Source: an uncultured Mediterraneibacter sp.
Lineage (GTDB): Bacteria; Bacillota; Clostridia; Lachnospirales; Lachnospiraceae
Assembly: GCA_944377745.1 (NCBI GenBank)
Contig: CALWFV010000023.1
Span: 1 to 50,694 of the forward strand
Length of the DNA: 50,694 nt
Direction of reading: 5' to 3'
Shown: positions 1-50,694 of the stretch, piece by piece
Layout of the letters: every line of letters starts with the position of its first letter
Position numbering within the stretch: the stretch's first letter is position 1
Notes under the pieces: generated by a model
The model's input: only the letters and a program-made list of their open reading frames with translations
Told to the model about the DNA's origin: nothing
Database searches by the model: none
Made by a program: the position numbers and the translations under genes

Positions 1-39
1 TTCTCCTTCTGGAATCGAATATGTGTCGATTCTTCTCAT
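1..39 (-). CDS. Partial CDS, N-terminal 13 codons only (multicopy gene, function unknown)
   Basis: Reading leftward, ATG at 39-37 opens a frame that runs to the window edge without a stop and reads MRRIDTYSIPEGE. The identical start occurs at the other end of the window. A leftward promoter lies at 148-176. The fragment is too short to assign a family. A transposase or another repeated gene is possible because two copies exist, but no motif supports that. Confidence 0.45.
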   Translation of the reverse strand, partial: MRRIDTYSIPEGE

Positions 40-76
40 TGGTTGCTCTTATTTTATTAAGTTTCCGAGACTACAC
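1..76. repeat. Left copy of a 76-bp terminal inverted repeat
   Basis: The first 76 bases are the exact reverse complement of the last 76 bases of the window (50619-50694), and identity stops abruptly at base 77. Each copy holds 37 bases of leader plus the first 13 codons of the same outward-facing reading frame. A 7-bp inverted repeat (GAATCGA/TCGATTC, positions 12-18 and 26-32) lies inside. Because identity reaches the very edge, the repeated unit probably continues outside the window. It may be one end of a mobile or multicopy gene, or an assembly-graph overlap of fixed length. Confidence 0.97.
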
Positions 77-122
77 CTACAATATCGCCGGACATGGCCC
101 GGCGTGTCAGCAATTTCATTTC

Positions 123-143
123 AAAACTTAATAGTTAAGTTTT
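123..143. promoter_or_regulatory. Perfect palindrome, candidate operator
   Basis: AAAACTTAA (123-131) and TTAAGTTTT (135-143) form a 9+9 palindrome around a 3-base centre, starting at the expected start site of the leftward promoter. The half-site TTAAGTTT recurs inside the left repeat (57-64) and as AAACTTAA in the right repeat (50631-50638). This looks like an operator, although a hairpin role cannot be excluded. Confidence 0.45.
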
Positions 144-147
144 TAAT

Positions 148-176
148 AATATAGTATAAAAATGTTAAAATGTCAA
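148..176 (-). promoter_or_regulatory. Sigma-A-type promoter facing the left repeat
   Basis: On the minus strand TTGACA (176-171) is followed after exactly 17 bases by TATATT (153-148). It points out of the window toward the partial gene at 39-1. A perfect palindrome lies at the expected transcription start. Confidence 0.6.
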
Positions 177-217
177 TAGTCTGACAATTTTATTTTGCTC
201 TGACCTTCATCTGCTCT

Positions 218-1684
218 TTACTTCTGGTACTTCGCCGTCTCTGCATACACCTGCCTTCCTCCTGAATATACGCCGGGGCGGCGCAGCTGTCCCATTCCGG
301 TCACAGCTTCCCTGGTTCCGTCCACGGCCGGATCCGCATATTTCACATACCACTTCTGCAGCCGGTCAAACAGTTCGCAGCGTATCTCTTCATATTCCGG
401 ACGAGCGGCCAGGTTCTCTCTTTCTTCGGGATCTTCTGAGAGATGGTAGAGCTCATTTGGACCATACGGATACCGGTGGATATACTTCCAATCCCGGTTG
501 CGTATCATCCTGCTGGAACCGTACTCATCCAGAATAACGACATGGTTATCTGTATCCGACGCCCCGGTCAGCACCGAAGCGAAACTCTTTCCCGGCAGTC
601 CTTCCGGCAGTTCGCCGCCAAGCTCCAGCAGTTCCTTCAGTGTCTGGATGATGTCGTAATGACTGCACATGCTCTCCGTCACCCTGTCTTCAGGGATCAC
701 GCCTCGCCAGCGCGCGATAAACGGAACCTTCACCGCTGTGTCGAACAGGTTGAACGGAAATGTTCCGTTTCCTTTCCCCCATATGCCGTGGTGCCCCATG
801 TTCATGCCATTATCAGCGGTAAATATCACCAGGGTATCATCCCCGATCCCCAGCTCATCCAGCCGGTCCAGGAGACGCCCCACCCCTGCGTCCATGGCAG
901 TGATCGCAGCGTAATATCCCCTGAGGAGCCGCTTTCTCTCTTCCCCGGTGCCCCCCGGCGCAGTAGGGATCAGGTCAGGATGAAGAGGTTCATCCGGCGT
1001 CGCCGTGCACTGGCAGTCGCGGTACAGATCCACATATTCTGCGGGATGCTGATCCGCATCCCACGGATCATGGGGAGCGGTATAGTGGACGCTTATATAA
1101 AAAGGCTGATCTGTAGTCCTGTATCTGTCTGCGTATTTATCGATATCTTCCAGCGCATGCTCTGTGATCAGATCCGTGATATAGCGGTTTTCTATCCTGA
1201 GTTCCCCGTTCTCGATCACATCCGGTTCCATATAAAGGCAGCCCCCTCTTCCGATCGTGAACCAGTCCGTAAACCCATGCTGGGGGCTCATGCTGTCGCC
1301 AAGGTGCCATTTGCCGGCAAGGGCGCAGCAGTAGCCGTTATCCGCGAGCAGATCCGTATAAGTGGTCATACCCTCCAGATAGCGCACCGGCTTATCTTCA
1401 TTGGCAAAATACGGATGATCTTTATATTTCCCAAGTGCATCCCTGTCAAGGCTGCCGCATCGGATCCAGTCGTGGACTCCATGCCGGGAAGGGATCCGTC
1501 CTGTCAGTATGGACGCCCTTGCCGGACTGCATACCGGAGAAGCGCAGAAGAAATTCTCAAATCTCATCCCCTGTTTTGCCAGCCGGTCTAAATTGGGCGT
1601 ATAAATATCTGTATTTCCGGCGCAGCGCATTGCCCACGCCCCCTGATCGTCCGTCAGGACGAACAATATATTTGGTCGTTTCAT
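218..1684 (-). CDS. Cys-type sulfatase (arylsulfatase family)
   Basis: A 488-residue cytoplasmic sulfatase without signal peptide. The N-terminus has the metal-binding LFVLTDDQ segment (D12, D13). C52-S-P-A-R is the C-X-P-X-R signature whose cysteine is converted to formylglycine. GKWHLG (K125), H200/H205, the D291-N292 pair and H298/H299 fit the remaining metal and sulfate ligands. A cysteine rather than serine signature is compatible with anaerobic maturation, and a maturase is encoded at 9930-11045. AGGAG precedes the ATG. The gene is last in the leftward permease-permease-lipoprotein operon, behind a terminator-like hairpin, so it is probably read by leakage through it. Position in a fucosidase locus suggests removal of sulfate from imported fucosylated oligosaccharides. 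The substrate is inferred. Confidence 0.93.
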   Translation of the reverse strand: MKRPNILFVLTDDQGAWAMRCAGNTDIYTPNLDRLAKQGMRFENFFCASPVCSPARASILTGRIPSRHGVHDWIRCGSLDRDALGKYKDHPYFANEDKPVRYLEGMTTYTDLLADNGYCCALAGKWHLGDSMSPQHGFTDWFTIGRGGCLYMEPDVIENGELRIENRYITDLITEHALEDIDKYADRYRTTDQPFYISVHYTAPHDPWDADQHPAEYVDLYRDCQCTATPDEPLHPDLIPTAPGGTGEERKRLLRGYYAAITAMDAGVGRLLDRLDELGIGDDTLVIFTADNGMNMGHHGIWGKGNGTFPFNLFDTAVKVPFIARWRGVIPEDRVTESMCSHYDIIQTLKELLELGGELPEGLPGKSFASVLTGASDTDNHVVILDEYGSSRMIRNRDWKYIHRYPYGPNELYHLSEDPEERENLAARPEYEEIRCELFDRLQKWYVKYADPAVDGTREAVTGMGQLRRPGVYSGGRQVYAETAKYQK

Positions 1685-1723
1685 TTCTAATCTCCTCTTT
1701 CATTTGTAATGTTTTCACTGTTG

Positions 1724-1756
1724 AAAAAACCGGCACGCCGCCTGGCAGTGCCGGTT
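1724..1756 (-). terminator. Hairpin with T-tract after the lipoprotein gene
   Basis: On the minus strand AACCGGCAC (1756-1748) pairs with GTGCCGGTT (1736-1728), followed by a T-run ending at 1724. It lies between the lipoprotein stop and the sulfatase start, so it probably lowers sulfatase expression relative to the lipoprotein and protects the upstream mRNA end. Confidence 0.75.
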
Positions 1757-1793
1757 ATAAAGTTACAGTTCATCCTGTAACATCCTGGATCAT

Positions 1794-3344
1794 TCACTTT
1801 GATGCCTGAAATTCTTCAACCTGGGCTGTCACTTCATCGATCAGATCCTGTGCCCCGTTCGCGTCCAGATCATTAAGAAATGCCGGGATATATTCCTCGG
1901 GATTTACAGATCCTGTCTCCAGAGACGGGCCGTACTCTGCGATCACATTGGTCAGGGCTGCAACCTGGGTCTCCACCGGTGTCATATCAAAAGAGAACCC
2001 GTTATTCTGGGAAATAATAGCAGAATCATTGTATTCCTGGAACAGTTCTTCGATATTGTCCGGATAACTGATATCCCATTTCTGGTTGAACGGTGTGCCG
2101 AACTGCCATCCGTATGTGTAGTCATATCCATTGTCTGCCGGATTCAGTGTCCCTCCCATCGTCCTGTCAACCTGGTCATCGCCGACTGCTGTATAGTGCT
2201 CTCCTTCGATACCATGACGGATCAGTGTTCCCACATATTCGTCTGTGTTCAGAAGGTTGATGAACTCAAGAGCTTTCTCCGTATGCTCGCTTGCTGAAGA
2301 GATTGCAAGGATTCCTCCGCTGAGTACGCTTGTTGTCTCGAATAGCGGATCCATAAGAGATACGAACCCTACTCCGTGTCCGCTTGAATTTGACATCATC
2401 TCTACATTACCCGGTGCATTCTTGATAAAGTAAGAAAACAGCTTTCCGTTGTTGAAATCGTTGTCTCGGTTTGCTGTATCACTATCATAGTTCACCGGAT
2501 CTCCGCCGAGATATCCTGCTTTGTTCCAGGAATAAGCAATCTTGCAATAATTCATATATTCTTCACTTGCATACTGGTTGAACACGGTCTGTCCTGCCAT
2601 ATCCTTGAAGTTGTCATACTCCGGTACTGCCGCAACTGCCGGGAGTGTGGAGTTTCCGGTAAGGGATTCATATGGAGCCGCCATGGGCCAGGCATTGACA
2701 AGTCCGGATACACCGATCACATCCTGCCCTGCCGCCTTCGACTTCTCGGCAACAACCTCAAGGACTTTTGTGTAATCATCCAGAGTGGCAACCTGACTCA
2801 TATCGATTCCATATTCCTCGGCAAGATCGCTGTTATACACAATACCGCCCTGCCATCCCATTTCTTTATAGGAAGGAACACCGTAAATCTCTCCGTCAAC
2901 CTTTACTGTATCCCATACTTCCTGGGGGATAAAATCATAAGTATCTTTCGCATATTCCGGAAGGAGCTCTGTGATATCCATAAATGCATCCTTGCCTACG
3001 AACTGGAGATAATCCGTCGTCCAGTTTGCCGTAAAGCAGATGTCAAAATATTCTCCTGCATTGATCAGATTCGGCATTTTTTCTTTATAATCCGGATTGG
3101 CGATCACATTGTAGTCAATCTCCACCCCAATCTTATCCCGTGTATACTCGTTAAGTTTCTCGATCACCTTGTCTGTATCTGCAGCCACCGGATTGATGGA
3201 CATATACCATGTCAGTGTAGTGATGCCATCCTCATTACTGCTGCTGTTGTCTGACCCAGCTTTCTTTCCGCATCCCGCCAGCATACCTGCTGTCATAGCT
3301 GCCGCAAGCCCAATACTGAGTAACCGTTTTGTCCTTAGTTTCAT
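1794..3344 (-). CDS. Sugar ABC transporter substrate-binding lipoprotein (LplA/YtcQ type)
   Basis: A 516-residue lipoprotein. The signal peptide ends in a lipobox with the lipidated cysteine at C25 (LAGC), followed by a Ser/Asn-rich linker. It should be anchored outside the membrane and deliver oligosaccharides to the permeases encoded just upstream at 3408-5321. The length and the helical C-terminus match family-1 binding proteins of the LplA group, which carry a DUF3502-type C-terminal region. AGGAGG lies 8 bases before the ATG. Unlike the other two importers here, the binding protein follows its permeases. Context with sulfatase and GH29 fucosidase suggests a sulfated or fucosylated ligand (inference). 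Confidence 0.92.
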   Translation of the reverse strand: MKLRTKRLLSIGLAAAMTAGMLAGCGKKAGSDNSSSNEDGITTLTWYMSINPVAADTDKVIEKLNEYTRDKIGVEIDYNVIANPDYKEKMPNLINAGEYFDICFTANWTTDYLQFVGKDAFMDITELLPEYAKDTYDFIPQEVWDTVKVDGEIYGVPSYKEMGWQGGIVYNSDLAEEYGIDMSQVATLDDYTKVLEVVAEKSKAAGQDVIGVSGLVNAWPMAAPYESLTGNSTLPAVAAVPEYDNFKDMAGQTVFNQYASEEYMNYCKIAYSWNKAGYLGGDPVNYDSDTANRDNDFNNGKLFSYFIKNAPGNVEMMSNSSGHGVGFVSLMDPLFETTSVLSGGILAISSASEHTEKALEFINLLNTDEYVGTLIRHGIEGEHYTAVGDDQVDRTMGGTLNPADNGYDYTYGWQFGTPFNQKWDISYPDNIEELFQEYNDSAIISQNNGFSFDMTPVETQVAALTNVIAEYGPSLETGSVNPEEYIPAFLNDLDANGAQDLIDEVTAQVEEFQASK

Positions 3345-3407
3345 AATCTTTCCTCCTTTTTGAAATTTTATTTACCAAAACGCTCTGCGTTCTGAATACA
3401 TAACACA

Positions 3408-4349
3408 TCAGCCTTTAACTCCGCCGACAGTAAGCCCTTTTACGAAATATTTCTGGAAGTACGGATACGCCAGAAGAATCGGAAGGACGACCAGCACGGT
3501 AAGAGCCATACGGCCGCTGTCTGTCGGCGCACTGGCTGCCATCTCTGCGTATTCCAGAGCATTTGCCGAAGACTGTTTCATAAATTCCAGGCTGTTCTGC
3601 ATACTCCACAGCAATGTCTGTACCGGATATTTTTCCTGATCTACGATATAAAGCATTCCAAGGAACCAGTCGTTCCAGTATGCGATCATCGTAAACAGGC
3701 CGATGGTTGCGATCCCCGGCTTGGAGAGCGGAAGCACAATCCTGAAAAACGTCTTAAACTCGCTGGCGCCATCCACTCTCGCGGCTTCTATCAGTTCAAC
3801 CGGTATGCTCTTATAGAATGTCCTGAGCACTACAATGTAAAACGCATTGAACGACATCGGGAAGATCAGCGCCCATACGCTGTTTCCCAGCCCAAGGATC
3901 TGTGTGTTCACCATATATGTTGCAACGATCCCGCCATTGAACAGCATGGTAAAGAGCATCAGAAGCGTAAATATCCTGTTGTATGCGTAATCGCTCCGGC
4001 TGAGCACATATGCAAAACTTGCACTGATCGCCAGACTGAACACCGTTCCCACTACGGTCACAAAGATCGTAATTCCGTAAGAGCGGATCAGCTGATCCCC
4101 CAGCCGAAAGAAGAACTCATATGCAGCCAGGCTCCACTCGGACGGGAAAAAGCTGTATCCGTTCTCAAAGATGCTCTGCTCACTGCTGAAGGACACGATC
4201 ACTACGAGCAAAAGCGGCAGCACACAGGCTAAAGTCCATATGGCAAACCAGATATTCAGCACGATATCAGCTTTCTTAGATATCCGGTTTATCGTCAGCT
4301 CAGGAACCCCTTCATCCCTGTTCTTTTTCTTTTTAAATACACTTATCAT
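3408..4349 (-). CDS. ABC transporter permease (LplC/YtcP type)
   Basis: 313-residue inner-membrane permease with a first transmembrane segment near residues 30-55 and further hydrophobic segments typical of the MalG-like carbohydrate permeases. The EAA loop is visible as VELIEAARVDGASEFKTFFR followed by LPLSKPG, where the ATPase docks. The C-terminus ends VKGLTVGGVKG, as is usual in this group. It starts 15 bases after the other permease and is followed by the lipoprotein gene. No ATPase gene accompanies the set. Confidence 0.93.
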   Translation of the reverse strand: MISVFKKKKNRDEGVPELTINRISKKADIVLNIWFAIWTLACVLPLLLVVIVSFSSEQSIFENGYSFFPSEWSLAAYEFFFRLGDQLIRSYGITIFVTVVGTVFSLAISASFAYVLSRSDYAYNRIFTLLMLFTMLFNGGIVATYMVNTQILGLGNSVWALIFPMSFNAFYIVVLRTFYKSIPVELIEAARVDGASEFKTFFRIVLPLSKPGIATIGLFTMIAYWNDWFLGMLYIVDQEKYPVQTLLWSMQNSLEFMKQSSANALEYAEMAASAPTDSGRMALTVLVVLPILLAYPYFQKYFVKGLTVGGVKG

Positions 4350-4364
4350 CCGTAACCCCTCCTG

Positions 4365-5321
4365 TCAGAATAATGCGCTGTCCGGATCTATCTTCCGCAC
4401 GACAAGGTTTGTTCCTACCACAAGGACAAATCCCACAACCGACTGGTAAAGGCTTGCCGCAGACGCCATGCCGACATTGCCGGTCTCTTTGAGTGCTCTG
4501 TATACATATGTGTCAATAACCTGTGTCACGTCGTACAGCGGTCCCGAATCTCTCGGGAGCTGGAAAAACAGACCGAAATCAGCGTAGAAAATCTTTCCGA
4601 TCGCCAGGATCGTCAGGACGATCATCATTGATTTCAAACATGGCAGTGTGATATTTTTGATCTGCTGCCATTTCGTCGCCCCGTCGATCACCGCCGCTTC
4701 GTAGTAATCGTTAGGGATACCGGTAAGGGAACTCAGGTACATGACCGTAGAGTAACCGATCGTCTTCCAGATCTGGAAAAAGGTCAGGATAAACGGCCAT
4801 TTTCCAGGATCAGCATACCAGTTTACCCCTTCAAATCCAAAGTACGCTAGAAGATGATTGAACAGGCCGTCGTCTACACTGAACAATGAAAACGCCATAA
4901 AGGAAACTACAACCCACGACAGGAAGTAAGGAGCCATAAAGATTGTCTGATAAATCTTCGCCCTGCGCTTCTTAAGAAGCTCGTTCAGACCGATCGCCAT
5001 GGCCACTGCCATCACAAGATCCAGCAAAATGAACAGACCGTTGTACATCAGCGTGTTGCGGGTAATGATCCATGCATCTGTTGTCTTGAACAGAAAATCA
5101 AAATTTTTAAACCCGATCCATTCACTCCCGAATATGCCCCCTCTTACGCTGAAGCGCTTAAACGCCAGAAGCAGTCCCGACATGGGAAGATAACGGAACA
5201 GGATCATAACGATCAATCCCGGAGCAGCCATGATAGTCAATGGAAGATTCTTTTTGAATACATACCAGAAACCTTTTTTCTTTTTTTTCACAACAGACGG
5301 GTTTGTTTTTACAGTTTTCAT
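4365..5321 (-). CDS. ABC transporter permease (LplB type)
   Basis: 318-residue permease and first gene of the leftward operon. A basic N-terminus leads into hydrophobic segments, the first around residues 28-48 (LTIMAAPGLIVMILFRYLPM, a hallmark of LplB/UgpA proteins). The EAA loop reads YYEAAVIDGATKWQQIKNI followed by TLPCLKS. It pairs with the LplC-type permease to form the channel. The promoter region is shared with the divergent YesN/YesM genes, so the sensor pair most likely controls this importer. Confidence 0.93.
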   Translation of the reverse strand: MKTVKTNPSVVKKKKKGFWYVFKKNLPLTIMAAPGLIVMILFRYLPMSGLLLAFKRFSVRGGIFGSEWIGFKNFDFLFKTTDAWIITRNTLMYNGLFILLDLVMAVAMAIGLNELLKKRRAKIYQTIFMAPYFLSWVVVSFMAFSLFSVDDGLFNHLLAYFGFEGVNWYADPGKWPFILTFFQIWKTIGYSTVMYLSSLTGIPNDYYEAAVIDGATKWQQIKNITLPCLKSMMIVLTILAIGKIFYADFGLFFQLPRDSGPLYDVTQVIDTYVYRALKETGNVGMASAASLYQSVVGFVLVVGTNLVVRKIDPDSALF

Positions 5322-5360
5322 AACATCCCCCTTTTCTTTCCTCGTTCTTTTTCTACATCA

Positions 5361-5390
5361 AGTGTAGCATCCGCATCCTCTTCTCAACAA
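5361..5390 (-). promoter_or_regulatory. Candidate leftward promoter of the importer 1 operon
   Basis: On the minus strand TTGTTG (5390-5385), an 18-base spacer and TACACT (5366-5361) preceded by TGC (extended -10). It lies about 40 bases upstream of the first permease start. The -35 is weak, as expected for a promoter that needs an AraC-type activator. Confidence 0.45.
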
Positions 5391-5478
5391 CGGCACAAAT
5401 TTTATATGAGGTGCATCTTTTTTATATATTGCTTTCTGCCTAAAAAAAACATCTCCACTCATTAATTTTAGGAAATAA

Positions 5479-5508
5479 TTCACAAATCCGGCAGGCTTAT
5501 GCTATAAT
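5479..5508 (+). promoter_or_regulatory. Promoter of the yesN-yesM-fucosidase operon
   Basis: TTCACA (5479-5484), 18-base spacer, TATAAT (5503-5508) with an upstream TGC giving an extended -10. It lies about 60 bases before the response-regulator start, which has an AGGAGGAGG ribosome site at 5551-5559. Confidence 0.65.
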
Positions 5509-5569
5509 ACCCGATGATCATCACAGATCGTTATCGAACGGGAACTACAGAGGAGGAGGAAGAAAACTT

Positions 5570-6664
5570 ATGATAAAAGTACTGCTTGTGGACGACGATT
5601 ACCTTGCCCTTGAAGGGCTGTGCCAGATGCTGAACTGGGATGATTTCAACGGGGAACTGGCAGGCTGCGCCACGGATGGCCTGGAAGCTGTCTCCATGAT
5701 CGAGGCCGATCCTCCTGATGTAGTTGTGGCAGATATCAAGATGCCCCGCATGGACGGCATGGAACTTTCACGCTATCTGTTCGAAAACCACCGCGGCACA
5801 CGCATCATCCTTCTGAGCGGCCACAGCGAATTTGAATATGCGCAGAAAGCACTGCAGTATCGCGTGACAGATTATATCCTGAAGCCGGTCACCCGGCAGA
5901 AGATAAAAGAACTGCAGACTCTTCTGACAAAGATCGACACAGAACTTGCCGCAAAGAAAGAAATCCGGCGTCTGACAGGGAGCGAAGCGCTGAAAGACCG
6001 CCTGCTCTCCCTTCTGAGGCGGGGAGATGAAAAAGCCGTCTTCGAATTTCTGCATGAAGGAGTACTTGCTGAAGCACTCCTCCACGACACTGCGGGTACC
6101 CTGGGTTCTACGCTTTTAAACTATACCTTTGCTTATCAGAATGAGATCAGAAAAGACAAGTCCTCTATTGAAGACCTGAAAAAGCAGGGAATGGAAGACT
6201 ACTGGAAACTCAGTTCACCTCCGGAGCGGATCTCTTATCTCTACACCCGCTGCCAGGAACTTATGTCCTTTGCCCGAAACAGGAAAAGCGAATATGAGCA
6301 GCCGATTGTTGCACACTGTATCCAGATGATCCAGGAATGTTTCTCTGATCCCGGCTTTAATATTTCTCAGCTTGCGGACCGGTCCAATCTTTCTCTGCCT
6401 TACCTGAGTACAGTCTTTAAACAGGCAATGGGGCAGACGATCAGCAGCTACCTCTCGCAGCAGCGCCTGCTCTGCGCCCAGAAACTGCTGCAGGATATTT
6501 CCATCCCCATCAAAGATGTCTGTGCCCGGTCCGGATACGAAGATCCTCACTATTTCGCCAGGTCGTTTAAAAAACAGACCGGCATGACACCAAGCGAATA
6601 CCGTAATCTCTACAGTTCCAGGGATCTGCATCCTGATCTTCCCGAAAAGGAGGCGAAGCCATGA
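5570..6664 (+). CDS. AraC-type response regulator (YesN-like)
   Basis: 364 residues. The N-terminal receiver domain has the acidic pocket D8-D10 and the phospho-acceptor D55 (VVVADIKMPRMDG). A variable linker follows, then two AraC helix-turn-helix motifs in the last 100 residues (ISQLADRSNLSLPYLSTVFK and the second with SGYEDPHYFARSFKKQTGMTP). It is the cytoplasmic partner of the kinase that follows with an ATGA overlap. The divergent importer and the downstream fucosidase are the expected targets. AraC regulators of this class normally activate sugar-uptake operons. Confidence 0.94.
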   Translation: MIKVLLVDDDYLALEGLCQMLNWDDFNGELAGCATDGLEAVSMIEADPPDVVVADIKMPRMDGMELSRYLFENHRGTRIILLSGHSEFEYAQKALQYRVTDYILKPVTRQKIKELQTLLTKIDTELAAKKEIRRLTGSEALKDRLLSLLRRGDEKAVFEFLHEGVLAEALLHDTAGTLGSTLLNYTFAYQNEIRKDKSSIEDLKKQGMEDYWKLSSPPERISYLYTRCQELMSFARNRKSEYEQPIVAHCIQMIQECFSDPGFNISQLADRSNLSLPYLSTVFKQAMGQTISSYLSQQRLLCAQKLLQDISIPIKDVCARSGYEDPHYFARSFKKQTGMTPSEYRNLYSSRDLHPDLPEKEAKP

Positions 6665-8445
6665 GCATCACAAAACGCAGCTTCATGATCATATGTGTGA
6701 TCATTTCCGGCATACTGCTCACACTGGATGTGGTCACCTACGGTCTCTTTCGATATTCTATTACTGAACAGATACTGGCCTCCTATGATACGCTGGTGGA
6801 CGCCAACAACTCCCTTTGCCGTCTTTTCACGCAGGAGCTGGACCAGCTCACTTATATGTATACTTCAGATGAAGAGCTGGGCGATCTTCTCTCCATGCCC
6901 GTAGGCAATGACCGCCTGGAGGACCTTCAGACAAAATCCAGGCTCTACAGCCGGATGGCCTATATCCTGAATTCCCAGAGTGCACTGTCTAACAAGGGAT
7001 TTTCTTCTGTACTTTATATCAATCCAGAGCTCCCGGTAAGCACTCTCTTCAGTTCCGCCGCAACTGTCCAGCACGTCAGCCGTCTTTTCAGCGCAGAGAT
7101 TGTTCTTGACGAAGACTGGTACAACCATGCTCTTGACCAGGTTTCCCGCCAGTATATCTTTGTAGACGAAGAAGGCGGGTTCCTCTGTTTTGCCAAAAAG
7201 CTCCAGAACAGCCATTATTCCGGTCCCCGCCTGGCTGACGGAGTCGGAGTGCTCCTCTGCCGCGTGCCCGCAAACCGTATCCCGCAGATTTTTTCTTTTC
7301 ATCCTCTTACAACCCACAGCGGATTTGCGCTTTTCAGCCGGGACGGAGCGCTTTTATACCAGTCGGACACACTCCCCGATCTGTCGGATGCCGCTGAACA
7401 GTTTCTGGGCGATACGTCCCATCAGGAACTGGGCCTGAACGGCAGTCCTTATATTTACAGTTCGGCGGAACTCGACTGGGGACTCCATCTCCTCTTCCTT
7501 ACGCCGTACAGTGACATTACAGAACAGCTCCATACGATCATGGTCCCCTATCTGTTCTGCTCACTCTTTTTCCTCGCCATCGGCGCACTGTCCTCTCTTC
7601 TGCTCTCAAGGGGCATTACCCGGCCGGTGGTCCAGCTGACCCGGAAGATCGAAAGTATCGAGGACATACGAAGCGTAGATCTCGAAACATTTTCAGGTTC
7701 AGGTCCACCGGAGATCCGTCGGCTGAACGCCAGTTTCGCTGACCTGATCCGCCGTGTCAACCGTCTGAATGAACAGATCCAGAAGTCTGCGGAGCAAAGA
7801 AGGATCAGTGAACTGAAAGCGCTCCAGGCACAGATGAACCCGCACTTTGTCCTAAATGCCATGAACACCGTAAATTACATGGCGCTGATGCGCGAGCAGG
7901 ATGATATCGCCGCCACGGTAGATTCTATCGCAAACCTGATGCGCTATAGTATCACGGATCCGGACCAGCTTGTCAGCATTCACACAGAGGTGGAAAATAT
8001 CAGGGAGTATATCTCGATCTATACACTGCGTTTCCGGCAGGAAATACGCCTTGAGATCTCAGCGGACCGTCCGGATACGGAAATCTTCATCCCGAAATTC
8101 ACTCTGCAGCCTCTGGTGGAAAATTCAATCCGCCATGGGATCACGCGCCAGGATTCCGGTATCACCGTCTTCCTGCGGGCATGGGAAGAAGGCGACAGGA
8201 TCTGTGTACAGGTGACCGATACAGGAAGGGGTGCGGATCCCGACAAACTCAATGCCTATCTCCGTTACGAAGATGTGGATCTGAAAGTATCCCACGGCTT
8301 CGGTATCCGCAACGTAAACGAACGCATTCGTCTGCATTTCGGCGGTGAGAGCGGCCTTTCATTTTCTATTGATGAAAACGGCCGGCTTGCTGCTACACTT
8401 GTGATCTGCCAGGATAAAAAAAGTACACCTGATGAAAAGAAATGA
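6661..8445 (+). CDS. Sensor histidine kinase (YesM-like)
   Basis: 594 residues. A transmembrane helix at about 8-32 and a second near 297-320 flank an extracellular sensor domain of roughly 260 residues, followed by HAMP. The His_kinase domain has the phospho-acceptor H395 in QMNPHFVLNAMN, and the ATPase domain has the N-box LVENSIRHG. It overlaps the response regulator by ATGA, implying coupled translation. It likely senses extracellular sugar, or the loaded lipoprotein, and signals to YesN. Confidence 0.94.
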   Translation: MSITKRSFMIICVIISGILLTLDVVTYGLFRYSITEQILASYDTLVDANNSLCRLFTQELDQLTYMYTSDEELGDLLSMPVGNDRLEDLQTKSRLYSRMAYILNSQSALSNKGFSSVLYINPELPVSTLFSSAATVQHVSRLFSAEIVLDEDWYNHALDQVSRQYIFVDEEGGFLCFAKKLQNSHYSGPRLADGVGVLLCRVPANRIPQIFSFHPLTTHSGFALFSRDGALLYQSDTLPDLSDAAEQFLGDTSHQELGLNGSPYIYSSAELDWGLHLLFLTPYSDITEQLHTIMVPYLFCSLFFLAIGALSSLLLSRGITRPVVQLTRKIESIEDIRSVDLETFSGSGPPEIRRLNASFADLIRRVNRLNEQIQKSAEQRRISELKALQAQMNPHFVLNAMNTVNYMALMREQDDIAATVDSIANLMRYSITDPDQLVSIHTEVENIREYISIYTLRFRQEIRLEISADRPDTEIFIPKFTLQPLVENSIRHGITRQDSGITVFLRAWEEGDRICVQVTDTGRGADPDKLNAYLRYEDVDLKVSHGFGIRNVNERIRLHFGGESGLSFSIDENGRLAATLVICQDKKSTPDEKK

Positions 8446-8513
8446 CACTTTCCAATATGACAGCCAGGCGGTATATTAGAGTAAACCGGATAAAAGAAAA
8501 GGAGCAGAAGATC

Positions 8514-9872
8514 ATGGCAAAAGCACTTATCGTCAACGGTATACATAACTATACCTCACCGGAAGAATACATTCCTCCGAAATCAGAGACTGTCAGGGAG
8601 CATCTGGAATGGTTTATGGACCAGAAACTCGGTCTGATGATGCACTGGGCTCCCGGATGTCAGCTCGGCACTTATGAAAGCTGGCCTCTTTGCGACGGGG
8701 ACTCCACCTGGAGCCAGGAAGACATGACATGGGATGATATCGAGACCTGTAAACAACAGTACAGGGATGCGAACCGGACATTTAACCCGGTCAAATTCGA
8801 TCCTGCAGGATGGGCGCGCCTTGCTTCCAAATGCGGCTTCCGATATCTGCTCTTCACTACAAAACACCACGACGGATTCTGTATGTATGACACAGAAACA
8901 ACCGACTACAAGATCACTGCAGAAAGTTGTCCGTTTCATACCCATAAGGATGCGGATATCGTTGGCGCGCTCTTCCGCGAATTCCGCAGACAGGGCCTTG
9001 GTATCTCCGTCTACTTTTCCAAACCGGACTGGCACAGCGAATATTACTGGGCTCCTCAGTTTGGTCCCGCCCCTGACAGGAATGTAAATTACAGCATTGC
9101 GGAAAATCCCGATCTGTGGGAGAAATATGTACAGTTTACACATCAGCAGATCCGTGAACTCTGCACCGGATACGGCAAAGTCGACGTTCTCTGGCTGGAC
9201 GGCGGCTGGGTGCACCCCGACAATCTCGGACAGGACATCCGTCTCGGTGAGATCGTCGAAGAGATCCGCGCCACATCACAGCCCCATCTGATCGTCTCTG
9301 ACCGTACCTGCGGCGGAGAGTATGAAAACTTCATCACGCCGGAGAAGACCGTGCCTGAAACTGCTCTCAGCGTTCCCTGGGAAACATGTACGACCGTTGG
9401 CAATAAGTTTTCTTTTCATTACACGGATACGTTTAAGAGCGGGCATCAGCTTGTGCTGCTTCTCCTTGACGTAGTGAGCAAAGGCGGAAATCTTGCGCTC
9501 AATATCGCTCCCCAGCCGGACGGCGCACTCCCAGCCCCTGCGGTGCGCTCTCTTCTCGATCTGGGCTCATGGCTCAGGATCTTCGGAGACGGTATATATG
9601 GGACGCGGATCTGCGCTCCGTATTTTGGAGAAAATCTGTTCTATACACAGAAAGAGGACAGACTATATGTCTTTTATGCTTACGGGAATACCCCCGTTCT
9701 TCCGGAACAGCTCCCGCTTCTCTCTGAACGGCCCGTAAAGGCCGTCACCTGTATGCGGACGGGCACTCCTCTGCGCTTCCGGCAGGAAGGGACTTCGGTC
9801 ACTGTCTTTACGGAAAATCTGCCGACAGGAGGGGCATTCTACGCCGAGGGATTCTGTGCCGTTACCGAATAA
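8514..9872 (+). CDS. GH29 alpha-L-fucosidase
   Basis: 452 residues with no signal peptide, so the enzyme is cytoplasmic. LMMHWAPG near residue 44, the KHHDGF motif (117-122) and the nucleophile region VLWLDGGW (D229) are typical of GH29. ATG 8514 is chosen because AAAGGAG lies 9-16 bases upstream; an in-frame ATG at 8442 overlapping the kinase has no ribosome site and would add an atypical 24-residue tail. Third gene of the YesN/YesM operon, 68 bases after the kinase. It should release L-fucose from oligosaccharides brought in by importer 1, possibly after desulfation. Confidence 0.93.
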   Translation: MAKALIVNGIHNYTSPEEYIPPKSETVREHLEWFMDQKLGLMMHWAPGCQLGTYESWPLCDGDSTWSQEDMTWDDIETCKQQYRDANRTFNPVKFDPAGWARLASKCGFRYLLFTTKHHDGFCMYDTETTDYKITAESCPFHTHKDADIVGALFREFRRQGLGISVYFSKPDWHSEYYWAPQFGPAPDRNVNYSIAENPDLWEKYVQFTHQQIRELCTGYGKVDVLWLDGGWVHPDNLGQDIRLGEIVEEIRATSQPHLIVSDRTCGGEYENFITPEKTVPETALSVPWETCTTVGNKFSFHYTDTFKSGHQLVLLLLDVVSKGGNLALNIAPQPDGALPAPAVRSLLDLGSWLRIFGDGIYGTRICAPYFGENLFYTQKEDRLYVFYAYGNTPVLPEQLPLLSERPVKAVTCMRTGTPLRFRQEGTSVTVFTENLPTGGAFYAEGFCAVTE

Positions 9873-9914
9873 CAGCTGACTGCAGCTTTAATACCTTCCC
9901 ACTCTCCTGAGATC

Positions 9915-9955
9915 AGATCGCTGACTGTCTTATTTTCTGAGATAGTCAGCGATCT
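9915..9955. terminator. 15-bp hairpin between convergent fucosidase and maturase genes
   Basis: AGATCGCTGACTGTC (9915-9929) pairs with GATAGTCAGCGATCT (9941-9955), with one G-T pair. The right arm lies inside the last codons of the leftward maturase gene and the loop holds its stop codon. There is only a short T-tract (CTTT) on the plus strand, so it may be a shared terminator or a 3'-end stabiliser. Confidence 0.5.
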
Positions 9956-11045
9956 CTTTGATTCGCGGAGCGCATTTTTCAAAAAACATCCGGTATCCAT
10001 CACAGAAATAATTCTTGTATAGTCCTGTCTTCTCATTCCGTATCCTGTGTCTGTGGCATCCGTTACGGCAGAGCCGGAACCACCGGCACTCCCTGCATTC
10101 TTCTTCGTGCTTTAATGACTCCCCTATAAAATGCTTTGCCGTTTCATTTTCAAAAAAATCCCCAATCCTGCTGCTGTTATAATTTCCCAGACAGTACTCG
10201 TCCATGGCATAAAAATCACATGGGTATGCCCTGCCGTCCGCTTCCGCTACACACTGCACGCTGCAGGTTCCTCTCTGTTCACAGGACTCCGGCGGAATGC
10301 CCGCCAGGATCCCGATATAGTTCTCGAACTGCCGGATATATGGCGCTTTCCCTCTCCTCCAGTCTTTCTCCCACAGGCGGAAAAGTTCTGTCAGGAACGT
10401 TCCGTAAGCTTCCGGCGTCAGGGAATACTCCCGGTTCCCCGGCTCCTCTCCCGCCGGATCAAGACATACGATATACTGCTGGTAATGCCAGCCGTTTTTC
10501 TTATATTCCCTGTATATCTCTTCCGCATGCTCGGCGGCCTGACGCGTCACAACGGTAAGGATATTGTACGCCACACCATACCTGTCAAGCAGATCCACCG
10601 CCTTCCTGACCCGCGCATACGTCGGTCCTCCCGCCGCATCATGACGGTATCTGTCATGCAGTTCTTCGGTTCCATCCACCGATACACCGATCAGGAAATC
10701 ATGTTCCTTAAAGAATCGGCACCACTCCCCGTCGATGGCAAATCCGTTCGTCTGCAGTGTATTTATCACCCGGATCCCTCTCCTGTTAAACCGCTCTTCG
10801 AGCCTGATCACCTCCCGGAAGAAGTCCAGTCCCCGCAGAGTCGGCTCGCCTCCCTGAAACGCAAAGCAGATTTCATCTCCTGCCTGTCTCATTGCTTTTT
10901 TGATCAGATTTTTCACCGTATCCATGGACATCATGCCCCGGACTCCCTCCTCGCGTTTGTCCATCTCGTCACAGTAAAAACAGTAACTGCACCTCATATT
11001 GCACAAACCTGAAGCAGGCTTGATCAGTATCGTATGAAGTATCAT
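9930..11045 (-). CDS. Anaerobic sulfatase-maturating enzyme (radical SAM, SPASM)
   Basis: 371 residues. C15-X3-C19-X2-C22 (GLCNMRCSYC) binds the S-adenosylmethionine 4Fe-4S cluster, followed by the GGEPTL motif. The C-terminal half has the many cysteines of a SPASM domain (CEQRGTCSVQC, YPCDFYAMDEYC, CRECRWFRLCRNGC) for two auxiliary clusters; the aspartate in PCDFYAMD matches the proposed catalytic base of this family. It oxidises the sulfatase active-site cysteine (C52 of the enzyme at 218-1684) to formylglycine without oxygen. ATG 11045 with GGAGGTGAG just upstream is preferred over an upstream in-frame start, and forms an ATGA overlap with the brnQ stop. Confidence 0.93.
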   Translation of the reverse strand: MILHTILIKPASGLCNMRCSYCFYCDEMDKREEGVRGMMSMDTVKNLIKKAMRQAGDEICFAFQGGEPTLRGLDFFREVIRLEERFNRRGIRVINTLQTNGFAIDGEWCRFFKEHDFLIGVSVDGTEELHDRYRHDAAGGPTYARVRKAVDLLDRYGVAYNILTVVTRQAAEHAEEIYREYKKNGWHYQQYIVCLDPAGEEPGNREYSLTPEAYGTFLTELFRLWEKDWRRGKAPYIRQFENYIGILAGIPPESCEQRGTCSVQCVAEADGRAYPCDFYAMDEYCLGNYNSSRIGDFFENETAKHFIGESLKHEEECRECRWFRLCRNGCHRHRIRNEKTGLYKNYFCDGYRMFFEKCAPRIKEIADYLRK

Positions 11046-12382
11046 GATCTCACCTCCGGTCTCATCATAAGCCCCACAACCAGTCCCGCGACCGCCGGAA
11101 CTGCCCATCCGAATCCCTGTGCAGAAAACGGAAGGATCCTCCCGGACACATCCGCCAGCCATCCCACCGGCGCCAACGCCTGTATCTGGTCGGGAAGCGC
11201 TCTTAAGAAGTCAAAAAACGCACCTGCCGCAGTGAATCCCAGCGTCCAGCGAAGGACCACCGGACTGCCACCGAACCATTTTCCTGTCAGCGTCAGCAGG
11301 ATCAGCACGATCGCCACCGGATAGAGAAACATCAGCACCGGCAGGGACCAGGCGATGATCGCATCCAGCCCCAGGTTGGCGATCAGGAAAGAAACGATAC
11401 AGAAGATCACCGCCCAGACAGAGTAGGAAGGTCCTTTCGGGAACATCTTTGCAAATGTCTCCCCGCAGCTTGTGATCAGTCCCACCGCGGTCTTCAGACA
11501 TGCTACTGTGACCGTGACCGCAAGGATGGCCGCACCCACACTGCCAAAGTAATGATCCGCGATATTCGCCAGCGCTTCCCCGCCGTTGGCTGACGCCGGA
11601 AATCCCCCCCTGCTCTGGGCGCCCACAACCGTGACCAGGATATAGATCAGCGCCATCAGGATGGAACTGAAGATCCCCGCTTTCACCGTACTCTCCGCCA
11701 CATCCTCCGGCTTCTCCACTCCAAGAGAGCGGATCACATCCACCACGATGATCCCGAATGCCAGCCCCGCCAGCGCGTCCATCGTGTTATATCCCTCCAG
11801 AAGTCCTGTAAAGAATGCACTTTCCGCGTAAACACCGGAGGGCGCTGCCGCATCGATCCCGCCCATTGGTGAGATCAGCGCCCTCACCACCAGGATTCCC
11901 AGGAAGCACAGAAACAGGGGATTCAGAACCTTTCCCACCCAGGTCAGGATCTCTCCCGGCCGGAGGGAAAAGAAAAGGACCGCTGCAAAAAACAGAAAAG
12001 AAAACACGGCAAGCCCCACGGTCTGCCCGGTTCCCGGGAGGATCCTCTCGATTCCCACAGTATAGGACACTGTAGCGCATCTGGGAATTGCGAAAAAAGG
12101 ACCGATGGTCAGGTACAGCGCGCAGGTAAAAAACAGACCGAACTTTCTCCCCGCACGGCTGCTCAGCTCCAGGAGCCCGTCCTCCCGGCTGATCCCCAGC
12201 GCCGCCACGCCGAGAAGCGGCAGCCCGACTCCTGTCACCAGGAATCCTGCTGCCGCCTGCCACATGCTGCTGCCCGCAAGCTGTCCCATGGACGCGGGAA
12301 AGATCAGATTTCCCGCCCCGAAGAACAGGCCGAACAGCATGCTCGCCACAAATATAAGTTCCCTGAATGTCAGTTTTTTCAT
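11042..12382 (-). CDS. brnQ: Branched-chain amino acid carrier BrnQ (LIVCS family)
   Basis: 446 residues, almost entirely hydrophobic with about 12 transmembrane segments. The N-terminus LFFGAGNLIFPASMG is the hallmark of BrnQ proteins. It should import Leu/Ile/Val by cation symport. GAGGGGGA lies 9 bases before the ATG. The stop overlaps the start of the sulfatase-maturase gene by ATGA, an unexpected partnership because the functions are not obviously related. Confidence 0.93.
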   Translation of the reverse strand: MKKLTFRELIFVASMLFGLFFGAGNLIFPASMGQLAGSSMWQAAAGFLVTGVGLPLLGVAALGISREDGLLELSSRAGRKFGLFFTCALYLTIGPFFAIPRCATVSYTVGIERILPGTGQTVGLAVFSFLFFAAVLFFSLRPGEILTWVGKVLNPLFLCFLGILVVRALISPMGGIDAAAPSGVYAESAFFTGLLEGYNTMDALAGLAFGIIVVDVIRSLGVEKPEDVAESTVKAGIFSSILMALIYILVTVVGAQSRGGFPASANGGEALANIADHYFGSVGAAILAVTVTVACLKTAVGLITSCGETFAKMFPKGPSYSVWAVIFCIVSFLIANLGLDAIIAWSLPVLMFLYPVAIVLILLTLTGKWFGGSPVVLRWTLGFTAAGAFFDFLRALPDQIQALAPVGWLADVSGRILPFSAQGFGWAVPAVAGLVVGLMMRPEVRS

Positions 12383-12502
12383 GATATGCTGTCCCCCTCA
12401 GACTTCTGAAATATCGTCCCATACTCATCTAATCAGTGCAGTCATATCAGTATTATACTTTATAATCCTTTTAAAATAAAGGCTGCTGTTTGTTCACATG
12501 CT

Positions 12503-13032
12503 TCAAACAACTATTTCTTCATATGCTCTCGAACTCGTGATCACCCGTCCCGGTGCAATACAGCTTCTGAGAACAGTCAGTGCGGCTTCATGCTCCTCTG
12601 CCCCCGATGTGGAGCCGCATAGGTCTTCTATAACCGCGCAGTCCACAAGGTCGTTATAGCAGTCAAGGGCACTGTTTAAGACACAGCAGCCTGTATTAAC
12701 ACCGGCAAAATATATTTTTCTGATCTCATGTTCGCGGACAAATGTTTTCATCTCCTCGTCCCAGCAGCTGTATTTGTCCTTGTCAAATACTCTCATCATG
12801 CAGACACGAAGCTCAGGTACGATCTCGGCTTCTTTCGATCCAGCCATGCAGCTTTTCCATCCTTCAAGCACATAGCACGCCGTGTGCTCATGATTTACAT
12901 AGCGTGTTCCCACCGTGATCACATTCGTATCGACCCGGCTCTTAAACTCACGTATTTTCTCCACAAGTTCTGTCGAAAATTGTTAATAAAACCGTTCTGC
13001 ATGTCTATGATTAGAAAAAGAATCTTCCGCAT
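12503..13032 (-). pseudogene. Isochorismatase-like cysteine hydrolase, frameshifted
   Basis: The frame beginning at ATG 13032 reads MRKILFLIIDMQNGFINN, the typical N-terminus of this family with the catalytic Asp in IIDMQNGF. It leaves the frame near 12975-12985; the rest continues in another frame from about 12970 to 12503 and holds ITVGTRYVNHEH and the catalytic Cys in YFAGVNTGCCVLNS. One missing base explains the break. Total length would be about 176 residues, normal for the family. Either a recent inactivating mutation or a sequencing or assembly error. Confidence 0.8.
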
Positions 13033-13090
13033 ATTTCTGCCTTCGAAATCATTATGGTCTGAGAACAGTATTTCCCGTATTCCGATAATT

Positions 13091-14377
13091 CTAATCTTCC
13101 AAAAAACTTTTCGTCCCCGCCGGCAGTTCCACCACCGCCCGGAACTGGTCGCAGTCGATCCGGATATCAAACTCCCCGCCCAGCGCTTTTGTATACGTGC
13201 TGACGATCGCCAGTCCCAGTCCGTTCCCCTCGCTGGTCCTTGCCTTATCTCCCCGGGCAAACCGCTCCACGATATCCTCCTTTGTGAAATCCATGAAATA
13301 TCCGGCTGTGTTGGTCATCTCCAGGCAGATCTTCCTTGTACTTCCGGCGTCGGAGCATCCCGCTGTCGTCCCTCCCGCGCTTTTAATATACGTCTTCACA
13401 AACACCCTGGTTCCCTTCGCGGAGTATTTCAGAGCATTCTCCAGAAGGTTCTGGCAGATCCGGTAGCAGTACATATTGTCAGAGACGAGCTCCGTGCTTT
13501 CCTCTGTCTTCTGTGTGATGAACTCCAGGCCGCTCTCCTTCATCCGGTCGTCCATGTCCGCGAAGATCTGGTCGATCAGACGGTTCAACTCGAAAGTTTC
13601 CATCTTCAGCTCCACATTTCCGCTGCTTGCCTTTGCAAGAGAGAACAGGCTGTTTATCATCTCTCCCAGTTTCCCCGCCCGCTCCGACAGGACGTCCACG
13701 TAGTCCCGCATCACGTCGCTGAGTTCTTCCTTCTTCATCAGCTCGATATAGCCGACCATAGAAGTGAGCGGCGTCTTCAGGTCGTGGGATACATTGGTGA
13801 TCAGGTCGATCCGGAGCTGGTCGCTCCTTGAGACTTTCTCCAGACTCTTCCGCTCGATCTCCCGCGCTTCCTCAATCCTCTGACGGATGACCTCTTCCTT
13901 CGCTTCCTCTGCCTTCTCAAGGACCAGATCCAGTTTTTCTCCCCAGAACCGATGCACCGTCCACTCCGCCACTATAGTCTGGAACAGAACTGTCAGCATG
14001 AGTATATATCCCGACACATAAGACATATAATAGGAATATCCAAGGATCAGAATGAGCATATACATTGCTGTGAGCAGAAATGCGCCTGCTCCCGCCTGCA
14101 GGACCCGCCGTTCCATCTTCCCGGCCGCCGCCTTCCACTCTTCATATCCTTTTTCCCCTTCCGGCATCCATTCTCCGAATCTTGTCTGGAGCGTCTGTCT
14201 CATCAGAAGGACAACTCCCGGACAAAACAGAAGATTTCCCAGAACTCCCGTCAGGATTCCCACCTCATCCCCTATCTCATCCCGGAAAACGAGCAGCATT
14301 AAAAAGCAGGAGCCCCCCAGCACCATGAGCACTGCTCCGGCAAGTGCCGCCAGATCACGATTTCGTTCAAGGATCAC
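13091..14377 (-). CDS. Sensor histidine kinase (HisKA/HATPase, intramembrane-sensing type)
   Basis: About 428 residues. Four transmembrane segments lie in the first 145 residues (two pairs with very short loops), so there is little extracellular domain and the kinase probably senses at the membrane. A coiled linker rich in Glu and Arg leads to the HisKA H-box NVSHDLKTPLTSMVGY, then N-box (QNLLENALKYS) and a GNGLGLAIV G-box. GTG 14377 with AGGAG 10 bases upstream is preferred; an upstream TTG at 14422 inside the regulator gene has no ribosome site. It follows the OmpR-type regulator by 16 bases, and the pair resembles VanRS-like systems. Confidence 0.88.
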   Translation of the reverse strand: MILERNRDLAALAGAVLMVLGGSCFLMLLVFRDEIGDEVGILTGVLGNLLFCPGVVLLMRQTLQTRFGEWMPEGEKGYEEWKAAAGKMERRVLQAGAGAFLLTAMYMLILILGYSYYMSYVSGYILMLTVLFQTIVAEWTVHRFWGEKLDLVLEKAEEAKEEVIRQRIEEAREIERKSLEKVSRSDQLRIDLITNVSHDLKTPLTSMVGYIELMKKEELSDVMRDYVDVLSERAGKLGEMINSLFSLAKASSGNVELKMETFELNRLIDQIFADMDDRMKESGLEFITQKTEESTELVSDNMYCYRICQNLLENALKYSAKGTRVFVKTYIKSAGGTTAGCSDAGSTRKICLEMTNTAGYFMDFTKEDIVERFARGDKARTSEGNGLGLAIVSTYTKALGGEFDIRIDCDQFRAVVELPAGTKSFLED

Positions 14378-14393
14378 AGTCCATTTGCTCCTG

Positions 14394-15101
14394 TCATCTG
14401 TATTTTTCCATTTTGTAGCCAATTCCCCACACCACCTTTACGTATCTTGGTTTCTTTGTATCGATCTCGATCTTTTCCCGGATGTGCCGGATATGCACCA
14501 TGACCGTGTTCTCCACAGCGAAGTTTGCCGACTCTTCCCACACTTTCTCATAAATCTGCTCCGAGGAAAATACCTGTCCCAGGTTCTCCATGAGCAGAAG
14601 GAGGATCTTGTACTCCGTGGCGGTCAGACGCACTTCCTCGCCCTCAGCGATAGCAATCCGCTGTTTCTTGTCCAGCACCAGGCCGCCGTTGACGATCCGG
14701 TCCTCATCCTCTTTCGGTGCCCCGCCGCCCCAGGTGTGATACCGCCTCAGATGGGCCTTCACCCGGGCAGTGAGCTCCGACGGATTGTAGGGCTTCTCCA
14801 CATAGTCGTCGGCTCCCAGCATCAGTCCTGACACCTTGTCGCTCTCCTCCGTCTTTGCCGACAGGATGATCACCGGGATCCGGTATTTCTCCCGCAACTT
14901 CATGAGCGCGGACAGACCGTTCATCTTCGGCATCATCACATCCAGAAGGATCAGGTCGATCCGATTCTCCTCCAGAGCTTTTAATGCTTCCATCCCGTCG
15001 TAAACCTTTACCGTATTGTACCCTTCGTATTTCAGAAGCTCGCTGATAGAATAGACGATCTCCTTGTTGTCATCCACCACCAGGATCGTTTCCTGTTCCA
15101 T
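14394..15101 (-). CDS. OmpR/PhoB-family response regulator
   Basis: 235 residues. Receiver domain with D10/D11 and phospho-acceptor D54 (LILLDVMMPKMNG), then a winged-helix domain (RLTATEYKILLLLMENLGQVFSSEQIYEKVW and the recognition-helix region VMVHIRHIREKIE). GGGGGAG precedes the ATG. It forms an operon with the downstream kinase. Direct repeats with an 11-base period just upstream of its promoter suggest autoregulation. Confidence 0.93.
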   Translation of the reverse strand: MEQETILVVDDNKEIVYSISELLKYEGYNTVKVYDGMEALKALEENRIDLILLDVMMPKMNGLSALMKLREKYRIPVIILSAKTEESDKVSGLMLGADDYVEKPYNPSELTARVKAHLRRYHTWGGGAPKEDEDRIVNGGLVLDKKQRIAIAEGEEVRLTATEYKILLLLMENLGQVFSSEQIYEKVWEESANFAVENTVMVHIRHIREKIEIDTKKPRYVKVVWGIGYKMEKYR

Positions 15102-15140
15102 GTATCTCCCCCGTTTCTTCTTTTTGTGTTCATATAGACT

Positions 15141-15191
15141 ATAATAGACGGGGCTTAAAAAAACCTCAACGCAATTCTTAAAAAATTCTTA
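15141..15191 (-). promoter_or_regulatory. Promoter and OmpR-type direct repeats of the regulator-kinase operon
   Basis: On the minus strand TTGAGG (15169-15164), a 17-base spacer and TATTAT (15146-15141). Immediately upstream of the -35, AATTCTTA occurs twice (15173-15180 and 15184-15191) with an 11-base period, one helical turn, as expected for a tandem OmpR-family dimer site. Confidence 0.6.
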
Positions 15192-15210
15192 TCATTCCGA
15201 CACAGTCCGC

Positions 15211-15239
15211 TTGTTATTTCCGGACAAGTACGTTAAACT
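15211..15239 (+). promoter_or_regulatory. Candidate promoter of the AAA-ATPase-like gene
   Basis: TTGTTA (15211-15216), 17-base spacer, TAAACT (15234-15239), about 43 bases before the start at 15282. It is divergent from the regulator promoter. Confidence 0.4.
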
Positions 15240-15281
15240 AATCTGTAACAGCAAAGCGTCTGAGAGGAGTGTGTCAGCAAA

Positions 15282-17087
15282 ATGTCTGAGAACATGGATA
15301 AGAAAAAGCTCCCGATCGGGATTGAAAATTTTGAGGATATTAGACGGGAAAAATTTTATTATATTGATAAGACCGGTCTGATCCGGGATCTTCTGAACAA
15401 CTGGGGAATGGTTAATCTTTTTACCCGTCCGAGGCGCTTCGGAAAATCTCTGAATATGAGCATGCTGAAAAATTTCTTAGAACTTGGAAGCGACGCCGGG
15501 CTGTTCGAAGGTCTTGAAATCTCAGAGGAAACGGAATTGTGCCGGGAGTATCAGGGGCAGTTTCCAGTTGTCTCTGTTTCGCTGAAAGATGTGGAGGCAG
15601 ATGACTTTATCTCAGCCCGATCAAGAATGTGTTCAATCATCGGAAACGAAGCACTCCGTTTTGATTTTCTCGCAGAAAGCAACGCTCTCTCTGATACGGA
15701 GAAAGCCAGATATAACGGTCTTATCCATACAGACGACCAGGGCAATTTTCTGATGTCGGAGGAAGTACTCACAGGCAGTCTTCTGACCCTGTCTGCCCTT
15801 CTCCATAAACATTACGGCAAAAAGGTGAGCGTTCTGATCGATGAATACGATGTGCCTCTGGCAAAGGCAAACGAAAACGGTTATTATGATCAAATGGTCT
15901 CTCTGATCCGCAGCATGTTCAGCCGAGTTCTCAAGACAAACAGCAGTCTGTATTTTGCGGTCATGACCGGTTGCCTCCTGACGGTTGCACCATCGCCACT
16001 AGGCTCGAAAGAACCTCGCCAAGTGGACGAGGCGGGCTTTCCTGCTAAGCTTGAAAACACCTCGCTAAGCAGTCAATGCCAAAGTATCTTTACAGGACTC
16101 AACAACATCAAAGTCCTCTCTGTCACTGACGTCCGGTTTGACGAATATTTCGGTTTTACTGACAGCGAAGTGCGGGAACTCTTAGATTATTACGGGCTGT
16201 CCCGTCACTATGAGACGATCCGGGAATGGTATGACGGATATCATTTCGGGGACATTGACGTTTACTGCCCATGGGATGTAATCTGCTACTGTGATAAACT
16301 GCGTGCAGATGACCGTGCCCTCCCGGAAGACTACTGGAAAAACACAAGCAGTAATGATGTAATCAAGCATTTTCTTAAACAGGCGCGGGGTATGACAAAA
16401 AGGGAAATTGAAGACCTGATATCCGGAGGTACTGTGACAAAAGTCATAAATCAGGAACTGACATACAAGGATCAGTATTCTTCTATTGACAATATGTGGA
16501 GTGTTCTGTTTACTACAGGCTATCTGACACAGCGAGGCAGATCGAATGGGAAAAATCTGACTCTTGCCATCCCGAACAGGGAGATACAGGATATCTTTAC
16601 AGAACAGATCAGTTCATGGTTTCTTGAGACTGCCCGCAGAGACGGGACCACACTCAGCGCGTTCTGCCGGGCATTCCAGGAAGGCGACGCCGCAGAGGTG
16701 GAGAACCGTTTCAATGAATATCTGAGAAAGACCATCAGTGTACGCGATACGGCTGCGCGAAGAGAACAGAAAGAGAATTTTTATCACGGGCTCCTCCTCT
16801 GACTTCTCGGATTTAAGGACGCCTGGTATGTCATATCCAATCGGGAATCCGGGACGGGGTACAGCGATATTCTGGTCGAGATCGATGAAGAGAAGATCGG
16901 GATCGTTATCGAAGTGAAATATGCTGAAGAAGCGGATCTCAGCAACGGATGTGATTCCGCACTCAATCAGATCCGCAACCGTGACTATACGGCCATGCTT
17001 GAGGACGACGGGATGAAGTCGATCCTGGAATACGGGATCGCATGTCACGGAAAGAAATGCATGGTAAAGGTCCGGGGCTCCCGATAA
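15282..17087 (+). pseudogene. AAA-ATPase-like/DUF1703 (PD-(D/E)XK) protein, interrupted by TGA
   Basis: The frame from 15282 runs 506 codons to TGA at 16800-16802, then continues in the same frame for 95 more codons to TAA at 17085. The N-terminal part has FYYIDKTGLI, the P-loop-like RPRRFGKS (49-56) and the LIDEYDVPLAKA Walker B region of AAA-ATPase-like (PF09820) proteins. The part beyond the TGA holds SDILVEIDEEKIGIVIEVKY, the nuclease core of DUF1703. The TGA stands where family members have Gly (GLLLG-LLGF), so a single G-to-T change accounts for it. Residues 233-267 are an insertion absent from typical members. Members are multicopy in Lachnospiraceae and their role is unsettled. Confidence 0.85.
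15978..16082 (+). other. In-frame insertion of about 35 codons in the AAA-ATPase-like gene
   Basis: Between the conserved FAVMTGCL and SIFTGLNN segments, where family members usually have about five residues, there are 35 codons rich in Pro, Ser and Glu. The DNA contains short inverted repeats (CCTCG/CGAGG around 16013-16034; CTGCT/AGCAG). Frame is kept. It resembles palindromic elements that insert within genes and are translated, but no second copy is seen in this window. Confidence 0.55.
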
Positions 17088-17112
17088 CCAGTCCTTACAG
17101 AAATGAAAAGAA

Positions 17113-17160
17113 AGCAGAAAGGCAGCGCACTGATCCTAACTTCAGTCCGCTGCCTTTTCT
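17113..17160. terminator. Bidirectional terminator between convergent genes
   Basis: AAAGGCAGCG (17118-17127) pairs with CGCTGCCTTT (17148-17157); the inner segment CACTGA/TCAGT adds pairs. A-rich and T-rich flanks give a T-tract in both directions. It separates the AAA-ATPase-like gene from the leftward ABC operon. Confidence 0.8.
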
Positions 17161-17163
17161 CAG

Positions 17164-17901
17164 TCATGCCTGTGCCTTCACATCCCTCTTCTTAAGCCAC
17201 AGCACCGCCGTTCCCGCAAACACTGCGAAAAACAGCACCACACTCACCAGGAACGGGACAGGATTCCCTCCCAAAATATCCTCCGACTTATTCGAATTCA
17301 TCCCTGCCATCATAAGAGAATAGGGCCAGTAAAGTTCCCATCCTTTATTTATGAAGAGAAATCCCACGATGCTCCCCGCCAGCGCAATACCTATAGGCAC
17401 GGCAAAGCTCCGGATGACCATGGACAGCAAAAGCTGCAGCGTCCCGATCGCCGCGGCGGCAAGAGTTCCCCGGAGCATCCACAGCACCGTATCAAGAGGC
17501 ACCGCGCCCGGAAGCCCGCAGAGTTTTCCGCAGACCACATACAGGAGAAAGACCCATACCTGGGTAAACAGGGTGACCCGGAAGATCACCATCAGCTTTC
17601 CCAGGAACACATCCCGCACCGGGACCGGCGCCGTCATCAGCACATTCCAGTTGCTGTTCAGATGCTCCAGCCGCCACAGATAGGAGCAGTAAAGTGCGAT
17701 CAGCGGCGCATAAAAAAGCCAGGAGTAAAACAGGGTAAACTGTGTCCAGAGAGAATACCACTCCGCCGTCAGCAGCCCCAGGTTGTTCAGATAATTAAAA
17801 GTCCCCATAACCGCCGGGATGATCGGGATAAAGATACAGGCGCTCCAGATAATTGAATGCTTCAGTTTCATATTTTCCGCCTTGATGCATCGGATCAGCA
17901 T
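17164..17901 (-). CDS. ABC transporter permease (lantibiotic immunity MutG/LanG type)
   Basis: 245 residues with six hydrophobic segments and a short N-terminus (MLIRCIKAENMKLKHS) that is characteristic of the ABC-2 type permeases of lantibiotic immunity and peptide-resistance transporters. Three bases separate it from the preceding permease gene, so one transcript encodes ATPase and two permeases. The set probably expels or displaces membrane-active peptides. The bidirectional terminator follows directly. Confidence 0.85.
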   Translation of the reverse strand: MLIRCIKAENMKLKHSIIWSACIFIPIIPAVMGTFNYLNNLGLLTAEWYSLWTQFTLFYSWLFYAPLIALYCSYLWRLEHLNSNWNVLMTAPVPVRDVFLGKLMVIFRVTLFTQVWVFLLYVVCGKLCGLPGAVPLDTVLWMLRGTLAAAAIGTLQLLLSMVIRSFAVPIGIALAGSIVGFLFINKGWELYWPYSLMMAGMNSNKSEDILGGNPVPFLVSVVLFFAVFAGTAVLWLKKRDVKAQA

Positions 17902-17904
17902 CTC

Positions 17905-18765
17905 TTACACTTCCTTTCTTAAAAAAATCCATTTTCCGATAAGGTAGATCAACGCTCCGGCAATAAGGAATCCGATGAAAGATCCTGCCGGAAGCGGCTG
18001 ATAGGACATGTATATTGTCTCGTCCGTCGTTCTCTGCCAGTCCACTCCCGCCACGGAGAAGATCCCAAAGTATCCCCACAGTATCAGCCGGTTCACCTCA
18101 GCCGGGAAGAACATGGAGAACAGCCCCAGGAACCCTCCGGCTATCCCCACGATCAGAGGCAGGATCTGATTGTCGCTGACCAGGGAAAGCATATGCTGGA
18201 TGCTCAGGATCACCGCCCCTACCGCTGTCATGGCTATGAAATGCTCCGCGAACATGTCCGGTCGGATCGGTTCCGTAAATCCTGCCGCTTTTCCAAGGAG
18301 GATCAGCCCCAGCGTCTCCCCCGCGCTGAAGATGATAAGGTATTTCAGTTCAAACAGATATTTTATATCGTAAAATCTCCCCGGTCTTTCCAGTGTATAG
18401 AGCAGTTTCAGTGTATTTCCCTTGATCTCCATGTCGCAGAGATGGCTCGCCACCACGGAGAGCATCACCGGCATGAAGATGGAATTCATCGTAGACATGC
18501 TGTAGAGAAAATACTGGTATCCTGTCGCCAGGTCCATGTCATCAAAGTTTCGCACTGACGCCAGAGTCCACAAAAGGAGCAGTGCCAGAAAACCGACCGG
18601 TACAAGCCAGACATACCGGGTGCGCAGTTTTCTCTGCTCCGCAAGGAAGAGATGCTGCCGCGATGCCGCCGGCTTCCATGCATCCTGTCCCTGTGTTTCC
18701 CGCCTCTGTGCCGCCGGTCTCATAACGCTCTTTTTTTCCTCTTTTTCACTCATAATGTCTCTCAT
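17905..18765 (-). CDS. ABC transporter permease (lantibiotic immunity MutE/LanE type)
   Basis: 286 residues. A charged N-terminal extension of about 45 residues precedes six transmembrane segments. LFLAEQRKLRTRYVWLVPVGFLALLLLW resembles the ABC-2 permease start seen in LanE proteins. It starts inside the ATPase stop by an ATGA overlap. With the LanG-type permease it should form the membrane part of a LanFEG- or CprABC-like transporter. The substrate is unknown; no lantibiotic biosynthesis genes are present, so a resistance role against foreign peptides is more likely. Confidence 0.83.
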   Translation of the reverse strand: MRDIMSEKEEKKSVMRPAAQRRETQGQDAWKPAASRQHLFLAEQRKLRTRYVWLVPVGFLALLLLWTLASVRNFDDMDLATGYQYFLYSMSTMNSIFMPVMLSVVASHLCDMEIKGNTLKLLYTLERPGRFYDIKYLFELKYLIIFSAGETLGLILLGKAAGFTEPIRPDMFAEHFIAMTAVGAVILSIQHMLSLVSDNQILPLIVGIAGGFLGLFSMFFPAEVNRLILWGYFGIFSVAGVDWQRTTDETIYMSYQPLPAGSFIGFLIAGALIYLIGKWIFLRKEV

Positions 18766-19682
18766 AAGCTCACCTTCTTTCCGGTCAGCTTCAGGAAGAT
18801 ATCTTCCAGGCTCATCTGCTGTTCTTCCAGCCGGAGCAGTCCGATATCATAATCTGAAAGGATCCGTCCGCACCGGAGGACCTTCGCATCCTCCGCCGAA
18901 TCCAGGAGCAGCTCTCCGCTCTCCGTATTCTGTCTCACCGGAAGCTCCGCCCGTGTCAGGATGCGGTACGCCCTCCCGTCGTCTGTGGTCCGGATCCGGA
19001 TCCTGGTACGGCTGTGCTGATGAAGGCTTGCCAGGGAGTCCTGGAAAAGCAGTTCACCCTGATTGATGATCCCGACATGGGTCGCCATCTGGTCGATCTC
19101 ACTCAGAAGATGGCTGGAGACAAGGACTGTCATGCCGAACCGCTCCGGCAGAGAACAGATCAGCTCTCTCATCTCCTGTATGCCTGCCGGATCCAGCCCG
19201 TTGGTAGGCTCATCCAGAAGGAGAAGCCTGGGGCGCCCCAGAAGCGCGGCCGCAAGCCCCAGCCTCTGTTTCATTCCCAGAGAATAATTTTTCACCTTTT
19301 TATCCTGCTGATTCTCCATCCGCACGGTTTTCAGAACCGAGTCGATCTCTGTCTCCGGAATTCCTTTCAAGGTGCAGATGATCTGGAGGTTCTCCCTCCC
19401 GCTCAAGTGTCCGTAGTGCGCCGGGGACTCGATCAGGGAACCGGTGTGTTTCAGGATCTTCAGCCGGTTCTTCTCCTCCAGCTGGGCTCCGAAGATCCGT
19501 ATCTCCCCGCCGGTGGGTTTTGCGAGCCCCAGAAGCATCTTCATGGTCGTGGATTTTCCCGCGCCATTTGGTCCCAGGAAGCCGTAGATGCTTCCCGTAG
19601 GAACGAACAGATCCAGGTTCTTCACTACATACTTCTTTCCGTATCTCTTCGTCAGGGAATCTGTTGTTATGATATGTTCCAT
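18762..19682 (-). CDS. ABC transporter ATP-binding protein (lantibiotic immunity LanF type)
   Basis: 306 residues. Walker A GPNGAGKST, signature YSLGMKQRLGLAAALLG, and Walker B LLLLDEPTNGLDP are intact, with the H-loop in SSHLLSEI. A C-terminal extension of about 85 residues after the nucleotide-binding domain is typical of LanF/BcrA proteins. First gene of the leftward operon, divergent from its own regulator-kinase pair at 19913-22142. Confidence 0.92.
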   Translation of the reverse strand: MEHIITTDSLTKRYGKKYVVKNLDLFVPTGSIYGFLGPNGAGKSTTMKMLLGLAKPTGGEIRIFGAQLEEKNRLKILKHTGSLIESPAHYGHLSGRENLQIICTLKGIPETEIDSVLKTVRMENQQDKKVKNYSLGMKQRLGLAAALLGRPRLLLLDEPTNGLDPAGIQEMRELICSLPERFGMTVLVSSHLLSEIDQMATHVGIINQGELLFQDSLASLHQHSRTRIRIRTTDDGRAYRILTRAELPVRQNTESGELLLDSAEDAKVLRCGRILSDYDIGLLRLEEQQMSLEDIFLKLTGKKVSL

Positions 19683-19697
19683 GGTATGTTCTCTCCT

Positions 19698-19811
19698 TTC
19701 ATCGCCGGCTACGGAATGTTCAAGATAGCTGACTGATTTTCTGCTGCGATCGTCTCCGCTTTTGTCCGGCTCCTCCTACAGTGTAGAGGCTGCCGCTTAT
19801 CCGGCGATGAA
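19698..19811. repeat. 11-bp inverted repeat in the ABC operon leader
   Basis: TTCATCGCCGG (19698-19708) and CCGGCGATGAA (19801-19811) are exact reverse complements. The left arm sits just upstream of the ATPase ribosome site. In the leftward mRNA leader they could pair across about 92 bases, holding the ribosome site next to a long stem. Function is unproven. Confidence 0.5.
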
Positions 19812-19815
19812 GGTC

Positions 19816-19877
19816 ACCTTATTTTTACCTTAATTCCATCAAAATCTGTCTCCCTCTTCTCTTATCCGTGCTATACT
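19816..19877 (+). promoter_or_regulatory. Regulator promoter with 11-base direct repeats
   Basis: TATACT (19872-19877) with TGC before it forms an extended -10, about 36 bases before the regulator start. ACCTTA occurs twice (19816-19821 and 19827-19832) with an 11-base period, the layout of OmpR-family operators, and could serve both divergent operons. Confidence 0.55.
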
Positions 19878-19912
19878 CTGAACAGAAAACCATCCGAAAG
19901 GAGACGATATCA

Positions 19913-20752
19913 ATGAACCTGTACGACAGCAGGATCCTGCTCGTAGACGACAATACAGAACTCGCGGACATGGTCCGGGATATGCTGAGGAGGAACGGCT
20001 ACGCCAATGTTTCCTGCGCCCACACCTGTGAAGAGGCAATACGCATGTTTCAAGAGGAACTGCCCCAGCTGGTGATCCTGGACATCATGCTCCCCGACGG
20101 GGACGGCTTCACCCTGTTCCGCAGGATCCGGGATATTTCCGATGTTCCGATCCTGTTTCTCTCTGCAAAGGACGAGGACAATGACCGCCTCTTCGGTCTG
20201 GGTCTCGGCGCGGACGACTACATTACCAAGCCGTTTCTCTCCCAGGAACTGCTGCTGCGGGTGAACGCGGTGCTGAAGCGGACCTATTTTCCCTCTGCCC
20301 GGCTTGCCGGTTCTTCTGCCGGGAACGCCCCTGTCAATTCCGGGAACCGGTTCGGAGGCTCCGGGAACCGGTCCGGCGATCCCCGTTTTCCGGATCCCGG
20401 CTTCGGCCCTTCCTCCGGGGAGCCGGATGTACTTATACTGGGAGAGCACCGCATCTCCTTCGCGGAAGCATCTGTGACCTTCCGTGGGGAGACCAGGACC
20501 TTTACCGCAAAAGAACTCCAGCTTCTGAGAAAACTGGCGCAGAACCGGGGAAACATCGTCACCTTTGACGCCCTGTGCATGGCTGTGTGGGGAGATTCCT
20601 ACTACGGTTACGAGAATACACTGATGGTACACATACGCCATCTCCGTGAGAAGATCGAGGATGATCCATCCTCCCCGAAATGGCTCCTGACCGCCCGGGG
20701 GCTGGGGTATCGTCTGAAGAAAGAGGAGAAGACCGATGAAAAGCCTGTTTAA
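19913..20752 (+). CDS. OmpR-family response regulator with a long low-complexity linker
   Basis: 279 residues. Receiver with D12/D13 and phospho-acceptor D57 (LVILDIMLPDGDG), K106 in ITKPF, and a C-terminal winged helix (TFTAKELQLLRKL, MVHIRHLREKIEDDP). Between them residues 127-172 form a Gly/Ser/Asn/Pro-rich linker with a repeated SGNR unit, much longer than usual. ATG 19913 follows AAAGGAGACG; an earlier in-frame ATG at 19868 overlaps the promoter and is rejected. It overlaps the kinase by 17 bases and should control the divergent peptide-resistance transporter. Confidence 0.92.
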   Translation: MNLYDSRILLVDDNTELADMVRDMLRRNGYANVSCAHTCEEAIRMFQEELPQLVILDIMLPDGDGFTLFRRIRDISDVPILFLSAKDEDNDRLFGLGLGADDYITKPFLSQELLLRVNAVLKRTYFPSARLAGSSAGNAPVNSGNRFGGSGNRSGDPRFPDPGFGPSSGEPDVLILGEHRISFAEASVTFRGETRTFTAKELQLLRKLAQNRGNIVTFDALCMAVWGDSYYGYENTLMVHIRHLREKIEDDPSSPKWLLTARGLGYRLKKEEKTDEKPV

Positions 20753-22142
20753 GATCATAAGACGCTACATCTCCAGCACCATACTGTTGGTCGTCTTTGT
20801 TGTGGTACTCAATATCCTGGTGCTGTCTTATGTGGCGCTGCAGTACGAGGAAGGACTCAATAAGATGGAAGGGACTTCTTCCACTTCCGCCTCCCGGCAG
20901 ATGGAGGATATTGCGTCCCAGCTCACAGAGACGCCGGAAGGATGGCAGATCTCTCAGCAGGGCATCGACGTCCTGAACGAGAATCAATATATCTGGGGAA
21001 TGCTTCTGGACGAAAACGGAGATGCAGTCTGGGAATGGCAGCTCCCGGAGGAACTTCCCCGATCTTATTCTCTGGCGGATGTTGCCTCCTTCAGCCGGTG
21101 GTATCTGGAAGATTATCCTGTGCGGGTATGGGAATACGGGAAAGGACTCCTTGTACTGGGGCAGGATCCGGGCCGGTTTTTCCGGGTCATCCTGGTTTTC
21201 AACAATGTCTATCTGGACGCACTCTACCAGTACATCGTTATCTTCTTTGTACTGAATTCGATCCTCATCTTCGGTCTGGCACTCTGGTTCGGTTATCGCT
21301 TCTACCGCTCCCTTCGCCCCCTCGCCCGGGGCGTGGACGCCCTTGCTGAGAGCCGCCCTGTCCTGCTGTCGGAAAAAGGGATCACGGAAGAGCTTGCCCG
21401 GAAACTGAACCAGACTTCCCGTATACTGGAGCGTCAGTCCGAAAAGCTGCGCCAGCGGGATAACGCCCGTACGGAATGGATTTCCGGCGTCTCCCACGAC
21501 ATCCGCACGCCCCTCGCCCTGATCACAGGATACGCTGAGGCGCTGGCCGCAGAAGAAACACTCTCTCCGGAAAATCATCAGCGTGCCGAGAGCATCCGCA
21601 GGCAGAGCCTGATCATCCGGCAGCTCATCTCAGATCTGAACCTGACTTCCAAGCTGGAGTACAACGCCCAGCCGCTCCACATGGAGGAATACCATCCGGC
21701 TGTTCTTCTCCGCGAGATTGCGGCGGATTATTATAATGAAGGATTGCAGGAATGTTATGAGATCGATGTAAAGGTTTCGGAGGAGGCGGAACAGATCCGC
21801 CTGACCGGAGACACCGGACTGATGAAACGGGCATTGAGAAATGTGCTCGGCAACAGCATCCGGCATAATCCGGACGGCTGCCGGATCAGTGCCTGTCTTC
21901 TTTCAGACACGGGGAACGTGATCTGGCGGTTCTCCGATTCCGGTCCCGGGATCCCGAAAGCGGTCGTGGATGTGCTCCAGGGGCGGGCGGAAGAAAACAG
22001 CAGCCTGCATATCATGGGACTTCGGATCGTTGTCCAGATCATCTCGGCACATGGGGGACGGGTTCAGTTTCCGCGAAATAGGGATGGGGCTTACGGGGTG
22101 GAATTTATCCTGCCTGAAAAAGAAAATGAGGATGACCTGTAG
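20736..22142 (+). CDS. Sensor histidine kinase paired with the peptide-resistance transporter
   Basis: 468 residues. Transmembrane helices at about 14-34 and 164-186 enclose a 130-residue extracellular domain. The HisKA H-box SGVSHDIRTPLALITGYAE, N-box (MKRALRNVLGNSIRHNP) and FSDSGPGIP G-box are present. The layout resembles kinases of the LanRK/CprRK group that detect antimicrobial peptides. AGGAG precedes the ATG. Its last codons form the left arm of a long terminator palindrome. Confidence 0.9.
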   Translation: MKSLFKIIRRYISSTILLVVFVVVLNILVLSYVALQYEEGLNKMEGTSSTSASRQMEDIASQLTETPEGWQISQQGIDVLNENQYIWGMLLDENGDAVWEWQLPEELPRSYSLADVASFSRWYLEDYPVRVWEYGKGLLVLGQDPGRFFRVILVFNNVYLDALYQYIVIFFVLNSILIFGLALWFGYRFYRSLRPLARGVDALAESRPVLLSEKGITEELARKLNQTSRILERQSEKLRQRDNARTEWISGVSHDIRTPLALITGYAEALAAEETLSPENHQRAESIRRQSLIIRQLISDLNLTSKLEYNAQPLHMEEYHPAVLLREIAADYYNEGLQECYEIDVKVSEEAEQIRLTGDTGLMKRALRNVLGNSIRHNPDGCRISACLLSDTGNVIWRFSDSGPGIPKAVVDVLQGRAEENSSLHIMGLRIVVQIISAHGGRVQFPRNRDGAYGVEFILPEKENEDDL

Positions 22143-22166
22143 TCAGGTATCCTCATTTTCTTTTTC
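22116..22166. terminator. Long bidirectional terminator overlapping the kinase stop codon
   Basis: GAAAAAGAAAATGAGGAT (22116-22133) is exactly complementary to ATCCTCATTTTCTTTTTC (22149-22166); ACCTG/CAGGT extends the stem around a TAGT loop with one bulged base. T-tracts follow in both directions. It covers the kinase C-terminal codons and reaches the stop of the opposing small gene. Confidence 0.85.
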
Positions 22167-22446
22167 AACATCTTTTTCGTGCCTGGTATTCCTCTGCCAC
22201 ACGGATTCCTTCCGCCACACGGCATGCCTGCAGATAGTAAGCTTCCAGCGCTGTCTCCAGCACATTAGCCCGTTTTCCGGCAAGAAGATCCGGACTCAGC
22301 CTGACTTTTCGATGATACTCGATCAGGCGGTCCCCCGCCTTAATATAGTTTTCCTGAGTCTCCAGTTCCACGATGAGCTGAGGGTCTTCCCCGATAAAAA
22401 GTCTGTTTCCCTCCCGTCTCATCTTCACTTTCCTTTTTCCCTCCAT
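22165..22446 (-). CDS. Small protein of unknown function coupled to the HipA-like kinase
   Basis: 93 residues, family not recognised. A basic N-terminus (KRKVKMRR) and a short strand-rich region precede a long helical C-terminal half (SPDLLAGKRANVLETALEAYYL onward). The ATG overlaps the kinase stop in a TAATG arrangement, so translation is coupled, with GGGAG about 10 bases upstream; a start at 22470 is also possible. Its position suggests a partner, regulator or antitoxin of the kinase, which is speculative. Confidence 0.65.
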   Translation of the reverse strand: MEGKRKVKMRREGNRLFIGEDPQLIVELETQENYIKAGDRLIEYHRKVRLSPDLLAGKRANVLETALEAYYLQACRVAEGIRVAEEYQARKRC

Positions 22447-23696
22447 TACCAGTATTTCTCCCGCTCCCATATCTTTTTCCCGTTCTGGAACATCCTCAGA
22501 TACTCTATCTTCTCCCTGACGGTATGCGCGATTTCTTCCGCCCGTTCCTCCGGCATCTTCGTATTCTGCAGCAGAAGGCTTTCCGCCTCATCCGGGAAAT
22601 CCGCAAGCATTTCAAGATCCAGACGGATATTTTTCACATAACGCAGCATCTCCGTCTCCCGCCTGCTGAAAGAATTTACCTTTATATCCAGAAGATTTTC
22701 CCCGTGGGGAATCACATCCCGATCATAGAAAAGGCTGTTTCCCGTATCAAAGACCGGAGCCATATCCGTAAATCTGTGCTGTTCCGGTTCCCGGAGAAAT
22801 CCCATATTGTTCAGATGCTGGTCTGTATTTGACAGGATAAAATCTGTCATGATCGTATATTCCATCTGACGGCTGATCTTTTCTTCTTCCAGTCCCATTG
22901 TGGCCGCTCTTGATACCAGAGAAGCATAAAGCGAACTTTCATTGGGGATCTTATAGTCCATCAAAAGCTGATATGCCGAGACAAATTCTTTTGTCTCTGA
23001 AGTAAACAGCGGGCTCAGCGAACATGGATAGTCCGTTCCTCTGATCCTGATCCTTTCCAGACTGTAGGAAACATGGTTCTTCCAACCAAGCCTTTCATGC
23101 AGCCTGCCGGCGATCACTTCATTTACTGCCTGTTGACCGTAATAATTTGTATTCACTTTCAAAAGGCTGCGTTCTCCGTCTCTTATGACCCATTTCTTTT
23201 TCATATCTCCATTCACAGACGCTGATGGAGAAGCTTTCAGGAGTCTGTCATCCCCCTCTTCATTTACTTCTGAATCTGTCAGGAGGTTCCCAAGCTCTTC
23301 AGGAAAATCATTCTCAAAAAAATTCAGGTCTTCCCAGTATAGTTCTCTGTCAACCGGCTGCAGCCAGTAATGATCCGTAAGACTCAATCCATAAGAGTGA
23401 AGCAGAAGAGCCTGGCTTGTCTCCATGCCGGTTCTGCTCAGGACCTGGCGCAGACCTTTTCTTGAATCCGGAATCGCCCGCAGGCTCCACCACCTTGAAA
23501 GACTGCTGCCGTCTCCACTGCATCCGACCGGCAGCTCCTCCGGCAGATAGACCGCCAGCACATATTCCAGTCTTCCCGTAAAGTTATCCATCTGTATCAT
23601 TGAGACGTCTTTATCTTTATGCTTTAATACATAAAAACCTGACTGTATCTCCGGATCACTTCCGTTTCTCTTCTGTTGGACCCTAGGATCTTTCAT
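22446..23696 (-). CDS. HipA-like (CtkA-type) serine/threonine kinase
   Basis: 416 residues. The C-terminal half has the HipA-fold kinase elements: SLLKVNTN with K180 for ATP, NEVIAGRLHERLG, the catalytic loop SNTDQHLNNMGF (D292, N297) and the metal-binding FDTGNSLFYD (D317). The N-terminal 160 residues are unlike HipA and not recognised. No HipB-type helix-turn-helix gene is adjacent; instead a 93-residue gene is coupled downstream. A GGAGG site and a good promoter lie directly upstream. Such proteins may act as growth-arresting toxins or as signalling kinases. Confidence 0.78.
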   Translation of the reverse strand: MKDPRVQQKRNGSDPEIQSGFYVLKHKDKDVSMIQMDNFTGRLEYVLAVYLPEELPVGCSGDGSSLSRWWSLRAIPDSRKGLRQVLSRTGMETSQALLLHSYGLSLTDHYWLQPVDRELYWEDLNFFENDFPEELGNLLTDSEVNEEGDDRLLKASPSASVNGDMKKKWVIRDGERSLLKVNTNYYGQQAVNEVIAGRLHERLGWKNHVSYSLERIRIRGTDYPCSLSPLFTSETKEFVSAYQLLMDYKIPNESSLYASLVSRAATMGLEEEKISRQMEYTIMTDFILSNTDQHLNNMGFLREPEQHRFTDMAPVFDTGNSLFYDRDVIPHGENLLDIKVNSFSRRETEMLRYVKNIRLDLEMLADFPDEAESLLLQNTKMPEERAEEIAHTVREKIEYLRMFQNGKKIWEREKYW

Positions 23697-23718
23697 GAGA
23701 GCTTCCTCCTTTTCCCGT

Positions 23719-23747
23719 ATTTTATCATGCCGGGATTTCAGTGTAAA
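23719..23747 (-). promoter_or_regulatory. Promoter of the HipA-like kinase gene
   Basis: On the minus strand TTTACA (23747-23742), 17-base spacer, TAAAAT (23724-23719). The -10 is about 23 bases before the ATG, giving a very short leader. Confidence 0.6.
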
Positions 23748-23815
23748 GTACGCCGAAACTGATCGGCAACGGGCAGTTCATGCAAGCATGGCGTCCGCTT
23801 GCCGGGCTTATTGCA

Positions 23816-23881
23816 CAAAAGCCGGAGCTATGCTGATATGGTTCCTGTTCACACCGAACCTGATATCTGCACTTCTCCGGC
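23816..23881 (-). terminator. Nested hairpin after thiT
   Basis: On the minus strand GCCGGAG (23881-23875) pairs with CTCCGGC (23827-23821), followed by TTTTG. Inside, GATAT/ATATC and GGTTC/GAACC form a second stem. It probably ends the thiT transcript before the kinase promoter. Confidence 0.5.
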
Positions 23882-23902
23882 ATTTTCATCCATCCTATAT
23901 TT

Positions 23903-24568
23903 TTACTCCAGCGCGGTCTGTTTCACCCGGTTCAGTCCCTTTGCCACCGCCGGGATACAGATGATGATCACCGTGATCACACCTTCCACCAGCAGGTAGC
24001 TGTAGTTATACAGGATCGGGTACAGGCTGCTCAGCGCCTTCGGGAAGTTCTCCGGCATATAGTCCATCCAGTAGAGATATCCTCCCAGCGCATGGAACGC
24101 TCCTCGTGCGATCACCGCAACGATATAACCCTTGATCAGACCGTTTTTGCTCTTTGCGAAAAATCCCGCAACACCCAGAGCGGCGAAAGCAAGGATATAG
24201 TCACAGCACACCTGGAAGAAAGAAAGGACATAAGGTTCCTGGATAAACTGAAGAATACCGTATACCAGTCCCACGAGAATGCCCGCCTTCGGACCGTACC
24301 AGTTTCCAACAAGAACGATAAAAAGCATACTGCACAGCGTCACGCTTCCTCCCCACGGCATATTGAAGATCTTGATGTAAGATGTGATAAACGCAAGCGC
24401 CAGTGCCATAGCGCAGAACACAAGCTGCTTTGTCCCCATCTTCTTTCTCTCTGAAACTTTTCCAGCGAAGACGAGCGCCGCGATAAAAAGCGCCACACCG
24501 ATCACAATACATACCGCATATCCGGCAGTCGTCAGACCGCCCTCTGCATTTACAAGAAAACTGAACAT
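23903..24568 (-). CDS. thiT: ECF transporter thiamine-binding component ThiT
   Basis: 221 residues with about six transmembrane helices. The central segment (FNMPWGGSVTLCSMLFIVLVGNWYGPKAGILVGLVYG) is typical of ThiT/YuaJ proteins, with YILAFAALGVAG and the late YWMDYMP segment near the thiamine site. It captures thiamine for the energy-coupling factor module, which is encoded elsewhere. A first, non-conserved helix of about 40 residues precedes the core. GGAGG lies 9 bases before the ATG, and a TPP riboswitch sits in the leader, confirming the ligand. Confidence 0.93.
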   Translation of the reverse strand: MFSFLVNAEGGLTTAGYAVCIVIGVALFIAALVFAGKVSERKKMGTKQLVFCAMALALAFITSYIKIFNMPWGGSVTLCSMLFIVLVGNWYGPKAGILVGLVYGILQFIQEPYVLSFFQVCCDYILAFAALGVAGFFAKSKNGLIKGYIVAVIARGAFHALGGYLYWMDYMPENFPKALSSLYPILYNYSYLLVEGVITVIIICIPAVAKGLNRVKQTALE

Positions 24569-24624
24569 AATAAAACCCTCCTTATCTTCAAGACTGAAAA
24601 CAAAAAGGGCTCAAAATAACACTC

Positions 24625-24725
24625 ATTGAGAACGCATCCCTACGTTGGCATTATCCAAATCAGGTTATGGGTCGAAGTTTACAACTTCCTCTCAGCCTGT
24701 AATACAAGCTCCCCTTGTCATCAAT
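24625..24725 (-). promoter_or_regulatory. TPP (thiamine pyrophosphate) riboswitch
   Basis: The leftward leader of thiT has the conserved THI-box: AGGGGAGC, GGCTGAGAGG, a P3 stem (GAAGTT/AACTTC), ACCCATAACCTGATTTGG, ATAATGCCAACGTAGGGA. ATTGA/TCAAT can close the outer stem. A 5-bp hairpin with CCCTTTTTG (24604-24630) overlaps the outer stem, so the switching mechanism (termination or ribosome-site masking) is not clear from sequence. Confidence 0.95.
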
Positions 24726-24751
24726 CTTATTCAATTTTTATGTCCTTTAGA

Positions 24752-24780
24752 AGGATACCGCGAAATATGTCGAATGTCAA
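24752..24780 (-). promoter_or_regulatory. Promoter of the TPP riboswitch-thiT unit
   Basis: On the minus strand TTGACA (24780-24775), 17-base spacer, TATCCT (24757-24752). The -35 overlaps the stop codon of the upstream response regulator gene (24779-24777), so thiT starts directly at the end of operon 2. Confidence 0.7.
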
Positions 24781-25871
24781 GTTTCATCGGACGGGTTTTC
24801 TTTATCCGCCCTGCCCCATACCTGCATCGTGTATGCCTTGGGAGTCTGTCCCACATATTTCTTGAACGTGTCGCTGAAATATCTGTAGTGATGATATCCG
24901 ACAAGTTCACTCACCTCATAAACTTTTCTTCCTTCTTTCAGGAATTCTTTTGCATGTTCTATCCTCAGGTTTGTCAGATATTTTACATAGGACATTCCCA
25001 CCTCGCTCTTGAAAAGCACGCTGAGATAAGCCGGACTCATCTGCACCATGTCCGCCAGTTCATTCAGGCCGATATCTTCATTATAGTGCTGTTCGATATA
25101 TGCAAGCAGTTCCAGGATCGTACCATGCCTGCTTCCGGTCTTTTCCGCTTCCAGGTATTTCCCGATATCCGAAATGATCCGCTGAGAATAGTTCCGTATC
25201 TGTTCTCTTTCCGTACATTTTTCCATTTCATGGAACGAAACCAGTTCATTTCTGGGGATATCTTTCCGATTCTCCTGAAGGATATCACACAGCATGCAGA
25301 GATATTTGTACACTTCCCGCCGCAGTTCCTGATCATCCGGATAGAGCAGTTCCAGTTCATCAAAGATTTCCTTTGCGGACCGGTAAAATTTCTCTACGTT
25401 CTCATTCAGCATTCCATTGATCCCCTCTTCCAGGATCTTGCTGATCTTCTCCTGTCTCCTTCTGTTCTCCTCGTATTCGTTCTTTTCCCGCCTTGCCCTG
25501 AAACAGTTTTTTTCCACCGTCTCAAGCACTGCGTTAAGTTTTTCCATACTGATCGGTTTGTCAATATATCCCATAACGCCAAGACGCAGCGCTTTCTGTG
25601 CATACTCAAATTCCGTATAGCCGCTGATCACTACGAATGCCGTATCCGGACATACTTCCTTCGCTGCCTCGATCATAGACAGACCATCCATTCCCGGGAT
25701 CCTTATATCCGTGATCACAAGATCTGGTTTATATTTCTCGATGATATCCAGGCCATGGATCCCGTCGTAAGCCGAACCCACCACTTCATAGTCGAGTTTC
25801 TGTCTTCCTATCATCGCCTTGATTCCCTCAACCACAATATACTCATCATCGATCACTACCAAACGGTACAT
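24777..25871 (-). CDS. AraC-type response regulator (YesN-like), operon 2
   Basis: 364 residues. Receiver domain with D8/D9 and phospho-acceptor D55 (LVITDIRIPGMDG), a coiled linker of about 120 residues, and two C-terminal AraC helix-turn-helix motifs (LNELADMVQMSPAYLSVLFK; SELVGYHHYRYFSDTFKKYVG). ATG 25871, two bases after the kinase stop with GGGAGG upstream, is preferred to an upstream in-frame start. It is the last gene of the long operon starting at 35428 and presumably activates it in response to the kinase. Confidence 0.94.
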   Translation of the reverse strand: MYRLVVIDDEYIVVEGIKAMIGRQKLDYEVVGSAYDGIHGLDIIEKYKPDLVITDIRIPGMDGLSMIEAAKEVCPDTAFVVISGYTEFEYAQKALRLGVMGYIDKPISMEKLNAVLETVEKNCFRARREKNEYEENRRRQEKISKILEEGINGMLNENVEKFYRSAKEIFDELELLYPDDQELRREVYKYLCMLCDILQENRKDIPRNELVSFHEMEKCTEREQIRNYSQRIISDIGKYLEAEKTGSRHGTILELLAYIEQHYNEDIGLNELADMVQMSPAYLSVLFKSEVGMSYVKYLTNLRIEHAKEFLKEGRKVYEVSELVGYHHYRYFSDTFKKYVGQTPKAYTMQVWGRADKENPSDET

Positions 25872-25872
25872 T

Positions 25873-27624
25873 CTATATCCTCCCCGGTTTCTCCGGAACA
25901 ACGATCCTCACCGTTGTTCCCTTTCCAACTTCACTTTTTATGGTAACTCCGTAATTTTCACCGTAATTGAGACGGATCCTCTCCCTTACATTTCTTATGC
26001 CGTATCCGTTCTCCAGGCGGCTCATATCCGCAACGCCCACACCGTCGTCTGAGATTTCGATCACGATCTTCGTTCCCTCTTTGCGCGCTGTAATGCAGAT
26101 TCTTCCCTTCCCCATCTTCGGTTCCAGTCCGTGGTACATGGCGTTCTCGACAAATGGCTGGAGGATAAACGAAATGATCCTGCACGACAGCACATCTCTC
26201 TTTGCATCCACATACAGAGTAAAACGGTCATTATACCTGATATTCTGCAGTTTCATATAATCTTCTACCCTGCGGATGGAATCCAGCACAGTCATATATT
26301 TTTCCCCGTTGTTCAGCGACAATTTAAAGTTCTCCGACAGGGCAAGGATCATCTCCGCAATCTGATCATCCCCGTGTATGATTGCGAGACAGTAGATAGA
26401 ATCCAGCGTATTATAGAGGAAATGAGGATTGATCTGGGACTGGAGAAGAAGGAGTTCCGCCTCACGTTCATTGAGTTTTGAAGCCATCAGTCTCTCGGAA
26501 AGTTCCAGATTCGTGTTTACCATTTCCTTGAACTTATTTCCGATTCGGCCCACTTCGCTGTCGTCGAACTCTTCCGTAATATTTCTCTCACCTTCACCCA
26601 CACTGCTGATCGTCCTCTCAAGCTGCTTCAGAGGATTCGTGATACTCCGGGAGATAAATTTTGCCAGGATAAAACAGAGCGCTCCAAGCACGACGCCCCA
26701 GGCTATCACGATATTGCGCAGGCTCTTGCTTGTAACATTGAGTTCATCTTTCTCCACAGCATTTACCATACTCCACCCGGTCAGTGAATTTTCTGTAGAA
26801 GAAAAGACATAATTCTTATTTTCCTCTTTTCCGGTAAACGCATTCAGAACATCCGTAATCTCATCGGAGTCGCTGTCACTGAACACCAGCCTGTCCCCAT
26901 GATCGCGGTCCACGATCATATACATACTGGTCTTATATCCCTCGTCCCCTTTGACGATCATATTCCGGAACATCTCTCTGCTCAGATTTACAACAAGGCA
27001 TCCTATAGGCTCTCCGGAAGATGTGTCATTGAGGATCTTCGTAAAACAGACAATTCCATCCTGATCCCATCCCCCGAGCACACCACGTCCCCAGAAGACT
27101 TCCCGCCCCTGCGCTGCCTCGGTCTTTTCATACCACTCTTCTTCCTTAAAATCATGGTCACGGTAATAATAATAGAAACTGTAAGTTCCACTGCTTGTAT
27201 TGCTCATCAGATAATAATGTCCATAAAAGTCCATCAGGGCAATACTGTTGATGGATTTCTCCTGCCTTGTAACAGTCTCCAGTACGGTATCCAGCTTTCT
27301 CTGATCTGAAAGTAAAAATTCAATCCCGTTGTATTCCAGTTTTCCCCCCAGCAGTGTCCCCAGCTCCTTATTCTGCAGGATAGAACGGCTGTTGTCCACG
27401 ATGGGTTGCATCACAAGATCCATGACCCTGCTGGAATTCCGTAGTGTGGTCTCATGGGACACCTGATAGTTTTTCTCCATGGAACTCTTATTCGTATAGT
27501 AGGCGATCAGCCCAAGGATTACCAGAGAAAAGATCGTAAAAGAGAGCATGGCCAGAAAGATCTGCTCCTGAATCGTATGTCTTTTCCACCACGTTTTCTG
27601 ACGCAGGAATCTCTCTTTCATCAT
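25873..27624 (-). CDS. Sensor histidine kinase (YesM-like), operon 2
   Basis: 583 residues. Transmembrane helices at about 24-45 and 300-325 flank an extracellular Cache-like sensor domain, followed by HAMP. The His_kinase domain has H401 in LQSQINPHFLYNTLDSI, and the ATPase domain has LQPFVENAMYHG and GYGIRNVRERI. GGGAGG lies before a double ATG. It lies downstream of the glycoside hydrolase genes and signals to the YesN-like protein immediately following. Confidence 0.94.
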   Translation of the reverse strand: MMKERFLRQKTWWKRHTIQEQIFLAMLSFTIFSLVILGLIAYYTNKSSMEKNYQVSHETTLRNSSRVMDLVMQPIVDNSRSILQNKELGTLLGGKLEYNGIEFLLSDQRKLDTVLETVTRQEKSINSIALMDFYGHYYLMSNTSSGTYSFYYYYRDHDFKEEEWYEKTEAAQGREVFWGRGVLGGWDQDGIVCFTKILNDTSSGEPIGCLVVNLSREMFRNMIVKGDEGYKTSMYMIVDRDHGDRLVFSDSDSDEITDVLNAFTGKEENKNYVFSSTENSLTGWSMVNAVEKDELNVTSKSLRNIVIAWGVVLGALCFILAKFISRSITNPLKQLERTISSVGEGERNITEEFDDSEVGRIGNKFKEMVNTNLELSERLMASKLNEREAELLLLQSQINPHFLYNTLDSIYCLAIIHGDDQIAEMILALSENFKLSLNNGEKYMTVLDSIRRVEDYMKLQNIRYNDRFTLYVDAKRDVLSCRIISFILQPFVENAMYHGLEPKMGKGRICITARKEGTKIVIEISDDGVGVADMSRLENGYGIRNVRERIRLNYGENYGVTIKSEVGKGTTVRIVVPEKPGRI

Positions 27625-27795
27625 CTGTTACGCCTCCCTCTCCGCCGATCCTCTCAGATCGGACTTTCTTTTATCCGCCGGTTCTGCGCTTCCCCTGCGC
27701 AGACGCATACCGACATTGTAACACAGCCGCTGTCTGTCCGCCACACAATCCGGCCGCCTCTGACCGCTGTTCCTCCTGCCGGACAGCTCCGACAT
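27625..27795. other. Spacer between hydrolase and kinase genes with two hairpins
   Basis: On the minus strand TCTGCGC/GCGCAGA and CCGATC/GATCGG form two short stems ahead of the kinase ribosome site. Neither has a T-tract, so they may be mRNA processing or stabilising structures. No open frame and no convincing promoter are visible. Confidence 0.35.
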
Positions 27796-29349
27796 CTATT
27801 TTCTTCCGGCACCTTCCTTTTTTTGTGTAAGGCGCACCGCCATATACTCTCTTCCGGGAAGCTCCACACGGAATTTCCCTTTTGCCGTTCCACGGTCTTC
27901 AATAGTCATATTCCAGGTATCGATCACCTCCACCCGGAATTCTGTCGTGTCGTCAAAATAGAATTCCTTAAACGCCGGGCAGGTAAATCCATAATAGATC
28001 AGGTACCAGCTTTTCACCGCTCTTCTCCACTCGCTTTCCGGAACGCCGCACACACAGTCCCACTTCAGATCATAAGGTGCGATCCCATGCCCCGGCACTT
28101 TTGAGATGATATCATAAAGGAATCCAAACCTTTTCCAGCTCTCTCCCCGGAGTTTCCCTCCGTGTGACCACCACAGCTCCTCCTCCGGATTGAGAAGGGT
28201 TTCGCCGTGACCTGCGTACCCGCCTCTTAAAAACGCCTCCCAGAATCTTCTGACCAGCTCCCGTCCACTGATATTTCCCCAGCCAAACTGCAGATTTCCT
28301 TCATAACAGATTTCGTCCAGGACTACAGGTTTTCTGTATATTTCCCTCCACTGCGCCACATTTTCCGCGCTCAGATAAGGGTCCTGCCTCTGGATGCTGC
28401 AGTGGGTGATCCAGGGCCTTCTGTAGTCGTAGAAACCATGGCAGTTATGAATGGATCGAAGGTGGCTGTATGGATCCTCCTCACAGATAATCCGTGCATA
28501 TCGTTCCCAGTCCTTCAGCGTCTTATGTTCCATCAAGTCATACTCATTTGCCAGGGACCACCACACATTCCGGTATGCGGAAAACCTTGCCAGCACATAT
28601 CTCCAGTACAGATCGTCTTCTTCTTTTGACATACAGGAAAAGCCCCACCGGTCATAGGGATGCATCACAATGATATCTGCCTCGATCCCCAGTTCCATCA
28701 CTTTCTGTATACAAGCCTCAATATGCCTGAAGTGCTCCGGATTAAATCTCGTAAAGTCCCAGTGGTTTCCCTCGGATTTTTCATCATAATCATTGAAGTT
28801 GTCCGCGGTCAGCACACTGCAGTCCATGGGTGTCCCCTCGTATGGAAAACTCCTCGGGTCTGTCAGGTTATATGCATAATGTTTTGGGAAAATGCAGAAA
28901 CGAATCTTATTAAACCGGGCTTTCTTCAGGTTTTCAAGTGTATCCCTGATCCGGCTGTCAGACTGCAGTTCCCACACATAGCAGGTTGTCCCCACAGAAT
29001 AGTAGGGTGTGCCGTCCTCGTAGGCAAAATGATACGTATCCGCCACTCTGACCGGGCCGTGGTTCCCTGCCTCAGCCGGGAGCGTTTCAAAGGTCCCCTC
29101 CTCCGATATCCCGAAACCGGTCTCAACCCGGAACTTATATGTTCCTTCAAAAGAAGGCATGAAACGGAGCCGGTAGGTTCCCTCTCCGTCATAAAAACCT
29201 TTGACTGTTTTTTCCTCACTCTTTCCGGAAAATGTACCCTTTATCCACTGTTCCGTGAACGGATTTCCACAGTCCGGTCCCTGAATGCTTATCTCCCACG
29301 CTCCCCATCGCTGTACTTTATCACTGTATTTTATCGCCTTCTGTTCCAC
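27796..29349 (-). CDS. DUF5060/DUF4038-type glycoside hydrolase (GH-A clan, GH140-like)
   Basis: 517 residues without signal peptide. An N-terminal beta domain of about 95 residues (DUF5060-like: WGAWEISIQGP, GTFSG, YRLRFMPSFEGTYKF) precedes a TIM-barrel region beginning FAYEDGTPYYSVGTTCYVW. N268-E269 (SLANEYD) and E346 (VVLDEICYE) sit where clan GH-A enzymes have acid/base and nucleophile. A C-terminal beta domain follows. Relatives of this type include the GH140 apiosidases, but the specificity cannot be read from sequence. Surrounding GH43 and MGH genes suggest a plant side-chain oligosaccharide as substrate. Confidence 0.8.
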   Translation of the reverse strand: MEQKAIKYSDKVQRWGAWEISIQGPDCGNPFTEQWIKGTFSGKSEEKTVKGFYDGEGTYRLRFMPSFEGTYKFRVETGFGISEEGTFETLPAEAGNHGPVRVADTYHFAYEDGTPYYSVGTTCYVWELQSDSRIRDTLENLKKARFNKIRFCIFPKHYAYNLTDPRSFPYEGTPMDCSVLTADNFNDYDEKSEGNHWDFTRFNPEHFRHIEACIQKVMELGIEADIIVMHPYDRWGFSCMSKEEDDLYWRYVLARFSAYRNVWWSLANEYDLMEHKTLKDWERYARIICEEDPYSHLRSIHNCHGFYDYRRPWITHCSIQRQDPYLSAENVAQWREIYRKPVVLDEICYEGNLQFGWGNISGRELVRRFWEAFLRGGYAGHGETLLNPEEELWWSHGGKLRGESWKRFGFLYDIISKVPGHGIAPYDLKWDCVCGVPESEWRRAVKSWYLIYYGFTCPAFKEFYFDDTTEFRVEVIDTWNMTIEDRGTAKGKFRVELPGREYMAVRLTQKKEGAGRK

Positions 29350-29395
29350 TGTTCTTCTCCCTCCTCTGTCGTTTTCACAATGTGCCTGTGCAGAG

Positions 29396-29419
29396 AAAGC
29401 GGATCATACGACCCGCTTT
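29396..29419 (-). terminator. Short hairpin between GH43 and DUF5060 genes
   Basis: On the minus strand AAAGCGG (29419-29413) pairs with CCGCTTT (29402-29396) across a 10-base loop, with only a weak T-tract. More likely a partial attenuator or stabiliser inside the operon than a full stop. Confidence 0.35.
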
Positions 29420-29444
29420 GCTGTCCGTCCTGATGCAGGGCCTG

Positions 29445-30969
29445 TCATTCCCCGCTTTCAAGCACTCTGAAATATTTAAAATCAGCATAATTGCTCTGTG
29501 TATCCATATCATGGCAGTATATCCCGAAATGAGCCCCTGTAAATCCCACACAATGCTCATCCGTCAGGATCTGCGTATCTGCTTCTGCTGTCTTGTTATA
29601 CTCCTGTCCGTCCCGGGACCAGGAAAACACCGCAGACTTTCCGTCCTCATCCGTCTCGATCCGCAGATGGATCAACTCTGTCCGTTCCGTCTTTTGTCAG
29701 AATGAAGAGGAAGAAGTTACTGGTATCATAAAAATATGTAGCTCCCGCCCCCTGCCGTTCCGACCGGGGCATAAATTCCATGCCACACTCCATCCCGCTC
29801 TTCCGGCGGGACTGTTTCACCGCCACAAGGCTGGTACGGAAACAGGAAGTAAGAAATTCATGTCCATACAGACGGAGCCACCCTTTCCGCTCAGTCAGGG
29901 ATAGGATCTTCTCCGGAGGCACCCGCAAAGTAGAAAATGGCCGGGCAAGGTGCGGTATGCCAACATCTGTCTCACACCATCTGATCTCATTGCTCTGCCT
30001 GATCTTATCAAACCGTTCCGGGTCCTCTATCCTGCTCTCTGACCGGGCCGCATTGAGCCCCTCAGGGGATTCCGTTGTCATTCTCCCGTATCTTCCCCCG
30101 GCGTTCAGGCGCAGCCATCCGTCTTCATTCCAGGACACTTTCTGAACGGCTGTCTCTCTTCCCAGAACGCAAAGCCCTCTGTCGTCCGGCCTCGCACAGA
30201 GGTGAAACAGATACCACTCCCCGTTCTGCGTCTGCACCAGATCTGCATGGCCACACTTCTGCAGCGCGTCCGGATCTTCCCAATCCGAAGTGAGGATCGG
30301 ATTCTCCGGATCCTGCTCATAGCTACCCCACAGGCTTCTCGAACGGCACATGACTTCACAGTGTTCGTAAGCTGTTCCTCCCTCCGCCATCATCAGATAA
30401 TACCAGTCTCCGATATGGTAAATATGAGGTCCTTCCGTAAACCCACGCCCGGTTCCGGCACATACATTTTTTGCCGGACCGACAAGTCTCTTGCTCTTTC
30501 TGTCAAATTCCTGCACCTGGATCCCTTTGAATCCGTTGATCATATTGACCAGATAGGACCTTCCGTCCGTATCGTGAAACAGGGACGGGTCGAAGCCGGT
30601 ACTGTTCAGATATACCGGCTCCGACCACTTCCCCATAATATCATCTGTCCACACAACGTAATTGTGAGTATTAAAATACCCTGAGGTTCCCCTGGTCTTT
30701 ACGTCTGTAAAAACCAGCCAGAACCGCTCTCCGTCCCAGGAGATGTCCGGTGCCCACACACCGCAGGAATCCGGATTTCCTTCCATATGAAGCTGACTCT
30801 CCCGCAAGAGAGGCGAAGGAATCTGCTCATACTGCTCCAGGTCTTCTGTCCGGTACAGTTTTACCCCGGGAAACCACTCAAAAGTGGACGTCGCCACATA
30901 ATATACGTCTCCCACACGGACCACACTGGGATCCGGGCTGAATCCCCTTAGCACCGGATTTCGGATCAT
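29445..30969 (-). pseudogene. GH43 beta-xylosidase/arabinofuranosidase-like, frameshifted near its C-terminus
   Basis: The five-blade catalytic domain is intact: D13 (FSPDPSVV, general base), D127 (FDPSLFHD) and E179 (FTEGPHIY, general acid). After residue 430 the frame exits at 29647; the expected continuation (LIHLRIETDEDGK to YADFKYFRV) is present in another frame from about 29675 to 29445. One extra base near 29676-29680 explains it. The lost part is the end of the C-terminal sandwich domain of XynB-type enzymes, so activity may be partly kept or the shift may be an assembly error. ATG 30969 overlaps the preceding stop by ATGA, with GAGAGG upstream. Confidence 0.85.
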
Positions 30970-32252
30970 TTTATTCCTCTCCACTGTGCCATGGGCTCCT
31001 TTCCATCCAGTTCATCTCTCATATTCAAAGCAAGGATATTCCAGTTGATAAATCCGCCGTTCATGATCGGCTCTCCTGTAAACGGGTTATAATACTCGTG
31101 CAGACTTCCTGTCTTCTCCAGATCTGTGCCCAGAAGCTTCACTGTCCTCTCATACATCAGCTCCGCCTCTTTGCGGTACCCGTAATTCATCAGTCCCCGG
31201 AATACCACATAGTTTGCGATCAGCCAGATCGGTCCCAGCCAGTTTGACGGGTTGTTTGTCACAGAAAGGTCAAACATCTTCTCATCCTTCGCCAGTGTCG
31301 TTACTCCATAGTCTGAATTAAATGTAGCTTCGTCAAAGATGTGTTTCACCATCTCTGCCGCCTGTTCCTCTGTGGCGATCTTCGCGTACATGGGGATGAA
31401 CCCTGACCAGACTCTCACCTTTATGGGAAGAGTTTTCCAGAATACTCCCAGTCCCTCGTGAAACCAGTCGAATTTCCGTGTCCTGATGTCCACATCCGCC
31501 GAGTAGAAAAACCGATCCCGCGGATCCCAACATTCCCTCTGGATCGCCTCCACGAGTTTTTCGCGTTTCTCACGGTAATGTCCTGTCCGGTCCTCTCTTC
31601 CAAACACCCCGCATATTTTTTCCATGGCTTCCAGTTCCACGCATAGAAAGCTGTTCAGGAAAATATTCGCAGTGGAAAACTTCGGTCTTCCAAATGTCGC
31701 CGGATCGTTGTCCATTCCGATCATGATATCATCACACCAGACATACAGACCACAGTGTTCAAAATAGTAGTTCCTGTCATAGCACTCAAAATATTTCTCC
31801 AGATTGTCGAAATATCTTTCACACCATGAGTAATCATTTATGTATTCACTGATCAGCACGATCTGGCTGCACAGGAAAGGCTTATGCATGTTCATGAGCA
31901 CGCCTTCCTTGTGCTTCATATTCAGATAAGGCTCCGGCCAGTCCGCTACCTCGATCATCATGGGAATATATCCGTCCTCAAGCTGATGATCCATAAAGTT
32001 GTGTATATTTCCCTTTGCATGTTCGATCAGGAGATCCTTTGTCTCCCCATCGTCATAACGGTCCGCCAGATTCAGGAAACCGTAGACCGACCAGTAGGTA
32101 TCCCAGTCCCATACGTTTCCGTCATACACAGACCCCGGATCGATAAAGGGATACCGGATAAAACTTCTCGGCTGTTTCAGCACGTCACTCGTGTGATCCA
32201 TCACAAATTTCTGCAGTTCATCCGCATAGCGAGTACATTTTTCTCTGTCCAT
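30966..32252 (-). CDS. (Alpha/alpha)6-barrel glycoside hydrolase (MGH1/trehalase-like)
   Basis: 428 residues without signal peptide. VWDWDTYWSVYGFLN, LEDGYIPMM, the YVWCDDIMIGMDNDP segment and NPSNWLGPIWLIANY resemble the mannosylglycerate hydrolase/GH63/GH37-like (alpha/alpha)6 fold; acidic residues in WDWD, CDDIMIGMDND and HEYYNP are candidates for catalysis. It follows the permeases by 3 bases and overlaps GH43 by ATGA, so the enzymes are made together. Substrate is uncertain: GH63/GH37-like families act on varied glycosides. Confidence 0.8.
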   Translation of the reverse strand: MDREKCTRYADELQKFVMDHTSDVLKQPRSFIRYPFIDPGSVYDGNVWDWDTYWSVYGFLNLADRYDDGETKDLLIEHAKGNIHNFMDHQLEDGYIPMMIEVADWPEPYLNMKHKEGVLMNMHKPFLCSQIVLISEYINDYSWCERYFDNLEKYFECYDRNYYFEHCGLYVWCDDIMIGMDNDPATFGRPKFSTANIFLNSFLCVELEAMEKICGVFGREDRTGHYREKREKLVEAIQRECWDPRDRFFYSADVDIRTRKFDWFHEGLGVFWKTLPIKVRVWSGFIPMYAKIATEEQAAEMVKHIFDEATFNSDYGVTTLAKDEKMFDLSVTNNPSNWLGPIWLIANYVVFRGLMNYGYRKEAELMYERTVKLLGTDLEKTGSLHEYYNPFTGEPIMNGGFINWNILALNMRDELDGKEPMAQWRGIK

Positions 32253-32255
32253 CTC

Positions 32256-33083
32256 TTATCCTTTCACTGCGCCGGCAGTCATTCCTTCCATTACCTTCTT
32301 GTTCAGTCCCATGTATACAAGGAGCATCGGGAAAACGCTCATGGACACGGATGCAAAGATGGCGCCCCAGTTCTTGTTTCCAAACTCATCGGAGAAATAC
32401 AGCAGTCCGGTCTGCACTGTCTTCAGGGAAGAATCACTGATAAATGTCATGGAAAACAGCAGGTCGTTCCACTTAAAGAAGAACTGGAGTACAAGCACAG
32501 TAACGATCGCATTCTTCATCAGAGGCACAACGATATGCCACATCATTTTGTAGATTCCGCATCCATCGATCACCGCCGCTTCCATGATATCATCCGGAAA
32601 CGATCTCAAGTATCCCTGTACCAGATATATGGAAAGCGAAAGCCCGAACGCGATATACGTAATGATCAGACATATTCTTGTGTTGAGCAGTCCTGTTCTG
32701 TTATAAATCTGGAACAGCGGAATCAGACATGTAGCGACCGGGATCATGATACCCAGGGAGAATATCTTCGCCACAGTATCTTTCATCTTCCATTTCATCT
32801 TTGTCACGGCAAAGCCCACTGTCGTTGCAAAGATCACGATAAACAGAAGCGATACAACCGTACAGATCAGACTGTTCAGGAAATAGGTTGACATGTTTCC
32901 TCTTGTCCAGGCATCCACATAGTTCTCAAAATAGAATCCCTCGTTCAGCGCATAGGCCGGATTGTCGCTCCACTCGTGCTGCTGCTTCAAAGATGCTGTG
33001 AGCATCCAGAAAAGAGGATATACTTCAAGGACACAGATGAGAAAGATGATAACGCCCTTGATACCGGATTTCACTTTTTTCAT
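32256..33083 (-). CDS. Sugar ABC transporter permease (MalG type), operon 2
   Basis: 275 residues with six predicted transmembrane segments. The EAA loop reads DIMEAAVIDGCGIYKMMWHI followed by VVPLMK, and the C-terminus ends EGMTAGAVKG, as usual for this subunit. AGGAGGAG precedes the ATG. Twelve bases after the companion permease. It forms the channel for the ligand of the lipoprotein at 34067-35428. Confidence 0.93.
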   Translation of the reverse strand: MKKVKSGIKGVIIFLICVLEVYPLFWMLTASLKQQHEWSDNPAYALNEGFYFENYVDAWTRGNMSTYFLNSLICTVVSLLFIVIFATTVGFAVTKMKWKMKDTVAKIFSLGIMIPVATCLIPLFQIYNRTGLLNTRICLIITYIAFGLSLSIYLVQGYLRSFPDDIMEAAVIDGCGIYKMMWHIVVPLMKNAIVTVLVLQFFFKWNDLLFSMTFISDSSLKTVQTGLLYFSDEFGNKNWGAIFASVSMSVFPMLLVYMGLNKKVMEGMTAGAVKG

Positions 33084-33095
33084 TCTGATCTCCTC

Positions 33096-33980
33096 CTAAT
33101 ATTTTTCTTTCACGTCGAACCGGTTGATCAGCATCGATCCCAGGATACAGATCAGGAAGATCACGATAGCCACAACGCTTCCGTATCCGACATTATTATA
33201 GGTAAACGAAACGTCATACATGTACATGGACAGCGACTTCGTAGCCGATCCCGGACCTCCGCCTGTCAGCGCCAGTGACGATTCAAACATTTTCACTGTT
33301 CCTGAAAAACTGAATACCAGACATGTGATGATCATCGGGCGGAGCAACGGAAGAAGGATATGGCGGAACAGACCAAAACTTCCTGCCCCATCGATCCTTG
33401 CCGCTTCCAGGATATCATCCGGGATATCAAGGAGCGCTCCGTAAAAGATCACAGAATAGAATCCCATCGCAACCCACACGTCCATGACACACAGCGCCCA
33501 CAGCGCGGTACTCTCCTGTCCGATCCAAGCCTGTACCAGATTGTCCAGTCCCACTGCACTCAGAAGAGAGTTGAGCAGTCCGTAATTCGGCTGGATCTCG
33601 TAGATCTTCGCAAAAAGCTGTCCGACAGCAACAGTCGGAAGGACTACCGGAAAGAAGACCAGAGTACGCACGATCGTCTTGCAGCGGCTCAGCCAGAACT
33701 TGAACATCAGGGCAAGAAGAAGTCCCAGCCCAACCTGCCCCACGGTAACGGCAAGTACATATTTTACATTGACGATCAGAGAATTAACAAAGTTCTTATC
33801 ATGGAAAAGTTTCACATAGTTGTCCAGTCCTGTAAATTCCCACTGCAGACCTGGGCTGCCGCTGTAAAGAGAGTAGTACAGCGACCATACCACAGGCACG
33901 AGCACGAGAATAGCATAAAGGATGAGCGCGGGGACAACAAACAGCGCGATCGCTTTTTTATTTCCTAATACTTTATTCAT
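33096..33980 (-). CDS. Sugar ABC transporter permease (UgpA/MalF type), operon 2
   Basis: 294 residues with six predicted transmembrane segments. The first helix (AIALFVVPALILYAILVLVP) and the EAA loop (DILEAARIDGAGSFGLFRHI, LPLLRP) are typical. ATG 33980 with AGGAAAGGA upstream is preferred over an in-frame start at 34025 that lies in the terminator-like hairpin. It follows the lipoprotein gene after 86 bases holding that hairpin. Confidence 0.93.
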   Translation of the reverse strand: MNKVLGNKKAIALFVVPALILYAILVLVPVVWSLYYSLYSGSPGLQWEFTGLDNYVKLFHDKNFVNSLIVNVKYVLAVTVGQVGLGLLLALMFKFWLSRCKTIVRTLVFFPVVLPTVAVGQLFAKIYEIQPNYGLLNSLLSAVGLDNLVQAWIGQESTALWALCVMDVWVAMGFYSVIFYGALLDIPDDILEAARIDGAGSFGLFRHILLPLLRPMIITCLVFSFSGTVKMFESSLALTGGGPGSATKSLSMYMYDVSFTYNNVGYGSVVAIVIFLICILGSMLINRFDVKEKY

Positions 33981-33998
33981 ATCGTTTTGTCCTTTCCT

Positions 33999-34036
33999 AA
34001 AAAAGGAGAAGCGTTCGGGATCCAAATGGCTTCTCC
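33999..34036 (-). terminator. Hairpin after the operon 2 lipoprotein gene
   Basis: On the minus strand GGAGAAGC (34036-34029) pairs with GCTTCTCC (34012-34005), followed by six T. GTTCGG/CCGAAC offers a competing stem. It probably terminates part of the transcripts, so that the lipoprotein is made in excess over the permeases. Confidence 0.75.
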
Positions 34037-34066
34037 GAACACTCCTCCTGCTTTAAACCAGATGTT

Positions 34067-35428
34067 TTAGTTTCCGCTCATGTCATAAGCATCCTGGATC
34101 GACTGCATGTATTCCTGTCCTGTCATATCTCCATTGAGAAGCGGCTGAACATTCTCCTGTGCGATGCTGGAGACTTCCGCGTTCATCTTAGCTTCCCACC
34201 ATGCAAATCCTTCTGTTGATTTTGCGATCTCATCAAGGACAAGCTGTGTGTACGGATCCATATCTTCTGTAGAAGTCGTATACGTATATCCTTTTACAGT
34301 TCCCAGTTCTTCCATTGCAACATTACCCATGTTTTCAATGAAATATTTCATGAACCATGCTGTTCCTTCATCAAGTTTTGCCTTATCCATTGCAAGGATA
34401 TTTCCACAGTTCATTGAGTAGGATGTAGAAGAGCTGATCGACTCATCGTATACCGGGATATTGAAGAATCCAATTCCATCCTCGCCTGCTGTGTTCTGTG
34501 TCGGGTCTGTCAGGTTCTGTGTCAGCCAGGAGCCTGTGTAGAAGATTGCTGCCTGTCCGTTCATCAGCATGGATGCTGCTGTATTCGCGTCAACTGTTGT
34601 CACGCCTTCTCCGAAATATCCCGCATCAGCCCATGACGCCAGCTTATCCGCTGCTGCGACAAGTCCTTCGTCAGTATAAGGAATTTCTCCGTTTGCCGCC
34701 TTCGTCATCACATCGTTTCCAAGGGTCCTTACCGCATACGCGTTGATCAGACGTGTTGCAAGCCATTTGTCAGATCCGCCTGTCGCCATCGGCTGGATCC
34801 CTGCCGCGTCAAGTTTCTCAAGAGCTGCATCAAACTCATCCCATGTCGTCGGCACCTCAACTCCGGCCTTCTCGAACAATGCCTTATTGTACCAGAATCC
34901 TTCCACGTTCAGACCGAGCGGCAGATCGTAAAGATCTTCTGTTCCGGAGAGGTCTTTCATAATAGATACAGCGCTTTCACTTAATGAATCCCAGGCATCC
35001 AGCGCATCTACCAGGTCGGATACATTTGCCACCTTATCTGCATCGATAAGGGTTGTCAGAGGAGCTCCCGCCTCATATGCGAAGAGATCCGGCAGATCAT
35101 TTGAAGAAGAAAGTGTTGCGATCTTCTGTGTCAGATCATCTGCTGCAACATACTCATACTCCCAGTCGAAATTTGGATTTACATTATCTTTGTAATCCTG
35201 ACAGATCTTATTGATCAGGATTCCGTTATCGTTGTCCTCCGCCCAGATGGACAGGATCTTGATGCTCTTCTCAAGCTGCGGATCCTCTCCACTGTAGTCT
35301 ACATCCTGCCAGGCTGTGGAACTTTCGTCCGCTGCGGCTCCTGAGTCAGATGATCCGCCGCCGCATCCTGCGAGGAGTGACGCTGTCATCATTACACATA
35401 ACATCGATGCGATTATTCTTTTTTTCAT
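34067..35428 (-). CDS. Sugar ABC transporter substrate-binding lipoprotein, operon 2
   Basis: 453 residues. Signal peptide with lipobox LAGC and lipidated C22, then a Gly/Ser linker. The remainder follows family-1 sugar-binding proteins: LPDLFAYEAGA, GFWYNKALFEKAGVEVPTTWDEF, MLMNGQAAIFYTGSWL. It is first in the leftward operon and should capture the oligosaccharide broken down by the GH43, MGH-type and DUF5060-type enzymes. ATG 35428 with GGGAGG 7 bases upstream is chosen over an upstream frame extension. Confidence 0.93.
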   Translation of the reverse strand: MKKRIIASMLCVMMTASLLAGCGGGSSDSGAAADESSTAWQDVDYSGEDPQLEKSIKILSIWAEDNDNGILINKICQDYKDNVNPNFDWEYEYVAADDLTQKIATLSSSNDLPDLFAYEAGAPLTTLIDADKVANVSDLVDALDAWDSLSESAVSIMKDLSGTEDLYDLPLGLNVEGFWYNKALFEKAGVEVPTTWDEFDAALEKLDAAGIQPMATGGSDKWLATRLINAYAVRTLGNDVMTKAANGEIPYTDEGLVAAADKLASWADAGYFGEGVTTVDANTAASMLMNGQAAIFYTGSWLTQNLTDPTQNTAGEDGIGFFNIPVYDESISSSTSYSMNCGNILAMDKAKLDEGTAWFMKYFIENMGNVAMEELGTVKGYTYTTSTEDMDPYTQLVLDEIAKSTEGFAWWEAKMNAEVSSIAQENVQPLLNGDMTGQEYMQSIQDAYDMSGN

Positions 35429-35504
35429 CGGTTTTCCTCCCTTATCCTTTTCTTTCATTTGTTCTTTTTGTTTTGCGTCCCGGGATTTGCTTGTTGATTA
35501 CATC

Positions 35505-35527
35505 TTAAACATCCTACGTTTGATTTA
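35505..35527. promoter_or_regulatory. Operator-like site shared with the racemase/GH127 operon
   Basis: TAAACATCCTACGT (35506-35519) is identical over 14 bases to the left half of the near-palindrome at 43410-43433. Here it lies just downstream of the candidate operon 2 promoter, where a repressor would block elongation. Confidence 0.55.
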
Positions 35528-35543
35528 CCAGTGTGCATTTTTT

Positions 35544-35573
35544 TATATTTTGTTCAGTTTTTTATTGTTGCAA
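35544..35573 (-). promoter_or_regulatory. Candidate promoter of operon 2
   Basis: On the minus strand TTGCAA (35573-35568), 18-base spacer, AATATA (35549-35544). The leader of about 110 bases contains the shared operator-like site. The rest of the 270-base gap (35429-35698) is AT-rich with no open frame; a weak hairpin (GATCT/AGATC, about 35672-35690) may end the beta-lactamase-fold gene. Confidence 0.4.
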
Positions 35574-35698
35574 CATAAAAAAGAGGACATTTTATGCATG
35601 TTCCACAATTTCATGTCAGGAAGTTTATACAAATCGTCTCAATTCCATTTTGCAGACAATTATTCTATAAAGATCTCAGGGAATAAGATCACCTCAAA

Positions 35699-36880
35699 TT
35701 ATTCACAAATTTCATAAAGTGCATTACGTATTTTCCAGATCACATCCCAATCCTGATACGCACTGATCTGCAGGAAATACAGTATGGAAAAATTTCTGTT
35801 CAGATCAGCCATAAAATATGGACCTGTCCATCCATCCCATCCAAACTCGCCGGCGTGACCGGTTCCAGGGATCGCATCATCATTTACTAGAACACGCATT
35901 AGATAACCATATCCATACCCTCTCATTTGAGGGAAATAAACGCTTTCCGTCTGAGAGCTGTTCAGACCATTCACAGTAAATTTCCTCACTGTATCTTCTC
36001 TCAGTATCCGCCTTTCCTTCCATATCCCACCACATGCAAGCATATTCGCAAAATGACTGTAGTCTTCCATTGTAGACACCAAACCGGCTCCTGCCGATTC
36101 AAACGCCGGCGGTTCCAGGCACAACGTAAGACCAAGGTATCTTTCTTTTTCGATCTGCAGTCCTTTCTCCGTCCTCCGGTACAGCTGGGCAAATCTTCCC
36201 CTCTTTTCTTCGGGAACATAGAATCCGGTATCATACATCTCCAAAGGATCAAAAATATACTTTTTAAAAAGATCGCTCAGCCGCAATCCTGACACTTCCT
36301 CCAGGATTGCTCCCAGCACATCTGCCGAGAATCCATAATTCCATGCTTTCCCCGGCTGAAAAATCAAAGGGCATTCCGCCATCCTCCTGACCACTTCTCT
36401 CGTAGAATGGGGTGTGCCAATCTTTCCCCCTTCTTTGAGTCCTTCCATGATATCATCCATTTCTTTCTGTACTCCCTGACTTCCCGGATAAACGATCCCT
36501 GAAGTCATATTCAGAAGATGACTTATCCTGATGGTGTCAGCAGGCTCCAATCGTCCATCCGGTCTCCTGACTTTCATCATTCCATACTCCGGAAAATATT
36601 CACGGACAGGAGTGTTCAAATCCAGTCTTCCCTCTTCCACAAGACACATTGCCGCAGCAGCAGTTACTGGTTTTGTCATGGAATAAACCCTGTAGATCGT
36701 ATCTGGTCCTGTATCTGATCCAAGTTCAACATCTGCCTTTCCGCAACATACGTGAACAAGTTTTTTTCCACGAAGAAAGCAGGCTGCCTGACCGCCTGCA
36801 ATCTTTTCTTCTTTTATTTCGTGTTGTAAAATCCCTTTAATTCTGTTCGTTATTCTCTGTATCTTTCTTTCATTCATCAT
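35699..36880 (-). CDS. Serine beta-lactamase-fold hydrolase (class C-like esterase/peptidase)
   Basis: 393 residues with no signal peptide. S67-M-T-K70 is the SXXK active site, Y182 in WNYGFSADVLG takes the place of the YXN tyrosine, and GHAGEFGWDG near the C-terminus replaces the KTG box. Without export it is unlikely to be an antibiotic-resistance enzyme; relatives include esterases and D-aminopeptidases, so removal of acyl groups from imported glycans is plausible (inference). It overlaps the GH42 gene by 11 bases and is the last gene of operon 3. Confidence 0.85.
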   Translation of the reverse strand: MMNERKIQRITNRIKGILQHEIKEEKIAGGQAACFLRGKKLVHVCCGKADVELGSDTGPDTIYRVYSMTKPVTAAAAMCLVEEGRLDLNTPVREYFPEYGMMKVRRPDGRLEPADTIRISHLLNMTSGIVYPGSQGVQKEMDDIMEGLKEGGKIGTPHSTREVVRRMAECPLIFQPGKAWNYGFSADVLGAILEEVSGLRLSDLFKKYIFDPLEMYDTGFYVPEEKRGRFAQLYRRTEKGLQIEKERYLGLTLCLEPPAFESAGAGLVSTMEDYSHFANMLACGGIWKERRILREDTVRKFTVNGLNSSQTESVYFPQMRGYGYGYLMRVLVNDDAIPGTGHAGEFGWDGWTGPYFMADLNRNFSILYFLQISAYQDWDVIWKIRNALYEICE

Positions 36881-38900
36881 CCGCCTCGCAGGGTGCCAAA
36901 ATAAGCACCTCTCTTTTCCCCATAGTAATTCTTCCTGTCAATGTTTTACCTGTCAGCAGATCATAAAATGCTCTGTCATCCAAATTTACAATGGTATCTT
37001 CCTCTGCATGATTGATAAGAAATACTGTCGTACCTTTCTCATTCTCACGAACGCAGACTTCAATATTATCCTCTGCATCAATATAAGGAACAATACCGTT
37101 ATTCTCACAAATTTGATCTGTAAACTTTCTCAGAAAAGCCGCTTCCGGGCATGTACCGATATAATATGCCTTTCCCTTTCCATATTCATTCACTGTCATA
37201 CAGGGACTGCCCTCGTAGAAATCCTTTCCATAGACAGCCAGAGTCTTCGCTGATTCCGTATGTATCTGATCACATAAAAAGCCGCATACATACGTACCAT
37301 TCACTCCCTTCCATTCCCGGATCACCATCTGATTTGTCTCATCAGGATACATTGCATCTGTCTCTTCAACCCATATTCCAAGCATTTTCCTCAATTTTCC
37401 CGGATAGGCTCCGAATATGCACCTGTCATTTTCGTCTGCAAGTCCGCTCATATATGTAGTAATCAGCGTTCCGCCACATTTTACAAATTTCTCTAGTCTC
37501 TCAGCTACCCCTTCTTTCATCATATACAGAAGCGGAGCCACAATAACGCGGTACTTTCCAAAATCCGATGTCACTTTCAAAATATCCACGGAAATATGAT
37601 TTTCAAAAAATGCTTTATAATAATGGTGTACCTGATTCAGATAGTCCATATCCTGAGTAGGACCGCTGCACAGTTCCAGCACCCACCAGTTATCCCAATC
37701 GAAAAGGATTCCCACTTTTGCCGGAACTCTTGCTCCCAGAACCCGGTCTCCCAGACCTTTCAGTTCTTTTCCGATCTGACTGATCTCTCGGAATATCCTG
37801 GTATCATCCCTGTCAGCATGTGAGATTACAGCCCCGTGAAATTTTTCCTGTCCTCCTACAGACTGTCTCATCTGAAAAAACAGGCATGCATCTGCCCCGT
37901 GCCCGATTCCCTGATAAGCGATCGTCCGCACCTGCCCCGGACGCTTTATTTTATTATAAGGCTGCCAGTTTTGCTGATTTGGGGATTGTTCTGCAATGAT
38001 ATACGATTTCCCATCTTTCAGCGCCCTCATAATGTCATGCTTCATTGCCGGAAAACTAGGGTCGTCTTTCGGAGACGGATAATTATCCCAGGCCGCATAA
38101 TCCATAACCTCTGTCATTTCAAACTGATTCAGCTTTTTTATGAACCCGGATATGTTGCTGAATACTGGAATCTCAGGGGTATATTTTCTCAGCACACTGG
38201 CTTCATTCAAAAAACATTCTTTCGTTGAATCGGTCATAAACCTCATATAATCCAATTGCACTGCAGGGAAAAAACGATAATCGTCATTTTTCTCTGTCGG
38301 AAGATAAATTTCATCAAATGAATACACTGTTCTGCCCCAAAATGCAGTATTCCACTTCTCATTTAAATTATCTGTCGTTCCATATCTTCTTTTCAGCCAT
38401 TCTCGAAATTTTTTCTGGCAATTATCACAATAACAATATGTTCCATACTCATTTGCAACATGCCAGCCTAACAATCCCGGATAATCCTTGTAGCGTTTCG
38501 CCATCGCTTCCGCAATAGCAGCCGCACGTTCCCTGTATTTTTCACTGTTAACGCAGAAAAAAACTCTCATTCCATGGGTTCTCTTTCTCCCGGCAATATC
38601 CACCGGAAGCACTTCCGGATATTTTCTGGACATCCACGCCGGCTGTGCCGTTGTAGGCGTCGCCAAAAAAACATAAATCCTGTTCTTCCACAGCTTATCC
38701 AGGATTCTATCCAACCATTCGAAGCTGTACACACCTTCTTCCGGTTCAAGTTTTGCCCACGAGAAAACCGGAAGCGTCACCAGATTTATCCCCGCTTTTT
38801 TAAAAAGTTCCATATCCCGGTCGATTGTCTTATCGTCCCACTGATCTGGATTATAGTCACCTCCATACAGAATAAAAGGAACTTTTAAATTATTTTCCAT
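36870..38900 (-). CDS. GH42 beta-galactosidase
   Basis: 676 residues without signal peptide. FILYGGDYNPDQW opens the barrel; N150-E151 (HVANEYG) is the acid/base pair and E304 (YIIAEQSPNQQNW) the nucleophile. C116, C156, C158 and C161 match the zinc cluster of GH42. A trimerisation region and C-terminal beta domain follow. The family also includes alpha-L-arabinopyranosidases. It probably removes terminal galactose from oligosaccharides imported by the operon 3 transporter and is transcribed with the LacI gene just upstream. Confidence 0.93.
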   Translation of the reverse strand: MENNLKVPFILYGGDYNPDQWDDKTIDRDMELFKKAGINLVTLPVFSWAKLEPEEGVYSFEWLDRILDKLWKNRIYVFLATPTTAQPAWMSRKYPEVLPVDIAGRKRTHGMRVFFCVNSEKYRERAAAIAEAMAKRYKDYPGLLGWHVANEYGTYCYCDNCQKKFREWLKRRYGTTDNLNEKWNTAFWGRTVYSFDEIYLPTEKNDDYRFFPAVQLDYMRFMTDSTKECFLNEASVLRKYTPEIPVFSNISGFIKKLNQFEMTEVMDYAAWDNYPSPKDDPSFPAMKHDIMRALKDGKSYIIAEQSPNQQNWQPYNKIKRPGQVRTIAYQGIGHGADACLFFQMRQSVGGQEKFHGAVISHADRDDTRIFREISQIGKELKGLGDRVLGARVPAKVGILFDWDNWWVLELCSGPTQDMDYLNQVHHYYKAFFENHISVDILKVTSDFGKYRVIVAPLLYMMKEGVAERLEKFVKCGGTLITTYMSGLADENDRCIFGAYPGKLRKMLGIWVEETDAMYPDETNQMVIREWKGVNGTYVCGFLCDQIHTESAKTLAVYGKDFYEGSPCMTVNEYGKGKAYYIGTCPEAAFLRKFTDQICENNGIVPYIDAEDNIEVCVRENEKGTTVFLINHAEEDTIVNLDDRAFYDLLTGKTLTGRITMGKREVLILAPCEADDE

Positions 38901-38911
38901 ACTCTGTTCTC

Positions 38912-39931
38912 CTATTCTAATCGTTTCACACTTTGTCTGACGATCAGAGATGCGGATACTTCCATCTTCAGATTTCCTTCCCCTTCTTCCTCCATTTTGT
39001 CTATCAAAAGATTTACTGCCACAATTCCCATTTTTTTCTTCTGAACCTGTATTGTTGTAAGAGGCGGATCCAGAATTTCAGACAAGGGCATATTATCAAA
39101 ACCAATCACAGAAATATCCTCCGGAATCCTGTATCCCAGTCTCTTAAGAGACTGAATCGCAGAAATTGCAAGGATATCGTTATCTGCAAAAAATGCAGTC
39201 GGCATTTCTTTCAATGATTCCAGTCTTTTCTGGGTTTCTTCCTGAAGTGAATCCCCACCATTTGTATCAAACTCCAGGATATACTTTTTTTCTATCGGTA
39301 TATTAAGGCGTTCCATCGCTATAAAAAACCCAAAATATCTATCCCTGAAATTATTTGCATTCTGTGTAATATGAAAATATCCGATCCTTCTGTGTCCCAT
39401 TTCCTTTAAAAAGGAAACAGCCTCAAAAACACCCTGTTCATTATTAATCGTCACACTGTCATATTTCTTTGTTCCAATATAGTTGTCCAGTACTACCAGT
39501 GGCATATCAAGCTCCATAAATGCATCCAGCTGATTTTCGTTCATTTCTGTTGCAAGCAAAATCACTCCATCAGCTTTGATTCCACGGATCCTCAACAATT
39601 CATCCTGAAAAGACTGCTGATCCATATAACTGATCATCAGCTGAAAGTCTCTTTTTTTCGCCTGACTTTCCACACCTTCAATTATTTCTGAAAACAGCTG
39701 TGAAAATCTCTGGGCACCATCCCCCTGAGTCGCATTTTTTCTATACACCACGAACAGGATAGTCTTCTTCTGACCTCCTCTGCCGCTGAACATATCCTCA
39801 CAGCCCAGCTCAATCACTGCTTTTCTGACCTTTTCTCTGGTTGCTTCGCTGATTCCCGGACGATTGTTTAAGACAAGTGAAACCGTAGCCGGTGAAAGAT
39901 TTAGTTTCTGTGCCAGTTCCTTTACTTTCAT
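38912..39931 (-). CDS. LacI-family transcriptional repressor
   Basis: 339 residues. Helix-turn-helix at 1-25 (MKVKELAQKLNLSPATVSLVLNNRPGIS) with the hinge region, then a periplasmic-binding-type effector domain (KTILFVVYRK, DGVILLATEM, SVIGFDNMPLSEILDPPLTTI). ATG 39931 with an upstream GGGGGA is preferred to TTG 39934. It has its own promoter with an operator-like repeat also found at the promoter of operon 3, which suggests autoregulation and control of importer, GH42 and esterase genes. Confidence 0.94.
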   Translation of the reverse strand: MKVKELAQKLNLSPATVSLVLNNRPGISEATREKVRKAVIELGCEDMFSGRGGQKKTILFVVYRKNATQGDGAQRFSQLFSEIIEGVESQAKKRDFQLMISYMDQQSFQDELLRIRGIKADGVILLATEMNENQLDAFMELDMPLVVLDNYIGTKKYDSVTINNEQGVFEAVSFLKEMGHRRIGYFHITQNANNFRDRYFGFFIAMERLNIPIEKKYILEFDTNGGDSLQEETQKRLESLKEMPTAFFADNDILAISAIQSLKRLGYRIPEDISVIGFDNMPLSEILDPPLTTIQVQKKKMGIVAVNLLIDKMEEEGEGNLKMEVSASLIVRQSVKRLE

Positions 39932-39955
39932 CAATCTTCATCCCCCGTCTAAAAT

Positions 39956-40001
39956 TTTATAAATCTTTATAAATTATCTAATACCCGGTTTCAAATGTCA
40001 A
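39956..40001 (-). promoter_or_regulatory. Promoter and operator of the LacI gene
   Basis: On the minus strand TTGACA (40001-39996), 17-base spacer, GATAAT (39978-39973). It is followed by TTTATAAAGATTTATAAA (39973-39956), two TTTATAAA units, covering the start site. AAAGATTTATAAA recurs at the operon 3 promoter. Confidence 0.75.
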
Positions 40002-40018
40002 TAAATCCCTGCAATATT

Positions 40019-40825
40019 TTACTTCACTGATCCCACCATTCCTTCTACAAATGCCTTTTGAAGCAGGAAAAAGACAAGTACTGTCGGAAGAGTTGAGATA
40101 ATGATGCCTACCATAACCATTCCATAATCCGGAGTAAATCCCGCCGCCAGATTTGAAACGGCAAGCGGAAGAGAAAATTTATCTGTACTCTGCAGTGCGA
40201 TCAAAGGCCACATATAGTTATTCCAGCTCGCCATAAACGCAAAGATTCCCGCAGCAGCATAAGTCGATTTCATCATAGGCATATATATTCTGAAAAAAAT
40301 CCCGTATTCTCCAAGACCATCAACCCTGGCCGCCTGTATTGTTTCCAGCGGAAATGCATGTGTATTCTGCTTAAAAAAGAAGATCAGAAACGGCGTACCG
40401 ATCGCAGGAAGAATAATAGAACCGAAGCTGTTAAGGAGCCCCAGATTGGAAAACATTCGGAACATCGGAATGATCTTTGCCGCAAAAGGAACCATCATTG
40501 ATGCGATCAGCGCCAGAAACAGAATATTTTTTACTTTTCCCGGGAAAATCACAAAAGCATATCCCGCTATTGAACATATAAGAAGAGACAATACTGTGAT
40601 TACAATTGCCAGAAATGCCGAATTCATAAATGCCCTCAAAATATCCGCATTCTGAAACGCATTTCTTACATTAATTAACAGGGCATTTCCAAAAGTAAGC
40701 TTGCCCATTGTAATATCCTTCGAAACATTTGTCGCGCTCACGATCATCCAGTAAAACGGGAAAATGCAGATAAGCGAAAACAAGATTAAAAACGCGTGTT
40801 TAAATAATGACTTTATCCTTCTCAT
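40019..40825 (-). CDS. Sugar ABC transporter permease (MalG type), operon 3
   Basis: 268 residues with six transmembrane segments. The EAA loop reads ETIQAARVDGLGEYGIFFRI followed by MPMMKS, and the C-terminus ends FVEGMVGSVK. It starts inside the companion permease stop by an ATGA overlap, so both are made together. The AT-rich gap after it contains the LacI promoter. Confidence 0.92.
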   Translation of the reverse strand: MRRIKSLFKHAFLILFSLICIFPFYWMIVSATNVSKDITMGKLTFGNALLINVRNAFQNADILRAFMNSAFLAIVITVLSLLICSIAGYAFVIFPGKVKNILFLALIASMMVPFAAKIIPMFRMFSNLGLLNSFGSIILPAIGTPFLIFFFKQNTHAFPLETIQAARVDGLGEYGIFFRIYMPMMKSTYAAAGIFAFMASWNNYMWPLIALQSTDKFSLPLAVSNLAAGFTPDYGMVMVGIIISTLPTVLVFFLLQKAFVEGMVGSVK

Positions 40826-41700
40826 TCTTTTTCACCTGTTATCCCTTTCTGAATTATCGTTAATATGATAATCAAAACAAATACTACATATGAAACCGCC
40901 GCGGCATATCCGTAACTCGGCACATAAGTAAATGACAGATCATAAATATATTCTGATATTGTCCTGGTTGCATCTCCCGGACCTCCATTTGTCAGGTTGA
41001 CCACCTCATCAAACAACTGAAGCGTATTAGTCAGTGCCATAATGCTTGTCAAAAATATGATTGGTTTGAGCAGCGGCATCGTAATGCGGAAAAAGGACTG
41101 GAAGAAACTGCATCCGTCCATTTTTGCCGCTTCATAGATTGACGAATCGATGTTCTGCATTGCGGACAGGTAAAAGATCATATAATACCCTGTATATCTC
41201 CAGATCAGGGCAAAAATTATAACAACCTTAGCCCAGTTTTTGTCCAGTACAAACGGAATCGCGTCATCAATCAGATGCAATTTCAACAGCATCTGGTTAA
41301 CAATTCCGTCTACCGCAAAAATGTTTTTAAAAAGAATAGCATAAGATACCATGGATGTGACACAAGGAAGGAAAATGCATGTTCTGTATATACCTCTTCC
41401 TTTTAATTTGCTGTCATTCAGCAGTACCGAGATCAGCAGTGCAAGCAGCAGCATTACCGGTATCTGCACCACTGCATATAAAAGAGTATTTCCAAGTGTC
41501 GTCCAGAAGGTGGAATCCTGGAGCATCCTGATATAGTTTGCAACCCCTGAAAAGCTTAAATTTGCGCCTTTTCCTGTCTGAAGCGAAAGGAAAAACGCCT
41601 GAATCATCGGTATATAGCTGAATACAAGGACAAATATCGCCGCAACAGTCACCATTGACCAACCCGTCAGTGCCGTCTTTGTCTTTCCTTTTAAGCTCAT
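40822..41700 (-). CDS. Sugar ABC transporter permease (UgpA/MalF type), operon 3
   Basis: 292 residues with six transmembrane segments (first: WSMVTVAAIFVLVFSYIPMI). The EAA loop reads SSIYEAAKMDGCSFFQSFFRI followed by TMPLLKP. AAAGGAG precedes the ATG. It follows the lipoprotein gene after an 80-base gap occupied by a strong hairpin. Confidence 0.92.
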   Translation of the reverse strand: MSLKGKTKTALTGWSMVTVAAIFVLVFSYIPMIQAFFLSLQTGKGANLSFSGVANYIRMLQDSTFWTTLGNTLLYAVVQIPVMLLLALLISVLLNDSKLKGRGIYRTCIFLPCVTSMVSYAILFKNIFAVDGIVNQMLLKLHLIDDAIPFVLDKNWAKVVIIFALIWRYTGYYMIFYLSAMQNIDSSIYEAAKMDGCSFFQSFFRITMPLLKPIIFLTSIMALTNTLQLFDEVVNLTNGGPGDATRTISEYIYDLSFTYVPSYGYAAAVSYVVFVLIIILTIIQKGITGEKE

Positions 41701-41727
41701 ATGATTCTCCTTTTCGACTGAATAAAT

Positions 41728-41766
41728 CCGGGAGGAATCCCTTTATAGCAGCACCATTCCTCCCGG
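41728..41766 (-). terminator. 11-bp hairpin after the operon 3 lipoprotein gene
   Basis: On the minus strand CCGGGAGGAAT (41766-41756) pairs perfectly with ATTCCTCCCGG (41738-41728), followed by ATTTATT. As in operon 2 it separates lipoprotein from permeases and probably raises the lipoprotein share. Confidence 0.7.
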
Positions 41767-41780
41767 TTTCACAATTTTAT

Positions 41781-43088
41781 TTACTGTATAGACTGTTCGA
41801 ATTGCTGTTCGGCATCCTGAAGATTTTCTGTCAGATCTCCGCCTTCAAGGATAGACGGTGTAACACCAAGAAGAGCTGACTGTGCTTCTGCAGAAAACGC
41901 TCCGGTATCGACAGCCGGAATCTTACTCATCCAGTCCGCCAGAAGTTTGTTTACCTGCTGTCCGCCAAAGAACTCAAATTCCTGATCATACGCTTCGACA
42001 TCTGATGCCGGAAGATATGTTCCGATGATACTTTTTTCAGACAAAAGCGTATTATACAATTCTGTGCTTCCGCCAAAGGTCTTTGAAAGGAAATCAGCTG
42101 CAAGTTCAGAATTTTTACTGTTCTTTAATACAAACCAGCTTGATCCTCCCTGATTTGAGTAATGAGTCGCTCCCTCTGTACTCATCTTCGGAACAGGAGC
42201 GATCTTCCATTTTCCGCTCTGATCCTCTGACTGGATGATCGTAGATGTCATCCAGCACCCTCTGAGAACGCATGCGACATCTCCGCCATTTACAGCACCT
42301 GCAAATTCGGTCCAGTCACTCACAACCTTGGTAAAGTCCGAATCATTTAATCTGCAGAAGATATCGTAACACTCTTTTAATGCAGCGTTATCTGCAAAAT
42401 CTGCGTTCCCTTCTGCATCAGTAAACCATTTTCCGGTCGACTGGAGCATAATCTGAAACTCTGCAATATCATTTGGATTGAATGTCTGAAGCATATGTCC
42501 CTTTTCTTTCAGTTTCTCCCCAAGTTCCAGATATTGATCCCAGGTAAGATCCTGCATCATTTCATCTGTATAGCCAATCTCACTCAGATAATCCGTCCGA
42601 TAATAAAGCGCTGCGACTCCACTGTCAAACGGTACCCCATATGTGACTCCGTCATAACTGACAGCCGCTGTCTTATACTCGGCAAAATCATCATAGTTGA
42701 TCACGTCTTCCATCGGTCGAAACGCATCTGGATAGGACATCAGATAGCCCTGCGCATTCAGATCGCTGATAAGAACGATATCCGGAAGATCATCTGTCAC
42801 ACCTGATGCAAGCACTGTGTGCAGTTTTGTAAGGCAATCATCTTTCGCCATCTCAACAAAGTTAATCTTAACACCATCACCATAAACTTTCTGCGCTTCC
42901 TCAAGAGCATAGCCGTTCATATTTTTATCCCAGCCCCATACAGTGATCTCATTATCTTCGCTCTTTCCCGCCTCCGATGTCTGTTCATCCTGAGCGGCCG
43001 AATCTGAAGCTGCCCCGCTTCCGCACCCCGCCAGCACAGAGGCCGCCATCACACCCGCCAGTAAGGATGCCAAAATTTTCTTTTTCAT
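41781..43088 (-). CDS. Sugar ABC transporter substrate-binding lipoprotein, operon 3
   Basis: 435 residues. Signal peptide with lipobox LAGC and lipidated C22, followed by a Ser/Ala/Glu/Asp-rich linker to about residue 48. Typical family-1 features include ITVWGWDKNMNGYALE, LPDIVLISDLNAQGYL and VACVLRGCWMTSTI. First gene of operon 3, serving the permeases at 40019-41700, with GH42 and the beta-lactamase-fold hydrolase acting on what is imported. AAGGAGG precedes the ATG. Confidence 0.93.
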   Translation of the reverse strand: MKKKILASLLAGVMAASVLAGCGSGAASDSAAQDEQTSEAGKSEDNEITVWGWDKNMNGYALEEAQKVYGDGVKINFVEMAKDDCLTKLHTVLASGVTDDLPDIVLISDLNAQGYLMSYPDAFRPMEDVINYDDFAEYKTAAVSYDGVTYGVPFDSGVAALYYRTDYLSEIGYTDEMMQDLTWDQYLELGEKLKEKGHMLQTFNPNDIAEFQIMLQSTGKWFTDAEGNADFADNAALKECYDIFCRLNDSDFTKVVSDWTEFAGAVNGGDVACVLRGCWMTSTIIQSEDQSGKWKIAPVPKMSTEGATHYSNQGGSSWFVLKNSKNSELAADFLSKTFGGSTELYNTLLSEKSIIGTYLPASDVEAYDQEFEFFGGQQVNKLLADWMSKIPAVDTGAFSAEAQSALLGVTPSILEGGDLTENLQDAEQQFEQSIQ

Positions 43089-43120
43089 TTCATGTCCTCC
43101 TTTTTAAATTTGGTTTTAAA

Positions 43121-43170
43121 AATTTATAAATCTTTTAACAAAATAATATTCCATTTTTCCAGATTGTCAA
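43121..43170 (-). promoter_or_regulatory. Promoter and LacI-type operator of operon 3
   Basis: On the minus strand TTGACA (43170-43165), 16-base spacer, TATTAT (43148-43143). AAAGATTTATAAATTTTTA (starting at 43135) follows over the start site and matches the site at the LacI gene promoter. AAGGAGG and the lipoprotein ATG follow. Confidence 0.75.
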
Positions 43171-43371
43171 TAGTTTTTAAATATCTCATTCATTTTTTGT
43201 TTATTTTATCTCATATTTGCATCTATTTTTTATGCAATATACCTATAATTCGTATTTAATTTTTTATAAATAGTTTAGTTATTTTTATTAAACACAAATA
43301 TTATCACACTTTAAAAAGCCCTTGTGAATTTTCCACATATTATCTTTCTAAATCTTGTCACTTTTATAGTC

Positions 43372-43433
43372 TTTACAAAATTATACTTTTATGTAATTAT
43401 AAAAACATCTAAACATCCTACGTAGTATGTTTA
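43372..43433 (+). promoter_or_regulatory. Promoter region and near-palindromic operator of the racemase/GH127 operon
   Basis: TTTACA (43372-43377) is a -35 candidate with a loosely defined AT-rich -10 near 43395-43402. A 24-base near-perfect palindrome centred on TACGTA lies at 43410-43433: left arm TAAACATCCTAC, right arm GTAGTATGTTTA, one mismatched pair. The GntR protein at 46263 is a plausible ligand. Confidence 0.6.
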
Positions 43434-43458
43434 TACCAGAATAAGGAGGACAAATACC

Positions 43459-44130
43459 ATGAAAATCGGTTTGGTTTACACCAGCACCACACCTGAATTG
43501 ATCGAACTCGTTAATAAAGAAGTGAGAAAACAACTCGGCGATGAAGCGGAACTCCTTCATTATGAAGACCCTTCCATTCTCTCCGAGATCCGGGAACACG
43601 GATATGTGACTACTGCTCCGGCGGCAAGACTGATCTCCATGTTCATGCAGGCGGCACAGGACGGAGCCGACGCGATCCTGAATATCTGCTCTTCCGTAGG
43701 TGAAGTCGCTGACTGCATCCAGGACGCAGCCCGCTACATCGGGGTTCCCATCGTCCGCATCGACGAAGAGATGTGCCGAGACTCAGTCCGCAGGGGTACG
43801 CGCATCGGCGTGATGGCAACCCTGCCCACCACACTGGAGCCCACGAAAAATACGGTAAAACGTGTTGCACGTGAAATGAACCGGGAGATCACCCTTGTCG
43901 ACAGTCTTGTCGACGGCGCCTTCGGTCTGGATCAGGATCAGTTTCGCACCCTTCTTTTAAATAATGCGGAGCAGATCAAAGACAAGATTGATATCCTTCT
44001 CCTCTGCCAGGGTTCCATGGCGTACTGTGAAGAATACCTGGAAGAGAAGATCGGTGTTCCGGTCGTCTCCAGCCCAAGGTACGGCGCGGCAGCACTCAAA
44101 GAGGCGCTGAAATCCAAGGGTGTACTCTGA
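43459..44130 (+). CDS. Aspartate/glutamate racemase-family protein
   Basis: 223 residues. GLVYTSTTPELIELV opens the first Rossmann-like domain; the two catalytic cysteines of the family fit C75 in ILNICSSVGE and C192 in ILLLCQGSMAYCE. The family includes racemases, isomerases and decarboxylases of small acids. Here it heads an operon with GH127, a GntR regulator, a sugar-acid kinase and a beta-keto-acid cleavage enzyme, so isomerisation of a sugar acid is more likely than amino-acid racemisation (inference). AAGGAGG precedes the ATG. Confidence 0.87.
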   Translation: MKIGLVYTSTTPELIELVNKEVRKQLGDEAELLHYEDPSILSEIREHGYVTTAPAARLISMFMQAAQDGADAILNICSSVGEVADCIQDAARYIGVPIVRIDEEMCRDSVRRGTRIGVMATLPTTLEPTKNTVKRVAREMNREITLVDSLVDGAFGLDQDQFRTLLLNNAEQIKDKIDILLLCQGSMAYCEEYLEEKIGVPVVSSPRYGAAALKEALKSKGVL

Positions 44131-44163
44131 TATACTGAAACTATTTGTTATCATTATTAAGAT

Positions 44164-44184
44164 GTTGGGGCAAAAGTTCCCAAC
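44164..44184 (+). other. Small hairpin just before the GH127 ribosome site
   Basis: GTTGGG (44164-44169) pairs with CCCAAC (44179-44184) across 9 bases; AGGAGG follows directly. There is no T-tract, so it more likely affects translation or mRNA stability than termination. Confidence 0.35.
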
Positions 44185-44198
44185 CAGGAGGTTATGAT

Positions 44199-46163
44199 AT
44201 GCTGACTGATACACACAATTCTCCTTACGCCAAAGTCTCTCCCCTTCCCTGCGGCTGCACACGCTGGACAAAGGGATTCTGGACGGATGCGGAGGAGTCA
44301 AATACCAAAAACACTGTTCCTCATCTTCAGAAGATGTTCGAGTCCAAGGACATCAGCCATGTTCTGGAAAATTTCCGGATCTGTGCAGGCGACGCGGAAG
44401 GTTCCTTTGACGGGACCGTATTCGGCGATGGAGATTTTTATAAATGGATGGAGTCCGCCGTATACAGTGCGTCTCTGAGCGGCGATCAGGCTCTCCTTGA
44501 CAAGCTCGACGAATACATCGACCTGATCGGCCGCGCCCAGCTTGACGACGGCTATATCTCCACAAAGCAGATCATCGGCGAGAGGGAGAACAACGGTATC
44601 TCCCGTCTGGGCGACATCAACGACTTCGAAGTCTATAATTTCGGGCATATGTTTACTGCGGCATGCCTTCACAAACGTCTCACAGGGAAAGACAATTTCC
44701 TGGATATCGCCAAAAAGGCCGCCGGCTATCTCGATCACCTTTATCATGAAAGCGCCCGCACCGGCAATGTCCAGACCGCCGTATGCCCTTCCCATTATAT
44801 GGGGCTTATGGAAATGTACCGTACCACTGGAGAAAAGAAATATCTCGATCTCGCCCAACTGGCGATCCGGCTCCGTGATTCGGTCAAAGACGGTCTGGAC
44901 GACAATCAGGACCGTATCCCTGTGAAGGAACACCGTAAGATCATCGGCCATGCCGTACGTGCCAACTATCTGTATGCCGGCATCGCGGATCTCTGCCTGG
45001 AAACAGGAGACGGGGAATATATTAATGTACTCCACAGCGTGTGGGATAATCTGATCCATCAGAAGCTCTATATCACCGGCGGATGCGGAGCTCTTTACAA
45101 CGGAGCCTCTCCCTACGGACAGTTTTTCATCCATCAGCTAGTACACCAGGCATACGGCTATGACTATCAGCTTCCCAATATCACAGCTTACAACGAGACC
45201 TGCGCCTCTGTAGGTTCTGTACTCTGGGCGTACCGCATGTTCCAGCTGGAGCCGAAAGCCGAGTATTTTGACCTGATCGAGCGCACCATGCTCAATGTCA
45301 ACCTTGCCGCAGTCAGTCTGGACGGGAAAAAATATTTCTACGAAAACATGCTCCGGCGGGCAAAAGAGCTGCCCTACGAGCTGATCTGGCCGCTGACAAG
45401 GAGCGAATATATCTTAAGCTACTGCTGCCCGCCCAACCTGGCCCGCACCATTGCGGAATCCAGCGAATACGCTTATACTGTATCTGATGATGCGCTCTGG
45501 ACAGGCATATACGGTGCAAACAGGGCATCGGTACAGCTTCCCTGCGGAACTGCCTTCACCGTAGAACAGGAAACAGCCTATCCGTATGACGGAACGATCC
45601 GATTTACGTTCTCTGATATCCGCGGCGGTGATTTCCAGTTGAAACTCCGCATCCCCGGATGGGCCGAAAAAGGACATATCATCTGCGGGGACACGAAGCT
45701 CGAACTCACAAGAGAGCAGGCCGACTCCTATCAGTCCGTCTCCGTCTCCGGGGATCATGTCTCTGTGGAACTGTACCTGGACATGCCCTCCCGTTACACG
45801 GTGTCTCATGCTCTGGTGGAAGAAAACACCTGTCAGGCAGCTGTTGAGCGGGGTCCGCTCGTATACTGCATAGAAAACCCGGACAGTGAACTGGACACAC
45901 TGGATGATCTGATGCTGGATCCCACGGAAACCTTCCATCCTGTACCGATGCAGATCGAAGGAAGGGATATGATGGCGCTGGAAGGCAGCGCGCTGGCCGT
46001 ATGCCATGAAGAAGACTATGATCCGGGTGCCTTATATCAGACGCTTTCTGTCCGCAGACTCACGCCGACAAAGATCCGGATGATCCCTTATTTTGCCTGG
46101 GATAACCGCGGGTATGGCGAGATGAAAATCTGGATGCCGGTGGCTCTTCGTCAGTTACCTTGA
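44199..46163 (+). CDS. GH127 beta-L-arabinofuranosidase (DUF1680 family)
   Basis: 654 residues without signal peptide. E333-T-C335 (YNETCASVGS) and C409-C410 (ILSYCCPPNLA) are the zinc-binding residues and cysteine nucleophile of GH127. The (alpha/alpha)6 barrel fills about the first 430 residues, followed by beta-sandwich domains. ATG 44199, preceded by AGGAGG, is preferred to an upstream in-frame start. GH127 enzymes release L-arabinose from beta-linked arabinofuranosides in plant glycoproteins and pectin side chains; some relatives have other specificities. Confidence 0.92.
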   Translation: MLTDTHNSPYAKVSPLPCGCTRWTKGFWTDAEESNTKNTVPHLQKMFESKDISHVLENFRICAGDAEGSFDGTVFGDGDFYKWMESAVYSASLSGDQALLDKLDEYIDLIGRAQLDDGYISTKQIIGERENNGISRLGDINDFEVYNFGHMFTAACLHKRLTGKDNFLDIAKKAAGYLDHLYHESARTGNVQTAVCPSHYMGLMEMYRTTGEKKYLDLAQLAIRLRDSVKDGLDDNQDRIPVKEHRKIIGHAVRANYLYAGIADLCLETGDGEYINVLHSVWDNLIHQKLYITGGCGALYNGASPYGQFFIHQLVHQAYGYDYQLPNITAYNETCASVGSVLWAYRMFQLEPKAEYFDLIERTMLNVNLAAVSLDGKKYFYENMLRRAKELPYELIWPLTRSEYILSYCCPPNLARTIAESSEYAYTVSDDALWTGIYGANRASVQLPCGTAFTVEQETAYPYDGTIRFTFSDIRGGDFQLKLRIPGWAEKGHIICGDTKLELTREQADSYQSVSVSGDHVSVELYLDMPSRYTVSHALVEENTCQAAVERGPLVYCIENPDSELDTLDDLMLDPTETFHPVPMQIEGRDMMALEGSALAVCHEEDYDPGALYQTLSVRRLTPTKIRMIPYFAWDNRGYGEMKIWMPVALRQLP

Positions 46164-46262
46164 GCCGGGAATCTCTGTATGGCAGATCTTCCCCCACACC
46201 GAACAGCGAATCATCAATGTGTTATCCATTTAATAGCATATTCAGACAAAGGAGAGAACAGT

Positions 46263-46982
46263 ATGGCAGGAAAAAGCAACGTATTTTCTCAGCCCCTGAC
46301 AACGGAGAATGTAGTAGACTGTATCGTAAAACAGATCACAGACAAGATCATTTCCGGCGACCTGAAACCCGGAGACAAACTCCCCACCGAACCGGAACTG
46401 TGCCAGGCCTTTCAGGTTGGGCGTAATTCTGTCCGGGAGGCGATCAAGATACTCTGCGCTTATGGGATCGTCTACATCAAACGCGCGGAAGGCACCTTCA
46501 TCAATGACAGATATTCCCAGAAGATGCTGGATCCGATGCTTTACGGCATTCTTCTTCAGGGAAATTTTGCGGAGGACGTAGTCCTTCTCCGAAAAGTCCT
46601 TGATATCGGGATCCTCCACACTGTCATGGACACTGTGACTGAGGACCAGCTCAATATGCTGTCGGTTCATCTCGAGCGCCTGAAAACTCTGGTTTTTGCT
46701 CCCGAGCCTGACATGGAAGCCATCTTTGACGCCGACGTTGATTTTCATATGGAGATCACCCGGTTTACCGGAAACGAAATGCTTTACAGTATCTATTCCT
46801 ATGTGGACAGGATCACACGTCCTTCCCGGGATCACGCTCTTCAGATAATTCTGGACAAGAATGAAAAAAATACATTTATCGAACTTCACGAAAAGATCAT
46901 CACGCTGATCAGAGAAAGACAGTTTGATGAGATCGAGACAACTTTAACAAATCATTACCAGTTCTGGAGCCAGGTCATCTGA
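46263..46982 (+). CDS. GntR-family regulator, FadR subfamily
   Basis: 239 residues. N-terminal winged helix (ITDKIISGDLKPGDKLPTEPELCQAF, VGRNSVREAIKIL, EGTFIND) and an all-helical C-terminal FCD domain with candidate metal ligands (DVDFHMEI, LHEKIITLI). ATG 46263 with AAAGGAG 9 bases upstream is preferred over an in-frame ATG at 46179. FadR-type proteins of sugar-acid operons usually repress until bound by the acid. The operator-like sites at 43410 and 35505 are candidate targets. Confidence 0.92.
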   Translation: MAGKSNVFSQPLTTENVVDCIVKQITDKIISGDLKPGDKLPTEPELCQAFQVGRNSVREAIKILCAYGIVYIKRAEGTFINDRYSQKMLDPMLYGILLQGNFAEDVVLLRKVLDIGILHTVMDTVTEDQLNMLSVHLERLKTLVFAPEPDMEAIFDADVDFHMEITRFTGNEMLYSIYSYVDRITRPSRDHALQIILDKNEKNTFIELHEKIITLIRERQFDEIETTLTNHYQFWSQVI

Positions 46983-47006
46983 CCTGCTCCGGAGAAAGGA
47001 TAAACT

Positions 47007-48434
47007 ATGGAAACACAGCCACTTGATATCCTTGACTCTTTTGTCCCCGCGGACGACGATTCTGTCTCCCCGGTACTTGAAAAGGAACTCAGGGATCTTA
47101 ACAGAAAAATCGTGGTGCTGGATGATGACCCTACAGGGATCCAGACAGTCCACGACATATATGTATATACAGACTGGAGTCCTGAGACGATCCGGGAAGC
47201 ATTCTCAGACCCTTCCCCTATGTTCTTTATCCTGACAAACTCCCGCAGTCTCTCTCAGGCCGACACATCACAGCTCCACCGCGAGATTGCCGAAACCGTA
47301 TACCAGGTCTCACAGGAAACAGGGAAAAAATTTCTCCTTCTTTCCCGCGGCGACAGTACCCTGAGGGGACATTACCCTCTGGAAACGGAACTTCTCAGAG
47401 AAACTCTGGAGTCTCATTCCGGCTTCTCTTTTTCCGGAGAGATCATCTGTCCTTTTTTTCCGGAGGGCGGACGTTTCACTGTAAACAATATCCATTACGT
47501 CCGGGAGGGCGACAGACTGATCCCGGCAGGCGAGACAGAGTTTGCCAGGGATAAGACCTTTTCCTTTCATGCTTCCGACCTGACAGAATATATAGAAGAA
47601 AAAACAGAAGGGAAATTCCGAAAAGAGGACTGCATCTGCATCTCCATCGAAGAACTCCGCGCCATGGATTATGACGGGATCACCCGAAAACTTATGGAAG
47701 CGGAAGATTTCGCAAAAATCATCGTCAATGCAGTCTGCTATACCGACCTGAAAGTATTCACTGTATCATGGATCCGCGCCATGAAGACAGAGTGCCACTA
47801 CCTCGCCCGTTGTGCCGCGGCTCTGCCGAAGGTGATCGGCGGGATCTCGGACAAACCGCTCCTTACACGGCAGGATCTCCGCCCCGATGATTCCCGAAAC
47901 GGCGGGCTTATTATCATCGGATCCCATGTCAAAAAAACAACGCAGCAGTTTCAGCAGCTGCTGAACGCTCATCTGCCTCTTCAGCCGCTGGAATTCCGTG
48001 TCAGCACCTATTTTGAAGAAGGCGGGCTTGAGGGTGAGACCCGGCGGGTCCTTGCCCGGGCAGAAGAACTGATCCGATCCGGCACGACAGTACTGATCTA
48101 CACCAGCCGGGAACTTCTGGCGCCGGAAGGATTCAGTGAGGAAGACCTTCTCTCCCTCTCCGTCCGGATTTCCGAGGCACTCACCTCCGTGGTATCTCTG
48201 CTGTCTGTGAAGCCCTCCTTTATCCTCGCGAAAGGCGGCATCACATCCAGCGATGTGGGGACCATAGGACTTCATGTCAGAAAAGCTCTTGTCCTCGGAC
48301 AGGTAAAGCCCGGCATCCCGGTATGGCTCACCGGACCGGAAAGCCGTTTCCCTGGAATGCCCTATATCATCTTCCCCGGAAATGTGGGGGCTCCGGAAAC
48401 ATTGAAAGAAATCGTGGAAGAACTGCTCCGTTAA
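47007..48434 (+). CDS. Four-carbon acid sugar kinase family protein (DUF1537)
   Basis: 475 residues. The N-terminal domain has VVLDDDPTGIQTVHDIYVYT, FILTNSRSL and LLLSRGDSTLRGHYP, hallmarks of the family. The C-terminal nucleotide-binding domain has LIIIGSHVKKTT, ILAKGGITSSDVGTIGL and IIFPGNVGAPETL. Characterised members phosphorylate 3-oxo-tetronates, D-threonate or D-erythronate. Typical partners (an OtnC-like aldolase or a PdxA2-like dehydrogenase) are absent here, and a BKACE enzyme takes their place. Confidence 0.9.
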   Translation: METQPLDILDSFVPADDDSVSPVLEKELRDLNRKIVVLDDDPTGIQTVHDIYVYTDWSPETIREAFSDPSPMFFILTNSRSLSQADTSQLHREIAETVYQVSQETGKKFLLLSRGDSTLRGHYPLETELLRETLESHSGFSFSGEIICPFFPEGGRFTVNNIHYVREGDRLIPAGETEFARDKTFSFHASDLTEYIEEKTEGKFRKEDCICISIEELRAMDYDGITRKLMEAEDFAKIIVNAVCYTDLKVFTVSWIRAMKTECHYLARCAAALPKVIGGISDKPLLTRQDLRPDDSRNGGLIIIGSHVKKTTQQFQQLLNAHLPLQPLEFRVSTYFEEGGLEGETRRVLARAEELIRSGTTVLIYTSRELLAPEGFSEEDLLSLSVRISEALTSVVSLLSVKPSFILAKGGITSSDVGTIGLHVRKALVLGQVKPGIPVWLTGPESRFPGMPYIIFPGNVGAPETLKEIVEELLR

Positions 48435-48525
48435 ATGCAATGGTTTTTGACCTGAACAGTTCCGTGAAAACCGCTGTTTCTCTTTTCATCAGAATCATCA
48501 TGTTTACATATACAGGAGGTTTCAT

Positions 48526-49329
48526 ATGGATATGAAAAAAGTAATCATCTCACTGGCGCCTGTCGAGGCCGGCACTCCCGTAGACGCAGACGCTCTGGCA
48601 GAAGATGTGGCGAAAAGTGCAGAGCTCGGTGCCGCAATGTGCCATCTCCACTGCCGTCGCCCCGACGGCTCCCTCACGCCAGATATTTCCTATATGTCAG
48701 AATGCTTTGACAAGATCCTTGCTAAGACGGATGTGGTAGTGCAGGCATCCACCGGAGGCGTATCCGACCTCACCATCGAGGAACGCTGCTTCCCGCTTGA
48801 TTATAAGCCCACGGAAAGTGCTTCCCTGAACGGAGGCACGACCAATCTGGGGGAAGCGGTCTACATCAATTCCTTTGACGACATCCGCTACTGCGCACAG
48901 CAGGTATACGACCGTGGGATCATCCCGGAGATCGAAGTTTTTGATATCGGCATGATCCACAATATTATGACCACTACCACAGAAGTTCCCTACCGTGATC
49001 CGATTCTCTTCAACCTTGTATTCGGGCACAAAGGCGGGATGCAGCCCACCATCGAGAGCCTTGCCGCCTTCCGCTCCTTTGTCCCGGCCGGGACAAAGTG
49101 GGGCGTCACCCACTTCGGGCGTGACAACTGGAACTTTCTGGCGGCTGCCATCGCCATGGGAGCTTCCATCGTCCGCATCGGTTTCGAGGACAGCCACCAC
49201 TTAAGCCCTCAGGAAAACGCGCAGTATAATTATCAGCTTGTGGAGAAACTTGCCGCGCTGATCCGGGCTATGGATTTCGAGACCGCAACGCCGGATGAGG
49301 CAAGAGAGATTATGGGGATCAGAAGATAA
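48526..49329 (+). CDS. Beta-keto acid cleavage enzyme (BKACE/DUF849 family)
   Basis: 267 residues. VIISLAPVEAGTPVDADALAEDVAKSAELGAAMCHLHCRRPDG carries H40 and H42, which fit the zinc ligands; E14 and the later GVTHFGRDNWNF and RIGFEDSHHLS segments fit the (beta/alpha)8 barrel. Characterised members condense a beta-keto acid with acetyl-CoA to give acetoacetate and a new CoA ester. AGGAGG lies 6 bases before the ATG. Last gene of the rightward operon; the substrate presumably comes from the kinase or racemase step. Confidence 0.88.
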   Translation: MDMKKVIISLAPVEAGTPVDADALAEDVAKSAELGAAMCHLHCRRPDGSLTPDISYMSECFDKILAKTDVVVQASTGGVSDLTIEERCFPLDYKPTESASLNGGTTNLGEAVYINSFDDIRYCAQQVYDRGIIPEIEVFDIGMIHNIMTTTTEVPYRDPILFNLVFGHKGGMQPTIESLAAFRSFVPAGTKWGVTHFGRDNWNFLAAAIAMGASIVRIGFEDSHHLSPQENAQYNYQLVEKLAALIRAMDFETATPDEAREIMGIRR

Positions 49330-49362
49330 TTAAAAAGATTTTTGTGTCCGACGGATATCGTA

Positions 49363-49393
49363 GAAAAAAGGAGGCGCGCAGTCTCCTTTTTTC
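49363..49393. terminator. Bidirectional terminator between BKACE and Rpn genes
   Basis: GAAAAAAGGAG (49363-49373) pairs exactly with CTCCTTTTTTC (49383-49393), giving six T in each direction. It ends both the rightward operon and the opposing Rpn gene. Confidence 0.85.
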
Positions 49394-49398
49394 ATCCA

Positions 49399-50412
49399 TT
49401 ATTTACTTTTCATCTCATTCCTCGCCTGCTCAATCTCCTGATCCGTCGCCTCTGTACACTTCCTGATCACCGAAGCAGACATGCCTTCTTTTATCATCCT
49501 CGTGATAATAATAAGTTTTTCCTGAGTCCTTCCCGCCTTTTCGCCATCCGCATAAATATCATCCAATGCCTTGCACATATCAATCTGTTCCTCCTCCCCG
49601 GAATCCACAACCTCTTTTAATTTCTTCCCTGAATGCAGAAACGCGCCCAGAGCCTGATACGTCTCCACATCGACCTGTCCGAAATAGTCTCGGTTCTCCT
49701 GCATATATCTCTGCAGTTTTTCTTTCTCTCCTCTGTATTTTAACATGCCGAACACCTGTTGTAAATCCGTCCGGAACCAGCTCACATCTTCCACATTACC
49801 CGCATCCAGCAGATTGATCTTATAGTTCAGAAGATAATCCTTTATCAAGATTTCCTTCTTCATCGAAGCGTCAAGCCGGAACATGTCATAAAGCTCCACT
49901 GCTCCGTCCCACTTCTTCACATCATAGTAAAACACCAGCGTGATCACCGGATAGATCCTGTCTTCTTTTCGGAACCGGGACAGATACTCTTCCGCACTCA
50001 GATGTCTTGTCATCCCCTGTCCATTCTCCTTTTTCTTCTGACCTTTCGCGTTTGAAGAGTTTCTCCCATATCCGCGTTTTCTCCACAGGCTTCGGATCTG
50101 ATCCGTATATGTAAGACTGTCCTGGAGCATATTCCGCACCGGCATGGCGTAATGGGTCTTATCCTGAATCTCGCATGCAAGAACAGCGAGCAGGATCTCA
50201 TGATTCCAGCGTTTCACAAGGTCCCTGTAGCGCTGAACGCCGCGTTCCTTCCCACCTTTGTCCGTGATGATAATATCCGTCTCTCTGTCCATATCCTCCA
50301 GTTCTTCCGGCAGCACCACCTGCTTTCCTCCGAATACCGTTCCGTTGAACAGGTCTGCGAATCTTTCCCTGTCGTTCAGCCAGTTTTTAACTGCAATGTC
50401 TGCTTTTCCCAT
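49399..50412 (-). CDS. Rpn-family (YhgA-like transposase/nuclease) protein
   Basis: 337 residues. N-terminal region with GVQRYRDLVKRW and the LLAVLACEIQDKTHYAMPVRNMLQDSLTY segment, which matches the PD-(D/E)XK-like core of Rpn/recombination-promoting nuclease proteins (usually EXQ, here E-I-Q), and a helical C-terminal tail. Multicopy in Lachnospiraceae; DNA cleavage and phage-defence roles are known for some relatives. ATG 50412 with GGAGGAAC upstream is preferred. It lies closest to the right inverted repeat. Confidence 0.8.
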   Translation of the reverse strand: MGKADIAVKNWLNDRERFADLFNGTVFGGKQVVLPEELEDMDRETDIIITDKGGKERGVQRYRDLVKRWNHEILLAVLACEIQDKTHYAMPVRNMLQDSLTYTDQIRSLWRKRGYGRNSSNAKGQKKKENGQGMTRHLSAEEYLSRFRKEDRIYPVITLVFYYDVKKWDGAVELYDMFRLDASMKKEILIKDYLLNYKINLLDAGNVEDVSWFRTDLQQVFGMLKYRGEKEKLQRYMQENRDYFGQVDVETYQALGAFLHSGKKLKEVVDSGEEEQIDMCKALDDIYADGEKAGRTQEKLIIITRMIKEGMSASVIRKCTEATDQEIEQARNEMKSK

Positions 50413-50582
50413 AGGCAGTTCCTCCTCTGTACTCAATATTTATAAAAGTTTTCATCAAAATTTGGTATCTCCGGCTGAAACGCCATGAAAATCGAGATAT
50501 GTGCCGTCTGCTAAAGACAGTTTTCCGCTCCGGACTTTGAAGCTATAAGAAATCTGATCTGTCCGGGATTTTGATGTGATGT

Positions 50583-50588
50583 TATAAT
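50583..50588 (+). promoter_or_regulatory. Extended -10 promoter facing the right repeat
   Basis: TATAAT (50583-50588) preceded by TGT gives an extended -10; no good -35 is seen. It points toward the partial gene starting at 50656. A hairpin (CACAA/TTGTG with ATTC/GAAT, 50601-50621) lies over the start site and ends where the repeat begins. The rest of 50413-50582 shows no gene. Confidence 0.5.
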
Positions 50589-50618
50589 AACTCTATCTTG
50601 CACAAAATTCAAGAATTT

Positions 50619-50694
50619 GTGTAGTCTCGGAAACTTAATAAAATAAGAGCAACCAATGAGAAGAATCGACACATATTCGATTCCAGAAGGAGAA
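50619..50694. repeat. Right copy of the 76-bp terminal inverted repeat
   Basis: Exact reverse complement of bases 1-76. Sequence just inside the two copies (77 onward and 50618 backward) is unrelated. Contains the leader and first 13 codons of the outward-facing partial gene. Confidence 0.97.
50656..50694 (+). CDS. Partial CDS, N-terminal 13 codons only (second copy)
   Basis: ATG at 50656 opens a frame to the window edge with the same 13 residues as the left partial gene. The leader within the repeat is AT-rich with only a weak ribosome site (AAGAG). Function cannot be assigned. Confidence 0.45.
   Translation, partial: MRRIDTYSIPEGE

Follow-up and report, generated by a model that had tools for sequence, protein, structure and literature searches.

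We propose, with a probability of about 0.4, that the five genes at positions 43459-49329 of the window (the whole stretch of 50,694 nucleotides analysed here) form an operon that degrades a branched acid sugar freed intracellularly by a GH127 enzyme, most likely L-aceric acid, along the stepwise route described below. L-Aceric acid, or 3-C-carboxy-5-deoxy-L-xylose, comes from the RG-II of plant pectin, whose side chain B contains it. The estimate is set at 0.4 rather than 0.45 because every gene that points to acetaldehyde or to a C4 acid was seen in a related locus lacking GH127. The first-pass annotation had seen here a pathway for a sugar acid that differs from those known for DUF1537 kinases, an idea strengthened by the conservation of the racemase-like/DUF1537/BKACE set together with GH127. 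The module probably degrades an uncommon, branched acid sugar in a way that the literature we searched does not describe; in that on aceric acid, we came across neither a catabolic pathway nor a fate of the freed acid.

All five genes are open frames on the + strand, confirmed by an ORF check, with Pfam matches above the curated cut-offs. They encode an Asp/Glu-racemase-fold protein of 223 aa, hereafter RAC (43459..44130; PF01177, 61 bits), the aceric-acid-hydrolase-like GH127 of 654 aa (44199..46163; PF07944, PF20736 and PF20737), a GntR/FCD-family regulator (46263..46982; PF00392 and PF07729), a DUF1537 kinase of 475 aa, KIN, with SBD_N and NBD_C domains (47007..48434; PF07005, 150 bits, and PF17042, 110 bits) and a BKACE of 267 aa (48526..49329; PF05853, 220 bits). 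The GH127 start was placed at the ATG at 44199, which is preceded by ggagg, the Pfam scan having begun at 44202. The terminator scan listed none 3' of BKACE. Divergent from these genes, on the - strand, are a sugar ABC transporter (40019..43088) made of two permeases, assigned by sequence and cluster, and a substrate-binding protein, assigned by Pfam, which is the probable importer of the oligosaccharide, a LacI-family regulator (38912..39934, family scan) and a GH42 (36870..38900; PF02449, 464 bits). The same ABC, LacI and GH42 block also adjoins RAC-GH127 in loci L059, L071, L112, L122 and L128; L071 is from the isolate Blautia schinkii DSM 10518. A second glycan block on the - strand (27796..35458) carries a GH140-like protein (DUF5060/Apiosidase/DUF5605), a GH43, an MGH1-like hydrolase and an ABC transporter; a similar GH140-like/MGH1-like/ABC block adjoins RAC-GH127 in L060, and we infer that the second block belongs to the same system.

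RAC, KIN, BKACE and this GH127 clade very probably serve one pathway, judging from their distribution. A RAC-seeded survey kept 80 loci out of 167 confirmed matches, of which 54 contain KIN, 56 BKACE and 33 GH127, as counted by a profile search that includes fragments. Two profile counts were made and the later is used (GH127 in 33 rather than 35 of the 80 loci; in the 55-locus set below, GH127 in 22 rather than 23, BKACE in 45 rather than 46, and KIN with BKACE in 39 rather than 40). Because fused members had gone into the GH127 profile, its matches in KIN frames were excluded. Within the same 80 loci, the GH127 match begins at most 150 bp from the end of the RAC match in 31 of 33 cases. Moreover, GH127 is fused in frame with KIN in L069, where the fusion is whole, and in L074 and L094, where the KIN part ends at the end of the stretch. 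RAC is flanked by 8 kb or more of downstream and 3 kb or more of upstream sequence in 55 loci, of which 39 have both KIN and BKACE; within the fetched stretch, 6 of the 45 loci with BKACE lack KIN and 4 of the 43 with KIN lack BKACE. Supply genes in these 55 loci are TRAP only (21), GH127 only (18), BASS (6) or GH127 with TRAP (4), and 6 have none of these.

Independently of RAC seeding, this GH127 clade (54-100% identity) is found in 12 of 295 genomes of the order, the window's own included. KIN is present in all 12, versus 1 of 16 genomes with only distant GH127s of 31-38% identity (Fisher p 4e-7, a value that ignores kinship), and BKACE is likewise present in 12/12, one copy having an internal stop. 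The clade is absent from 21 of 33 genomes with KIN and from 5 of 13 with RAC, and one genome, G105, has RAC while lacking KIN at the cut-offs used. The survey for this gene set, suggested by the first-pass annotation, thus finds RAC, DUF1537 and BKACE conserved, with GH127 as part of the set (locus counts, fusions and co-occurrence). Its proposal that GH127 releases the acid from a glycan also gains support, at least for the glycan link, from adjacency, fusions and co-occurrence. GH140, rhamnosidase, GH29 or GH42 genes adjoin the module in some loci. The one GH140 protein tested, from L115, scores 358 bits to 3kzs/5msy and has no NCBIfam match at 1e-15. The GH106 next to RAC in L042 was considered as an RG-II rhamnosidase and set aside, being only weakly like solved GH106 (best 47 bits, 5mqm 38).

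The identity of the acid is suggested by the GH127. Its only NCBIfam match is NF049879, 'aceric acid hydrolase', at 762 bits, short of the curated cut-off of 950, and its best PDB match is 5mqo with 533 bits, other structures reaching 334, 318 and 285 bits; 5mqo is, we believe, BT1003, an aceric acid hydrolase. Among 34 GH127 copies, window included, 32 reach the active-site region and all 32 display the His-Gln motif and the insertion of 5mqo, a marker of our own rather than a published definition, where arabinofuranosidases have Glu. The enzyme is thus best described, from its sequence, as aceric-acid-hydrolase-like, and the label 'arabinofuranosidase' initially given to it is corrected on the strength of NF049879, the 5mqo match and the motif. 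A plain arabinofuranosidase is strongly disfavoured by the motif, the adjacency to RAC, the KIN fusion and the co-occurrence, whereas a 3,6-anhydrogalactosidase, as in carrageenan GH127, is disfavoured by 5mqo as best PDB match and the aceric model as sole NCBIfam match, in a comparison that held no anhydrogalactosidase sequence. Since the GH127 is nearest to 5mqo and the His-Gln motif is found in 32/32, aceric acid is the most likely substrate, an assignment that we hold by a modest balance of probability. BT1003 of Bacteroides thetaiotaomicron is named as aceric acid hydrolase in PMC10850190 and PMC5698469. The window GH127 has the same active-site motif and insertion but falls below the equivalog cut-off, is joined to an acid-catabolic module and has no signal peptide that could be seen by eye.

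The AlphaFold model of RAC (pLDDT 91) is matched in Foldseek by hydantoin, allantoin and glutamate racemases, arylmalonate decarboxylase (rank 14 among the fold matches) and maleate isomerase, at 13-20% identity. RAC and the Asp/Glu racemase superfamily have in common the fold and the first catalytic Cys (Cys77), invariant in 81/81 sequences, that is, 80 loci and the window. RAC differs by the second catalytic position, which is mostly Ala (64/81, with Cys in 17/81), and by a further Cys (106) conserved in at least 97%. The window protein has Cys183 and hence both catalytic Cys. We tentatively consider RAC as the aldose-ketose isomerase of the route, a role that is weakly founded because we know of no aldose-ketose isomerase in this superfamily and because the transketolase loci L084, L087 and L089 contain a separate xylose-isomerase-like protein.

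KIN matches the D-threonate kinase DtnK model (NF047819) with 41.8 bits, below the equivalog cut-off of 450, and no solved structure at 0.001. It is 50-53% identical to kinases of L010, L011, L014 and L019, which adjoin FBA-type genes and genes that are LtnD-like by sequence. As initially noted for OtnC and PdxA2, the usual partners are missing: neither LtnD, OtnI/OtnC nor PdxA2 was found beside KIN by ORFs and Pfam, and PdxA has no match anywhere in the own genome. That genome holds three Aldolase_II proteins, one being AraD; the C14 aldolase has OtnC as best model, reaching 138 bits against a cut-off of 250, and a 285-aa protein is taken, by sequence, for rhamnulose-1-phosphate aldolase. Nothing in this genome closely resembles the FBA-type gene (best identity 41%), so that the decarboxylation to DHAP proposed below is without an assigned gene here.

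The predicted BKACE model is nearest to Kce 2y7d-f, and H40, H42, E137, R217, E221 and D222 align with the zinc and catalytic residues of the Kce active site. BKACE thus shares fold and aligned catalytic residues with its family (Kce of lysine fermentation, cis-epoxysuccinate hydrolase), whereas it stands in a sugar-acid context, scores 211 bits to the 3-keto-5-aminohexanoate cleavage enzyme model (NF052387; equivalog cut-off 382) and has H168 and T195, invariant in 15/15, where Kce has Val and Ala. In trees limited by length to 50 KIN and 55 BKACE sequences, BKACE clade A has GH127 in 21/23 loci, window included, versus 0/32 in clade B. Those GH127-less loci with a BKACE from which the fate of the products is argued below belong to clade B, and the acid used there may be different; the clade-B loci L104, L081 and L088 are apparently contigs G120:C246, G187:C48 and G210:C73, whose genomes hold the GH127 clade elsewhere.

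In the proposed route, GH127 would cut aceric acid from the imported oligosaccharide, and RAC would convert this aldose to the ketose HOOC-C(OH)(CHOHCH3)-CO-CH2OH, a beta-keto acid. The zinc of BKACE enzymes stabilises beta-keto-acid enolates; a BKACE retro-aldol cleavage would give acetaldehyde and 3-oxo-tetronate (C6 = C2 + C4). KIN would then form 3-oxo-tetronate 4-phosphate, a type of compound already described for DUF1537 kinases, to be decarboxylated to DHAP, while acetaldehyde would go to acetyl-CoA. That BKACE acts as a retro-aldolase before KIN is a possibility to which we lend rather little credence, and the entire aceric acid route, with a zinc retro-aldolase, a racemase-fold isomerase and an alternative transketolase/IlvD branch to 2-oxobutanoate, is more speculative still.

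In none of the 33 GH127 loci are genes of the Aldolase_II or FBA type, or for aldehyde dehydrogenase or BMC, to be seen, and what becomes of the products is therefore deduced from GH127-less loci. Some transporter-type loci there have an Aldolase_II-type gene, BMC and PTAC genes and an aldehyde dehydrogenase (643 against a cut-off of 403), which we take to be CoA-acylating. FBA-type proteins of L077, L108, L111 and L118 (BASS) and L091 (TRAP) share 55-61% identity with partial copies that adjoin LtnD-like genes and KIN; those of L068 and L073, which complete the seven compared, are only 37-45% identical to copies beside LtnD-like genes. LtnD, KIN and FBA-type together make up the published three-step L-threonate pathway (PMC12540250). 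Transketolase is present in 5 of 6 loci without KIN and BKACE versus 2 of 49 others (p 3.5e-5, kinship ignored); L116 and L132 have a different transketolase type beside KIN and BKACE. Loci with transketolase, with or without IlvD, in place of KIN and BKACE also fit the aceric acid reading; L130 and L117 have the transketolase-IlvD form.

Another branched or four-carbon sugar acid, from a glycoside cut by this GH127 clade and processed by similar enzymes, is the most serious alternative, though an improbable one. Besides the GH127 score below its equivalog cut-off, it is favoured by the breadth of the family, which includes 3,6-anhydrogalactosidases and arabinofuranosidases, by the transporter variants in Sporomusa and Pelosinus, which suggest a commoner free acid, and by the difference between BKACE clades A and B. 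The 5mqo-type motif and insertion in every readable copy, and the GH140, rhamnosidase, GH29 or GH42 genes near some copies of the module, argue for aceric acid instead. Somewhat less probable is a different order of reactions on the same acid: KIN would phosphorylate the ketose, BKACE or an arylmalonate-decarboxylase-like RAC would decarboxylate it to 5-deoxypentulose 1-phosphate, and an aldolase would give DHAP and acetaldehyde. The ketose has a free OH at the site phosphorylated by DUF1537 kinases (the 4-OH of 3-oxo-tetronate; PMC12540250), the GH127-KIN fusions suggest an early kinase, most RACs retain only the first catalytic Cys with arylmalonate decarboxylase among the fold matches, and the Aldolase_II- and FBA-type genes could encode true aldolases. 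However, the FBA-type proteins of 5 of the 7 compared loci resemble copies beside LtnD-like genes and KIN, pointing to C4 chemistry, and no such aldolase is seen in any of the 33 GH127 loci.

The first-pass annotation had favoured BKACE cleavage of a phosphorylated beta-keto sugar acid with acetyl-CoA, which would give an acyl-CoA and an acetoacetate derivative. The retained catalytic residues of Kce, the nearest fold, would suit it, but with aceric acid the product would be phosphoglycolyl-CoA-like, for which handling genes were not seen, and the aldehyde dehydrogenase, phosphotransacylase and microcompartment or FBA-type genes of part of the GH127-less relatives fit better with release of an aldehyde and a four-carbon oxo acid; this proposal is not supported and we consider it very unlikely. 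Going by the names that Pfam and PDB give the family, GH127 would be an ordinary beta-L-arabinofuranosidase, a chance neighbour of an unrelated acid pathway; adjacency in 31/33 loci, three fusions, 12/12 co-occurrence and the altered acid/base residue leave this reading a negligible probability.

The aceric acid route that we prefer shares with the L-threonate pathways (four-step LtnD-OtnI-OtnK-OtnC and three-step LtnD-2-OtnK-2-OtnC, both in PMC12540250) a DUF1537 kinase and DHAP as likely product, and loci of some relatives add FBA-type (2-OtnC-like) or Aldolase_II-type genes. Unlike these pathways, the locus has RAC and BKACE in place of LtnD and OtnI, and the acid is supplied by GH127. With D-apiose catabolism (PMC6302742) it has in common that a branched plant sugar of RG-II is consumed. 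A DUF1537 kinase and a split-transketolase variant are likewise shared, whereas BKACE replaces the RuBisCO-like protein, of which none was found in a scan of 17 window proteins. All plants are described as having RG-II, and hydrolases are known for most of its linkages (PMC12168206). In this module three enzyme families would appear in a new setting, and it suggests a way for Bacillota to exploit part of RG-II; to judge from the transporter variants, free acid released by some bacteria may feed others. In D-apiose catabolism the DUF1537 kinase acts on a 2-branched 3-oxo-tetronate, and the pathway, said to have been described by Carter in 2018, reportedly employs OiaK and the split transketolase AptAB.

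The five genes that the first-pass annotation had grouped into a possible sugar-acid pathway were all found, all on the + strand and in the order RAC (an Asp/Glu-racemase-fold protein, 43459-44130), GH127 (a glycoside hydrolase, 44199-46163), a GntR/FCD regulator (46263-46982), KIN (a DUF1537 kinase, 47007-48434) and BKACE (a beta-keto-acid cleavage enzyme, 48526-49329). Their divergent neighbours are a sugar ABC transporter, LacI and GH42; farther out come GH43, an MGH1-like hydrolase and a GH140-like protein. The host is a Mediterraneibacter-like bacterium: the nearest named records, judged by RAC identity, are those of Candidatus Mediterraneibacter norfolkensis (locus L058, 100% identity) and excrementigallinarum (L059, 99%). 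Since none of 36 sampled same-genus genomes contains a BKACE match, the YhgA/Rpn-type putative transposase directly after the operon (49399-50436, - strand; PF04754, slightly below cut-off) may mark a mobile edge. Elsewhere the window carries a sulfatase (PF00884; 218-1684, -) and a radical-SAM protein (9930-11162, -) that by sequence resembles an anaerobic sulfatase-maturing enzyme.

RAC, KIN and BKACE form a module that is conserved. Of 295 sampled genomes of the same order, 33 encode a KIN of this type; among these 33, 21 have a BKACE match (E 1e-10) and 22 a RAC-like match (E 1e-5), frequently adjacent. A contig scan with an alignment of 11 RACs gave 167 relatives, and profile search of the stretches fetched around the best 80 of these revealed KIN in 54, BKACE in 56, GntR in 41, GH127 in 33, a TRAP membrane subunit in 32 and a BASS transporter in six. 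Fifty-five of the best 80 have enough flank (at least 8 kb downstream and 3 kb upstream of RAC): 39 carry KIN and BKACE, six BKACE only, four KIN only and six neither. In 14 of the best 80 (L080, L085, L091, L099, L101, L119 and L133 included), a cupin of about 117 aa, a possible small isomerase, lies between GntR and BKACE or adjoins KIN or RAC. A divergent transaldolase-like protein (PF00923, scoring far below the NCBIfam transaldolase cut-offs) is found in L084, L096, L107, L113, L134, L136 and L137, whose fetched stretches lack KIN (L096, L136 and L137 being short contigs); it may stand in for the kinase there. Another acid pathway is possible in L057 (contig C48 of genome G226), where an additional copy of KIN is close to ABC permease-like genes and a remote relative of BKACE (~31%).

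GH127 is part of this module. In 31 of the 33 GH127 loci among the best 80, its match begins no more than 150 bp from the end of the RAC match. L069 encodes a GH127-KIN fusion in a single open frame of 1121 aa, and L074 and L094 carry the same fusion, its KIN part ending with the fetched stretch. Searched without RAC seeding, 12 of the 295 order genomes, its own included, hold a GH127 54-100% identical to that of the window; all 12 have KIN and all 12 BKACE (with a stop in G167), while RAC is found at E <=1e-60 in eight and as a weaker relative (38-40% identity, one with a stop) in four. Where only distant GH127s (31-38%) occur, KIN is present in 1/16 genomes against 12/12 (Fisher p 4e-7, kinship ignored). 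The converse fails: this GH127 clade is missing from 21 of the 33 KIN genomes and five of the 13 RAC genomes, and G105 has RAC with KIN absent at the cut-off used.

The most likely substrate of the module is aceric acid. The sole NCBIfam match of the window GH127 is aceric acid hydrolase, at 762 bits below the cut-off of 950. Among solved structures it scores 533 bits to 5mqo, which we take to be BT1003, then 334 to 4qjy, 318 to 6ex6 and 285 to HypBA1 (3wkw). The Glu of HypBA1 (presumably its acid/base E322), 4qjy and 6ex6 is replaced in 5mqo and the window by Gln after His, past a common insertion; 7exu also has Gln at the HypBA1 position. His-Gln and Cys-Cys motifs occur in all 32 copies that reach the region, of 34 in total with the window. 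BT1003 is named as aceric acid hydrolase in PMC10850190. Among the best 80 loci, GH140 adjoins the module in five (L115 copy, 358 bits to 3kzs/5msy), and other nearby glycosidases are rhamnosidase (nine, assigned to GH78 by reading), GH29 (eight) and GH42 (seven).

Open-chain aceric acid, CHO-CHOH-C(OH)(COOH)-CHOH-CH3, would be isomerized to the ketose HOOC-C(OH)(CHOHCH3)-CO-CH2OH. Besides being a beta-keto acid, this ketose is analogous to 3-oxo-isoapionate, on which a DUF1537 kinase acts. Retro-aldol split of this ketose would yield acetaldehyde and 3-oxo-tetronate, leaving the same kind of enolate on zinc as the usual BKACE product. The compound 3-oxo-isoapionate 4-phosphate is named in PMC6302742, and PMC12540250 gives 3-oxo-tetronate as the OtnK substrate. 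In BKACE the positions that align with the active site of Kce are retained, and its predicted model (pLDDT 89.5) is nearest to Kce.

Seven of the best 80 loci suggest a second branch, as they carry a split transketolase that shares 69% identity or more with the one in L090. Their fetched stretches, rather short for L089 and L090, have no KIN or BKACE, and GH127 is present in two of them (L084, L130). Within the 55-locus set, transketolase occurs in five of six loci without KIN and BKACE versus two of the 49 others, where it is of a different type (35-51% identity). IlvD lies within the block in four of the seven, a 3-hydroxyacyl-CoA-dehydrogenase-family gene in two and a xylose-isomerase-like gene in three. 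Removal of the upper two carbons of the ketose by transketolase would leave 3-hydroxy-2-oxobutanoate, from which reduction and IlvD would produce 2-oxobutanoate. A single substrate ending in CH3-CHOH would suit either branch, and RAC was assigned as the isomerase because it is the step common to them. This is the weakest part of the mechanism: the loci were themselves collected by RAC, and the separate xylose-isomerase-like gene in three transketolase loci counts against it. To our knowledge, no such role is known for its family. The first catalytic Cys is present in all 81 RAC sequences (best 80 plus window), the second position is Ala in 64 and Cys in 17, window included, and a further Cys, at 106, shows conservation of 97% or more. 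Proteins similar in fold to the predicted model (pLDDT 91) include maleate isomerase, arylmalonate decarboxylase and the racemases of glutamate, hydantoin and allantoin.

The supply of the acid varies: the 55 loci have GH127 (18), TRAP (21), BASS (six), GH127 with TRAP (four) or none of them (six). The midpoint-rooted BKACE tree separates two groups (support 0.94-1.00), A with GH127 in the locus for 21 of 23 members, window included, and B with GH127 in 0 of 32; group B may thus act on a related but different acid. Three B-type loci, L104, L081 and L088, apparently come from genomes (G120, G187, G210) that hold the GH127 clade elsewhere. Aldolase_II-type (10), aldehyde dehydrogenase (10) and microcompartment shell genes (11) occur among the best 80 loci, in none of those with GH127. 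The L127 aldehyde dehydrogenase exceeds the cut-off of PRK15398, a type presumably CoA-acylating, and L044 carries PTAC and BMC.

The window's own genome has one GH127 and no PdxA, and its best FBA-type gene is only 41% identical to those of the relatives. For the last proposed step, decarboxylation to DHAP, an aldolase on contig C14 is a candidate, no more; its best model is OtnC (138 bits, cut-off 250), and it adjoins genes named from sequence as GlcG/HbpS-like and aldehyde dehydrogenase.

As no description of aceric acid catabolism or of this gene set appears among the literature matches listed, which cover few subscription journals, we consider the module a novel form of DUF1537 acid-sugar catabolism. 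Other genomes contain partial FBA-type copies adjoining LtnD-like genes and relatives of KIN. The FBA-type genes of BASS loci L077, L108, L111 and L118 and of TRAP locus L091 share 55-61% identity with these copies, those of L068 and L073 only 37-45%. KIN relatives adjoin LtnD-like genes in L010, L011, L014, L016 and L019, with an FBA-type gene visible in all but L016 and a PanB-like gene (so named by sequence) beside each cluster; these are likely three-step L-threonate clusters. In L022, a PdxA-like gene appears to share a single cluster with a pair of DUF1537-type kinases. The three-step L-threonate pathway, as described in PMC12540250, consists of LtnD, a DUF1537 kinase and the FBA-domain OtnC. 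From this make-up and the FBA-type likeness, RAC and BKACE seem, in the FBA-type relatives, to replace the dehydrogenase in giving KIN a four-carbon oxo acid, and by analogy we infer that the same could apply to the GH127 loci.
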